Source: a virus
Virus record (IMG/VR): IMGVR_UViG_3300045739_000144
Span: 1-42,747 of that record
Reading direction: 5' to 3' (one strand)
Length of the DNA stretch: 42,747 nt
Part shown: in pieces, positions 1 through 42,747 of the stretch
Position numbering within the stretch: the stretch's first letter is position 1
How the letters are laid out: each line of letters opens with the position of its first letter
Notes under the pieces: model-generated
The model's input: only the letters and a program-made list of their open reading frames with translations
Told to the model about the DNA's origin: nothing
Database searches by the model: none
Translations under genes and position numbers: made by a program

Positions 1-565
1 TGTCGCGCCCGAAGTAGAGGTCGCCGCCCGGTGCCTTGCCGTCCTTGTCGGCCACGGTCGTCGAGTCTTCGAGCGCGCCGTTGACGTACATGACCACATC
101 GGTGCCGCTGCGCTCGACGTAGATGTAGAGGGCCGTCGCCGTGAAGGTCGTCGCGCTGGTCAGTTGCGCCGTGCCCGAGTCCTCGTCCGTCAGGTCGCAC
201 GTGAGCACGCCCGCGTTCAGGTAGAGTTCGAGCGGCGTGTTCGTCGCGTGGTTGAACGCGACGAGGGGGCGCGTGCCCGTGACGGTGTCGGGCTCGCACA
301 CGAGGTGCAGCGTCCAGTTCTTCTTGAGCGTGTGCACGCTGGCCGAGGCGACGCTCAGGTACTGGTCGGTGCCGTCGAAGTCCAGCCCCGTCTGCGAGAT
401 CGTCGTCAACTGCCCGAGCCGGGCCCAGCCCGGCCGACGCTTCGCGCTCTTCGTGCGCACCCGCGCGTTCTGGAAGACGACGAAGTCGTTGATGTCCAGC
501 CCGTCCTCGGAGTGCGTCGTCTGGAGGCCGCGCCGGAAGTCGAGATGGTAGGTGCGGATCTTCAT
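1..565 (-). CDS. LamG/concanavalin-like tail or appendage protein, C-terminus cut by window start
   Basis: The gene starts with ATG at 565, overlapping the stop of the upstream adaptor gene (TGATG), and runs open to base 1. The visible protein begins MKIRTYHLDFRRGLQTTHSE. From about residue 60 it has the beta-rich pattern of a LamG/laminin-G domain (FDGTDQYLSV, then WTLHLVCEPDT, then YIYVERSGTDVVMYVNG, then GGDLYFGRD). Such domains bind sugars or form trimer surfaces in phage appendages. The reading frame is cut after FGRD. A matching piece appears at the other end of the window (42435-42747), offset by one base in frame. A role in tail or fibre function is inferred from position next to adaptor and tube genes. 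The family call (LamG-like) is fairly secure; the precise role is not. Confidence 0.7.
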   Translation of the reverse strand, partial: MKIRTYHLDFRRGLQTTHSEDGLDINDFVVFQNARVRTKSAKRRPGWARLGQLTTISQTGLDFDGTDQYLSVASASVHTLKKNWTLHLVCEPDTVTGTRPLVAFNHATNTPLELYLNAGVLTCDLTDEDSGTAQLTSATTFTATALYIYVERSGTDVVMYVNGALEDSTTVADKDGKAPGGDLYFGRD

Positions 566-1458
566 CAGGCGTCCACCACGGGAAGCTGGAAGCTGTTGCG
601 CCAGCCCGCCGAGTCGTCGAACTTGCGCATCACGTGCACCGCCGGATGCCTGCGCGTGGTATGGCCCCAGGTGCGCTTGAGTTCTTGCTCGAAGCGCGCC
701 TGCGCCGCGAGCGCCTTCTGCGTCTCGTAGGCCAAGAGGAAGGCCCAGCGCATCGCACCCAGCACGATGAGATCGACCCGGCTCTCGTGCAGCGCGGGCA
801 CATCCGCATCGTGCACCAGTTCCGGCCAAGTCGAAAGGTAGGTGTAGTGGATGCCGTACTCGTCGTCGGGCACGGGCCAGATGCGCGCGCGCCGTCGGCC
901 GATGCTGGAGTCCTCGATCATGGCGTACTGCGCGGGCACGCCCGTGCTGCCCGGCAGGTAGGCCATGCCGTCGAGATCGACGCGCGCCACCGGCTGCGCG
1001 ACCGCGCCGCGCAGCGGGTCGCCGACCATCACGCTCGTGACCGAGTCGCAGTTCTGCGTGAAGGTCAGCACATCTTGGTAGAGCACGTAGGACGAGCCCG
1101 CCGCGTGCGAGTCCTCGACCAGGGCACGATCGAGCGTGAGTTGCGTGTCCGAGTCGCGCGTCGCCGTGTACCAGGGCTGGTCATAGCCCGCCGCGTACTT
1201 GAATCCGTCGTAGCTCGTGCTCCATGTCGTCCCGCTTCCCGTGACCGTGGTGCTGCCTTGACTCACAGATGCGGTGCCCGTGGTGTACGGAGCGACCGTC
1301 GAGGTGAAAGCATCCTTGCGGCGTTCCGGCCACGGGTAGCGGAACCAGATGTCGCGCCCCGCCATGTTGATGAAGTCCTTCGCGCGCGTCCGCGTGATGG
1401 CATCATCGATCTCGATCAGGTCGAGGACGAGGTCTTGCAGGTTCTTGAAGGTCTGCAT
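565..1458 (-). CDS. head-tail adaptor / connector protein
   Basis: This 297 aa protein starts MQTFKNLQDLVLDLIEIDDA. The N-terminal helical part (residues 1-45, ending around FRYPWPERR) followed by a beta insertion (residues 50-110, rich in Thr, Ser and Gly) and a C-terminal helical part (about 225-297) matches the layout of short-tailed phage adaptors such as P22 gp4-like or T7 gp11-like proteins. These sit below the portal and join the head to the tail. Its place beside tail proteins fits. ATG at 1458 overlaps the stop of the upstream membrane protein gene. No catalytic residues are expected. Assignment rests on pattern resemblance and genome position, so the exact subfamily is uncertain. 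Confidence 0.6.
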   Translation of the reverse strand: MQTFKNLQDLVLDLIEIDDAITRTRAKDFINMAGRDIWFRYPWPERRKDAFTSTVAPYTTGTASVSQGSTTVTGSGTTWSTSYDGFKYAAGYDQPWYTATRDSDTQLTLDRALVEDSHAAGSSYVLYQDVLTFTQNCDSVTSVMVGDPLRGAVAQPVARVDLDGMAYLPGSTGVPAQYAMIEDSSIGRRRARIWPVPDDEYGIHYTYLSTWPELVHDADVPALHESRVDLIVLGAMRWAFLLAYETQKALAAQARFEQELKRTWGHTTRRHPAVHVMRKFDDSAGWRNSFQLPVVDA

Positions 1459-1787
1459 CAGCGCCCCTCCAGCTTGCGCTCCAGCCGCGCGAGGTTCGTC
1501 TGGATGGCGGCCAGCGTGGCTTGGATCGCGGCAAGCTGCCGACCCGCGCCGCCGTGCGCGTCGATGCCGATGTGCGCCTCGATCGCGGCCTCGATGCGCG
1601 CGAGTCGGTCGTCCACCAGCGCAGCACGATGCTCCGCTTGGGACCGTGTGTAGGCGTCCGGGCGGGCCGCCGGTTCGAGCTTCATCCAGACGACCAGCAC
1701 GAGCGCGATGATGGCGATACCCGCGACGCCGCCCTGGACGATGATCTTGCCGAGGAGCTTGCCGTTGTGCTTCGTGATCTCTTCCAT
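1458..1787 (-). CDS. small membrane protein with coiled coil; holin-like candidate
   Basis: The protein has 109 aa. Residues 16-35 (IIVQGGVAGIAIIALVLVVW) form one clear membrane helix, preceded by a short charged N-terminus (MEEITKHNGKLLGK). The remainder contains heptad-like repeats near the C-terminus (QLAAIQATLAAIQTNLARLERKLEGR), likely a coiled coil. A single helix plus soluble coiled coil is compatible with a pinholin/holin or with a membrane-anchored structural protein. No separate endolysin or spanin was recognised beside it, so the lysis role is only a suggestion. The start ATG at 1787 overlaps the upstream stop, and the stop overlaps the adaptor start, so it is translated within the tail operon. 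Confidence 0.5.
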   Translation of the reverse strand: MEEITKHNGKLLGKIIVQGGVAGIAIIALVLVVWMKLEPAARPDAYTRSQAEHRAALVDDRLARIEAAIEAHIGIDAHGGAGRQLAAIQATLAAIQTNLARLERKLEGR

Positions 1788-2161
1788 CAGAGGTCCGCGT
1801 AGGCCCCACCCGGCGGCAGCTTGAACGTCCAGCGCGCGCTGCCCAGGTAGTGGCGGGTTGTGCCGCTTTCGATCGCGGCCTTGACGGTGTAGGCGTCGCC
1901 TGCCGTGTTGACCGATGCGGGCGTGGAGTCCACGAGCACCTCGAACTGCGACGACGCCTTGGCGGTGTTGTCGATCCAGTCGGTGTCGGCTTCCGTCTTG
2001 TCGAACGTGGTGCCGTCGGTCTGCGAGGTGAAGGAAAGGCGAATCGTCCAGCCGGTGAGATCGAGCGTGGCCTCGTCCACCTCGACGGTGACGGTCCATT
2101 GGACATCGTCGCCCATCACGAACTCCATGTCCGGCGGACCTGTGTAGGACGGGCTGCTCAT
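1787..2161 (-). CDS. hypothetical beta-rich virion-associated protein
   Basis: This 124 aa protein begins MSSPSYTGPPDMEFVMGDDV. It contains alternating hydrophobic strands (VQWTVTVEVDEATLDLTGWTIRLSF, split over residues 20-45) resembling the small baseplate/fibre-associated immunoglobulin-like modules found next to tail fibre genes, for example those recognising a user-supplied strain on a polymer surface. No known family is certain. It overlaps its neighbours by a few bases on both sides and so belongs to the tail operon. No cysteine pairs, signal peptide or membrane helix are visible. A structural role is inferred only from position and strand pattern. Confidence 0.45.
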   Translation of the reverse strand: MSSPSYTGPPDMEFVMGDDVQWTVTVEVDEATLDLTGWTIRLSFTSQTDGTTFDKTEADTDWIDNTAKASSQFEVLVDSTPASVNTAGDAYTVKAAIESGTTRHYLGSARWTFKLPPGGAYADL

Positions 2162-2400
2162 GTCGCGCTCCACATCTGGTCGTCGGGCGACGCCTTGGCC
2201 CAGGTCTGCGCAGCGGTGCCGGTCTTCGCCCAGGTCGCCGCCGCGGGGTTTGCCTTCCTCCACGTTTGCGCCGCGAGGATCGTGCGCGTCGTCTCGATGA
2301 GCGTCGTCTCGGCGGTGCGGTGGACCCAGGTCGCCCCGTAGCCATCAGGGATCCTGATGCGCTCCAGCGTTCCGGTGCGGTGGGCGAACGTGCTCCTCAT
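2158..2400 (-). CDS. small protein with repeated TWxK motif
   Basis: The protein has 80 aa. Its C-terminal half is built of short tandem units around a Thr-Trp pair (AQTWRKANPA, ATWAKTGTA, AQTWAKASPD, then QMWSAT), about 10 residues apart, so four Trp residues lie in register. The N-terminal half (MRSTFAHRTGTLERIRIPDG) is basic. I do not recognise the family. Short Trp-repeat proteins in tail operons can be adhesin-linked, but that is speculation here. ATG at 2400 overlaps the stop of the large fibre gene, and its own stop overlaps the next ATG, so it is co-translated with the tail genes. Confidence 0.45.
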   Translation of the reverse strand: MRSTFAHRTGTLERIRIPDGYGATWVHRTAETTLIETTRTILAAQTWRKANPAAATWAKTGTAAQTWAKASPDDQMWSAT

Positions 2401-4172
2401 GGCTGGGTCACGATCGTCAGGAACAGCGTGTCCGCGCCGCTCGCGGTGAACTTGAGGCAGATCGTGTCGCCGTTGAGGTCGGTGTTCGCGAGGTCGATCT
2501 TGTACATCCCGCTGCCGACCTCGGCCACGGCGTTGGCGCAGTTGACGAAGGCGGCTCCGTCGATGCTGCGCTGCGCGGTGATCGTGAGCCCGGTCGCCGG
2601 ATCGTGGTTGGTCGAGTCCGTCATCACGAAGGGGAAGGCCGCGAGCGCGACGTTCTTCGTGATCGTGCTGGGGAGGTCACCCTTGATCTGGGTCACATCC
2701 GTCTGGAGCGTGGTGATCGTGCCCGGAATCGTGGTGCCGGTGTCCACGAGGATCGAGTCCACGTTGGTGTCCACCGTGGCGAGGTCGGCCGCCTTCGCGA
2801 CCGTCGCGTCCTTGGCGACCGTGGAGTCGAGCGCCATGTCGGGGATCGCCGTGAGCCCCGCACCCGCCGCGCCGATGTCGTCCGTCTGCGCCTCGATGTC
2901 CACGAGGTTCGCGCCCACCGTCGCCCCGCTGCCCAGGTCGGTGATCGTGCCCAGCTTGGGCTGCATATCCGCCGTGTCGGTGATGATGTTGTTGGTGTCG
3001 GTGAGGATGTTGTCGGTCGTCGTCGGCAGGTTCGCTGCGTCGAGTTCGGCCAGCCGCGCCTCGGTGCAGACGGCGGCCTGGGCCAGAGCCGTGAGGCCCG
3101 CACCCGCGGCGCCGATCTCTGCCGTGTCCACGAGGATGTCGTTCACATCCTGTCCGACATCGTTCGCCGTCTGCGCGGTGAGCGAGATCGTCACCACGTT
3201 GGCGCTGCCCTGCACGATCTCGTAGGTCGTCGTCGCGTCCGGGTTCGTCGTCCAGGCGGGCGACACCGTCGCCGTGTCCGAAGCTCCGGCGTAGTCCACG
3301 ATGACCCTGGACTGGCCCGCCCCGGTGCCCGTGAGCAGGTTGACGACGCAGCCGTTGAGGATGTCGTCCGCGAAGCTCGCCGCAGCGGCGAGGATGATCT
3401 GCGTGCTGGTCCCGCCCGCCTGGGCGGTGCCCGAGGCGAGGGCCGTGAGGCCGGAGCCGCCGCCCACGCCGCTGACCTCGGTGTCGAGGTACTTGCCGAA
3501 CGTACCCGCCGTCGTATGGCCCGACTGCGCCTCGTCCCACACGGCGTCCGCGATGGTGGCAGCGGTCGGATCGTTCAGAGCGTTCACGGCGGCGAGGTTG
3601 GCCGCGATGTCCGCGGACACGCTGACGGACGGCGTGCCCAGCTTCGGCTGCATATCCGCCGTGTCCACGAGGATGTCGTTCACATCTTGGCCGACATCGT
3701 TGGCCGTCTGCGCCGTGCCCGCGATATGCGAGGTGTTCACCTCCGGGCGCCCACCGCTGAAGGTGCCCGCGCTGCCGCCGAACTGCGTGACGTTCGCCGG
3801 GAGCAGCCCCGTTGCGCTCGACGCGAAGAGCGCGTCGTAGATGGCCTCCTCGACCACTTGGAACCGCTGGTAGACCGGCAGGCAGACCGAGTCGTCTTGG
3901 ATGACGACGAGAAGCTCGCCTACTGTGTTGGTGTCGCTCGTCGTCAGCGTCAGGTCGTACCAGCCGTCGCAGCCGCTGACGGCAGCCCAGGTGTTGGAGG
4001 TGATGTCCACCGTGGCCGCCCCGTCAGCTTTCAGAAGCTCTGCCTCGTCCACGCCCGTCAGGTTCGTGGGGGTGTTGCCGATCGCCGTCTCCGGCGTGAA
4101 GCCGTCGCCCACATCAACGAAGGGGCCGATGCGAACGTCGATGCTGGTGGACTGTCGGAGGGTAACCGTCAT
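2397..4172 (-). CDS. large repetitive tail fibre-like protein
   Basis: This 591 aa protein starts MTVTLRQSTSIDVRIGPFVD. The first 150 residues look like a globular beta domain with a Trp-rich patch (SGCDGWYDLTL). Most of the remainder is a low-complexity Ala/Thr/Asp/Val region built of repeated units such as DVGQDVNDILVDTA, MQPKLGT, GAAGAGLTA and DTNNIITDTADM, which suggests an elongated trimeric coiled-coil or beta shaft. The C-terminal 90 residues (from about 500) form another beta domain (MYKIDLANTDLNGDTICLKF). This layout, N-terminal attachment, repeated shaft and C-terminal tip, is typical of fibres or appendages. The start ATG at 4172 overlaps the upstream stop. No chaperone or peptidase motif was seen. 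Confidence 0.6.
   Translation of the reverse strand: MTVTLRQSTSIDVRIGPFVDVGDGFTPETAIGNTPTNLTGVDEAELLKADGAATVDITSNTWAAVSGCDGWYDLTLTTSDTNTVGELLVVIQDDSVCLPVYQRFQVVEEAIYDALFASSATGLLPANVTQFGGSAGTFSGGRPEVNTSHIAGTAQTANDVGQDVNDILVDTADMQPKLGTPSVSVSADIAANLAAVNALNDPTAATIADAVWDEAQSGHTTAGTFGKYLDTEVSGVGGGSGLTALASGTAQAGGTSTQIILAAAASFADDILNGCVVNLLTGTGAGQSRVIVDYAGASDTATVSPAWTTNPDATTTYEIVQGSANVVTISLTAQTANDVGQDVNDILVDTAEIGAAGAGLTALAQAAVCTEARLAELDAANLPTTTDNILTDTNNIITDTADMQPKLGTITDLGSGATVGANLVDIEAQTDDIGAAGAGLTAIPDMALDSTVAKDATVAKAADLATVDTNVDSILVDTGTTIPGTITTLQTDVTQIKGDLPSTITKNVALAAFPFVMTDSTNHDPATGLTITAQRSIDGAAFVNCANAVAEVGSGMYKIDLANTDLNGDTICLKFTASGADTLFLTIVTQP
3121..3180. repeat. 60-bp direct repeat, copy 1, inside fibre gene
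   Basis: These 60 bp recur at 3658-3717 with only a few mismatches. They encode the shaft unit TAQTANDVGQDVNDILVDTA on the minus strand. A shorter flanking repeat (around 2947-2978 and 3634-3667) encodes DTADMQPKLGT. The near identity at DNA level means the duplication is recent or maintained by recombination. Confidence 0.85.
3658..3717. repeat. 60-bp direct repeat, copy 2, inside fibre gene
   Basis: This is the second copy of the repeat at 3121-3180, in the same orientation and reading frame, 537 bp away. It encodes the same shaft motif. Recombination between copies would delete 537 bp (179 codons) in frame and shorten the fibre. Confidence 0.85.
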
Positions 4173-5128
4173 TGCGACCCCGCCATCTGCTTGTAGTGGT
4201 GCATGAAGATCGGAATGCTGGTGGCGCCCGCGATGTACTCGTCCACGCCGATGTCCCAATCGCTGCGCGTGTCGCCGTCGATGTCCGTGCTGCCGATCGT
4301 CCCGCTGAGATCGGTGCCCTCGTGCGTGCCGTCCGACGCTTTGTGCAGATCCCAGGCCGTGCTGCTCACAGCGTCGAACCATGTGCTGGACAGGCTCGTC
4401 CAGTTGTTCGTGAAGTAGCTCGACGCAGAGGAATCGGTTGACCCGCAGTAATCGCCCGTGAACCCGGTGGCGCCTGCCGTCACGTAGAAGTCGCTGACCT
4501 GGGCGTCGATGCCGACGCAGTTCTCGGCGTAGTGGGTCGTCCCGTTGTTCTGCTGCCAGAAGTTGGCGCCCATCCCATAGGCGGCGCAGGCGTAGGAGGA
4601 GCCGGACGCGCCTGAGCGCAAGCGGATGCCGAAGCTGGTGGCGCCTGAACCCCACATCGCGAGATGGTGGAAGACATGACCTGAGCCCGTGTTGACGAAC
4701 ACGCAGCCCGTGGAGGTGCCGGTCCCCTCCATCACGCAGAAGCGGACGGTCAGGTTGGACGCCGACGATGTACCCGAGACGCAGTACCCGGTGCTGTTGG
4801 TGTTCTCCAGGTAGAGGTATTCGATCGTGACATCGTTCGTCTGAACGTCGATGTTGGCCGCCGAAGTCGTCACGATGCGCGCGGAGGCGGCGCCTGCCGT
4901 TGCCATCACGGGCCAGTTGCTGTCAGCCGTGTACCGGATGCCCGAGGCCACGGTCACCTTGATCTCGACGCTGTTGCTGTTGGACGTACTGATCGTGGCA
5001 ACGCCAACGTCCTCGTTGTCCACGATGTTGCCGATCTCGGTGGCGCTGGGGTTGGGGCTCAGGCCCCCAGCCCACGTAGCCAGATCAACGTCCTGCCCGG
5101 TCACGGAACCGATCGTGCGGGTAGCCAT
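4169..5128 (-). CDS. probable right-handed beta-helix appendage protein
   Basis: The protein has 319 aa, starting MATRTIGSVTGQDVDLATWA. After an N-terminal part resembling the standard opening of beta-helix proteins (GIRYTADSNWPVMATAGAAS), it has a ladder of short strands rich in Asn, Ser, Thr and Gly (VQTNDVTIEYLYLENTNSTG, then NLTVRFCVMEGTG, then FHHLAMWGSG). This spacing is typical of pectate-lyase-like parallel beta-helices used by phages as tailspikes, some of which degrade surface polysaccharide. I see no assured catalytic Asp/Glu set, so enzymatic activity is not claimed. The C-terminus is short (FMHHYKQMAGSQ). It is embedded in the tail operon through overlaps at both ends. Confidence 0.55.
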   Translation of the reverse strand: MATRTIGSVTGQDVDLATWAGGLSPNPSATEIGNIVDNEDVGVATISTSNSNSVEIKVTVASGIRYTADSNWPVMATAGAASARIVTTSAANIDVQTNDVTIEYLYLENTNSTGYCVSGTSSASNLTVRFCVMEGTGTSTGCVFVNTGSGHVFHHLAMWGSGATSFGIRLRSGASGSSYACAAYGMGANFWQQNNGTTHYAENCVGIDAQVSDFYVTAGATGFTGDYCGSTDSSASSYFTNNWTSLSSTWFDAVSSTAWDLHKASDGTHEGTDLSGTIGSTDIDGDTRSDWDIGVDEYIAGATSIPIFMHHYKQMAGSQ

Positions 5129-5724
5129 TACGTCGGCGCCTGCGTTGGGTCATCCGCCCGGTCAACCCAAAGGTGGTAGGACGCGAGGTCAGGGAAGTTC
5201 GCGTCGGGAATGGAGGCCGGGATGTACCAGCCTTGCTCGTGCGCGGGGGCGAGCGCGAAGTTCGGGCCCGTCGCGATCTCGGGATCCCAGGCAAGGATCG
5301 TGGCCTCGGTCGCTTGCGCGTTCGTCCGCGCGTCATGGAAGGCCTGCGCGACCCAAGACCAGGGCACGGTGCGCTGCTTGATCTCGCCCACGCTCATCGA
5401 CCGCTGCGGGTCAAGCGTGTCGCGCATCCAGTTGCGGAACTGCCCAGGCGGCGCGAGGTTCTCGATTGTGGCGAGGTCGATGTAGAAGCGGCGCGTCCAG
5501 TTGCCGTTGCGCCGGTCGCACCGCATGGTCGCCCGCTGCGCAGCCTCGGGGATGTCGGGCACGCGCACCCAGCCCCACCACATCCGGCAGCTATCGTCCC
5601 CGAAGGAGTGCGGGGCGTCGCCCTGCGCGTCCTCCGGGTACCACTTGACGATCGAGCCCACTCGGTCATCCGTCGCGGAGGTGGCGCCAGCCCGGAAGTT
5701 GAGACGGATGCAGGCCCAGGCCAT
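5128..5724 (-). CDS. hypothetical protein of virion operon
   Basis: This 198 aa soluble protein begins MAWACIRLNFRAGATSATDD. It is rich in Trp and Arg (CRMWWGWVRVPDIPEAAQRA, NWTRRFYIDLATIENLAPPG) and contains no membrane helix, signal peptide or known motif. It lies between the beta-helix protein and small head/tail proteins and its stop overlaps the beta-helix start, so a structural or assembly role is likely. The family is not recognised. ATG at 5724 is chosen because it is the first start after the end of the upstream gene (5755). Confidence 0.5.
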   Translation of the reverse strand: MAWACIRLNFRAGATSATDDRVGSIVKWYPEDAQGDAPHSFGDDSCRMWWGWVRVPDIPEAAQRATMRCDRRNGNWTRRFYIDLATIENLAPPGQFRNWMRDTLDPQRSMSVGEIKQRTVPWSWVAQAFHDARTNAQATEATILAWDPEIATGPNFALAPAHEQGWYIPASIPDANFPDLASYHLWVDRADDPTQAPT

Positions 5725-5754
5725 CGAACGTCTCCGCTGGAGGGTGGGGCGCTC

Positions 5755-6099
5755 CTACGCCTCGAAGCCGTAGAGGACGACCTTGCTGTTGCCCGCGCTC
5801 GTGGTGACCCGGACGATCGCGTCGGCCGCGAGCTTGTAGGGAGCCTCGAAGGGGAAGGTCAGCACGAAGGGTGCCGCCGTCCCGCCGTCGGGCTGGTAGG
5901 CATCGACGATGCGCGTGCCTGCAGCGTCGTTGCCTTCGGTGATCTGGAAGTTGCAGTCGGCATCGGTCGAGAAGACGATCGCGTGCAGGTAGACGGCTTT
6001 GTCCGCTGCCGGATCCCACACGCTCACATCGCTGGCCGCGCCCGTGTTCTGCTTCTCCTTGCGCGTCCACGCCCAGGGGACGTTGGTGCTCGGCCGCAT
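5755..6099 (-). CDS. small beta-sandwich-like structural protein
   Basis: The 114 aa protein starts MRPSTNVPWAWTRKEKQNTG. It consists of alternating strands (AVYLHAIVFSTDADCNFQIT, APFVLTFPFEAPYKLAADAI, VRVTTSAGNSKVVLYGFEA), resembling small head-decoration or tail beta-sandwich proteins. I chose ATG at 6099 because longer starts would run into the upstream gene that ends at 6104; the longer frame (to 6174) has an unnatural composition. It sits in the capsid-proximal part of the operon. No enzymatic motif is seen. Function is inferred from context only. Confidence 0.5.
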   Translation of the reverse strand: MRPSTNVPWAWTRKEKQNTGAASDVSVWDPAADKAVYLHAIVFSTDADCNFQITEGNDAAGTRIVDAYQPDGGTAAPFVLTFPFEAPYKLAADAIVRVTTSAGNSKVVLYGFEA

Positions 6100-6103
6100 G
6101 GGA

Positions 6104-6391
6104 CTAGACCACGATGCCTGCCGCTTGCAGGGCGTCGATGATGGCCGTGATGTTCTTCTTGTTGCCCAGCACATCGGCCGTCAGCGCGTCGCACTCCGCT
6201 CCGCTGAACGTGGTCGCGTCCGCGCCGCTGCCGTTGCCCGCCGTCGGGGCCGTCATGGCCGCGACCGTGGTGGAAGCCGTCGAGTAGGTCTGCGTGAAGG
6301 TGCTGCCGCTGACGAGCCCGAGGGTCGTCTTCATCGCGGCGGCGCTCTCGGGCACGCCCATGTTGGCGCGGAACCAGTCGCTTCGATGCAT
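6104..6391 (-). CDS. small capsid-region protein
   Basis: This 95 aa protein is MHRSDWFRANMGVPESAAAM followed by a Thr/Ala/Ser/Gly-rich middle and a helical end (NKKNITAIIDALQAAGIVV). A clear ribosome binding site (GGAGG) lies seven bases before the ATG at 6391, which decides the start over longer upstream alternatives. The C-terminal pattern ADVLGNKKNITAIIDALQAA resembles small proteins that follow major capsid genes in metagenomic podoviruses. The function is unknown. It lies 64 bp downstream of the cysteine-rich head protein gene. Confidence 0.5.
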   Translation of the reverse strand: MHRSDWFRANMGVPESAAAMKTTLGLVSGSTFTQTYSTASTTVAAMTAPTAGNGSGADATTFSGAECDALTADVLGNKKNITAIIDALQAAGIVV

Positions 6392-6455
6392 GAGATTCCT
6401 CCAGGGGTTGGGTGCGCCGGGGGACGGTAGGAACGCCCCCCGGCGCGGGGTCCGA

Positions 6456-6965
6456 CTAGGCGTCGAAGGCGCAGTTGGTGAGCAGCACGCCCGTGGATGT
6501 GCTCGTGGCTCCGTCCGCCGTGATGCAGACGCCGAAGCAGCCGTGCTGCGCGTTGGCGATGAGCGGAGCGGCGACCTTGGCGTCGTCGGCGCAGTAGAGG
6601 CCCTCCGACGCATCGCAGTTCGTGTCCGTCGTCACGTTCGAGCAGAAGCCGCCGACCTGAAGCCAGCCGAAGCCGCCCGCCGCGATGGCACCCAGGGCGA
6701 TGCCTGCGACGACGGTCACCGCGAGGGTGCCGTCGTTGTTGACCAGCGTGGTCGCCGCCGTGGTGCTGATCTCGCCCAGCCGATCGCTGGTGAGGAACAC
6801 ACCGCACACATCGCCGACAACGGTCGCCGAAGCTCCCGCGTTCTCGACGTAGCAGTAGCGGTTGCCCGTGCTGTTGTCGGTGTAGACCGCGCCGACGCTA
6901 TACTCCGGCCCTTCGGTCGAAGTGCGGACATCGGTGAAGTTTTCGAGCCCGATGGGAAGACTCAT
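6456..6965 (-). CDS. putative head decoration protein
   Basis: The 169 aa protein starts MSLPIGLENFTDVRTSTEGP directly after an AGGAGG ribosome binding site. It has the small beta-rich pattern of capsid-cementing or decoration proteins: GAVYTDNSTGNRYCYVENAG, then VAGIALGAIAAGGFGWLQVG. The latter, with GAIAAGGFGWLQVGG, is a common motif in proteins encoded beside major capsid genes. It contains seven cysteines in pairs, which is unusual for an intracellular phage protein and could allow disulfides after release. It is separated from the major capsid gene by only eight bases, so both are made from the same mRNA. Confidence 0.6.
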   Translation of the reverse strand: MSLPIGLENFTDVRTSTEGPEYSVGAVYTDNSTGNRYCYVENAGASATVVGDVCGVFLTSDRLGEISTTAATTLVNNDGTLAVTVVAGIALGAIAAGGFGWLQVGGFCSNVTTDTNCDASEGLYCADDAKVAAPLIANAQHGCFGVCITADGATSTSTGVLLTNCAFDA

Positions 6966-6973
6966 CGTTCCTC

Positions 6974-7954
6974 CTAGGTGATCGTGGTGATCGAGCCGAG
7001 GCAGCGACGGTTGCGGCAGATCAACTGCCCGCTCCAGCGCAGGTACGCGATGCGCCCTTGCTGGCCGTTCACGGTCATCGACTGGAACTCGGTCAGACGG
7101 AAGGGACCGCCATCGGCCTCTAGGAGGTACATGGCGTCGTTGTTGACGAACCACATCGCGTCGTTGTGATTCGTCGCCGCGTAGATGTCCCACGTGAGCC
7201 CTCGGCCCATGTAGGAGGCGACGGGGAATCCGAGGTCGGCCACGCGGCCGGAGGCGCCGGTTGCCTTCTCGTAGATGTTGTGCTTGTTCTCGGCGAGATC
7301 GACGTACTTCTCCCAGATGGCCTGGGAGGTCACGATCCAGTCGTGCTGCTTGAGCCCGCCCGCCGTGACATCGTTCGCCATGTTGCGCATGGAGTCGAGG
7401 CCGCCGGTCGCGAACGTGACCGTGTCGTTGTTCTGCGCCACCCACCACGTGTAGGTGGCGGGGGCCAGCGTCCCGAGGGTCGTCGTCGCGCTGATGACCG
7501 TGGGCAGGGCCGTGAGGTCGCCCGCGCCCTCGCCGCCTGCGGTGCCCCACAGGTCGGTGGCGAGCTTGCGCTCCAGCCTCATGCGCGCGTCGTTGATGCG
7601 CACTTCGAGGTAGTTGAACAGCGCACCCGCGCCGCCCGCGTGGAACTCGTCCTGCCAGAACAGGGACACCGGCTCCGCGTAGTGGGCCCAGGTGTAGGTC
7701 GCCTCGGTGACCGGATCGGTCGGCGTGGTCGGCAGCGCCTCCGCGCGGAGGAAGCTGCCACCGATCGGCTCGCCCCCTTCGAGGAGCGGCTCGATGATGT
7801 ACTTGGAGCCCGTCTTCTTGCGCGACTTGCGTCGCAGCATCGAGAGCGTGGGCGTCCCGGTGTAGAAGTTGTCGGCGGGCATCGACGACAGGTAGCTCCT
7901 GCCGTGAGCGGTGAACACGGTGTTCAGATCCGCCGTGAAGGTCGGCTTTGCCAT
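6974..7954 (-). CDS. major capsid protein (HK97 fold expected)
   Basis: This 326 aa protein starts MAKPTFTADLNTVFTAHGRS. Its position right after a scaffold gene and before a decoration-like protein, its length and its pattern support the assignment. Typical features are the N-terminal arm, YTWAHYAEPVSLFWQDEFHA near residue 90, the long helix NYLEVRINDARMRLERKLAT around 115 (spine helix), and the terminal domain with QAIWEKYVDLAENKHNIYEK, MWFVNNDAMYLLEADGGPF and the closing QLICRNRRCLGSITTIT. The pattern resembles capsid proteins described as phage major capsid protein, P22/Mu-type families in environmental phages. Autoproteolysis or crosslinking residues are not identified. No signal of cleavage by a protease gene nearby was found. 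Confidence 0.8.
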   Translation of the reverse strand: MAKPTFTADLNTVFTAHGRSYLSSMPADNFYTGTPTLSMLRRKSRKKTGSKYIIEPLLEGGEPIGGSFLRAEALPTTPTDPVTEATYTWAHYAEPVSLFWQDEFHAGGAGALFNYLEVRINDARMRLERKLATDLWGTAGGEGAGDLTALPTVISATTTLGTLAPATYTWWVAQNNDTVTFATGGLDSMRNMANDVTAGGLKQHDWIVTSQAIWEKYVDLAENKHNIYEKATGASGRVADLGFPVASYMGRGLTWDIYAATNHNDAMWFVNNDAMYLLEADGGPFRLTEFQSMTVNGQQGRIAYLRWSGQLICRNRRCLGSITTIT

Positions 7955-7963
7955 TGCGGCTGC

Positions 7964-7979
7964 GGTTCCTTTCGGAACC
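7964..7979 (-). promoter_or_regulatory. perfect GNRA hairpin ahead of capsid gene
   Basis: On the coding strand the sequence is GGTTCC-GAAA-GGAACC: a 6-bp stem closed by a GAAA tetraloop, ending ten bases before the capsid ATG. The right arm holds AGGAA, which may be part of the ribosome binding site, so the hairpin may modulate translation or protect a processed 5' end of the highly expressed capsid message. No T-tract follows, so it is not an intrinsic terminator. Confidence 0.6.
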
Positions 7980-8000
7980 CCGCAAGCGGATGCTCAGGCG

Positions 8001-8969
8001 TTACTCGCCTCGTTCGAGGAGTTCGTCCAAGTCCTTCATCGTCACCCGCTGGCCGTAGCGGCGGGACAGGCTGTGCAGCGTCATGGCCGCACGCTCCTGC
8101 TCGTCGGGTCCGCGCTTCTCCGTGACCCAACGCGGCTTGGGCGTCGGGGCCACGGCGTTCGTGCCAGGGGGGGATGTCGCTCGCCCTGCCCGATCGACGT
8201 ACTGCGTGTACGCCCCGGCGGCTCCGTCGTTCTGCGCGTGCCGTAGCTGCTCGATCTCCACGAACGGTTCGAGCAGGAGCTTCACGTTCTCAGGCGTGAG
8301 AGCCTCCTCGCCGTACCGCTGCTTCATCGTCGCGTAGGCCCGCTTGAACGCCTCGTTGCTGACGGTGGCTCCGAGTTCGCGACGGTACGCGACCGCCGCG
8401 CCTTGGACTGCACTTCGGAACTGTTGCGGCTGGACGACCTTCTCTTCGAGAAGCCGCTCCGCGTTCATGCGCGAGCGGCGGTCGATCTCTGCGTCGATCT
8501 CCTCGCTGGACGCCGTCGTCCAGTCGAACGGCTGCTCGCCGTTCGTCCCGTTCTGTTCGAGCGCGCCGAGGACGGCGGCTCGTGCCGTCGGGTTCGAGAT
8601 GAGGTTGCGCCATGCGAGAGCATCGGCCGCATCCGCTTGCAGTTCGCCTCGGGCGTCCGAGAGTGTCTGCGCCTTCTTGGTGTAGTCGCTTTGGCGCAGG
8701 TAGCCCTTCTGGAGTTCCGTCAGCACTTCGGGGGGGAGTCCTTCGAGGTGTGTGCGCACCTCGCTCGGGAAGGGGTCGAGGACGGACGGATCCAGCGCGG
8801 GGTCCAGTTGGGTGTCCCGCGTCCTGTCTCCAGCTTCCGCAGCGTCCAGATCGAGATCGGAGTATTCGCGCCCGGCCTCCTCGTCGCGCGACGCCGTGTT
8901 CATCTCTTCGAGACGAGTGGCGCTCGCGGCTTCGAGTTCTTCCGGGCTGATGTCGAGTTCGTCACTCAC
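8001..8969 (-). CDS. scaffold protein
   Basis: The 322 aa protein starts with GTG at 8969 (MSDELDISPEELEAASATRL) behind an AGGAGG site eleven bases upstream. It is strongly acidic in the first 70 residues (DELDISPEELEAA, REYSDLDLDAAEAGD) and helical and charged further on (LRQSDYTKKAQTLSDARGEL; IDAEIDRRSRMNAERLLEEK). It ends with a Pro-rich linker and a basic/acidic helix (KPRWVTEKRGPDEQERAAMT, DLDELLERGE). An acidic helical protein of this length between portal and major capsid genes is the standard scaffold, which shapes the procapsid and leaves before DNA fills it. It is preceded by a dedicated promoter-like module at 9017-9050. Confidence 0.7.
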   Translation of the reverse strand: MSDELDISPEELEAASATRLEEMNTASRDEEAGREYSDLDLDAAEAGDRTRDTQLDPALDPSVLDPFPSEVRTHLEGLPPEVLTELQKGYLRQSDYTKKAQTLSDARGELQADAADALAWRNLISNPTARAAVLGALEQNGTNGEQPFDWTTASSEEIDAEIDRRSRMNAERLLEEKVVQPQQFRSAVQGAAVAYRRELGATVSNEAFKRAYATMKQRYGEEALTPENVKLLLEPFVEIEQLRHAQNDGAAGAYTQYVDRAGRATSPPGTNAVAPTPKPRWVTEKRGPDEQERAAMTLHSLSRRYGQRVTMKDLDELLERGE

Positions 8970-9004
8970 CGGAGCTTCGACCTCCTGCGCGCACCAAGCG
9001 CGCG

Positions 9005-9050
9005 AGTTCGTGAGTCGGTGTACCACACCCGAAGTGCACCCTCGGGGTGC
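9005..9050 (-). promoter_or_regulatory. palindrome plus promoter-like motif between portal and scaffold genes
   Basis: Just after the portal stop codon lies the palindrome GCACCCCGAGGGTGC (9036-9050 on the minus strand), then a 7-base spacer, then GGTGTGGTACACC. The latter resembles the motif found upstream of several other genes here (AAGTGTGG-TANNNT). Here the leader to the scaffold GTG is about 40 bases and contains a normal AGGAGG. The pair would let transcription of the scaffold and capsid genes start independently of the portal. Confidence 0.5.
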
Positions 9051-9051
9051 G

Positions 9052-11145
9052 CTAGACGCCCTCGTCCATCGGGCGCCCGCCTTGCGGTGCAGCGCGTGCG
9101 GCAGCGGAGAGCAGGTTGCCGGTGGTGGCCACCTGTCCGTTGGTCGGGTTGCCCGCGGCGTCACGTTGCTGCGGAAGGCCCGTGCCCTGTTGCTGCTCCT
9201 CGCCCGGCTGTTGCTGCGCCAGCATGGCGGCCTCTTGCGCCGCCTGCATGGCGGCAGCTTCCTGCTCGGTCGGCTGCCAGGGGATCAGGTCGCCCGCGCC
9301 CAGGCCGCGCAGGATCTCGGCGAGCAGATGGTCGGTGCGGTACTTGGGCTGCATCGTGAAGGGATCGATCTCCTGCTTGAGCAGCGAGTAGGCCTCCATC
9401 ATCTGCTTCAGGCGCACCGCCGATTCGGCCTTGGCGCGCGCGGCGAACTTCACATCCAGCCGGTCGCCTTCGAGGCTCGACCGCTTCCACAGGTGGAACT
9501 TCTCCACCCACTTGAAGCCCAGAAGCTGCGCGATCTGCTCGTCGGAGTAGTAGCCGCGCAGGAAGTCGCGCACGATCTCCAGCACATCGGCCGCCGCGAT
9601 CTCCAGTTGGCGGATCACATCGCCCGCTTGCTGGCGCCCGGCTTGGATCGCCTGCATCTCCTGCGTGGCGGTGTCGGCCACAGGGGCCGAAGAGATGTCC
9701 GACCACGGCATCCCGCTGGTCGAGGAGGTCACGCTCCAGACGCTCTGCATCAAGCGCGAGATGTCGAGCGCGCTGGAGTGGAACTGCACCGGCACCACGG
9801 TCTTGCCCGGGTCGGTCGAAGGATCGCGCCGCACCATCGTGCCGTCGATGCCCGCGCTCAGGGCCGCGATCGTGTCCTCGTCGAGGTTCTCGTCGTACTC
9901 GTAGATGCGCAGCGCGTGCCGCTTGGCCTGCGCAAGCTCGTAGGAGTGCAGCTTGATCAGTTCCTCTTGCTGCGGCCAGAACCGCTTGAAGAGCGGGAGG
10001 CCGTGCGTGCGCTCCGGCTTCTCGTCGTCGGACAACAGCGGCGCGATGATGCGGCAGGGGAAGAAGCCGCGCACGATCGGCTCGTAGTTGGCGTCGAGGT
10101 ACGGGTACGTCTCGTCCTTCTCAAGGTAGTACTCGCAGCCCTCGCTGACGTAGTGGCGCGTGCGGTACCGCTTGTCCCAGACCTCCCAGATCACGAGGCG
10201 CTTGTCTTCGAGGTCGGCGTCCGGGTCGTCGCCCCACTTGTAGGAGTCGAGCGGTTCGTAGCCTTCCTCCTGGGTGATGGGCTGCGGCTCCAGCTTGTTG
10301 ACCGCGGCGCGATCGAACTCGTCGCGCTGGAGGGCTTCCTCCTTGGTGTAGACGAGCTTGCGTGCCAGCCACCGCTTGTCCTGCTCATCCCAGACGGAGT
10401 GATCCCAGACGCACCACGTGCCCACGGGCAGGCGTCGGATCCAGACCTTGCGCGGCGAGGCGCGAAGCTCGAACGGCCCCTTGCGCTCGCGCGCCGCGAG
10501 GTCGTCGTGATCGTCGGCGGCTTCGAGCAGGGACTCGAACTGGTCGTCGTCCAGATCGAAGATCGCGTCCTCGTCGCCCGCTGCGCCTTCGAGCGCGGCC
10601 ACGATGTTCTCGTGATCTTGCCCAGCGCGCGGCGTGTGCTCGCCCTCCAGGGCTTCCTGCACGGCAAGCTCTGGATCGACGCTCATCTCCATCAAGCCCT
10701 TGCGGCTGACGATGTCGGAATGCTGACCGACCCAGATCGTCGTCGAGCCCTGCGTGCAGAGGGACGGGATCGCCGCCCGGAACTGCGAGGTGCCGCCTGC
10801 CTCGTTCCACACGCGCAGGAGCAGGCGCTCGTTCATGGTGGCGACATCCTCGTCGCCCTCGGCGTCGCGCGGGTACGTGATGATCGGGTTCTCGTCGGTC
10901 GCCTGCGACTGCATCCAGTCGAGGTAGCGACGCGAGAAGTTCACATCGATCTGATCCACGTGGGGCGCTTCGAGCCCTAGCTCGTTGGCGCCCGCCCCCG
11001 GGACCAGGGCCGGGAAGCTCAGGTTGGCCGCCTCCTTGTAGAGGTCGCGCTCGCTCTGGCCTCGACGCCAGACGGCGATGGCGGCGGCGATGCGGCGCAC
11101 CCAGAGGTCAGCGGGTTCGTTCGCTGCCTTGGACCGCTTGCGCAT
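9052..11145 (-). CDS. portal protein
   Basis: The 697 aa protein starts MRKRSKAANEPADLWVRRIA at ATG 11145, which overlaps the upstream stop. Size and layout match the larger podovirus portals (P22/T7-like class): a crown/stem region with YLDWMQSQATDENPIITYPR near residue 75, a clip-like acidic insertion (residues 170-225, FDLDDDQFESLLEAADDHDD), the conserved wing segment KVWIRRLPVGTWCVWDHSVW about 235, LPLFKRFWPQQEELIKLHSY about 390, and the channel-proximal helices with VWSVTSSTSGMPWSDISSAP followed by QEMQAIQAGRQQAGDVIRQL. It ends in a Gln/Ala-rich tail (AAMLAQQQPGEEQQQGTGLP). The portal forms the ring through which the terminase packages DNA and which anchors the tail. Adjacent terminase and scaffold genes support it. 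Confidence 0.85.
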   Translation of the reverse strand: MRKRSKAANEPADLWVRRIAAAIAVWRRGQSERDLYKEAANLSFPALVPGAGANELGLEAPHVDQIDVNFSRRYLDWMQSQATDENPIITYPRDAEGDEDVATMNERLLLRVWNEAGGTSQFRAAIPSLCTQGSTTIWVGQHSDIVSRKGLMEMSVDPELAVQEALEGEHTPRAGQDHENIVAALEGAAGDEDAIFDLDDDQFESLLEAADDHDDLAARERKGPFELRASPRKVWIRRLPVGTWCVWDHSVWDEQDKRWLARKLVYTKEEALQRDEFDRAAVNKLEPQPITQEEGYEPLDSYKWGDDPDADLEDKRLVIWEVWDKRYRTRHYVSEGCEYYLEKDETYPYLDANYEPIVRGFFPCRIIAPLLSDDEKPERTHGLPLFKRFWPQQEELIKLHSYELAQAKRHALRIYEYDENLDEDTIAALSAGIDGTMVRRDPSTDPGKTVVPVQFHSSALDISRLMQSVWSVTSSTSGMPWSDISSAPVADTATQEMQAIQAGRQQAGDVIRQLEIAAADVLEIVRDFLRGYYSDEQIAQLLGFKWVEKFHLWKRSSLEGDRLDVKFAARAKAESAVRLKQMMEAYSLLKQEIDPFTMQPKYRTDHLLAEILRGLGAGDLIPWQPTEQEAAAMQAAQEAAMLAQQQPGEEQQQGTGLPQQRDAAGNPTNGQVATTGNLLSAAARAAPQGGRPMDEGV

Positions 11146-11468
11146 CAGTCGCTCGTGGTGAGCGCGGGCGCGGAGGCTTCGAGCACCGGCACCTCGCCGT
11201 TGGTCGCGCCGCACAGGCGCTCCCATTGCCGGTAGGCTTCGTCAGCCCGCTGGCCCGCGTACTTCAACTGGCCCCACCCGCCGCTCTGGATGGTGGCGAT
11301 GATCGCCCGCCCGGTGAACTCCTCCTTGGTCAGGGGGAGCCCGCCGCTGCCGGGCATGGACGCGCGCAGCCGGGAAAGCTCGGAACGAAGCTCCGCGATC
11401 TCGGAGCGGAGCGCGACGATGTCTTCGTAGCGCGCGCGGCGCGCACGCGGTTGACGCTGGTTCTCCAT
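11145..11468 (-). CDS. small coiled-coil protein upstream of portal
   Basis: The 107 aa protein begins MENQRQPRARRARYEDIVAL. Residues 14-36 (YEDIVALRSEIAELRSELSR) form a leucine-heptad coiled coil. The C-terminal part (GRAIIATIQSGGWGQLKYAG; DEAYRQWERLCGATNGE) is globular. It has no recognised family. It lies directly between the palindrome/promoter module and the portal gene, with its stop overlapping the portal start, so it could be a portal assembly partner or a tape-like adaptor. No ribosome binding site precedes the ATG, and the promoter motif lies only ten bases upstream, suggesting a leaderless start. Confidence 0.55.
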   Translation of the reverse strand: MENQRQPRARRARYEDIVALRSEIAELRSELSRLRASMPGSGGLPLTKEEFTGRAIIATIQSGGWGQLKYAGQRADEAYRQWERLCGATNGEVPVLEASAPALTTSD

Positions 11469-11510
11469 GCAAAGCGGTGTACCACACTTGAAAGCGCACC
11501 CTCGGGGTGC
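11469..11510 (-). promoter_or_regulatory. palindrome plus promoter-like motif, leaderless start
   Basis: Reading the minus strand: palindrome GCACCCCGAGGGTGC (11496-11510) three bases after the preceding stop codon, spacer, then CAAGTGTGG-TACACC, then seven bases and the ATG at 11468. The TANNN(T/C) hexamer places the transcription start at or next to the start codon. The same arrangement is seen before the scaffold gene, minus the leaderless spacing. Confidence 0.55.
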
Positions 11511-11513
11511 GGA

Positions 11514-11762
11514 TCAGTCGCGCAGCATCGCGAAGCCGTCGCGCAGCCGCTGGTGGTAGCTCGGCTCGGACGGGACATAGAGGGTCGGGTCAAGCTCCTC
11601 GGCCCAGGCCCGGTTGTTGTCGCGATCGAGGTGCCGCTCGTAGACGGTGGTGGGCTGCTTGCGCTTGGCGAGGCGCGTGGTGTTCGCGCGGAAGTAATGC
11701 GTGCGCCGCAGTTCCTCCGCGGTGAACACCTGTCCCCGGTAGACGACCAGTACGCCGCTCAT
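11514..11762 (-). CDS. small protein downstream of large terminase
   Basis: The 82 aa protein starts MSGVLVVYRGQVFTAEELRR. It is basic and mostly beta/helix mixed, with RANTTRLAKRKQPTTVYERH and LYVPSEPSYHQRLRDGFAML. I do not recognise the family. It is translationally coupled to the terminase: ATG at 11762 overlaps the terminase stop. That suggests a role in packaging or head completion, but no motif proves it. A repeated palindrome follows its stop codon. Confidence 0.5.
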   Translation of the reverse strand: MSGVLVVYRGQVFTAEELRRTHYFRANTTRLAKRKQPTTVYERHLDRDNNRAWAEELDPTLYVPSEPSYHQRLRDGFAMLRD

Positions 11763-13129
11763 CCGATCCTCCTGAAGTAGTCGCGCCACTTGTTGCGGCG
11801 CTCCAGCCGGTCGAGGGCCTCCAGGGTGAAGGGGTACTCTCCTTGCTGCGCGCGGCGTTCGGCGATGAAGGGCAGCGCGAGGATCTCGCTCGCCAGCGCG
11901 GCGGCGACCACGGCGTCGTCGTGCATCCCGTGCGGCGCGGCGTAGCGGTACTTGCCGCTGATCTCCAGAAGCTCGCGCGTGTAGACCTGAAACTCGTTGC
12001 GCTGCCAGCGCAAGTCGAGGAACGTCCACTCGGTGCGCTGGAAGAGCAGCCGCGCCCGCGTGATGTCCTCTTCCTTGTTGCGGTTCGTCCACTTCTTCGC
12101 GCGCGCGCCGTCGCCGTACTCGCGCCGCAGCCGCTCCATGACCGGCGTGCCCGCGCCCTGCTCGTCCACCACCACCGTGGCCCGGTTGTAGCGAGCGCGC
12201 AGTTCGCTGATCAGCTTCAACTGGTACTCGTACTCCTCGCCCTGGCAGCGCATCACCGCGACCTGTCGGCGCGTGCGGCGGTCGAAGATCGACAGGACCG
12301 TGAAGTCCTCGAAGCGCGCGAGGTCGAGGCCCGCGATGTACTTGCCCTCGGGCCGGGGCTCCTCGCCGATCCAGATGTAGCGTCCCTCGCTGCGCAGCAC
12401 CGGCAGCACGAAGGCCTCGTCGAGCCGCTCGAAGACCGCGCCCTCCTCGGTGATCCACTCGGCGTCGTACTCCTCGCGCCGCGTCAGGTCGTCGATGCAG
12501 TCCTCGCGCAGCCGGGCGAGGACTTGCTTGGACAGGTGCGGGTTCTCCTCGCTCGGTCCCTTGCCGCTCTTGTGGTGCGGGAAGGCGACCGCATCCTCCC
12601 CTTTGGTGAACTCGGCCCGGAACCACGTGAAGCCCACCCCCACACGCTTGGGCGTTCCCAGGAGCAGCGCCTTGCCGCCGTCGCCGTCGGCCAGCATCGG
12701 CATCAGCGTGGCGTAGTAGGCCTCGCTCACCACATCGGCGCACTCGTCCACGATCACGCGGTTGAGGCCCTCGCCGCGCAGGTTGTCGTGCTGCTCCAAG
12801 CTCCAGAACCAACCCTTCACCCCGGCGTTGTTGCCGAACGGGATCAGTTCGACGTAGAGGTCCGAGTCGCGCTTCTTCTTGATCAGCGGCCTGAAGAGTT
12901 GAACGAACTCCTGATAGACCTCGCGGGCGCGCTTGTAGGTCGGCGAGCAGTACGCGAACTTGTAGAGGCCCTTGTGGCGCGCGGCCTCGATGTAGCAAAG
13001 CTGGATCGCACCCTTCGTCTTGCCGTAGCGACGACCGACCGCCCAGATCACCACGGCGTAGATCAACGCCGCCGTGATCATGGCGACCTGTCCGGGGTGC
13101 GGCCTGATCTTCGGCGCGAACGTGCTCAC
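11759..13129 (-). CDS. terL: terminase large subunit
   Basis: The 456 aa protein starts with GTG at 13129 (MSTFAPKIRPHPGQVAMITA). It holds all packaging-motor motifs. Walker A is GRRYGKTKG (residues 32-40), followed by CSPTYKRAREVY (motif around 60). Walker B with catalytic Glu is RVIVDECADV (D128, E129). The coupling motif lies near LLLGTPKRVG. The RNase H-like nuclease half has IAGLDLARFEDFTVL (first Asp), ATVVVDEQGAG (second acid) and GMHDDAVVAAALA (terminal Asp pair). The protein pumps DNA through the portal with ATP and cuts concatemers. The type of packaging (headful or cos) cannot be read from the motifs. The start codon has no ribosome binding site but a promoter-like motif (CACTTGTGG-TAGCGT) six bases before it. 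Confidence 0.93.
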   Translation of the reverse strand: MSTFAPKIRPHPGQVAMITAALIYAVVIWAVGRRYGKTKGAIQLCYIEAARHKGLYKFAYCSPTYKRAREVYQEFVQLFRPLIKKKRDSDLYVELIPFGNNAGVKGWFWSLEQHDNLRGEGLNRVIVDECADVVSEAYYATLMPMLADGDGGKALLLGTPKRVGVGFTWFRAEFTKGEDAVAFPHHKSGKGPSEENPHLSKQVLARLREDCIDDLTRREEYDAEWITEEGAVFERLDEAFVLPVLRSEGRYIWIGEEPRPEGKYIAGLDLARFEDFTVLSIFDRRTRRQVAVMRCQGEEYEYQLKLISELRARYNRATVVVDEQGAGTPVMERLRREYGDGARAKKWTNRNKEEDITRARLLFQRTEWTFLDLRWQRNEFQVYTRELLEISGKYRYAAPHGMHDDAVVAAALASEILALPFIAERRAQQGEYPFTLEALDRLERRNKWRDYFRRIG

Positions 13130-13150
13130 GCACGCACGCTACCACAAGTG
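13130..13150 (-). promoter_or_regulatory. promoter-like motif for large terminase, leaderless
   Basis: The minus-strand sequence is CACTTGTGG-TAGCGT-GCGTGC followed by the GTG start. TAGCGT fits TANNNT, and the six-base gap puts transcription initiation on the start codon. No recognisable -35 box lies 16-18 bases upstream, so the conserved CACTTGTGG may replace it. Confidence 0.5.
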
Positions 13151-13152
13151 AT

Positions 13153-13527
13153 TTACTGCTCGGCGGCGTGCTCCGCGGCCACGAGGTGCTGTTGGATCTC
13201 GTTCAGGAACACGAGCAGTTCGGACTCGTCCACGAAGCCGTGCCAGCGCACGATGTCGCGCCCGGCCACGCGCAGGATGCGACGCGCGTGTTGCTTGATG
13301 AAGGTGGCCGCGCCCAGCCCGTAGCTCCAGTCCTCGACCCACTCCCGGTAGGTCGCCGGGTCCATGCCCTGTTGCTCGGCCGACTTGGACGCGCGCTCCG
13401 CGGCGTTCTGGGCCAACCAGTAGCAGACGCGCGCCAGCCCGATCAGGGCCTCGTAGGCGTCGTTGTTCAGCCGGTGCAGGCTCTTCTCGCCCATGCGCTG
13501 GCAGTCGTAAGGCGGGTGCTTGTGCAT
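13153..13527 (-). CDS. hypothetical helical protein upstream of terminase
   Basis: The 124 aa protein starts MHKHPPYDCQRMGEKSLHRL and is predicted mostly helical (DAYEALIGLARVCYWLAQNA; DWSYGLGAATFIKQHARRIL; ESELLVFLNEIQQHLVAAEH). It has no recognised domain. The gene has its own promoter-like motif (13537-13548), positioned so that mRNA would begin at the ATG. It is the first gene of the minus-strand virion operon and faces the divergent plus-strand block. Being next to the large terminase it could be a packaging accessory, but it lacks the HTH expected of a small terminase. Confidence 0.5.
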   Translation of the reverse strand: MHKHPPYDCQRMGEKSLHRLNNDAYEALIGLARVCYWLAQNAAERASKSAEQQGMDPATYREWVEDWSYGLGAATFIKQHARRILRVAGRDIVRWHGFVDESELLVFLNEIQQHLVAAEHAAEQ

Positions 13528-13581
13528 GGCGGAACCGTACCACACTTGCAACCGTCAGGCCTCCCGTGTACAGGGGCGTCC
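13528..13581. promoter_or_regulatory. divergent promoter region
   Basis: These 54 bp separate two divergent operons. Toward the minus strand, GCAAGTGTGG-TACGGT ends six bases before the ATG at 13527. Toward the plus strand, TTGCAA and TACAGG are 17 bases apart and TACAGG ends seven bases before the ATG at 13582. Both therefore predict leaderless mRNAs. The AAGTGTGG element overlaps the plus-strand TTGCAA, so one factor could control both directions. Confidence 0.5.
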
Positions 13582-14217
13582 ATGGACACCGCACCCCGAC
13601 AGGAACCCCCGGCCCCGCCGCCCGGTCGCGAGCCCTCCCGGCTGCGCGTGAAGCTCGGCGACCTCGAACTGGACGTAGCAGGCACCCAGGAACTGTGCGT
13701 CCTCGCGGCCCAGGCCTACTTCCCCTTCTTCGCAAGGAAGGCCGACGCCACCCCCCTCACCCCCGGCGAGCCCCAACGGCAGCCGATCAGCTTCCTCGAC
13801 GAACTCCTCGCCCTGGCCCCCAAGGACGAACCGAAGAAGAAGCCGCCGCCCAAGGAAGACGAACTGCCGCCCCAGGAAACCGAAGACGACAAGCGCGGCA
13901 CCCGCCTCAAGGAGTGGTACCTCAAGATGAACGTGCCCTCCTCGCGCCGCTACCGCAAACGCAACCATTGCCTCCTCTTCATCTACTGGCTCACCATCGT
14001 CGAAGGCATGGGCTGGGCCACGAGGGGCGGCATCGACTGGTGCTTCGAGGTCATCGGCGCCAAGGCGCCCAGCTACATCCCCGAAACCATGGTCAGCCTG
14101 CGCAAGACCCCCTGGGTCGCCAAGCCCGAGATGAAGAAGGGCAAGGAGGTGCGCGGCAAGTACAAGCTCACCAAGACGGGCGAGAAGTTCGTCGAAGGCT
14201 GGGTGCGCGTGAAGTGA
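13582..14217 (+). CDS. hypothetical protein with Pro/Lys-rich linker and winged-helix-like C-terminus
   Basis: The 211 aa protein starts MDTAPRQEPPAPPPGREPSR. The N-terminal 60 residues include a small beta/helix unit (LRVKLGDLELDVAGTQELCV). Residues 85-110 are a charged linker (DEPKKKPPPKEDELPPQETE). The C-terminal 100 residues (YRKRNHCLLFIYWLTIVEGM, GGIDWCFEVIGAKAPSYIPE, GKYKLTKTGEKFVEGWVRVK) look like a winged-helix DNA-binding or bacterial-effector-like domain. I cannot name a family. It opens a six-gene plus-strand block and probably sets the regulation of that block, but this is inference. Its stop overlaps the next ATG. Confidence 0.5.
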   Translation: MDTAPRQEPPAPPPGREPSRLRVKLGDLELDVAGTQELCVLAAQAYFPFFARKADATPLTPGEPQRQPISFLDELLALAPKDEPKKKPPPKEDELPPQETEDDKRGTRLKEWYLKMNVPSSRRYRKRNHCLLFIYWLTIVEGMGWATRGGIDWCFEVIGAKAPSYIPETMVSLRKTPWVAKPEMKKGKEVRGKYKLTKTGEKFVEGWVRVK

Positions 14218-14504
14218 TGGTGCAGCGCAGCGACGAGCACACGCCCCTCCGCGTCACCGCGCTCGGCGAGATCACGCTGATCCTCAAGCCCTACGTGGAC
14301 CTCCTCAAGAACACGAAGGTGCGGCACAGCATCCAGCGCGCCATCGTGCACGAAGTGCGCAGCGTCCACGCGCCCCTCGTGCACGTGCTCGAACACGTGC
14401 GCGACGAACTGCTCGAATACCCGCCGCTCACGCTCGACGGCGAAATGCATGACCTCGCGCGCATCCTCACCGACGCGCTCGAAGAGTACGGGCTGAAAGA
14501 ATGA
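14217..14504 (+). CDS. hypothetical small helical protein
   Basis: The 95 aa protein starts MVQRSDEHTPLRVTALGEIT. It contains helices LILKPYVDLLKNTKVRHSIQ, IVHEVRSVHAPLVHVLEHVR and DLARILTDALEEYGLKE. It has no recognised domain. It is coupled on both sides by start/stop overlaps (TGATG upstream, ATGA downstream), so all block genes are likely translated from one message. Its composition (Glu encoded mostly by GAA) differs from the GAG-rich virion genes. Confidence 0.5.
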   Translation: MVQRSDEHTPLRVTALGEITLILKPYVDLLKNTKVRHSIQRAIVHEVRSVHAPLVHVLEHVRDELLEYPPLTLDGEMHDLARILTDALEEYGLKE

Positions 14505-14950
14505 GCGCCGACACGCACATGATCTCGAACGAGAACTTCTACATCGGACACTTCCACATGGAGGTCTTCGTCCGGGGCGTGCAAGTCGGCAACATCGTCA
14601 CGACGCTCTACCGCAAGGTCGGCGACCGCCGCTGGTACTACCTCCACACGCGACGCGGCTGGTACGACCCCGACAACCCCGGCGGGCCGGTGCGCGACAA
14701 GCAGTTCGCCGAGAAGCGCGCCAAGTACGAGAAGGGCGACACCGACCAAGCCATCTTCGACCGCTGGAAGGGCTACCACGAAGACGAGATGCCGGAACGA
14801 CTCAGCAACCGGGAGAAGCGACTCGAAGTGCGCTGCGTCCTCGCCCACCCCGTCATGGGCAACGGCGACGACCTCGTCGCGTGGATGCTCACCCAAGACC
14901 ACATCCTCATCGGCCCGCAAAGCGACGAACACGATGCCGACACACGATGA
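14501..14950 (+). CDS. hypothetical protein of accessory block
   Basis: The 149 aa protein starts MSADTHMISNENFYIGHFHM. It is rich in Tyr, Trp and Arg (RKVGDRRWYYLHTRRGWYDP; FDRWKGYHEDEMPERLSNRE) and ends in an acidic C-terminus. It has no signal peptide or membrane helix. I do not recognise it. Its spacing and the small size of its neighbours are typical of early anti-defence or host-takeover loci, but no motif proves such a role. Confidence 0.5.
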   Translation: MSADTHMISNENFYIGHFHMEVFVRGVQVGNIVTTLYRKVGDRRWYYLHTRRGWYDPDNPGGPVRDKQFAEKRAKYEKGDTDQAIFDRWKGYHEDEMPERLSNREKRLEVRCVLAHPVMGNGDDLVAWMLTQDHILIGPQSDEHDADTR

Positions 14951-15236
14951 CCCCTACATCTGGATCGTCTGCAACCCCGCCAGCATGGAACTGCCCGACG
15001 ACTCCCCCTGCACGCTCACCATCACCGCGTGCTGCGACCACGAGGTGCGCGTCGCACCCTCCTCCATGCTCACCGCACAACGCGAAGAGAACGACGGCAA
15101 GATCGTCCTCTTCGTCTGCGGACCATGCTTCCTCGCCTCGGGACTCCTCCAAACGTCCCAAGCCATCATGATCGCCCCCGAACAGCGGAAGGAGATCCGA
15201 GACATCCTGCTCGGCAAGCCCGAGGAGATGAACTGA
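14934..15236 (+). CDS. hypothetical cysteine-containing small protein
   Basis: The 100 aa protein starts MPTHDDPYIWIVCNPASMEL and overlaps the preceding gene by 17 bases. Cysteine and histidine residues are arranged as CC-D-H near residue 33 and C-GP-C near residue 62, which could bind a zinc ion. The C-terminal helix (APEQRKEIRDILLGKPEEMN) is charged. The family is unknown. It continues the plus-strand operon. Confidence 0.5.
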   Translation: MPTHDDPYIWIVCNPASMELPDDSPCTLTITACCDHEVRVAPSSMLTAQREENDGKIVLFVCGPCFLASGLLQTSQAIMIAPEQRKEIRDILLGKPEEMN

Positions 15237-15550
15237 TGAGCTTCGGCCAACACGCCGTCGAGTACGCCAACAACCTCGCCGACGCCTTCCACGGACCCTG
15301 GGCACGCGAAACCCCCAACGAAAACGATCGCCTCCTGAAGCTGCGAGAAGCCTTCTTTGCAATGCTGAGACGACGCATAACCACACGCCCCGACGAGTCC
15401 CCCGAAGCTCTCGCCTCGTGGACGGACCTCGTGCATTGCACCCTCATCGCACGCGGGGTGCCGATCGCCAACGTGGATGTCAAAGCACTCATCAACTCCC
15501 TCGCGCTCGCGCAGCGACGCGCGAAGAAGAACACGAAGGGGATACCGTGA
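15236..15550 (+). CDS. hypothetical helical protein
   Basis: The 104 aa protein starts MSFGQHAVEYANNLADAFHG, coupled to the previous stop (TGATG). It is almost entirely helical (RLLKLREAFFAMLRRRITTR; WTDLVHCTLIARGVPIANVD; KALINSLALAQRRAKKNTKG) with a basic end. I do not recognise it. It uses rarer codons such as AGA and ATA in RRRITT, unlike the virion genes. Confidence 0.5.
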   Translation: MSFGQHAVEYANNLADAFHGPWARETPNENDRLLKLREAFFAMLRRRITTRPDESPEALASWTDLVHCTLIARGVPIANVDVKALINSLALAQRRAKKNTKGIP

Positions 15551-15756
15551 AGGACTGGACACCAGCCGCGTTCGCCAAACTCGAAACCTACTGCAACGCC
15601 ACCGGACGACACCCCATGATGACCATGCTCATGCTCGAAGAAGCACGCGCCTCCTGCGCGATCGAAGACCCCCGATGCCAAGCCGTCACCATGGAACAAC
15701 TGCTCGACACCCTCCTCGAAAACATCAACCCCGACACCTCCTCGGGGCCCCAGTAG
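15547..15756 (+). CDS. hypothetical small protein, last gene of accessory block
   Basis: The 69 aa protein starts with GTG at 15547, overlapping the previous stop (GTGA): MKDWTPAAFAKLETYCNATG, then RHPMMTMLMLEEARASCAIE and a helical end (TMEQLLDTLLENINPDTS). All six Glu codons are GAA, in contrast to the GAG-dominated integrase and structural genes. The function is unknown. It closes the block before the intergenic region that faces the convergent small terminase gene. Confidence 0.5.
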   Translation: MKDWTPAAFAKLETYCNATGRHPMMTMLMLEEARASCAIEDPRCQAVTMEQLLDTLLENINPDTSSGPQ

Positions 15757-16009
15757 GAGTCCCATGACGCGCACGTGGGAAGTGGTAGTGATGGAAAGGA
15801 AGCGGTCCACCGCGAGGCCCGCCGCCCGCGAGCATCACTCCCACCGCACGCCCGCATCGCCCCGGCCGATGGACGCCGGGCGGCTCGCCCGCCTCGCGCG
15901 GCTCAGGGTGAAGGCCTCGCCGCGCTGCGCGCTCAGGGCTTCGAGGATCGCCCTGGTTCGCTCCCTCGCGCGCGCGGGGGAGGAGAGTCGTCTCGCCGCC
16001 GGGCGCCGC
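15757..16009. other. intergenic region between convergent operons
   Basis: These 253 bp lie between the convergent ends of the plus-strand block and the minus-strand small terminase gene. They are very GC-rich, with short palindromes such as GGGCGGCTCGCCC near 15879, which could stop transcription, but no T-tract follows. Open frames here have compositions typical of chance frames in GC-rich DNA. I see no convincing gene. Confidence 0.4.
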
Positions 16010-16504
16010 TCACGGGCCTCCTGCGGCGTCGTCCTCGGCGACCGGCTCGACCTCGCCGACCGGCTCGATGTAGGCACGGCGTGCAGGCACGATCGTGTCG
16101 GCCGCATCGGTCTGGGCTTCGAGCGCCGGATCGTCGGAGTGGGATTCAGCGGACGCCGAGATCACCTCGCCCGTGAGCGGGTCGAGCACCGGCTTCGGCG
16201 CACCGTCCAGGGCGACCTCGACGCGACGACCGAAGTCCGCCGGGTGACGCCGCTCCAAAAGCCAAGCGGCAGCCTTCCACGATGTCTCGCCCGCCTTGTC
16301 GATGCGGGCAAGCTGCCGCGCGACGAACATCGTCCGCGCTCGATGGATCGCGATGTCGAGAGCTTCGTCGTCCTTGCGCCAACGCCAGAGCGTCGTCGGG
16401 TCGATGCCTGCGGCGCGCGCCGCTGCCTTGACCGGCAGGCCTTCTTGCACGCGGGTGACCACATCCAGCACCGTTTGCTCGCTTCGTTTCGTTCTGGCGC
16501 TCAT
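16010..16504 (-). CDS. putative terminase small subunit (HTH DNA-binding protein)
   Basis: The 164 aa protein starts MSARTKRSEQTVLDVVTRVQ, with a GGGGAG site five bases before the ATG. Residues 10-45 form a helix-turn-helix (GLPVKAAARAAGIDPTTLWR). The core contains the stretch ETSWKAAAWLLERRHPADFG (about 78-97), a hallmark of one class of small terminase subunits. The acidic C-terminus (SAESHSDDPALEAQTDAADT; EVEPVAEDDAAGGP) could contact the large subunit. It would recognise the packaging site on DNA. It is separated from the large terminase by an inverted 2.2-kb block, which is unusual. An alternative is a transcriptional regulator. Confidence 0.6.
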   Translation of the reverse strand: MSARTKRSEQTVLDVVTRVQEGLPVKAAARAAGIDPTTLWRWRKDDEALDIAIHRARTMFVARQLARIDKAGETSWKAAAWLLERRHPADFGRRVEVALDGAPKPVLDPLTGEVISASAESHSDDPALEAQTDAADTIVPARRAYIEPVGEVEPVAEDDAAGGP

Positions 16505-16815
16505 AGCTCCCCTATGACCCCTCGTTGTTGTTCTTCGATCGTGGGGTTCGTGCTTTTCGTGCTTGTGGGTGAACGAGCCGTGCTGGATGTGCAGCCCCCC
16601 TTTCCCCCCGACGGTGCGTCGTCACTTCCTGTGGGCTGCGTGTGTGTTCTACCACGTGTGCGCTCGCCCCTGGTTGCACCCTCGGGTTGCGCTTCATTGC
16701 TTGTGGCGTGCTCTCGTTTGCTGGACGCACGAGGGCGCGCATGGACATCGTTAACTTGCCGGTTCATGCCAGTCCCGTGGTGGGGTCACCGGCTTTCTTC
16801 CACGGGGGGACACCC
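16505..16815. promoter_or_regulatory. divergent regulatory region between small terminase and RHH regulator
   Basis: These 311 bp hold at least three related elements. GCACACGTGG-TAGAAC on the minus strand (around 16645-16661) faces the terminase gene with a leader of about 140 bases. A palindrome-like GCAACCCGAGGGTGC lies upstream of it (16676-16690, minus strand). On the plus strand GCTTGTGGCGTGC (around 16699) and CTTGTGGGTGAACG (around 16562) resemble the CACTTGTGG motif seen elsewhere. No coding region of normal composition is visible. The region probably lets the ribbon-helix-helix protein control both directions, an inference. Confidence 0.45.
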
Positions 16816-17037
16816 ATGCCGAAGAACCGCAAGACGCGCGTAGAACGATCGAAGTTCGTGAGCGTGCGCATCACCGAGGAGCAGCACGAGGAGATTGGCG
16901 GCTTGGCCGACCGTGACGGCATCAGCGTGAGCGAGTGGCTGCGCACGCTGGTCATCGCGGAGCTTCGCCTGTATCGCTTGGCTGTGAAGAAGGCGGCGAA
17001 GAAGCACGCGAAGAAGCGTGCCTCGCGTCGTCGCTGA
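16816..17037 (+). CDS. ribbon-helix-helix (Arc/CopG-like) regulator
   Basis: The 73 aa protein starts MPKNRKTRVERSKFVSVRIT. Residues 12-50 fit the ribbon-helix-helix fold: basic strand (SKFVSVRITEEQ), helix A (QHEEIGGLADRDG), turn ISVSEW and helix B (WLRTLVIAELRLY). The C-terminus is Lys/Ala/Arg-rich (KKAAKKHAKKRASRRR), which adds nonspecific DNA binding. Such dimers act as operator-binding repressors in phages. It is alone on the plus strand inside a minus-strand region and reads toward the end of the replication-type gene, overlapping it by 86 bp tail to tail. A role in the lysogeny/early switch is likely but not shown. Confidence 0.65.
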   Translation: MPKNRKTRVERSKFVSVRITEEQHEEIGGLADRDGISVSEWLRTLVIAELRLYRLAVKKAAKKHAKKRASRRR

Positions 17038-17572
17038 TCTTCCTGCCTTGGTTGCCCTGGCCCTCGGCGCCTCGTGCGCCGGGGGCCGCTTTGCGCTTCT
17101 GCATCCCGCACCGGAAGCACAGGTGCTCCTCGTCGTCACCCCAGGCGATCGAGCGCGCGCCGCAACGGTTGCACGGCTTGAGACGCTCCTCCTCGCGCAT
17201 CACGCGCTTGCTGCGTGCGATCTCCTCGATCACATCGAGGTACTGCGCCTGCGCCTCTTCGCGCTTCATGCGCTCGTGCTCCTCGAAGCTCTCGTGCTCG
17301 TAGCCACGCTCGATCCAGATGGCGCGCTGCGAAGGCCGCAGCACGAAGTCGATGCTGCCCTTCCAGCTTCGTTCGTTGGTCCCGGTGTGGAACTCGCTCG
17401 CGGCCAACGCGCGGAACGCCTTGCGCCAGTCCTCCAGCGTCGCCTCCTGCAACGCTTGGCGGATGAGCTTCTCGCGCGGACCGTTCACCACGCGACACGC
17501 AGGCAGCACGTGCGCGCACTCCTCGTTGTACACCTCCACGAACTGCATCACATCGGCGAGCTTCGTCGTCAT
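16952..17572 (-). CDS. replication-type protein C-terminal domain with zinc ribbon
   Basis: The 206 aa protein starts MTTKLADVMQFVEVYNEECA. Residues 10-90 match the C-terminal domain common to phage replication-initiation proteins (FVEVYNEECAHVLPACRVV; LEDWRKAFRALAASEFHTGT; SWKGSIDFVLRPSQRAIWIE), which interacts with helicase or primase machinery. An N-terminal DNA-binding domain usual in these families is missing. A helical linker follows, then a zinc ribbon, CNRCG about 139 and CFRCG about 156, and a low-complexity C-terminus antisense to the RHH gene. The true stop may therefore be read as given but the tail is poorly constrained. It is coupled to the upstream gene by an ATGA overlap. Function: probable replication accessory. 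Confidence 0.55.
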   Translation of the reverse strand: MTTKLADVMQFVEVYNEECAHVLPACRVVNGPREKLIRQALQEATLEDWRKAFRALAASEFHTGTNERSWKGSIDFVLRPSQRAIWIERGYEHESFEEHERMKREEAQAQYLDVIEEIARSKRVMREEERLKPCNRCGARSIAWGDDEEHLCFRCGMQKRKAAPGARGAEGQGNQGRKISDDARHASSRASSPPSSQPSDTGEAPR

Positions 17573-17799
17573 GCGCGGCTGGCCTTCTTCGGTCGCAGCG
17601 ACTTGTGCGGATCGTGCCAGTACTCGTGGAAGCTCTTGGCTTGGTGCTTGTGCAGCTTCCACTTCGCGACCTCGCGCTGCGTGTGCAGCACGGCGATGCG
17701 GTCGTCGTCCATGTCGGCCGTCTCCAGCCACTCGCGCTCCCACGGCGTGATGCAGCCACGCTTGATCAGGTCGTAGGCCAGATCGATGTAGCGGCTCAT
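17569..17799 (-). CDS. hypothetical small protein of recombination operon
   Basis: The 76 aa protein starts MSRYIDLAYDLIKRGCITPW. It is helical in the first part (LAYDLIKRG; PWEREWLETADMDDDRIAVL) and His/Lys-rich afterwards (KWKLHKHQAKSFHEYWHDPH). No family is recognised. Start and stop overlap the resolvase and replication-type genes (ATGA in both places), so it is made in stoichiometric translation with them. It could be a DNA-binding accessory of that complex. Confidence 0.5.
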   Translation of the reverse strand: MSRYIDLAYDLIKRGCITPWEREWLETADMDDDRIAVLHTQREVAKWKLHKHQAKSFHEYWHDPHKSLRPKKASRA

Positions 17800-18119
17800 G
17801 CCTCTCCTCCCAGCATCAGCTTCACGAAGTCCTCGGCCCGCAGGATCACGAGCCACGGCGTCCTGTTCTTGCGGTGCGCGAGCACGGGCACCTTGCCCTG
17901 CGCGTCCGCGATGGCTTGCTGCATCGACGGGCCCAGCACGAGGCGCTCGCATCGCTTGACCTCGAAGTGCAGATGCGGCCACTCCAGCACCTCCACATCG
18001 GGAGAGGTGGGCGAGCCCTTGAACTGTTGCCCGCGACGCGCGCTTACACCGCGCGCCTTGAGCCAGTTCGCGAACTCGCGCTCGCCCACCTTCCCTTTGT
18101 TGCGTTGCATCCGTCCCAT
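17796..18119 (-). CDS. Hjc-type Holliday junction resolvase
   Basis: The 107 aa protein starts MGRMQRNKGKVGEREFANWL. It has the compact PD-(D/E)XK layout of the archaeal-type Hjc/Hje resolvases: N-terminal helix with the acidic residue (GEREFANWL, E13/E15), the beta-strand Asp in SPDV (D41), the catalytic pair FEVKR (E53, K55), and the C-terminal strand/helix (TPWLVILRAEDFVKL). A Ser/Arg-rich RRGQQF segment lies on the expected DNA contact side. It would cut four-way junctions formed during recombination or before packaging. It follows the SSB gene with overlapping stop/start (TGATG). The size and the motifs agree well, though a general restriction-like nuclease cannot be excluded. Confidence 0.75.
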   Translation of the reverse strand: MGRMQRNKGKVGEREFANWLKARGVSARRGQQFKGSPTSPDVEVLEWPHLHFEVKRCERLVLGPSMQQAIADAQGKVPVLAHRKNRTPWLVILRAEDFVKLMLGGEA

Positions 18120-18652
18120 CAGAACGGGATGTCGTCGTTGCTCGCCGCGCTCGATGTCTCGCGCCTGGGCGCACGCTTCAGTTGACGCTCGGCGTACCAA
18201 GACGCCAAGCCGAACGGCTTGGAGAAGTCATGCTCAGGCGTGATGCCGGGCCGCAGTTGCGCAGGCAGCGGCGCCACGTTCTCCGCACGCGCCTTGCCCT
18301 TGTCCGTCAGCCCCACGGTGAGCATCACCGAGTGCCCCTGCGTGAGCGTGAGATCGACCGGCTTGCGCCGACCCTGCGCGTCGCGCTCCGGCTTGATGCC
18401 GCAGGCGTCGAGCACCTTGCGGTACGCGCTCTTGGGATGCGCGCTCGCCGAGTACGGCGTGAACACGATGAACCGCCGCCCCTTCGAGTCGCGCTCCTCA
18501 AGCTCGTAGGCCACCACGATCTTCTTCTTCGTTCCGAACTGCGTCTCCTGCAGCCCAACGTCGTAGACGCCGCCGATCACGGCGACCACGCTCCCGGGCA
18601 CCGGCATCTCGAAGTCGCCCGTGCCGTCGTAGTCGTCTGCGTAGGTGCTCAT
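18119..18652 (-). CDS. SSB-like single-strand DNA-binding protein
   Basis: The 177 aa protein starts MSTYADDYDGTGDFEMPVPG. The core has OB-fold-like strands (VVAVIGGVYDVGLQETQFGT, KKKIVVAYELEERDSKGRRF, and VDLTLTQGHSVMLTVGLTDK). The last residues SSAASNDDIPF carry the acidic tip DDIPF, the standard SSB C-terminal tail that docks host and phage recombination/replication proteins. It resembles phage proteins used in place of, or beside, host SSB in recombination modules. The gene is coupled to both the nuclease upstream (ATGA) and the resolvase downstream (TGATG). Confidence 0.75.
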   Translation of the reverse strand: MSTYADDYDGTGDFEMPVPGSVVAVIGGVYDVGLQETQFGTKKKIVVAYELEERDSKGRRFIVFTPYSASAHPKSAYRKVLDACGIKPERDAQGRRKPVDLTLTQGHSVMLTVGLTDKGKARAENVAPLPAQLRPGITPEHDFSKPFGLASWYAERQLKRAPRRETSSAASNDDIPF

Positions 18653-19545
18653 GCACTTGCCTCCCGTTCCTTGATCCAGATGGGCTTGCCCTTGGGGTCC
18701 GTCGCACGCACGTGCCCGGTGCACGCCGTGGTGTAGGGGCAGTACGTGCAGCGCACGCTGGAGAGCACGTGCACGGGCTGCCCGTGATGTGTGGTCGCAC
18801 GCTTGGTGCAGAACGCCGGGTGCTCCGGCAGTCCGTCGAGCGCGTGCATGGCGTGCACGTGCGACATCGACTCGGCGAAGCGGTGGACGTAGCTCTCGTC
18901 GCGCTCCACGTGCACCTCGCACGCATGGCCCGTCTCCTTGGCGACCGAGACGTAGATGCCGAAGGGAGCGTCGAGCGCGTTGATGTAGAACTGAAGCTGC
19001 GCATCGTGGCCGAACATCGGATCGACCGCGCGCGTGCTCTTCGTCTTCTTCCAGCCGTAGGTCGCGGCGCTCTTGATCTCGACCGGGATCGCGACCATGC
19101 CGTTGAGCGGGTCGTCGATGCCCAGCACCACATCCACGTGGCCCTTGACCTCGTAGCCGTCGAGATCGAGCGTGCACTCCTTCTCGACCAGTTGGTTGTC
19201 GATGAGCTTGGGCCAGAGGACGTTCTCGTGCGTCAGCACGATCTGGCGCTGCACCATCGACTCGACGCAGCGCCCCAGGTACCACGCGAGCAGCGCGCGA
19301 GGCGCGGGCGGCTCCTTGGGTTGCTTGCGCAGCGCGAGGCCCAGGCGGCGGTCGCAGAACCACGGCGAGCTTGCGCTGATCGGAGGGCGGCTCGGATCGT
19401 CGCGCCCGCCGTGCAGGAAGAAGTCGTCGAACATCGGCCACTCGCGCTGGCCGCGCTCGAAGCTCATCTTGGCCGCCAGTTGAAGCTGCGCCTGCGTCGG
19501 CTTGATGTCGCCCCGGATGAGGGCTTCGATGCGGTCCACGATCAT
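18649..19545 (-). CDS. Cas4/RecB-like PD-(D/E)XK nuclease with probable Fe-S cluster
   Basis: The 298 aa protein starts MIVDRIEALIRGDIKPTQAQ at ATG 19545 behind GGAGGTGGAGGAG. The N-terminal part includes ASSPWFCDRRLGLALRKQ (first cysteine of a Fe-S site). Then come the helix YLGRCVESMVQRQIV, the Asp-bearing strand VKGHVDVVLG, the catalytic pair PVEIKSA, and the QxxxY-type helix DAQLQFYINAL. C-terminal cysteines in SVRCTYCPYTTAC complete the cluster as in Cas4 and AddB-type exonucleases. In phages such enzymes resect DNA ends for recombination. A longer alternative start (GTG at 19620) overlaps the upstream stop but lacks the strong binding site. Its genes next door, SSB and resolvase, fit a recombination role. 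Confidence 0.75.
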   Translation of the reverse strand: MIVDRIEALIRGDIKPTQAQLQLAAKMSFERGQREWPMFDDFFLHGGRDDPSRPPISASSPWFCDRRLGLALRKQPKEPPAPRALLAWYLGRCVESMVQRQIVLTHENVLWPKLIDNQLVEKECTLDLDGYEVKGHVDVVLGIDDPLNGMVAIPVEIKSAATYGWKKTKSTRAVDPMFGHDAQLQFYINALDAPFGIYVSVAKETGHACEVHVERDESYVHRFAESMSHVHAMHALDGLPEHPAFCTKRATTHHGQPVHVLSSVRCTYCPYTTACTGHVRATDPKGKPIWIKEREASA

Positions 19546-19616
19546 GGGGCTCCTCCACCTCCTCCTCGGCGGCACCACGTGGCGCAGCCGGTAGTTCTGC
19601 ATGGCGCGTGACCAAC

Positions 19617-19958
19617 TCACGGGCGCTCCTTGATCAGCGCGCGCAGCCGGTACTCGAACAGACGGCCGATGCGACGACGCTGCACCACGTGCCCGCCGAA
19701 GCGCGTCTTGCGGAAATCGCGCAGGCGCGCGCTCACGCTGGCCTCTGGATCACCCGTCGCCTCGGCGATCACGTGCAGCGGGCGCCAGTAGCCGTCGCGC
19801 ATCACGCGCCAGACGCGCAGCATCTGGTTGTTGAGCGGGACGAGGTCGAGGTTGGGCTCGTAGGTCGCGCCGTCGCGATGCCCCAGCAGACCTTCCTCGT
19901 TCCAGTTCTCCTCGCCGCCGTCGTCGTCGGGGTCCATGTAGGTGCGCGGCTTGCTCAC
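19617..19958 (-). CDS. winged-helix-like DNA-binding protein
   Basis: The 113 aa protein starts with GTG at 19958, preceded by GGGGGAGGAATC. It has an acidic N-terminus (MSKPRTYMDPDDDGGEENWN) and a winged-helix-like core (LNNQMLRVWRVMRDGYWRPL; HVIAEATGDPEASVSARLRD; FRKTRFGGHVVQRRRIGRLF). This is the usual pattern of small phage proteins with a helix-turn-helix followed by a wing (FGGHVVQRRR). Role: regulator or replication accessory. It is placed between the nuclease and a zinc-finger protein in the early operon. Confidence 0.55.
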   Translation of the reverse strand: MSKPRTYMDPDDDGGEENWNEEGLLGHRDGATYEPNLDLVPLNNQMLRVWRVMRDGYWRPLHVIAEATGDPEASVSARLRDFRKTRFGGHVVQRRRIGRLFEYRLRALIKERP

Positions 19959-20221
19959 GATTCCTCCCCCGCCAGTTCGCCGCCCATGGCGAGCCGGTAC
20001 AGGCGACGGTGCTCATCGCAGAAGGCGCGCTTGAGGTTGCGGTCCCTGCGCGCACACGCAGGGCACGTGCCGTGCGGTGCGTGCAGGAGCCGGTTCGCGC
20101 TCTCGATCAGTTCGACGAGCGCGCGACGAGAGATGTCGAGCACGGTGACGCTGCCGCCAGCGTGCTCGGCGCTCAGGTACCAGCCGTCGTTCGGCGTGCG
20201 TGTGATGCGCAGCGTGGTCAT
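19955..20221 (-). CDS. small zinc-finger-like protein
   Basis: The 88 aa protein starts MTTLRITRTPNDGWYLSAEH. Residues 1-35 form a beta-rich segment. Then comes helix SRRALVELIESANRLLHAP, then CPAC (about 54) and CDEH (about 68), a four-ligand zinc site of the C2CH kind, and a short acidic end. It is coupled by ATGA overlap to the end of the frameshift extension upstream. No family is assigned. It probably binds DNA or RNA, by analogy only. Confidence 0.5.
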   Translation of the reverse strand: MTTLRITRTPNDGWYLSAEHAGGSVTVLDISRRALVELIESANRLLHAPHGTCPACARRDRNLKRAFCDEHRRLYRLAMGGELAGEES

Positions 20222-20528
20222 CGCGCTCGGATCGCTCCGGGTGCGCCTGCCGCGGTCTGCGTCCACGTGCCGTCGGTGCAGGAGTAGGTCACCCAGTAGC
20301 AACCGTCCGAGGTGAACCCGGAGGTCGCTTCCGGGTTCAGACGAAAGGGCGCACGTACACCGTGACCTCGTCCTCGTCGGTGAAGGTGACGCTGGCCGCA
20401 CCCTTCACGCGGGCCTCGTCGTCGTCGGCTGCCATGCAGAGGTTCGGGTACTGCTGCATGAGCTTGCCGTTGAGGACGACCACGTACAGGTAGGGCTTCT
20501 TCTCTTCGGTCTTCTTGCTCGGCATCAC
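20218..20528 (-). CDS. candidate -1 frameshift fusion of small early protein
   Basis: The zero-frame product (20337-20528) is 63 aa, starting with GTG or the ATG at 20525 (MPSKKTEEKKPYLYVVVLNG) and ending VTVYVRPFV. The -1 frame has no start codon of its own until close to its end. Slipping back one base at CCCTTTC (20349-20343) yields a product ending VRPFRLNPEATSGFTSDGCY, then WVTYSCTDGTWTQTAAGAPG and AIRAR, with its stop overlapping the ATG at 20221 in ATGA fashion, as other genes here do. The extension is a compact, plausible sequence with two Cys and three Trp/Tyr. The alternative is a degenerate second gene or a sequencing error. The zero-frame form alone is certain to be possible. Confidence 0.45.
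20314..20349 (-). promoter_or_regulatory. slippery heptamer plus hairpin, candidate -1 frameshift signal
   Basis: On the minus strand, C-CCT-TTC in the correct X-XXY-YYZ register is followed four bases later by a perfect 9-bp stem (GAACCCGGA with TCCGGGTTC) closed by a 7-base loop. The zero-frame stop TGA begins one codon after the heptamer. This order, heptamer, short spacer and strong stem, is the canonical stimulator of -1 frameshifting. Confidence 0.6.
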
Positions 20529-20782
20529 TTGGTTCCTTCCAGAAGTCGCTTGATGAAGTCCTGCCGCGCGTTCTCACGAGTGATCAGCGCAGTCAGGCGT
20601 TCGTGGAACACATCGAACTTGCGCTCGACCTCGGCCAGACGGTGGACGAAGGTGTCGAGCTTCTGTTCGACTTGGCGCGTGCGGGCCAGGGCCACATCAC
20701 GCTGGTCGGCTTCCTCCAGGGCAGCGATGCGTCGTTCGAGGTCGCCGCTGCTAGGGGGAGCAGGGGTGCGGCGGAAGATCAT
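20525..20782 (-). CDS. coiled-coil protein of early operon
   Basis: The 85 aa protein starts MIFRRTPAPPSSGDLERRIA. From residue 14 to the end it is one long amphipathic helix (LERRIAALEEADQRDVALAR; QVEQKLDTFVHRLAEVERKF; FHERLTALITRENARQDFIK), a coiled coil. It lacks enzymatic motifs. Possible roles are oligomerisation partner or anti-repressor. It is coupled at both ends through overlapping start and stop codons. Confidence 0.5.
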   Translation of the reverse strand: MIFRRTPAPPSSGDLERRIAALEEADQRDVALARTRQVEQKLDTFVHRLAEVERKFDVFHERLTALITRENARQDFIKRLLEGTK

Positions 20783-21162
20783 GCGAGGAACTCCTCTAGT
20801 TCGAGTTGCGCGCCGCGCAGTTGCGCGAACGTCTTGTGCTGGACGGCGCCCGCCAGGGCCTCGTGCGAGACGCGGACGGACGCCTCGACCACGGCGGTCG
20901 TCAGTTCGATGCGGCGGCACTCCCACAGGAGCGCACGCTTGGCTTGTTCCCACAGGAGGCGCAAGGCCTCACGCTCGCGCATCGGCAACAGCGGGCTGAT
21001 GTCGAAGCAATGCTCGAAGAGCGGGATGAGCGAGGCCGCGAGGTTCTCGTGAGGTGCCGCCCCGGCGGGCGCAGCGGGGGACACCGCATCGCTCGAACAG
21101 GAGTCGAGCCGCGACCTCGCCGGGGACGGCCCGTTCAGGCTATCGCCGGACGCCTGAATCAT
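20779..21162 (-). CDS. hypothetical helical protein of early operon
   Basis: The 127 aa protein starts MIQASGDSLNGPSPARSRLD. The first 40 residues are a disordered Ser/Pro/Ala-rich segment. The rest is helical (LIPLFEHCFDISPLLPMRER; ALRLLWEQAKRALLWECRRI; LTTAVVEASVRVSHEALAGA). No domain is recognised. It directly follows the excisionase-like gene, with ATGA overlap. Confidence 0.5.
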   Translation of the reverse strand: MIQASGDSLNGPSPARSRLDSCSSDAVSPAAPAGAAPHENLAASLIPLFEHCFDISPLLPMREREALRLLWEQAKRALLWECRRIELTTAVVEASVRVSHEALAGAVQHKTFAQLRGAQLELEEFLA

Positions 21163-21392
21163 CGAGCGTTCTCGATGAAGCGCAGGATCGCTTCGGTCTT
21201 GAACACGCGGAAGCCGCCGATGCGGCGGGAGCCCGCCATGATCGGCGCAGCCTCCGGCGTGCGCAGGAAGGTGTAGAACCACGCGCGGCTGCGCCCGAGG
21301 AGCCTCGCCGCCTGGGTCGGCGTCAGCACGTAGGGCACCGGCACCACTTGCACGTGCAGTTCCGGCTCGTGTGCTTCACTTGTGGTCGTCAT
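21159..21392 (-). CDS. excisionase-like HTH DNA-binding protein
   Basis: The 77 aa protein starts MTTTSEAHEPELHVQVVPVP. Residues 20-72 form the MerR/excisionase-type winged HTH: YVLTPTQAARLLGRSRAWFY (helix-turn-helix), TFLRTPEAAPIMAGSRRIGG, FRVFKTEAILRFIENAR (wing and last helix). Proteins of this kind serve as recombination directionality factors or early regulators. It is the first gene of the early operon and faces the tRNA/integrase side, so a role as Xis partner for the integrase is plausible. The ATG lies six bases after a TAAGAC hexamer, so the mRNA would be leaderless. Confidence 0.65.
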   Translation of the reverse strand: MTTTSEAHEPELHVQVVPVPYVLTPTQAARLLGRSRAWFYTFLRTPEAAPIMAGSRRIGGFRVFKTEAILRFIENAR

Positions 21393-21425
21393 GCCTGCGT
21401 CTTACAGACCGGCACGGACAGGCGC
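21393..21425 (-). promoter_or_regulatory. promoter of early operon
   Basis: The minus strand reads TTGCGC, 17 bases, TAAGAC, six bases, ATG at 21392. The -35 and -10 boxes have correct spacing for a sigma70-like promoter. The six-base distance puts the start of transcription on the start codon. No Shine-Dalgarno sequence precedes the ATG. Confidence 0.5.
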
Positions 21426-21801
21426 AACGTCGGAAACTGCACCCGCGCGCCACTCCACGCGAATCCACAAGATCTCCACGCACGCGCGACCCAGATGGGT
21501 TCCCCTCCCGCCCCCCTTGGATCCCCCCACCTACCCTTCCGATCCTGTTTCAGAAGAAGAAGAAGAAGCTCGAAGCCATGCTGAACAACGACACCAACAG
21601 GGCAATGCTGGGGGAACGCGCGAAGCTAGCAGCCCGACAGATCGGGCCTGAGTCCAGCGTCGTCCAGAGCCGTCGTCACGGCAGGCCTGCGACACGTGCG
21701 GCGCAGCCACGAACGCCCGACGAACAGGCCCTCGTTTTTTTGCCGACACCCCTGGACGAGCAGGTTGCAAATGAGTCCTCGGGCGACGAGGATCCCGGCA
21801 T
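21426..21801. other. intergenic region upstream of tRNA
   Basis: This stretch is unusual: a pyrimidine-rich segment (about 21497-21545, with CCCGCCCCCC and CCCCCCACC), a (GAA)5-type purine run (about 21552-21568), and a T7 run at 21734-21740. A plus-strand open frame from ATG 21578 to 21811 (MLNNDTNRAMLGERAKLAAR) is the only candidate gene, but it runs into the tRNA and lacks a good ribosome binding site, so I do not call it. The asymmetric tracts could mark a replication origin or control region. Confidence 0.35.
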
Positions 21802-21877
21802 GGGGCGATAGCTCAGTTGGTAGAGCACGTGGCTGGCAGCCACGGGGTCAGGGGTTCGAGTCCCCTTCGCTCCACCA
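21802..21877 (+). tRNA. tRNA-Ala (anticodon GGC), CCA encoded
   Basis: A full cloverleaf is visible. The acceptor GGGGCGA pairs with TCGCTCC with one G-T wobble. The D arm is GCTC-AGTTGGTA-GAGC. The anticodon arm is CGTGG-CTGGCAG-CCACG with anticodon GGC. The variable loop is GGGTC, and the T arm is AGGGG-TTCGAGT-CCCCT. Discriminator A and CCA are encoded. The wobble is G3-T70, the classical identity element for alanyl-tRNA synthetase. GCC is a very common codon in this genome, so it may support late translation. It lies about 670 bp upstream of the integrase. Confidence 0.95.
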
Positions 21878-21902
21878 CCTCTATGCCGGGAAGGAGCACC
21901 GC

Positions 21903-22256
21903 GTGGCCGCGAAGAAGAAGGCGACGAAGAAGACGAAGACCGCACCGAAGACGAGGAAGCCGAAGCGGCGCACGAAGGCAGAGAAGGCGGCTGTGCTGAA
22001 GCGCATCGCCAAGCTGCGCTCCGAGGGCCGCACCGTGCCGGAGGCGTGCAAGGAGGTCGGCTTGGCCGTCGGCACCTACGGCAACTGGGCGTCGGCAGCC
22101 AAGCGTGGCTTGGACTACATCGGCCAACGCAAGCCGCCGAAGGCCCCGAAGCCCGCGCGCGAGTCGAGCGAGCTTCTCGCCAAGCTCATGGTCGCGCTCA
22201 TCCGCGAAGCGCCGACCTCCATGCTCCTCGCCGAGGTCGAGCGCCGCGCGAAGTGA
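21903..22256 (+). CDS. HTH protein with histone-H1-like tail
   Basis: The 117 aa protein starts with GTG at 21903 behind GGAAGGAGC (MAAKKKATKKTKTAPKTRKP). Residues 1-27 are an Ala/Lys/Pro/Thr tail of histone H1 type. Residues 30-65 (AVLKRIAKLRSEGRTVPEAC; KEVGLAVGTYGNWASAAKRG) form a helix-turn-helix like those of recombinase or transposase DNA-binding domains. The rest is helical (SSELLAKLMVALIREAPTSM). Lying between the tRNA and the repeat cluster upstream of the integrase, it may be an accessory factor of integration or a nucleoid-type regulator. Neither is proven. Confidence 0.55.
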   Translation: MAAKKKATKKTKTAPKTRKPKRRTKAEKAAVLKRIAKLRSEGRTVPEACKEVGLAVGTYGNWASAAKRGLDYIGQRKPPKAPKPARESSELLAKLMVALIREAPTSMLLAEVERRAK

Positions 22257-22258
22257 GC

Positions 22259-22306
22259 CGTGCCTGCACGATCGTGCCTGCATTCGTGCCTGCATCTCGT
22301 GCCTCC
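22259..22306 (+). repeat. CGTGCCTGCA direct repeats, cluster 1
   Basis: CGTGCCTGCA occurs at 22259, 22273 and 22285, with a partial copy CGTGCCTCC at 22298, spaced 12-14 bases. Such short direct repeats beside an integrase gene are typical of arm-type integrase or excisionase binding sites; iterons are the alternative. Confidence 0.65.
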
Positions 22307-22455
22307 AACGGACACGCTAGGACACCTCGGCTCGACGGCTGGAGGCCGGTTTGACGGGGGCAGACCCCGCCAGACGCTGCGATCCGCGAGATGGCATTGC
22401 GAGGATCCGCGCTCCCTGGCCCCAACGAATGGCCCTCTCCAGCCTTTTCGGTTTT

Positions 22456-22478
22456 CGTGCCTGCACGCCGTGCCTTCA
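22456..22478 (+). repeat. CGTGCCTGCA direct repeats, cluster 2
   Basis: A further exact copy lies at 22456 and a variant (CGTGCCTTCA) at 22469, 13 bases on. Together with cluster 1 this gives six sites flanking a 150-bp spacer immediately upstream of the integrase gene. Confidence 0.6.
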
Positions 22479-22479
22479 T

Positions 22480-22510
22480 CCTACACTTGTGGGTGCCCCC
22501 GACGGGGGCA
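22480..22510 (+). promoter_or_regulatory. promoter-like motif and hairpin upstream of integrase
   Basis: The sequence has TACACT (TANNNT) at 22482, then TTGTGGG, then a perfect palindrome TGCCCCC-GAC-GGGGGCA (22494-22510). Initiation about seven bases after the hexamer would put the hairpin at the 5' end of the integrase mRNA. AGGAG lies six bases before the integrase ATG. Confidence 0.45.
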
Positions 22511-22543
22511 GGGGACACCGAGACTCAACGAACAGGAGAAGCC

Positions 22544-23875
22544 ATGAAGATCCTGCGACACAAGGTCAGCCCCGCGGGCACCCGCGAGGACAAGAGCGAG
22601 ACGAAGCGCCTCTCCCGTGAGGAGGGGCGCGCTCGTCGCAAGAACGTCGAGACGTTCCGCGCGAACATCCGCGTCTACACCGACGAGGGCGTGAAGAGCA
22701 CCAAGGTCACCGTGAAGCTCGACAACGGTCGTCCGCTGGTCGTCGAGCGCAACCGCCAGGGCAAGATCACGAACCAGCGCGAGGCCGATGTCCTCGGCGA
22801 GCACGCGGCGCAGGCCTACATCGCTTCGCTGGAGCGCAAGGCGTTGGAGGAGAAGCTCGACGAGGTCAGCGACTACGAGGCGCGCTGGCACGCTTCCCTG
22901 GACGAGCGGTGCGAGCAGCGCCTGCCCAACGGGCGACGCGCCTTCGCGCTCAAGACGGCGCGCGACTACAAGCGGCACCTCTCCAGTAGCTTCCTGAACT
23001 CGACACGCGCCAAGGACGGCAAGCGGTGGCGCGACATCTCCCCGCTCGACTGGACGGTGGTGGACTTCCACCGCTGGTTCAAGGACGAGATCAAGGCGCG
23101 CGGCGTCGGCTTCTCGTGGGCGAACCAGTTGCAGTTCATCGTCGGCACGTTCTGCAAGTTCCTGCGCAAGCAGGGCGTCGCGGTGCCCGTGCTCAACGAG
23201 GAGCGTCACCCGGTGACCGAGGACGACGCCAAGGTCTTCGTCCCCGCCAAGGTCGAGAAGCGCGTCACGTGGTACTCGCCCGACGAGTGCCAGAAGATCC
23301 TGAAGTGCGCCCGCACGTGGAAGAACCGCTACGGCTACTTCGCGGGGATGTACCTGCCCGTCGCCATCGCGATCTACCTGGGCCTGCGCATCAACGAGAT
23401 CTTCTGGCTGCGCTGGGACTACTTCGACCTCAAGAAGAAGGTGCTGCACCTCGACCCGGCGATCGTGAAGTGCGAGGACGCCGAGACGCCGTACCTCGAT
23501 CTGCCCGACGACCTGATCGTCGCGCTCAAGAGCGTGCCCGCTGCGGTGCGTGACGCGCGCGACGAGAAGGGGCACGGCTCCTGGGTCATCTGGCCCGAGT
23601 CGCCGCGCAACGAGGGCAAGGACTTCAACAGCCGCGACGACGTTCTGAAGGACATCGTCACGGCGGCGAAGTGCTCGCGCGAAGAGGGCGACGGCTGGCA
23701 CCGCTTCCGCCGCAGCGTCGCGACGAACCTGCTCGCCGCGGGCATCGAGGAGGGCGATGTGAAGAGCATCACGCGCCACACCTCGAAGGCCTTCGACCGC
23801 TACAAGGGTGCCGCCGCCAAGGCCGCGCAGCGCAAGCGTGCGGTGAAGGGCATCAACGCCGTCTACGGCAGCTAG
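22544..23875 (+). CDS. int: tyrosine recombinase (integrase)
   Basis: The 443 aa protein starts MKILRHKVSPAGTREDKSET, after a clear AGGAG. The N-terminal 100 residues are basic and likely bind arm-type DNA sites. Residues 110-230 are the core-binding SAM-like domain (TARDYKRHLSSSFLNSTRAK; WANQLQFIVGTFCKFLRKQG). The catalytic domain has Arg at LGLRINEI (R282), the HxxR box WHRFRRS (H386, R389), the third-box His in ITRHTSK (H412) and the nucleophile FDRYKG (Y420). It integrates the phage into the host chromosome and, with an excisionase, removes it. The Xis-like gene lies divergently upstream. Direct repeats just upstream would be its arm sites. A start at 22391 is possible but lacks the ribosome binding site. 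Confidence 0.95.
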   Translation: MKILRHKVSPAGTREDKSETKRLSREEGRARRKNVETFRANIRVYTDEGVKSTKVTVKLDNGRPLVVERNRQGKITNQREADVLGEHAAQAYIASLERKALEEKLDEVSDYEARWHASLDERCEQRLPNGRRAFALKTARDYKRHLSSSFLNSTRAKDGKRWRDISPLDWTVVDFHRWFKDEIKARGVGFSWANQLQFIVGTFCKFLRKQGVAVPVLNEERHPVTEDDAKVFVPAKVEKRVTWYSPDECQKILKCARTWKNRYGYFAGMYLPVAIAIYLGLRINEIFWLRWDYFDLKKKVLHLDPAIVKCEDAETPYLDLPDDLIVALKSVPAAVRDARDEKGHGSWVIWPESPRNEGKDFNSRDDVLKDIVTAAKCSREEGDGWHRFRRSVATNLLAAGIEEGDVKSITRHTSKAFDRYKGAAAKAAQRKRAVKGINAVYGS

Positions 23876-23882
23876 GAACGAA

Positions 23883-24128
23883 GTGAGCACGAAGGAGATC
23901 ACGTACTGCCCCTGGGGCGTCGAGCGCGGCGGCGCTCGTCGTCCCTGGGGCCTCGGCACCAGCCTCCACGGGAGCTACCGTGAAGCTCTCGCCTGGGCCG
24001 ACGACCTCAACGCGCAGGCCAAGGAGGAAGGCCTCGCGATCCGCTTCATCGTGGCGCGTGCACCGAAGGTGCCGCCGTCGCGGTACTCAAGCTCGAACAC
24101 CAACAACCATGGGGGACACCATGTCTAG
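23883..24128 (+). CDS. hypothetical small protein downstream of integrase
   Basis: The 81 aa protein starts with GTG at 23883 (MSTKEITYCPWGVERGGARR), seven bases after the integrase stop, behind AGGAACGAA. It contains a compact segment GSYREALAWADDLNAQAKEE, LAIRFIVARAPKVPPSRYSS and a His-rich end (NTNNHGGHHV). The function is unknown. Being cotranscribed with the integrase, it could be lysogeny-associated. Confidence 0.5.
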   Translation: MSTKEITYCPWGVERGGARRPWGLGTSLHGSYREALAWADDLNAQAKEEGLAIRFIVARAPKVPPSRYSSSNTNNHGGHHV

Positions 24129-24591
24129 GAATCCTGTCATCAACAAGGTCAGCGTCGAGGCGGGCTGCGCGGGCGGCCTCGACCGCAAGGCAGCCGTGAC
24201 GCTCTACGTGACCGGCTACGCCGACACCGTGCACGAACTGGTCACCACCCTCCTGAACGAGGACCGCGCGAACCTGGGGGCGTTCGTGGCCTCTGGCGAC
24301 CGTGCCTGGGTGCGCGTCCAGGGCCGGGATCCCCGGCGCAGCGAGGAGCCGTGCCCCGAGTGCGGCACGCACACCTACAGCACCTGGGGAGCGGTGCCGA
24401 CGCCCGAGGGCACCTTCGACCGCATGGTCTGCGGCACGTGCGAACACGCGGAGGACGAGCCCCGCATCTCGCCGTGCCCCGGCTGCGGCGGGCGCGGGCC
24501 GTTCGTCTTCCTGGGTCGCCTGGGCAACCTCAACCACGTGCGCTGCAAGGCGTGCGGCATCGACTCGCACTTCGAGGTCAAGGAGGACTGA
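24121..24591 (+). CDS. hypothetical protein with zinc ribbons
   Basis: The 156 aa protein starts MSRNPVINKVSVEAGCAGGL behind GGGGGA. The N-terminal half is a beta/helix domain. The C-terminal half has four CxxC knuckles (CPEC, CGTC, CPGC, CKAC), forming two zinc ribbons. These may bind DNA, RNA or protein. The family is not recognised. It overlaps the previous gene by eight bases and is coupled to the next one (TGATG). Confidence 0.5.
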   Translation: MSRNPVINKVSVEAGCAGGLDRKAAVTLYVTGYADTVHELVTTLLNEDRANLGAFVASGDRAWVRVQGRDPRRSEEPCPECGTHTYSTWGAVPTPEGTFDRMVCGTCEHAEDEPRISPCPGCGGRGPFVFLGRLGNLNHVRCKACGIDSHFEVKED

Positions 24592-24992
24592 TGAGCTTCC
24601 GCGACTTCAACGCCACGAACGAGCCGCTCACGTGCCTGTGGTGCGGCTCGCACTTCCACGTGACGCAGCCGACGCGCAGCGTCCGCGTCTACTCGCCCGA
24701 GATGCCGTCGCTCTGTGACGCGCGCACGGGCCCGGCGAGCTTCTGCAAGTCCTCGACGTTCAAGCGTGGTGGGCAGAGGCCGGGCGCTCCCGAGGGCGTG
24801 CCCGACGCATGGATCTGCGTCGAGTGCGGTCGCGCGCGCTCGCCGCAGTTCCGCTCGGAAGAGGTCGCCGACGGCGAGCCGAAGGCTCGGGGCTACCTCG
24901 GCTCGGAGCACTTCTGCACGCTGCGCTGCGGCTACCTGTTCGGCGAGCAGTTCGCCCGCATGGGGCGCCGCCTCGAACCTCGCGACGACTGA
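24591..24992 (+). CDS. hypothetical cysteine-rich protein
   Basis: The 133 aa protein starts MSFRDFNATNEPLTCLWCGS. Metal-binding knuckles are CLWC (residue 15), CVEC (about 78) and CTLRC (about 110), with single Cys in MPSLCDARTGPASFCKSS, suggesting one or two zinc sites including one of HNH/treble-clef appearance. No catalytic signature is certain. It ends the plus-strand integrase operon. A hairpin follows within five bases and an intrinsic terminator 34 bases later. Confidence 0.5.
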   Translation: MSFRDFNATNEPLTCLWCGSHFHVTQPTRSVRVYSPEMPSLCDARTGPASFCKSSTFKRGGQRPGAPEGVPDAWICVECGRARSPQFRSEEVADGEPKARGYLGSEHFCTLRCGYLFGEQFARMGRRLEPRDD

Positions 24993-24996
24993 ACCT

Positions 24997-25016
24997 GCAC
25001 CCGCTGGGTGTGTACC
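24997..25016. promoter_or_regulatory. palindrome variant after last gene of integrase operon
   Basis: GCACCC-GCTGGGTG-TGTACC resembles the palindrome plus GGTACAC arrangement seen after the portal and 82-aa genes. It stands just behind the stop codon at 24992, here together with a true terminator. Confidence 0.4.
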
Positions 25017-25025
25017 TCGGCTCCT

Positions 25026-25060
25026 GAACCCCCGTCGCTAGTCGGCGGGGGTTTCTTTGT
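25026..25060. terminator. bidirectional rho-independent terminator
   Basis: AACCCCCG and CGGGGGTT form an 8-bp GC-rich stem with an 11-base loop. It is followed on the plus strand by TCTTTG. It terminates the integrase operon and overlaps the 3' end of the convergent small gene at 25038, so it can serve both directions. This is the clearest intrinsic terminator in the window. Confidence 0.8.
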
Positions 25061-25286
25061 GCCCTTTCGGCTCCGTCGTCCACGTGAGCACGTGGCACCA
25101 CAACGTGCCGTCGCGTTCGATCTTGGTGGACTTCCAACGTCCGCTGCCGGGGTCGAGCTTCGAGGCCCTGAGCTTGGCGTAGATCACTTGCTGCGCGTCG
25201 CGCCAGTCAGCTTCCCCGGCGAACATCTCGCTCACGTAGTAGAAGCCGTTGGCCGCCGGGCTGACCTTGTCAAAGACCTCGTTCAT
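25038..25286 (-). CDS. hypothetical small protein
   Basis: The 82 aa protein starts MNEVFDKVSPAANGFYYVSE and is rich in Trp and Lys (WRDAQQVIYAKLRASKLDPG; RWKSTKIERDGTLWCHVLTW). The pattern FYYVSEMFAGEADWRDAQQVI suggests a small alpha/beta fold without known motifs. Its stop codon lies inside the terminator. It is translated with the upstream gene, whose end overlaps its start by 17 bases. Confidence 0.45.
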   Translation of the reverse strand: MNEVFDKVSPAANGFYYVSEMFAGEADWRDAQQVIYAKLRASKLDPGSGRWKSTKIERDGTLWCHVLTWTTEPKGHKETPAD

Positions 25287-25530
25287 GGCTCCCCCCGAAG
25301 ACCAGCCGCAGGATGTGCTCGGCCTCGGCGTCGCTGGCCTGACCGCAGTCGTCTTCCCAGTCGAAGACGCTCGCGAAGCCGTTGATGCGCAGGGCCCGGT
25401 CCACCATCTCCAGCCATGCGATGTAGCTCGCGATGCGCCAGGGCGGGGCCCGGTTCGTCAGCGCGCACGAGGGTGCGCCAGGGAGCGCCACGGTGCGCTC
25501 GCGCGCGCAGGGGTCGTCGGCGATGCTCAC
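25270..25530 (-). CDS. hypothetical small protein, leaderless start
   Basis: The 86 aa protein starts with GTG at 25530 (MSIADDPCARERTVALPGAP). It has a helix with WRIASYIAWLEMVDRALRIN and an acidic segment FDWEDDCGQASDAEAEHILR. No domain is recognised. The start lies seven bases after TACGCT, with no ribosome binding site. The surrounding sequence contains a 16-bp palindrome that includes the start codon, which may act as an operator. Confidence 0.45.
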   Translation of the reverse strand: MSIADDPCARERTVALPGAPSCALTNRAPPWRIASYIAWLEMVDRALRINGFASVFDWEDDCGQASDAEAEHILRLVFGGSHERGL

Positions 25531-25565
25531 AAGTGTGAGCGTACCCCGGCGCACCCCCGGGGTGC
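25525..25565 (-). promoter_or_regulatory. operator-like palindrome and promoter motif
   Basis: GCTCACA-AG-TGTGAGC (25525-25540) is a palindrome with perfect 7-base arms covering the GTG start. TACGCT (TANNNT) ends seven bases upstream of that GTG. Farther upstream is the palindrome GCACCCCGGGGGTGC (minus strand, 25551-25565). A protein bound at the first palindrome would block both initiation and translation. Confidence 0.45.
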
Positions 25566-25670
25566 ACGCCCCAGGAGCGCCCTGGCTGCGTCGGCCCCCA
25601 CGAGGGGTCGGGTGGCCGCCCCGCCACCACGGGCGCAGCACAGGGCGATCTGGGGCCTCTCACGGGCCTC

Positions 25671-25877
25671 CTAGCCGCCCCCGCCCACGGTGGTGGCGTT
25701 GGCCGGGGTGCGGCTGCCGCCCACCGGCAGGGCCTCGTCCTGCCCGGCGCAGGGCCCGGCCTTCCAGCGGACGTTGGTGCCGCTGTTGGCCGAGTCGTCC
25801 CAGGTGAAGCTGCAGGCCGCCACGAGCAGGGCCAGGGCGCAGAGCAGGAGCGCGAACATCAGGTGCGAGGCGCGCAC
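25671..25877 (-). CDS. small secreted lipoprotein
   Basis: The 68 aa protein starts with GTG at 25877 (MRASHLMFALLLCALALLVA) and has a typical lipoprotein signal with lipobox LVAAC-S (Cys near residue 22). The mature part is about 46 residues (SFTWDDSANSGTNVRWKAGP; CAGQDEALPVGGSRTPANAT) with one further Cys. Such small lipoproteins in phages act as outer spanins or as superinfection-exclusion factors. Which applies is unknown. It overlaps the upstream lipoprotein gene by one base. Confidence 0.6.
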   Translation of the reverse strand: MRASHLMFALLLCALALLVAACSFTWDDSANSGTNVRWKAGPCAGQDEALPVGGSRTPANATTVGGGG

Positions 25878-26623
25878 TAGCCACCTCCGTCGCTCGGCGG
25901 GATCGGGGAGCTACCTGCCCCCGCGGGCGGGGGGAACTCAGCCTTCTCCGCAGAGGGCTTCTCGAAGGGCTGCAAACCAGTCGCAGTCCGAGCGGCTGCC
26001 TCGCTGACCTTGCCGATCGTCTCGGCATCGGCCCGCCCGTCGGTGCTCGAACTCGACACCCCGAACTGGTTCACCACGGCGTTGTCGAAGCGGTTGTGCG
26101 TCACGTGCGAGACGTTGCTCGCCGACTGGGCTGCGCTCAGGGCTTCCTGCGCCCGCGCCAGCCCGGCGCTGATCGTGTCGATCCGATCCGGCGGCGTGCT
26201 GAGATCCGTCAGCGCAAGCTGCAGCATCGCCCGGTAGGCCGCCACCGTCTTGGCGGCTTCGAGCACGTTCAGGTTCGTGCCCCCGCCGCCCGCGTGCGAC
26301 AGAGCTTCCGTCGGAAGCACCACGCCCAGGTTCTGCGAGCCGCCCGAGGCCACGTGCCGCTGCTCGTGCGAACTGTCCTCCAGCGTCGCCGCCCCCGCCC
26401 CCCGGCTGTTCACCACGTTGGGCGACAGGCGGGCAAGGTCGCGAGCGTAGGGCGCGTTGTCCGATCGCTGGCCCCCCGCCGCAGCGGCGGCTGCGTTCGA
26501 GGAACCCGGCGTAGGGTTTGCGATCGTGGCCTCGGCTTCGGCGCATTCGTCGCAACCGGAGCCGGGTCCGCTGGTGCACGCGGCCACGAGGCACGCGAAC
26601 AGGACGAGAACGGGGTAGCGCAT
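25877..26623 (-). CDS. larger lipoprotein with Ala-rich ectodomain
   Basis: The 248 aa protein starts MRYPVLVLFACLVAACTSGP at ATG 26623, with GGAGG six bases upstream. The signal peptide ends in a lipobox LVAAC with the modifiable Cys at residue 16. The mature part holds two more Cys (GSGCDECAEA), a low-complexity Ala/Gly segment, a helix around NVLEAAKTVAAYRAMLQLAL and DTISAGLARAQEALSAAQSA, and a Pro/Gly/Ser-rich end. It may be exposed in the periplasm or on the cell surface. I do not recognise the domain. Its frame pairs with the small lipoprotein, suggesting a two-component envelope function such as spanin-like lysis or exclusion. Confidence 0.6.
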   Translation of the reverse strand: MRYPVLVLFACLVAACTSGPGSGCDECAEAEATIANPTPGSSNAAAAAAGGQRSDNAPYARDLARLSPNVVNSRGAGAATLEDSSHEQRHVASGGSQNLGVVLPTEALSHAGGGGTNLNVLEAAKTVAAYRAMLQLALTDLSTPPDRIDTISAGLARAQEALSAAQSASNVSHVTHNRFDNAVVNQFGVSSSSTDGRADAETIGKVSEAAARTATGLQPFEKPSAEKAEFPPPAGAGSSPIPPSDGGG

Positions 26624-26684
26624 GGATCCTCCAGTCCCGCGACGGCAGGGGGGCGGGAGCATCACCGTCACCCCCGCCGCGCGG

Positions 26685-26748
26685 ACCCGCATTCTAGCCC
26701 GCCCACACTTGCGCTAGCCGAGGCCTCGTGCAACCTTGGGTTGCATGA
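26685..26748 (-). promoter_or_regulatory. long hairpin and promoter-like motif upstream of lipoprotein operon
   Basis: On the minus strand, CCTCATGCAACC-CAA-GGTTGCACGAGG (26722-26748) forms a 12-bp stem with one G-T pair. CAAGTGTGG follows at 26704-26712 and TAGAAT at 26692-26697. The hairpin is the longest version of the palindrome family found elsewhere. It also separates the lipoprotein operon from the RNA gene region. Confidence 0.5.
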
Positions 26749-26997
26749 GGCTGCATCGACTCGGAAGCGTTCCCGGCGGGTGCCGGGCTGGCGGGCATTA
26801 CCCCCCGGATCAGGATGCTGCCCTCGCTCTGGATACGCCGTCGCTGACTCCGAGTGCTCCGGGTTGTGGGTTGCCCTCGCCCGTCGCAGCACGTGCCGAA
26901 GCACTCCCTCGTGGGGTGAATGTTTCTCCGAAGTACGGGCACGGGCCCGTCGTCGGCAAGTACCGAGGAGAGCGACCGGATGAAACGGCACCGAACC
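26749..26997. other. unexplained non-coding region upstream of SRP-like RNA
   Basis: These 249 bp contain no frame of natural composition. GCTCCGAGTGC-like sequence is repeated at 26847 and 27010, and ACGGGCCCGT at 26941 is a 10-bp palindrome. The 7-mer GGAAGCG at 26763 is the exact complement of the acceptor strand at 27236-27242, which may be chance. The region may hold the promoter or a 5' domain of the RNA that follows. Confidence 0.35.
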
Positions 26998-27096
26998 GTG
27001 CGGTGTCGGCTCCGAGTGCGCGAGCGTGTGAACCGGGTCAGGTCGGAGACGAAGCAGCCCTAAGCACGCACGCCGCTGCGGAGCGCAGTACCGCAC
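26998..27096 (+). ncRNA. SRP RNA (4.5S-like) encoded by phage
   Basis: The apical region (27035-27060) carries the conserved SRP RNA domain IV: GGGTCAGG, then TCG-GAGA-CGA (GNRA tetraloop), then AGCAGCCC. This matches the E. coli pattern GGTCAGG-TCC-GGAA-GGA-AGCAGCC, with a compensating base change in the closing stem. GTGTGAACC before it and TAAGCAC after it also match the conserved flanking loop. Further helices extend the hairpin: CTCCG (27010-27014) with CGGAG (27079-27083), and GTGCGGT (26998-27004) with ACCGCAC (27090-27096). The total of about 100 nt fits a bacterial 4.5S-type RNA, which binds Ffh and targets nascent membrane proteins. The exact ends are uncertain. Confidence 0.85.
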
Positions 27097-27213
27097 GCCA
27101 CGTATCGCAACGCCCGGAACCTCACCACGGGAACCCGAGACGCGCACGGGCCCAGGCATTGGAGCGGATCCCTAGCCAGCACGGTAAGACCACGAAAGAG
27201 CGAGTGCACCAAG

Positions 27214-27246
27214 CGTCGGCGGGTTCGAGTCCCGTCGCTTCCGCCA
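27214..27246 (+). other. tRNA-Asp-like 3' end fragment; candidate attP core
   Basis: GCGGG-TTCGAGT-CCCGT forms a T arm. CGCTTCC with G and CCA forms a 3' acceptor end. The match is best to tRNA-Asp 3' ends. I find no D arm or anticodon arm in the 100 bases upstream, so this is a fragment rather than a gene. Tyrosine integrases often use such tRNA 3' ends as the common core of attP and attB. The fragment abuts the stop codon of the giant gene. Its distance of 3.3 kb from the integrase is larger than usual. Confidence 0.55.
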
Positions 27247-27249
27247 CCT

Positions 27250-30200
27250 CTACTTGCTGCGCCCGAGGCCCCGGCCCTCGCCGATGCGCCGCACCTCGGG
27301 CAAGCCGAACCGCTTGCGCTGCATCTCGAAGAAGTCGTCGCGCGACTCCTTGATCTCCTCGGGCGTCTTCTCCGCTTCCGCGCGCTGCTTCTCGTCCAGT
27401 TCAAACAACTCGGGGAAGCGTGCCCACATCTCCTCCAGGGTCAACTCGTCGGCGTCCTCGACCGTCGCGTTGCCGCTGGCGATCAGGTACTCCTGCACGC
27501 GCTTGAGGAGCTTCTCGCCCATGTCGTCGAAGAGCTTCTCCTTGTAGTCGGCGTCGAGCGTCTTGTCGCGCGCGTAGCCCTTCATCGTGTCGAGCGTGTC
27601 CTGCATCCGGCGCAGCGCCTTGCGCACGTTGGCGTCCTGCACCTCGTCGAGGTTGATGTGCTGCTCCTTCCAGAACGTGCCGATGTCGAGCACCGTCGGC
27701 AGGAGGTCGCGCTTCTTCTCGCCCAGCCGGTCGATGGGCGATTGGTCAAACGCCTGCATCAGCTTGTTCCACGAGTAGCCGCCCGTGCCCTTGCCGAAGA
27801 AGGCGGGGAAGAGCGGCGGCATGAGCGCGTTGACGAGGAAGCGGATCGTCTTGCGTCGGTACTCGCGCGGCGCCTCCTCGGGCAAGGTGATCTCGTCGCC
27901 CGTGAAGAAGTTCCGGTTGGAGAGAAGCTGGATGCCGATGCCGACGAACGGGTTGAGCGGCAGGTTCAGCACGCGCTTGCCGCCGCTGAACAGACGGTCC
28001 ATCAGGTCGTCGCCCGTGAACAGGTTGTGCAGCCCCGTCACGTACTGCGCCCACGGCATGGCGTTGGTCAGGTTGAGCACGCCGAAGTCTCCCTCCTTCG
28101 AGAGGTAGGGCAGCGGCAGCACCATCGGACCCGTGCGCATCCAGGGCGGGAGGTTCGCCTGCACGAGATCCTCGTCGTCGCCCAGCCCGGTCGCCGCCCA
28201 GAGCGCGCGCCCCAGCGCGTTCCACATCACCCAGGTGAAGACGCCGAAGCGGAACGGACGCTGCGACAGGTGGCGCAGCCCGATGCGAAGCTCCTCGGAA
28301 CGGAAGGTCAGGAAGGCAGGCGTCACCGTGCGCAGCCCGCGGTTGTGCTTGCCCTGCGTGATGAGTGAAGTCCACGCCGTCTCGTAGGTCGGGTAGTTCA
28401 GCCGCACCTCGCGCGCCGCGTCCTCGATGCTCATCTTCTTGAGCATGATCTTCTTCATGGCCGCGCTGACCTTGGGGAAGACATCGGCCATGCGGTAGAA
28501 CCACATCATCCCCAGCGCGCCCGTGCCCGCCTCCATCAGGCGGCCCTTGCCCAGGCGCTCGACGAAGCGCGCCTGCCAGTTGTTCAGCTTCTGGCCCCAG
28601 GTCTTGCCCGGCACGCGCGCGACCTCGTCCACCATCGCTTGCAGTTCGCTGGTCACGGCGTCCGAGGAGATCACGCGCAACTCGATCAGACGGCGGTGCA
28701 GCTTGCCGTGCACCGACTCGGGATCCTTCGCGCTCAAGACCTTCGCGGCCTCGGTGAAGAACTCGTAGTCCCCAGGGTTGAAGTAGGAGATGCCGTCCAT
28801 CTCCATGAAGAGCGAGTTGGAGATGGCATTCCTCAGTTGCGTCGATGGGTTTGCCACAGTTTTCGCCATCTTCCATTGCGAGAGCGCGTAGTCGTGTATC
28901 CGCAGCGCCGTCTCGACGGAGACGAGCGAGGTGTCGCGTTCGCCGAACTCGCCCACCAGCATCTTCTTCAGCTTCGGGTGGACGTAGCGTGCGTTGAGCG
29001 CGCCGTAGCGGGAACCCCTGCGACCCTCGGGCATCTGCTCCCAGCCCTCGACCTCCTTCCCGAACGGAGCGACCATGCGCTCGTTGCGCCCCAGCCGCTG
29101 GAAGAGTTCGAGGTGCGCCTTGACCGCAGCCTGCGAGGCCAGCGCGCGCGCCACCAGCACGCCCGCATCACGCACCTCGCCCAGCGCCTCGCGCACTTCC
29201 TTCGGCAGCGGCTCAATGATCTCGGTGTGCGTCAGCTTCGCGCGCTCCTTGAACAGGCGCTGCGACTCCTTCTTCCCCTCGTAGAACTTCTGCGCGTCCA
29301 GTCGCAACTTGTGCAGCGGGTTGCGCAGGCCTCGGTACTTCGGCGAACGCGGACGGAACGTCTCCCTCTGCGTCGGCCCGCTGCCCGACTGCCACGTGAC
29401 CAGGGCCCCGCCGTCCTTGAGCCAGTAGATGTTCACGTTGCGCGGCGCCTTCTTGCGCAGCGACTCCGTCTCGCGCAGCCGGGCCTGATAGGCCTTCGCC
29501 TCTTCGAGCGTCTTGAACGGCTTGGACTGCGTGCGCCCGCCGCCGTAACGGAAGTCCACCCAGTAGCCGTCGAGACGACGGTGCACTTGCTCGACCTTGT
29601 AGCCGCGCTTGCCTCCCTTGCCCTCCGGCTCGGGCTCGTTGCGCAGACGGCGCGCGAGGATGTCGAGCAGGCCGAAGGCAGCCTTGAACTCCTTCTCCTC
29701 GTAGATGCGCGGCAGCCACTCGCTGACCGTCTGCCCGTCCTCCACGCGCGACCAGCGACCGCGCGTGTTCTCGGTCATGTGCCCGAGGCGCACCATCTCG
29801 TACTGCCCGGCCGTGATCAGGTCGCGCAGCCGCACCGCTGCCTCGGCCTGCTCGCGGCCGATGGCGTTCTCGATGTGCGCGCGCGTGACCTTGCCGACGG
29901 CTGCCACATCCTCGCCCGTGAAGAAGCGCACGAGCACCTCGTTGCGCACCGGGTCGAGCGGCTTGCCGTCAGGCCCCGTGCCCATGCGCTGGATGTACTT
30001 GAACGCCACCCATTGCGCCGCGCTCTTCGCCGCCTCCGCGTCCGCGATCTGCGCTTGCACCTCCATCGCGATCTTGAAGGGGTCGGTGATGCCGTTCTTG
30101 ATCAGGTTGCTCACGGCTGCGCCGACGTTGACCGGCGGCTTGCCGAAGATCGCGCGCGCTGCGCTGGTCAGGAAGGAGGCCACCCAGCCGGTGGGCTTGA

Positions 30201-33200
30201 GCACGCCGTAGGTCAGCGCGCCCCGGCCCAGCCCGGCCAGACGCTTGGGCACCTTGAGCTTGCGCAGCGGCGCATCGACCAGATCGGTGATGCCCTCGCG
30301 CCCGAGGAGCTTGTCGTGCACGAAGCCCCACGAGCGCGCCAGCATCCGCAGCGTGCCCGGCCCCTCGTCCAGCCCGGCGAAGAGCGAGTTGAGCTTCGTC
30401 GGCGACGGGCGCTTCACATCCTTCTGGAAGTAGTCGTAGATGGCGGCGTCGGCTTCCGCGCGGTTGCCTTCGAGCAGGACGCGCGCCTCCTCCGCGCTGA
30501 CGGCGATCGGCTTGTTGCGGAACAGGTCGTCGAAGACCTTGCGCACTTGCTTGGGCACGCGCGGCAGGGTCTTGATGCTTTCGTAGGTGTCGCGCACCGA
30601 CGCGCTCAGGACGGCGAAGGCGTCGCGCAGTTCCGTCGTCGGCGCACGCCCGTCGGCCACGTAGCGTTCCATCATGCGCGCCAGCGTTTCGTGCTGGTGC
30701 GTCGTCCACTCCAGCGGGTCTGCGCTCTTCGCGTTCAGCGTCTTCGCGAGCCGCTGACGCGACGCCTCGGGCAGGGTCCAGACGAAGACATGACCGAGGA
30801 GTTCGTGGATCGCCGTCGTCGCGTCGGCGTGCTCGGTGAAGTAGACCTCGAAACCGCCGCGGTTGAGGAAGCGCGTCAGACCCTTGACCACGCCGTGGTG
30901 CACGTGCTCAGGCTTGGTCGTCGGCTCGTTGAGCTTGTCGATGAAGTCGAGGATCTCGCGCGGCACCTTGCGCTGCGCCAGCACGATGTCGCGCGCGAAC
31001 TCGCGGCCCGTCGTCCGGTCGTAGCGACCGAAGCCGCCCGGCAGGCGCGGGCTCGCGATGGTCACGCCGTAGGGACGCATCCGCGCGACGACCCGCTGTT
31101 GCGCATCGGTCAGCTTGGCCCCGCCCACCTCCACGTTGAAGCTGCCATCGCGCTGCACCCGCATCACGCGCGCCACGTTGGTGCGCTCCATGAAGCCCAC
31201 GAGGTCACGCTCGCGCGCACCCTTGCCCTCGAAGATCTTCATGCCCAGCTTCTCGAAGATCTCGCGGGCCTGCATCGAGTGCGTGCCGCCCTGCATCGGG
31301 ATGAAGCGTCCCTCCGGGGTGATCCAGCCCGTGCCCAGGTCGCGGCTCTCCTTGCCGAGAAGCTCGATGGCGCGCTCGGCGTCGAACTCGCCCTCGGGCG
31401 GACGGTACTTGCGGCGGGCCTCGCGCTGCTTCTCGAACGCCTTCTCGCGCTTGCCGGGCTTGAGCTTGCCGCGCGCGATGCCTCGGTTCGCCGCCGCCTG
31501 CGTGATCGCACCGCGCCGGGCCAGGGCGTTGAGGGCCTCCTGCACGTAGCCCTGGCGGGCGAAGCTCTTCTCGAAGTCGGCGCGCACCTCCCTGGTGCGG
31601 GCCTTGGCCTCGAACTGCGTGGTGCCGACGACGGTGCCGTCGTCCAGGCGCCACTCGTACTTGCCCTCACCCACCTCGACGTACTGCATCCGCTCGGTGA
31701 TGCCGATGTCGCGCCCGCTCTTGGGATCGATGAACTCGTACAGCGCGTGCTGGCTCTCGCGCCGTCCGACCTCGGCAGCCTCGAAGGCAGCGCGCGCACC
31801 ATCGAACTGAGCGACGGCGTCGAGGTAGAAAGTGCCGGACTCCTTGTCGAGCCAGACGCCGCGATGGTGCCCCGGCTTGAGGACATGCTGGATGGTGTCC
31901 TCGTAGAACTCGCGGAACGCTGCCTCGGCTTCTGCCTCCGACATCGTGCGCGGGTCGAGCACACGCCCGCGCCGCGCATCCGTCGTGACGATGATGCCGC
32001 TCGTGACGAGCGTGCCGTCCTTGGCGATCGTCGCGCCGCCTTCGCCCTCTGCTAGGGCTTGCGCGATGACGGAGCGGAAGGCTTCCCAGTCCGCTTGGCC
32101 TTGCGCCACAAGCTCATCATACGACTGACGAACTCGTCCTCGCCCAAGCTGTTGTCCCCGACGATCTCCAGATGCACGCCCGAGTCCTGCTTGGAACTCC
32201 TCTTCGGTGAGGAAGTCTCCGAGGGCTCGGTCGGCGAGGGCTGCTCGCTTGGGCTCCGGCTTAGGAACCCGTCCAGCGGCAGCGGCTCGGAGAGCTTCTG
32301 CTCCTGTAGCCACTTCTTCGCGCGCTCTAGCCCAGCGGTGTTCTCGCGAAGCGACCGCGCCCGTTGCTCGTTCTGTTCCCGAGATGTCAACCTCGCCGAT
32401 GTCTCGGGATCGGACGGGTTCGAGCCCTCGCGACCGGACGAGTTCTTGCGCGGCTTGGGCATAGTCCTGTGCCTCCGGGGGCTTGGCCCCGAACTCGGCG
32501 ACGAGTTCGTGCTCATGGTACCAGTCCGCAGCCTGGAGGTCGCGCATTGTGACGCCGTAGATCTCGGCGGCGCGACGGGCTGCCTCCTTCCAGAGCGTGC
32601 GCTGGATGCGCCCCTCGGGCGATTCGAGGAACTCGCCCGTCTCGCGATAGGACTGGCCCAGGCGGCGGTTGTTGGCCCGTGCGACCCATTGGTCGGCGGT
32701 GTAGTCGTCGATCTGGTTCTGGTTCAGGTAGAAGGGGCCGCCCTTCATGCCCATGACGTAAGCGCCGGGGTGCAGCCCCGGGTCCGACCTCGTGATGATC
32801 TTCGGGTCGGCGTTCCACTTGTAGATCTCGGAGGCCGGATGCTCGGTGAGCATCCAGCGGATGACCTCGTCCCACGAGCCCATCGCTTCGCGCATCCGGT
32901 TGAGGCGCGCAATCCCCTTCTCGACCGGCTCCGCACGGTACGTCCACCCGATGCCGCTCTCCTGCCGCATGGGCATCGGCCCGGTGCGATCACCCCATGC
33001 CTCCCACACACGCACCGCCGCGTTGAAGTTCGTCTTGGGCTCGTTGCCGAAGCTCGTCACCGTCTGCACGAGCAGGAACGTGTTCCACGTAACGTCGAAG
33101 GTGCGGTCCTTGCCGTCGATCTTGACCGTGACCTGGGTGTCGTTCTCCGGCAGCAACTCGGGGAAGATCTTGCCGAGGTTGAGGCGCTCCAGCTTCATCA

Positions 33201-36200
33201 TCTGGTCGTACCAGCCGAAGCCGTTCACCTTGCCCCATTGCACGTGGTCGATCACATCTTCGAGCAGCCGTCGCGTCAGCACGTTGATGACGCGCTCGGC
33301 GTTGGCAGGATCCTTCTGGTAGAGCTTGAGCCAGTTCTCGTCGCCCAGCTTCTCGCGCATCGCGCGGTAGATCCCGGCGTACACATCATCGACGAGCACC
33401 TCGCCGCGCTTGCCGGTCGGAATGATCTCGATGCGCGCGCCGCCCAGGTCGCGCTTGTAGACCTCTTGGAAGAGATCGTGCGCACCGGGATGCGTGCCCG
33501 CGCCGACGCCCCGGATGTTGCGCGCCACGAACTCCTCGACCGGCTCTCCGGTGCGCTCACCCCAGGCCCGCGCCGCGTTCTCGACCATGGTCATCACGGC
33601 ATCGACCTGACGGTCCACCATGTTCGTGTACTTCGTCAGCGCGTCGCGCAGGTTCTCCAGGGTGTACCCCGAGATGTCCTCGCCCGGCTCGGGCCCGTAC
33701 TTCCAGTTGAGCCTCTTGCCGTCGGGCGTGATGATGTCGTCGTCGGGCATCCGCACATCGAAGTGACGCGAAGCGAGCAGCACCATGGACTCGTTGGCGA
33801 GGTCGTTGATGCGCGCGTGCCGCTGGTGACGGACCTCCTTCTCGGAGAGCGTGAGCAGCCGAAGCTGCCCCTCCTGATCGACGGCGAGCACCGACTCCGA
33901 ACCGTCCTTCCACCGCTGCGAGGTGATCGTCGCGTAGCCCTCGCGCTCGGCGAACAACGTGGCTTCCTGGGCCTCGATGTCGGGGACCGCCCTGGTGTCG
34001 GCCTCGGCCTCCGCGTGCCGCCCCAGCCGGTTGCGGAACTCGCTGCGGCGCGTGGCGCGCTCATCGCGCGGAAGCTCGTCGAAGCTGCGCCAGACCTCCA
34101 CCTCCTTGGGCGAGAGCATCCTGATCTCGGGGCCGCGCTGGTGACCGGGGCCGCGCTCGTACAGACGGATGTTGCCGTCGGGCTCCTCGACGTAGATCGC
34201 GCGCTCGTAGCGTTCGAGGTCGGTGCCCGCAGGACGCACCCGCCCCGTCGGACGGTACGGGCCCTCGATGTGCGCCCGGTCGCCCGTCACACGCACGGGC
34301 AGTTCCTTGACCTCCTTCGTCGCGCGCACCACGGCGTCGCCCTGCGCCATGCCGCCGTCGGTCAGTTCCTTCACGCGCTGCGTGAACCAGTCCACGCGGC
34401 CCTCGCTGAAGATCATCTCCAGCGGGATCTCCACATCGTTGAGGTCGCCGTCCTTGGCCTTGCGCGACTCCAGGGCTTCTTCGAGGAAGCGGATGCCGTC
34501 CTCTTCCGTCAGCGTCTTGCGCTGGCGCATCGTCTCGCGGATGCGTTTGGCCGTCTCGGCATCGATGCGGTCCACCGCACGCGCGAGCGCCTCGGCACGC
34601 ACCACGCCCTCGCGCAGGACCGGCGGCATGAACTCGTTGCCCGCGCCGTAGACGCGGGTGCGCATCATCTTCCACGTGCCGTGCGCTCCGAACATCAGGC
34701 CCATGCCCAGCCCGTGCGCGAGCGTCTCCTCGTTGATCAGGGACTCGCCCGCCAGCGCGCGTTTGAGACGGTCCTGCTCCGTCGAGAAGATCAGGTCGTC
34801 GGCGATGGTCGCGAAGTTCGAGGCCAGCGTCATACCGACGGCTTCGGCGAACATACCGCGCGCGTAGGCTGGGGTGCTATCGGCGAGCGCACGCAGGAAG
34901 CCGTAGACCTTGGGCGTCGCTGCCTTGCCGATGCTGGCGGCGTATCGCTTGGCGTGCGCACTCCACGCACCCTCGCCGCGCGCCAAGCCCATGGTGCGCG
35001 CCAGCGGCATGGCCGCACCGAAGAGCGACAGGTGGAACGCCTCGCGCCCCTTGCCTCCCAGGCCCTTGAGTAGGTCGAACCGCCCCTCCTCGTCGTAGAA
35101 GCTGCCGTTGAGCATCCCGTAGGTGCCCATGCCCAGGACGCTGCCCCAGTAGCTCGCCGTGGCCTGGGAGAGGCCCGCCTTGACCATGCCCTGCGTGATG
35201 CGCGAGGAGAGCGCGTGCACCCCGACGAGGAACGGCAGCGTCTCGATGACCTCGCTGCCCAGCTTCTCGGCGAAGCTCGCCTGCTCGCGGAATGCACGCG
35301 CCGCCCGGTCCTTGCGCTCGGGCGTAAGTGCATTGAGTTCGTCGATCCAGTTCAGGTTGACGATGCCTGCCGACCCGACTTGAGTCGCGCCCGTGACGGT
35401 TAGATGGATGCCGCGCAGCACCCACGATTCGAGCCACTTCGCCTTCTCTTGGTAGATGACATCCTCGTTGGCCTCGGCCACGCGATAGATCTGTTGCGCG
35501 TAGCGGACGAAGAGATGCGCAAGCTGTTCGTCGGCCTCCTTGTCGCCCGCTTGGAAGCGCAGGAAGTTCTCGGTGAACGCCTCCTCGGTGAGGCCGCGCT
35601 GGTCGAGGTCGTCGCGCAGGGCGCGGATGCCCTCTTGGATCACGTACACCGACGAGGGCGGGATGCTCACCTGTTCGTGACCGGCGGCCCCGATCGCGCG
35701 TCCCATGCGCGTGCCGCTGCGGCGGTGCGGGCGCAACGTCAGCGCACCCATGCCGCGCTCGTCGGGCAGGGCTCGACCACCTCCCTTCTCGCTACCGTCG
35801 TACTGGTTGCGCCCGCGTTCGTAGTGCGCGTGGAAGAGATCCCTCATCAGCGCGTTCACGCGCTGGTTCAGCTTGTTCTCCGCAGTCAGCGAGTCCTGCG
35901 CTTCCTCCTCGAACTGGGTTCCTGCGCGCGTGCCGCTCTCCAGTTCGTCGTAGGTCGGCACGTGCCCGCCGCGAAGCAGCGCCATGTCCACCATGGCGGG
36001 CTGCGGGCTGAAGGCCTCGCCCAGCGGCGCGTCGTCGGCTTGGACCGCGCCACGGCGCACGCCCCAGTCGTAGATCGCTTGCGCCTGCTCGGGCGAGAGA
36101 TCGCGACGCTCGCCGTCGGCGTCGGTGTACGCCCAGGCGCGACCGCCCAACGTGTGATCGACGCCGAGAAGCTCGCGCACGCCGATGTACTCGGTCGGCA

Positions 36201-36468
36201 TCTTGAGCGGGGTGCGCTCGTAGCGTGCACCGAAGAAGTGCTCGGGCACGCGGCGGTGCCAGTCGGGCTGCACGCTGCCGTAGCCGAACTGCCCGATGCC
36301 GCGTTCCTGCTCCGCGCGCTTCTGGCGCTGCTTGAGCCAGTCGAGCACGGCGTCGCCCGCGCTCTCCTGCTCCTGCGGGTCGTCCTTGGTGACCGCATCG
36401 GCGGGCGATGTTGGCTTGACCTCGGTGCCGCCGCGCTTCTTGAGCCATTCCTCCAGTTCGTCGCTCAT
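27250..36468 (-). CDS. giant polyvalent/internal virion protein with metallopeptidase-like domain
   Basis: The 3072 aa protein starts MSDELEEWLKKRGGTEVKPT. It is preceded by two smaller probable internal proteins, as in T7 gp14-gp15-gp16. Around residues 410-600 are hydrophobic helices (EVIETLPFLVGVHALSSRIT; ASYWGSVLGMGTYGMLNGSF), possibly for membrane insertion. HELLGH at 1888-1893, followed by THQHETLARMMERYVADGRA, resembles the HExGH metallopeptidase domain of phage polyvalent proteins, with one extra residue in the motif. Near 2540, WKMAKTVANPSTQLRNAISN matches another polyvalent-protein segment. The C-terminal 500 residues include further hydrophobic helices. The protein is expected to be ejected with DNA and to act in the envelope or cytoplasm. 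ATG at 36468 overlaps the upstream stop. Confidence 0.75.
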   Translation of the reverse strand: MSDELEEWLKKRGGTEVKPTSPADAVTKDDPQEQESAGDAVLDWLKQRQKRAEQERGIGQFGYGSVQPDWHRRVPEHFFGARYERTPLKMPTEYIGVRELLGVDHTLGGRAWAYTDADGERRDLSPEQAQAIYDWGVRRGAVQADDAPLGEAFSPQPAMVDMALLRGGHVPTYDELESGTRAGTQFEEEAQDSLTAENKLNQRVNALMRDLFHAHYERGRNQYDGSEKGGGRALPDERGMGALTLRPHRRSGTRMGRAIGAAGHEQVSIPPSSVYVIQEGIRALRDDLDQRGLTEEAFTENFLRFQAGDKEADEQLAHLFVRYAQQIYRVAEANEDVIYQEKAKWLESWVLRGIHLTVTGATQVGSAGIVNLNWIDELNALTPERKDRAARAFREQASFAEKLGSEVIETLPFLVGVHALSSRITQGMVKAGLSQATASYWGSVLGMGTYGMLNGSFYDEEGRFDLLKGLGGKGREAFHLSLFGAAMPLARTMGLARGEGAWSAHAKRYAASIGKAATPKVYGFLRALADSTPAYARGMFAEAVGMTLASNFATIADDLIFSTEQDRLKRALAGESLINEETLAHGLGMGLMFGAHGTWKMMRTRVYGAGNEFMPPVLREGVVRAEALARAVDRIDAETAKRIRETMRQRKTLTEEDGIRFLEEALESRKAKDGDLNDVEIPLEMIFSEGRVDWFTQRVKELTDGGMAQGDAVVRATKEVKELPVRVTGDRAHIEGPYRPTGRVRPAGTDLERYERAIYVEEPDGNIRLYERGPGHQRGPEIRMLSPKEVEVWRSFDELPRDERATRRSEFRNRLGRHAEAEADTRAVPDIEAQEATLFAEREGYATITSQRWKDGSESVLAVDQEGQLRLLTLSEKEVRHQRHARINDLANESMVLLASRHFDVRMPDDDIITPDGKRLNWKYGPEPGEDISGYTLENLRDALTKYTNMVDRQVDAVMTMVENAARAWGERTGEPVEEFVARNIRGVGAGTHPGAHDLFQEVYKRDLGGARIEIIPTGKRGEVLVDDVYAGIYRAMREKLGDENWLKLYQKDPANAERVINVLTRRLLEDVIDHVQWGKVNGFGWYDQMMKLERLNLGKIFPELLPENDTQVTVKIDGKDRTFDVTWNTFLLVQTVTSFGNEPKTNFNAAVRVWEAWGDRTGPMPMRQESGIGWTYRAEPVEKGIARLNRMREAMGSWDEVIRWMLTEHPASEIYKWNADPKIITRSDPGLHPGAYVMGMKGGPFYLNQNQIDDYTADQWVARANNRRLGQSYRETGEFLESPEGRIQRTLWKEAARRAAEIYGVTMRDLQAADWYHEHELVAEFGAKPPEAQDYAQAAQELVRSRGLEPVRSRDIGEVDISGTERATGAVASREHRWARAREEVATGAEALRAAAAGRVPKPEPKRAALADRALGDFLTEEEFQAGLGRASGDRRGQQLGRGRVRQSYDELVAQGQADWEAFRSVIAQALAEGEGGATIAKDGTLVTSGIIVTTDARRGRVLDPRTMSEAEAEAAFREFYEDTIQHVLKPGHHRGVWLDKESGTFYLDAVAQFDGARAAFEAAEVGRRESQHALYEFIDPKSGRDIGITERMQYVEVGEGKYEWRLDDGTVVGTTQFEAKARTREVRADFEKSFARQGYVQEALNALARRGAITQAAANRGIARGKLKPGKREKAFEKQREARRKYRPPEGEFDAERAIELLGKESRDLGTGWITPEGRFIPMQGGTHSMQAREIFEKLGMKIFEGKGARERDLVGFMERTNVARVMRVQRDGSFNVEVGGAKLTDAQQRVVARMRPYGVTIASPRLPGGFGRYDRTTGREFARDIVLAQRKVPREILDFIDKLNEPTTKPEHVHHGVVKGLTRFLNRGGFEVYFTEHADATTAIHELLGHVFVWTLPEASRQRLAKTLNAKSADPLEWTTHQHETLARMMERYVADGRAPTTELRDAFAVLSASVRDTYESIKTLPRVPKQVRKVFDDLFRNKPIAVSAEEARVLLEGNRAEADAAIYDYFQKDVKRPSPTKLNSLFAGLDEGPGTLRMLARSWGFVHDKLLGREGITDLVDAPLRKLKVPKRLAGLGRGALTYGVLKPTGWVASFLTSAARAIFGKPPVNVGAAVSNLIKNGITDPFKIAMEVQAQIADAEAAKSAAQWVAFKYIQRMGTGPDGKPLDPVRNEVLVRFFTGEDVAAVGKVTRAHIENAIGREQAEAAVRLRDLITAGQYEMVRLGHMTENTRGRWSRVEDGQTVSEWLPRIYEEKEFKAAFGLLDILARRLRNEPEPEGKGGKRGYKVEQVHRRLDGYWVDFRYGGGRTQSKPFKTLEEAKAYQARLRETESLRKKAPRNVNIYWLKDGGALVTWQSGSGPTQRETFRPRSPKYRGLRNPLHKLRLDAQKFYEGKKESQRLFKERAKLTHTEIIEPLPKEVREALGEVRDAGVLVARALASQAAVKAHLELFQRLGRNERMVAPFGKEVEGWEQMPEGRRGSRYGALNARYVHPKLKKMLVGEFGERDTSLVSVETALRIHDYALSQWKMAKTVANPSTQLRNAISNSLFMEMDGISYFNPGDYEFFTEAAKVLSAKDPESVHGKLHRRLIELRVISSDAVTSELQAMVDEVARVPGKTWGQKLNNWQARFVERLGKGRLMEAGTGALGMMWFYRMADVFPKVSAAMKKIMLKKMSIEDAAREVRLNYPTYETAWTSLITQGKHNRGLRTVTPAFLTFRSEELRIGLRHLSQRPFRFGVFTWVMWNALGRALWAATGLGDDEDLVQANLPPWMRTGPMVLPLPYLSKEGDFGVLNLTNAMPWAQYVTGLHNLFTGDDLMDRLFSGGKRVLNLPLNPFVGIGIQLLSNRNFFTGDEITLPEEAPREYRRKTIRFLVNALMPPLFPAFFGKGTGGYSWNKLMQAFDQSPIDRLGEKKRDLLPTVLDIGTFWKEQHINLDEVQDANVRKALRRMQDTLDTMKGYARDKTLDADYKEKLFDDMGEKLLKRVQEYLIASGNATVEDADELTLEEMWARFPELFELDEKQRAEAEKTPEEIKESRDDFFEMQRKRFGLPEVRRIGEGRGLGRSK

Positions 36469-37994
36469 CGCAGCACCAGGGCGCGGAGCCTCTGCTTCTC
36501 TTCCGCCGTCGCCTTGCGCTTTAAGTCCTTCTCGAACTCGGCGACCAGGGCGTCGTAGTGCTCCCGGGGGCTCATGCGCCGGGCGACGCCCTTCGTCATG
36601 CGGAACTTGTTCTTGGCGAGATCGTCGAGCGCCTCGCTCAGCCGCTTGCCCGCAGCGTCGTTCGGAATCTCATCAGGGAACTGGAGAATGCGCTCCACAT
36701 CCCGCTTGGTCAGATCCTTGAGCCAGTTCGTCACATCGCCGCGCTCGCCCCAGGCGCGCTCGTCGTAGATGTCGGACAAGCCGTCGCCGTCGCCGATCCT
36801 CTTGAAGAGGTCGCCGACCTCGCCGCGCGCCGTCTCGTGCTCCTCGGTGAGCGTCTCCTCGCGCTTGCGCAGGCGATCCTCTTCTGCGCGCGCGTCCTTG
36901 GCCTTCTTCTCCTCGGCCTTGCCCTCGGCCTCGGCGCGCTTGAGCTTGAGCGCGTCCTCCTGCATGAACTGCTCGTAGAGCATGAAGGGGTCAGGCGAGG
37001 TTTCGAGCGCCGCCTTGCGCTCCGGGGTCTTGGCGATGAGGGTGCTGTTCCTGTAGAGAGTGAGCGCAGTCTCCCGACGACGCCCAAGCTCCTCGGCATC
37101 CGCCGTGCGCTGCCACGCGCGCGTCTGCTCGTAGTCGGCCGCGCGCGTCGCAAGCCGCTCGCGCCGGTTGCGCTCGGCCTCTTCGAGCCGCTGCCGGTTG
37201 CCCTTGATGTCGGCGTACTCCTGCAGCGCCATCGCGTTCTTCGTGCGCGCACGGGTGAGCCGCATCACGGCACGGTTCATCTTCTTGCGCGTCTCGGGGT
37301 CGTCGATCTTGCCCTTGCGCTTGAGGGCCTCGGCGAGCAGGCCCTCCGCGCCGTCGAGCAGCGCCTTCTCGTCGCCGAGGGCCTTGCGGATCGCGGCGTC
37401 GTAACCAGCGTGCAGGATGTCACCCACATCGCCCGGCCCGTAGGTGCCCGGCGCGTCGTCGGCCTTCGAGAGATCCGGCACGCCGATGCCCGCCATGGGC
37501 GGCACGTACAGGCGCTCGGCTCGCGCACGCTCCTGCGCCGCCTGCGCCCGCAACTGCTCCGCGGCATCCGCCTGCGCCAGGGCCTCCATCACCGGGACGA
37601 GGTTCTCGGCAGCCATCGAGGCTTGCTGGCTGGCCTCGGCCGTTCGCTCCTGCGCGTGGTGCTTGCCGCGCGCTTCCAGTTCCGCCTTGATGCGCGCGAC
37701 CATGCCCTTCTGCCGCTCCTCCTCCTCCTTGAGGTTGAAGCCGTGGCGCATCCGCATCAGTTCCTTCTCGCGCTGGAACGCCGTGGCGCGCGTCTTGTCC
37801 TCCTGCTTGCGCTGCCCGATGAGGTGCAGTCCCTTGCCGATCGCCTCGCCCGCATAGAGCAGCCCACGCTGCCACGCTTCGCCCTGCGCCTTGCCGCCCT
37901 CGAAGATCAGACGCGCCGTCTCAGCCGTCGCACGCGCATCCCACCACGGCGTCTGGCCCAGGCGCAGCGTCGGGTTCTCTTGGCGGATGGGCAT
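36465..37994 (-). CDS. internal virion (ejection) protein, coiled-coil rich
   Basis: The 509 aa protein starts MPIRQENPTLRLGQTPWWDA. It is highly charged and helical (KQEDKTRATAFQREKELMRM; EERQKGMVARIKAELEARGK; AEAEGKAEEKKAKDARAEED), with an organised domain around residues 150-250 (VPPMAGIGVPDLSKADDAPG). It lies between the 239 aa and 3072 aa genes and matches T7 gp15 in position and character. These proteins form part of the ejectosome across the periplasm. No enzymatic motif is seen. The stop overlaps the start of the giant gene (ATGA), giving coupled translation. Confidence 0.65.
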   Translation of the reverse strand: MPIRQENPTLRLGQTPWWDARATAETARLIFEGGKAQGEAWQRGLLYAGEAIGKGLHLIGQRKQEDKTRATAFQREKELMRMRHGFNLKEEEERQKGMVARIKAELEARGKHHAQERTAEASQQASMAAENLVPVMEALAQADAAEQLRAQAAQERARAERLYVPPMAGIGVPDLSKADDAPGTYGPGDVGDILHAGYDAAIRKALGDEKALLDGAEGLLAEALKRKGKIDDPETRKKMNRAVMRLTRARTKNAMALQEYADIKGNRQRLEEAERNRRERLATRAADYEQTRAWQRTADAEELGRRRETALTLYRNSTLIAKTPERKAALETSPDPFMLYEQFMQEDALKLKRAEAEGKAEEKKAKDARAEEDRLRKREETLTEEHETARGEVGDLFKRIGDGDGLSDIYDERAWGERGDVTNWLKDLTKRDVERILQFPDEIPNDAAGKRLSEALDDLAKNKFRMTKGVARRMSPREHYDALVAEFEKDLKRKATAEEKQRLRALVLR

Positions 37995-38714
37995 CTAGAT
38001 CGCTCCCAGGAGCCCGCCGATGACGGAGCCCGCTAGCCCCAGGAGCCCCGCCTTCTTCTGCGCGCTCGCGCTCTTGCTCGCGGCGTACTGCGCTGCCTCC
38101 TTCTGGTCTTGGCTGATCTTCATCGCGCCGATCATCTGGATCTTCTTGTCGAGGAAGGCGGCGCGCGCCTGCCCCGGCAACTGGTTCTGCACCTCGGCGA
38201 TGTCGCGCCCGGTGGTAGCAAGCTGCGCGGCCACGCGGCCACGGTCCTGCGCGATGGTCTGCGCAATCGTGTTCTGCGCACCCGCCAGCACGCCCAGGCG
38301 CCCGATGTCAAGCTGCGCACCCGCGTGCCGCAGCGCGCCCCCGCCGAAGCCGCCACCCGCGCTGAACTGGTTGAGGAAGCCGCGACGGATTCCCATCGCT
38401 TCGCGCGAAGCCTGCCCCACCATGCCGCCGAACTCGCGCCCGATGAACTCGGTGCCGAGTGCGCTGCGCCGGATGCCCACCGCACCTTGCTGCAACGTGC
38501 CCAGAGCTTGCAGCCGCCGCTGCTCGATCTGCGTGTCCGTCCGACCCGCGATGTTCTCCAGCGCACGCAACGGAGCTTGCATCTGGCCGGGAATGAGAAG
38601 CTCGGCGCGGTTCGCCTCCAGATCCGTCAGGTCCGGGGCCTTCGCGTCTTGGCTGCTTTGCCCGCCGGGGAGCATCCTCCCGAGGGCGCCCAACATGGGC
38701 AGTCCTAGAGGCAT
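37995..38714 (-). CDS. internal virion protein, gp14-like
   Basis: The 239 aa protein starts MPLGLPMLGALGRMLPGGQS, after GGAGG seven bases upstream. It contains helices with Gln/Arg/Ala (QMQAPLRALENIAGRTDTQI; EQRRLQALGTLQQGAVGIRR), a Gly-rich segment (FSAGGGFGGGALRHAGAQLD), and a C-terminal glycine-zipper-like hydrophobic helix (AGLLGLAGSVIGGLLGAI) suited to membrane insertion. This is the character of T7 gp14, an ejected protein that forms an outer-membrane pore. The order gp14-like, gp15-like, giant gp16-like supports it. Confidence 0.65.
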   Translation of the reverse strand: MPLGLPMLGALGRMLPGGQSSQDAKAPDLTDLEANRAELLIPGQMQAPLRALENIAGRTDTQIEQRRLQALGTLQQGAVGIRRSALGTEFIGREFGGMVGQASREAMGIRRGFLNQFSAGGGFGGGALRHAGAQLDIGRLGVLAGAQNTIAQTIAQDRGRVAAQLATTGRDIAEVQNQLPGQARAAFLDKKIQMIGAMKISQDQKEAAQYAASKSASAQKKAGLLGLAGSVIGGLLGAI

Positions 38715-38753
38715 CTCGTCCTCCTAGTAGCCTCGACCGAGGCCGAAGGGCTT

Positions 38754-39035
38754 TCACCCACCGGGCCCGCAGTCGGTGCCGAAGCCGAAGTTCGTTGCCT
38801 GCTTCTTCTTCTTGGGTCGCGTCGGAGGAGGAGGCTTGCGACCCGGTTTCACGGTAGCAGTCACGGCTGCACCCTCGGGTTGCGCTTGACCCACACGCGG
38901 CCTTGCGCCGCCCGCGCGCAACAGCCCGCCCAGCACGCCGGTCGCGAAGCTCTGGATCGCGGGCGGCGGGTCGGTGCGGAAGTCCACGATCGGAACGCCA
39001 CGGTCGAGAAGCTCTTGGATCCAGGGACTGAACAT
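38754..39035 (-). CDS. small proline/lysine-rich virion-operon protein
   Basis: The 93 aa protein starts MFSPWIQELLDRGVPIVDFR. A helix plus strand (FSPWIQELLDRGVPIVDFRT; IQSFATGVLGGLLRAGG) is followed by a basic proline-rich tail (KPGRKPPPPTRPKKKKQATN) ending GFGTDCGPGG. The gene contains, in frame, the palindrome-like GCAACCCGAGGGTGC at 38869-38883, which elsewhere lies between genes. The function is not recognised. It is coupled to the gene upstream by a one-base overlap. Confidence 0.45.
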   Translation of the reverse strand: MFSPWIQELLDRGVPIVDFRTDPPPAIQSFATGVLGGLLRAGGARPRVGQAQPEGAAVTATVKPGRKPPPPTRPKKKKQATNFGFGTDCGPGG

Positions 39036-39904
39036 CAGACCCCCTTCGGACCGTAGGTCAGTTGCAGCGCCGTGCCCACGAACGGCGGCGGATCGCCGTG
39101 CCGCTCGACGCACACCCAGATGCTGTTGCCCGCCACCACGATGGTTTCCAGATCGGCTTCGCCCGTGACGCGCTGCGCGTCGTTGATCCCGAGGTCGCGC
39201 TGGTCGCCTCGAAACTCAGCCAGCACCTCGACACGATTCCGCGCCTTCTCCATCAAGCACACCTTGATGCGGTAGTGCGCGCCCGGCAGCGCCTCCTGCA
39301 CGTGGCCCGCGCTGCGAATCAGGAGCGCACGCCGGAAGACGACATCGTCCTCGGCGATGAAACCAAGCTGCCGCCACTCGTTGCTGGGTGCGCGCTGCAG
39401 CACCTGGGCGCTCATCGTCTGGCGGTTCATGTCGAAGTTGCCGCCCGATCGCTTCACCCGGTTCACGAACGTGGTCGTCTCGGTGATCGAGGTGCAGTAC
39501 GAGGTCGCGACCACCTCATCGTGCGAGGTGTCGTCATGGCTCTCGAACTGCTCGCCGTACTCCGAGGTGCCGTCCCCGATGGCGAGGTACATATCCGTCG
39601 TCGTGGCCGCAGAGGGCACGCAAGTCATCTGCGCGTGCACCGCCACCGACGCCACCCCGCCCGCAGGCGGGGCCACGGTGATGCTGACCGCACCGTCCAC
39701 GTAGCTTGTCGAGGAGACGTTGTCGGTCGTCTGGTCTTCGACGTAGAACTCCTGCGTGCCCACGTGCGCGTCGGGCTCGACCAGGGTGACAACGACCGAG
39801 CGATCGAGCGCGCCCGCGACGTTGAGTTGCTGCGAGAGCCGATGCGCCGCGTCCGGCCCCTCTCGCCTTCCGTAGATCGGCGAGCGGAGCGTGCTGCGGC
39901 TCAC
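39035..39904 (-). CDS. hypothetical tail-associated structural protein
   Basis: The 289 aa protein starts with GTG at 39904 (MSRSTLRSPIYGRREGPDAA), overlapping the upstream stop (GTGA). It is beta-rich throughout: VVVTLVEPDAHVGTQEFYVE; SITVAPPAGGVASVAVHAQM; TTTFVNRVKRSGGNFDMNRQ; and a C-terminal jelly-roll-like half (RNRVEVLAEFRGDQRDLGIN; NSIWVCVERHGDPPPFVGTA). No family is named. It stands between the tail-tube protein and the internal proteins and is likely a tail or neck component. Confidence 0.5.
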   Translation of the reverse strand: MSRSTLRSPIYGRREGPDAAHRLSQQLNVAGALDRSVVVTLVEPDAHVGTQEFYVEDQTTDNVSSTSYVDGAVSITVAPPAGGVASVAVHAQMTCVPSAATTTDMYLAIGDGTSEYGEQFESHDDTSHDEVVATSYCTSITETTTFVNRVKRSGGNFDMNRQTMSAQVLQRAPSNEWRQLGFIAEDDVVFRRALLIRSAGHVQEALPGAHYRIKVCLMEKARNRVEVLAEFRGDQRDLGINDAQRVTGEADLETIVVAGNSIWVCVERHGDPPPFVGTALQLTYGPKGV

Positions 39905-42435
39905 AGGTCACGCTCCCGGTCACGCGGACGGACCTCAAGCTCGAAGCCAAGGAACTCCGGCTCGCAGCCCGGCTCGATGCACAGAAGCCGGATCTTCTGG
40001 AAGCGACCGACACGGTGGGCCCGGAAGCGCGTCTCGCCGTCCGTTGCCGTCAGGGTGCCGCTGGCAATGGCGCGCACATCGGCCGCGTCCTGATCCCGCG
40101 CCGATGCCAAGAAGTACTGGCCGTCCTCGTCCACGGCGTGGATGACGCGCACCGCCGCCAAGGTGCGGCGCGCACCGGGGTCGCCGAAGTGCGAACGGCC
40201 CGTCTCCAGATCCATCAGAATCCCGCCGACCACGATCTGCACGTTGCCAGGGTCGGAGATGTACTCCGTCAGCGTGAGCACCGTGCTCGTGTTCGAGGCG
40301 ATCGTCGCGCGCGTGAAGTCTCCGTCGGCGCTCACGATCCAGAGCGGGCAGCCCGCGAACTGGTCCGTCGTCCACGAGGCCCCCGACACCGTCAGCGTGC
40401 GCGTGCTCGTCGAGGTCAGCGTGTTCACTTGCTCGACGCCCCAGGCACCGTCGCTCGTGCCGACGCCAAGTTGCTTCACGTGCCCCGCCCTCGTGCCCGA
40501 GAGCAGCACCTGGGAACCGTCCGAGTCGTAGACGGTCGCCATGACCGTGTCGCCCTCGATGGTGTCGAGGCTCCACGTGAACGTCTGGAGTTCGAGGTTC
40601 AGGCGGAAGTTGTTCTCGACGCTGCCGTCGAGCGGGAGCAGCCACGAGATCACGCGCTCCTGCGGGTCGTAGTGGCCGAAGATGCGATGGGCGTGCGCCT
40701 CGCTGACACGGTTCCATGTCGTCTGGATGCCGCTGACCGTGCCGTCCTGGGTGATCGGCGGGGAGGTCACCTTGATGGGCGCGGCCAGATGCCCGGCCCA
40801 TCGGTAGATGCCATCCTCGGCCGCGAAGTACAACCAGCCCTCGGCGTTCACGATGGCGTGCCCCGAGATCGAGCCGACGCCCTCGAAGCGGTTGCGCGCC
40901 TGGAACTCGGAAAACGCCGACGGCGTCACCTCCCAGATGCCGGTGCGCGTGAAGACGACCAGCGCATCCTGATACGGCACCATCCCCATGATGCCCTCGG
41001 GATGCGAAGAGGTGATTGCGTCGAGCGAGTTCTTGCCCGGCCAGCGCGACGGCTGGAGCGGCTCGGACCAGAACAACGTGCACGTGTTCCGGCCGCGCGC
41101 GTCGCTCACGGTGTAGCTCTTGCCGGAGCCGCCCGTGACCTCGTAGTCGCGGTCGAGCTTGAGCGTGCCGCCCCAGGTCGGCAGGGTAGACGGAGTCGCG
41201 CTGACGATCGTGTACTGCTCGCTCTTGCTATCGCACGTGAAGGTGCGCCCCTCCCACAGGCGCGTGACCGCACCGCCCGTGATCGTCACGCTGTTGCTGT
41301 TCAGCGCGACGGTCGCCGTGCCGATGCTGTAGTCCGCGGATAGCACCGCCCCGCCGCCGAAGGTGCGGCCCTGGTAGCGGGCGATGTAACGCACGCGCGG
41401 CGGGAAGCCTTCGTTGAAGCTGCGGTGCGCCGACGGGTCGTAGGCCACCTCCCCCACCCCGGCGAGATCCACATCGGCGTAGTTGTCCGTCGCCGTGCCG
41501 CCGCCGCCGCGCGCGATGGCGTCGCCCAGGCGCAGCACGCCGCTGCCCGAGGCGCTGCGGTACCAGCGCGTGAAGTCGGCCGAGGTGTCGGCGTTGTCAT
41601 CGAGGTCGGACAAGTCCACATCCATCGTGGTGCCGACGTAGTCCTCGGTCGTCGGGCTCATCCCCGACTCCGCGCCGTCCACGGCTCGGTAGCTCGTGAA
41701 GCCCCACAGGTAGGTGCCCGGCTTGGGCCCGGTACCCGTGCTCGTGGTGACGGCACCGCTCGCCATGAAGGGGTCGTTGTTGAAGCTGAACGTTCCGCCG
41801 CCGCCGTCGGTGACCTCGCTCGTCCAGTAGCCGTTGCCGACCGTGCCGAAGCTCGTCGCGGTGAACACGCACGTGGTCGCCGTCGCGCTCGCCGTGATGT
41901 CGTCGTTGTCCGCGAACGCGAGCCCCAGGCCCTGCGCCTGCGAGTCGTCCCAGTAGTCCACGCCCTGGACGCCCGTGCCCATCACGAGGTCTTCGAGGTT
42001 CTGGAGCGTGTTCGCCACGGTGCCGGTGCGCTTGACGCACGTGCCCAAGGTGTTGCCCGGCAAGTTCGGCAGCGTGTCCTTGAAGGTGACCAGGGTGCCG
42101 CTCTTGCCCAGCCGGATCTGGTCGCCGTCGGTGAACTCGGCGGTCGTCGTCAGCGTGGACGTAGCCTGCGCACCGTCGGGATCCACCGTGGGCCCGTCCT
42201 CGGGTGCGAGCAGCCCGGCGTTGTAGGTGTTGCCCTCCACGATCAGGCGCAGCGGGTTGATGCCGTCGGCGAACATGACGCCGCGAAGCTCGGGGAGGTG
42301 CGCCCACGAGATCAGCGTGTAGTCGGTCCAGATGCCCGCCGCCGGGGTGATCACCAGCGGTGACGCGGGCCAAGTCATCACGCTCGGCGCGGTGACCGCA
42401 CCCGCCGTGTCGAGCGTGATCTCGCCGATACCCAT
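39901..42435 (-). CDS. tail tube / nozzle-like protein
   Basis: The 844 aa protein starts MGIGEITLDTAGAVTAPSVM. The N-terminal third is beta-rich with many Thr, Ser and Gly. The central part has the repeating blades typical of T7 gp12-like nozzle proteins: CTLFWSEPLQPSRWPG near 450, then PYQDALVVFTRTGIWEVTPS, VGSISGHAIVNAEGWLYFAA, GIYRWAGHLAAPIKVTSPPI and VISWLLPLDGSVENNFRLNL. The C-terminal part includes another domain (RRTLAAVRVIHAVDEDGQYF; FLGFELEVRPRDRERDL). A propeller of this kind forms the lower tail of podoviruses through which DNA exits. The length (844) is close to gp12-like proteins (about 800). Confidence 0.65.
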   Translation of the reverse strand: MGIGEITLDTAGAVTAPSVMTWPASPLVITPAAGIWTDYTLISWAHLPELRGVMFADGINPLRLIVEGNTYNAGLLAPEDGPTVDPDGAQATSTLTTTAEFTDGDQIRLGKSGTLVTFKDTLPNLPGNTLGTCVKRTGTVANTLQNLEDLVMGTGVQGVDYWDDSQAQGLGLAFADNDDITASATATTCVFTATSFGTVGNGYWTSEVTDGGGGTFSFNNDPFMASGAVTTSTGTGPKPGTYLWGFTSYRAVDGAESGMSPTTEDYVGTTMDVDLSDLDDNADTSADFTRWYRSASGSGVLRLGDAIARGGGGTATDNYADVDLAGVGEVAYDPSAHRSFNEGFPPRVRYIARYQGRTFGGGAVLSADYSIGTATVALNSNSVTITGGAVTRLWEGRTFTCDSKSEQYTIVSATPSTLPTWGGTLKLDRDYEVTGGSGKSYTVSDARGRNTCTLFWSEPLQPSRWPGKNSLDAITSSHPEGIMGMVPYQDALVVFTRTGIWEVTPSAFSEFQARNRFEGVGSISGHAIVNAEGWLYFAAEDGIYRWAGHLAAPIKVTSPPITQDGTVSGIQTTWNRVSEAHAHRIFGHYDPQERVISWLLPLDGSVENNFRLNLELQTFTWSLDTIEGDTVMATVYDSDGSQVLLSGTRAGHVKQLGVGTSDGAWGVEQVNTLTSTSTRTLTVSGASWTTDQFAGCPLWIVSADGDFTRATIASNTSTVLTLTEYISDPGNVQIVVGGILMDLETGRSHFGDPGARRTLAAVRVIHAVDEDGQYFLASARDQDAADVRAIASGTLTATDGETRFRAHRVGRFQKIRLLCIEPGCEPEFLGFELEVRPRDRERDL

Positions 42436-42747
42436 CAGGTCACCTCGATGTCGTAGAACGCGGAGTTCGCGAAGACGGCGATGCGCTTCTCGTTGCTGCG
42501 GTTGCGGTAGGGGTAGAAGCCCTGCACCGGAGCGTGCTCGACCATCAGCGCGGACGCCGTGCTGCTCGGCAGCGACGTACCGAGCGGTTGCGCATGGTTC
42601 TCGTAGCGGGAGCGATCCAGCACGCGGTCGTCGTCGTCGCGCTCGAAGTGGTAGTCCCAGAGCACGTACTCGGCGCGCGGGTCGAGGAACCGCTTGTGCA
42701 CATCCGCGCCCGCCGTGCCGCGCGCGATCGACATGAGCGAGCAGTAC
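42435..42747 (-). CDS. C-terminal part of LamG-like protein, cut by window end
   Basis: The frame is open to the window end. Its first ATG is at 42734 (MSIARGTAGADVHKRFLDPR) with no ribosome binding site, so it is likely an internal Met. The sequence SIARGTAGADVHKRFLDPRA, EYVLWDYHFERDDDDRVLDR and SRYENHAQ continues the typical end of a LamG domain (x-ARGxxxxA, then E-WxF, then DxSxxxNHA). It probably continues the protein cut at position 1, which ends GGDLYFGRD. The two frames differ by one base at the simple join. It ends FANSAFYDIEVT, and the stop overlaps the tail-tube start. Confidence 0.55.
   Translation of the reverse strand, partial: YCSLMSIARGTAGADVHKRFLDPRAEYVLWDYHFERDDDDRVLDRSRYENHAQPLGTSLPSSTASALMVEHAPVQGFYPYRNRSNEKRIAVFANSAFYDIEVT

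What the first reader, a model, noticed from the sequence alone, without database searches (positions are those of the whole stretch)
26998..27096. Phage-borne SRP (4.5S-like) RNA
Positions 27035-27060 reproduce the bacterial SRP RNA domain IV: GGGTCAGG, closing stem TCG/CGA around a GAGA tetraloop, and AGCAGCCC, with the conserved AACC/TAAG flank. The stem change relative to E. coli (TCC/GGA to TCG/CGA) is compensatory and the loop remains GNRA, so structure is under selection. Outer helices extend it to about 100 nt. I know of no established class of phages that encode SRP RNA. It could replace or compete with host 4.5S RNA to bias Ffh toward phage membrane proteins, or act as a decoy. It lies in its own non-coding region next to two phage lipoprotein genes.
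Basis: partly seen in the sequence, partly recalled or inferred. Interest (0 to 1): 0.92.

Follow-up and report, generated by a model that had tools for sequence, protein, structure and literature searches.

The report
Phage-borne signal recognition particle RNA
A bacterial virus carries its own copy of the small RNA that cells use to steer newly made membrane proteins to the membrane, and similar or shortened copies turn up in more than a dozen other viral lineages, often among their transfer-RNA genes, which suggests that phages repeatedly tap into this pathway.

Summary
Window 26998-27096 (+) encodes a small bacterial SRP RNA: Rfam RF00169 at 43.7 bits (cut-off 40), E 2.7e-6 against all Rfam families. 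It folds into a 99-nt rod with exactly those ends (z -3.65). The record is a real phage (TerL, TerS, portal, scaffold, head protein, integrase). The RNA lies 123 nt from a 28-nt copy of a tRNA-Asp 3' end, a likely attP. Its 24-nt tip core occurs in none of 84,980 bacterial and archaeal species genomes. The phage has no close relatives in IMG/VR, so conservation within its own lineage is untestable.

In ten of them it lies 6-18 nt from a tRNA gene, mostly as a domain-IV-only "mini SRP RNA". None of the 25 records checked encodes Ffh or FtsY. Full-text searches of open papers found no report of phage SRP RNA.

Most likely the RNA loads onto host Ffh and supplements host 4.5S RNA. Decoy and passenger readings remain open; there are no expression or binding data.

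The parts
26998..27096 (+). SRP RNA gene (small bacterial type), 99-nt rod
   Evidence: RF00169 43.7 bits, E 2.7e-6; closed rod, -54.1 kcal/mol, z -3.65
27035..27060 (+). Domain IV tip: 4-bp helix, symmetric loop CAGG/AGCA, 3-bp stem TCG/CGA, GAGA tetraloop at 27046-27049
   Evidence: sequence, fold, covariation among phage tips
27030..27034 (+). 5' side (GAACC) of the asymmetric loop; the 3' side is TAA at 27061-27063
   Evidence: fold
27220..27247 (+). 3' end of tRNA-Asp(GTC), candidate attP core
   Evidence: 26-nt exact match to tRNA-Asp ends in 15 bacterial contigs; no complete tRNA here
22391..23875 (+). Tyrosine-type integrase
   Evidence: phrog_1 E 2e-19; PF00589 above cut-off
25671..25877 (-). 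Small lipoprotein ORF (68 aa), context only
   Evidence: ORF with lipobox LVAAC; no family match
25877..26692 (-). Lipoprotein ORF (271 aa), context only
   Evidence: ORF with lipobox LVAAC; no family match
27250..36468 (-). 3072-aa phage gene in the structural module, convergent with the RNA gene, context only
   Evidence: ORF; phrog_9880 E 4e-10, function unknown
11759..13129 (-). Terminase large subunit, shows that the record is a phage
   Evidence: phrog_2 E 5e-32; PF03237 and PF17289 above cut-off

Best explanation
This is a genuine small SRP RNA encoded by a temperate tailed phage (confidence in identity alone about 0.93). I infer that it is transcribed, binds the host's Ffh through the conserved loops of domain IV, docks FtsY through its GNRA tetraloop and, having a rod of about normal length, forms a working SRP that supplements or partly replaces host 4.5S RNA, so that phage membrane proteins and lipoproteins keep being targeted during infection or lysogeny. 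Shown: sequence, fold, family membership, phage context, recurrence in other phages, absence of a phage Ffh. Inferred: transcription, Ffh binding, benefit. The confidence given is for the whole statement, mechanism included.
For: RF00169 above the gathering score. Full rod with both arms paired to the end bases. Ffh-contacting loops and a GNRA tetraloop kept while the tip stem has changed. Sixteen other viral lineages carry a covarying SRP tip, some certainly phages. No SRP54-family protein in any of 25 records, so host Ffh must be the partner. In E. coli the distal rod is where GTP hydrolysis is triggered (PMC5454536), and this RNA has a distal arm of 27 pairs.
Against: No transcript, promoter or terminator evidence. 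No close relatives in which to test conservation. Distant TerL relatives lack the RNA. The RF00169 score is only modestly above the cut-off. Many other phage copies lack the distal arm and so may not work as full SRP RNAs.
Confidence: 0.5

Rival explanations
1. Decoy or modulator: the phage RNA competes with host 4.5S RNA for Ffh and FtsY and slows or redirects host membrane targeting instead of supporting it.
For: Most phage copies in tRNA arrays are domain-IV-only hairpins with the Ffh and FtsY docking site but no room for a distal arm; the distal region is needed to trigger GTP hydrolysis in E. coli (PMC5454536). The phage encodes no Ffh of its own.
Against: The window's RNA is a full rod, not a mini form, so the specific argument from the missing distal arm does not apply to it.
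Confidence: 0.22
2. Passenger: an SRP gene captured from a host near the prophage attachment site, kept by chance or decaying, with no role for the phage.
For: The gene lies 123 nt from a tRNA-Asp attP-like core, i.e. at the edge of the integrated prophage, where host DNA can be picked up. It is the only such copy known in this phage lineage.
Against: The tip core is in none of 84,980 species genomes and the outer helices match none of 498 Pseudomonadota and Acidobacteriota genomes, yet the rod is fully paired, unlike a decaying copy. SRP tips recur in many other viral lineages.
Confidence: 0.2
3. Attachment-site remnant: the SRP sequence is there because the phage or an ancestor integrates into the host SRP RNA gene.
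For: Another IMG/VR contig carries a full and a partial SRP copy about 14 kb apart, as expected for an element integrated in that gene (L004 and L036).
Against: The window's copy is complete at both ends and a better att candidate, a tRNA-Asp 3' end, lies beside it.
Confidence: 0.05
4. Chance resemblance, or host DNA joined to phage DNA by misassembly.
For: GC content is high and the record is linear with no close relative.
Against: E 6.4e-10 for the family; 0.06 pattern matches expected even with 3 mismatches; phage genes lie on both sides.
Confidence: 0.03

Closest known systems
Bacterial small SRP RNA (Rfam RF00169; E. coli 4.5S RNA)
   Same: Domain IV tip with symmetric and asymmetric loops, GNRA tetraloop, single unbranched rod of about 100 nt, no Alu domain
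   Different: Encoded by a phage without Ffh; tip stem TCG/CGA with GAGA loop, a core found in no species genome searched; outer helices unlike the bacterial ones searched
Phage tRNA arrays
   Same: Phage-carried copy of a host translation-related stable RNA; in ten other lineages the SRP hairpin lies within a tRNA array
   Different: SRP RNA acts in protein targeting, not decoding; in the window only one complete tRNA gene (Ala) is present, about 5 kb away
Elements integrated in the SRP RNA gene (e.g. IMG/VR contig 3300024309_000099)
   Same: Mobile element with SRP RNA sequence at an edge
   Different: Those carry a partial copy as att site; the window has a complete gene and a tRNA-Asp att candidate

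Membership tests
Bacterial small SRP RNA (RF00169) | Covariance-model score above the curated cut-off | tested here: met
   43.7 bits against 40
Bacterial small SRP RNA (RF00169) | Domain IV: GNRA tetraloop, symmetric loop CAGG/AGCA, asymmetric loop | tested here: met
   sequence and fold
Bacterial small SRP RNA (RF00169) | Single rod closed by the 5' and 3' ends, without Alu domain | tested here: met
   26998-27096 closes fully
Bacterial small SRP RNA (RF00169) | Outer helices conserved by covariation in relatives | tested here: inconclusive
   no close relatives found
Bacterial small SRP RNA (RF00169) | Binds Ffh and stimulates Ffh-FtsY GTPase | not testable with these tools
   needs biochemistry
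Bacterial small SRP RNA (RF00169) | Transcribed as a stable RNA | not testable with these tools
   no expression data; no sigma-70-like promoter recognised in 26600-27400
att-site remnant of an element integrated in the SRP gene | Only a partial SRP gene at the element edge | tested here: not met
   complete rod with both arms
Temperate phage with tRNA attachment site | Integrase plus a tRNA 3'-end copy in the phage | tested here: met
   actual integration not observed

The most novel reading that the evidence does not exclude
Phages repeatedly encode SRP RNAs to control co-translational targeting: full-length rods that act as replacement RNAs, and minimal domain-IV hairpins made with tRNA arrays that bind Ffh and FtsY but cannot trigger GTP hydrolysis and so stall or retune host membrane targeting. 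The window's RNA is one of these, carried at the prophage edge.
Probability: 0.35. Interest if true: 0.9.

Novelty: new variant of a known kind. Interest (0 to 1): 0.78.

Why it matters
SRP RNA is a universal core RNA of cells, and full-text searches of 5.4 million open papers gave no report of a phage-encoded one (most subscription papers are not covered). A recurrent viral SRP RNA would mean that phages supplement or interfere with protein targeting at the RNA level. It would also supply natural minimal SRP RNAs for testing whether the distal arm is needed in cells.

Tried and rejected
Searches in IMG/VR for close relatives of the phage by portal, terminase, head protein and integrase: none, apart from 26-30% identical TerL relatives, which lack the RNA. 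One search used a wrong reading frame as terminase. Cultured phages (INPHARED) by blastn with six queries: no convincing phage hit; one Acinetobacter 'phage' record is chromosomal at the match, beside recA and lpxA, and an unannotated faecal contig (MT835820, 83% over 35 nt) was not pursued. A complete or decayed tRNA at 27160-27250: not called by ARAGORN or Rfam; it matches only a tRNA-Asp 3' end. IMG/VR hits that look like host chromosome at prophage edges (L002, L003, L006, L008 and others sharing one near-identical SRP RNA) were left out, as were hits without a pairing apical stem (L013, L019, L020, L025, L035, L044). Other hits with a pairing stem but likely host or coding sequence (L004, L010, L028, L036, L046, L062, L069, L103, L108, L116, L118, L128) were not counted either.

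Full report
OBSERVATION. Against all 4227 Rfam families the window gives two matches above gathering scores: a tRNA-Ala at 21802-21874 and Bacteria_small_SRP (RF00169) at 27006-27090, 43.7 bits, E 2.7e-6. Searched with that family alone, E is 6.4e-10. A domain-IV pattern with up to three mismatches is found once in the window, with no mismatch, against 0.06 expected from shuffles. The stretch 26998-27096 folds into one rod whose first and last bases pair, at -54.1 kcal/mol; none of 200 shuffles folds as well. From the tip the rod holds a GAGA loop on a 3-bp stem, the symmetric loop CAGG/AGCA, a 4-bp helix, the asymmetric loop GAACC/TAA, and a distal arm of 27 pairs.

THE RECORD IS A PHAGE. The window is a 42,747-base IMG/VR virus record. 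It encodes TerL (11759-13129 -), TerS (16010-16504 -), portal (9052-11226 -), scaffold (8001-9164 -), major head protein (6974-7954 -), a RusA-like resolvase, an exonuclease and an integrase (22391-23875 +). Minus-strand structural genes run from the terminase to the left end and again from the right end to 27250. I read this as a circularly permuted, near-complete temperate phage genome, although the two ends do not join in one frame. It has no close relative in IMG/VR; TerL relatives are 26-30% identical.

POSITION. Between the RNA and the stop codon of the 3072-aa gene lies 27220-27247, identical to the 3' end of tRNA-Asp(GTC) genes. An exact 26-nt match was found in 15 bacterial contigs, mostly Alphaproteobacteria, and each copy is the end of a tRNA-Asp. 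No tRNA is called there in the phage. With an integrase present, this is most simply an attP core, which would place the SRP gene at the edge of the integrated prophage, next to two lipoprotein genes. Integration was not observed.

NOT A RECENT HOST CAPTURE, AS FAR AS TESTED. The 24-nt tip core is absent from one genome for each of 84,980 bacterial and archaeal species. In 299 genomes of the phylum of L134 (Alphaproteobacteria) and 199 of the phylum of L138 (Acidobacteriota) only the tip is similar, at best 92% over 36 nt; the outer helices never match. The true host is unknown, so capture from an unsampled host cannot be excluded.

A RECURRENT PHAGE FEATURE. A pattern scan of IMG/VR for the tip gave 45 stretches, and two further scans gave more. 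After leaving out host-edge copies and hits without a pairing stem, there remain, besides the window, 16 viral lineages: L005, L007, L009, L012, L015, L016/L042, L017, L022/L043, L029, L030/L045, L032, L034, L039, L053/L077, L087, L129. In 16 distinct tips all 112 pair cells are standard pairs; five of seven pairs change on both sides and the other two never vary. Caution: the apical stem was part of my selection and the second pair partly so. The outermost tip pair was not part of the search pattern and is still paired in every case, with four pair types. Several of these records are certainly phages: L012 (TerL and T4-type gp23), L017 (gp23), L053/L077 (TerL; 497 and 372 kb). L016, L005 and L029 have typical phage genes nearby. 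For L009, L022, L034 and L039 the phage nature rests on IMG/VR alone, and L009 has a transposase nearby.

TWO FORMS. In ten lineages the tip lies 6-18 nt from a tRNA gene (L012, L015, L016, L017, L029, L030, L032, L034, L039, L129). For the nine of these visible in one set of 16 loci, 0.5 would be expected by chance. There is often room only for a hairpin of about 40-55 nt, so most of these are domain-IV-only RNAs; L034 shows no helix beyond the tip and L030 has a longer arm. L005 and L007 carry a mini hairpin followed by a strong terminator-like hairpin. The window, L009, L022/L043, L053/L077 and L087 are full rods. None of 25 records encodes an SRP54-family protein (Ffh or FtsY), so any function must use host proteins.

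MECHANISM. Structural work on the E. coli complex shows that FtsY first binds the tetraloop and that the NG heterodimer then moves to the distal rod, where an RNA base triggers GTP hydrolysis (PMC5454536). The window's RNA has both ends of such a rod, so I favour a working, supplementary SRP RNA. The mini forms have the docking site but no distal arm, so for them a stalling or decoy role is at least as likely. Transcription, Ffh binding and benefit are inferred. No sigma-70-like promoter or downstream terminator was recognised near the window gene, though the host's promoter type is unknown.

LITERATURE. Nine full-text searches for phage-encoded SRP or 4.5S RNA returned no such report. This covers open-licence papers only.

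VERDICT. Real, phage-borne, and part of a wider and apparently unreported set. The RNA itself belongs to a known family; its carrier, its tip and its reduced relatives are new. The largest gaps are the absence of expression or binding data and of close relatives of this particular phage.

Noticed in passing
L012:3020-3045, L015:511-536, L016:10634-10659, L017:79-104, L029:1160-1185, L030:78-103, L032:652-677, L034:9160-9185, L039:4958-4983, L129:114-139: Domain-IV SRP hairpins lying 6-18 nt from tRNA genes in phage tRNA arrays, mostly too short for a distal arm ('mini SRP RNA').
   Followed up: partly
L053 and L077 (contigs of 497 and 372 kb), L087 (290 kb): Full-length SRP RNAs inside huge-phage contigs, in or near tRNA arrays.
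   Followed up: partly
L004 and L036 (contig IMGVR_UViG_3300024309_000099): A full and a partial SRP RNA copy about 14 kb apart: probably an element integrated into a host SRP RNA gene.
   Followed up: no
L012, L015, L016, L191, L192 compared with L045: tRNA arrays of the SRP-bearing phages look sorted: some hold only Leu, Ser, Phe and Tyr tRNAs, whereas the 28-tRNA array of L045 has none of these.
   Followed up: no
L015:82-172; L039:5175-5389; L196:4841-4915 and 5850-5924: A predicted tRNA with a four-base anticodon (gaga), and tRNAs with CTA anticodon (amber readers, called Pyl by ARAGORN) in SRP-bearing phages.
   Followed up: no
window 9032, 11492, 16672, 38865: Similar short hairpin-like repeats (GGTTGCACCCTCGGGTTGCGCTT type), several between genes.
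   Followed up: no
window 21802-21877: Complete tRNA-Ala(GGC) gene about 500 bp upstream of the integrase, flanked by an inverted repeat CCCGGCAT/ATGCCGGG.
   Followed up: no
L191:7702-8898: Protein partly matching a phage 'translation elongation factor' family (phrog_6880, E 5e-28) in a phage record with a tRNA array and a mini SRP RNA.
   Followed up: no
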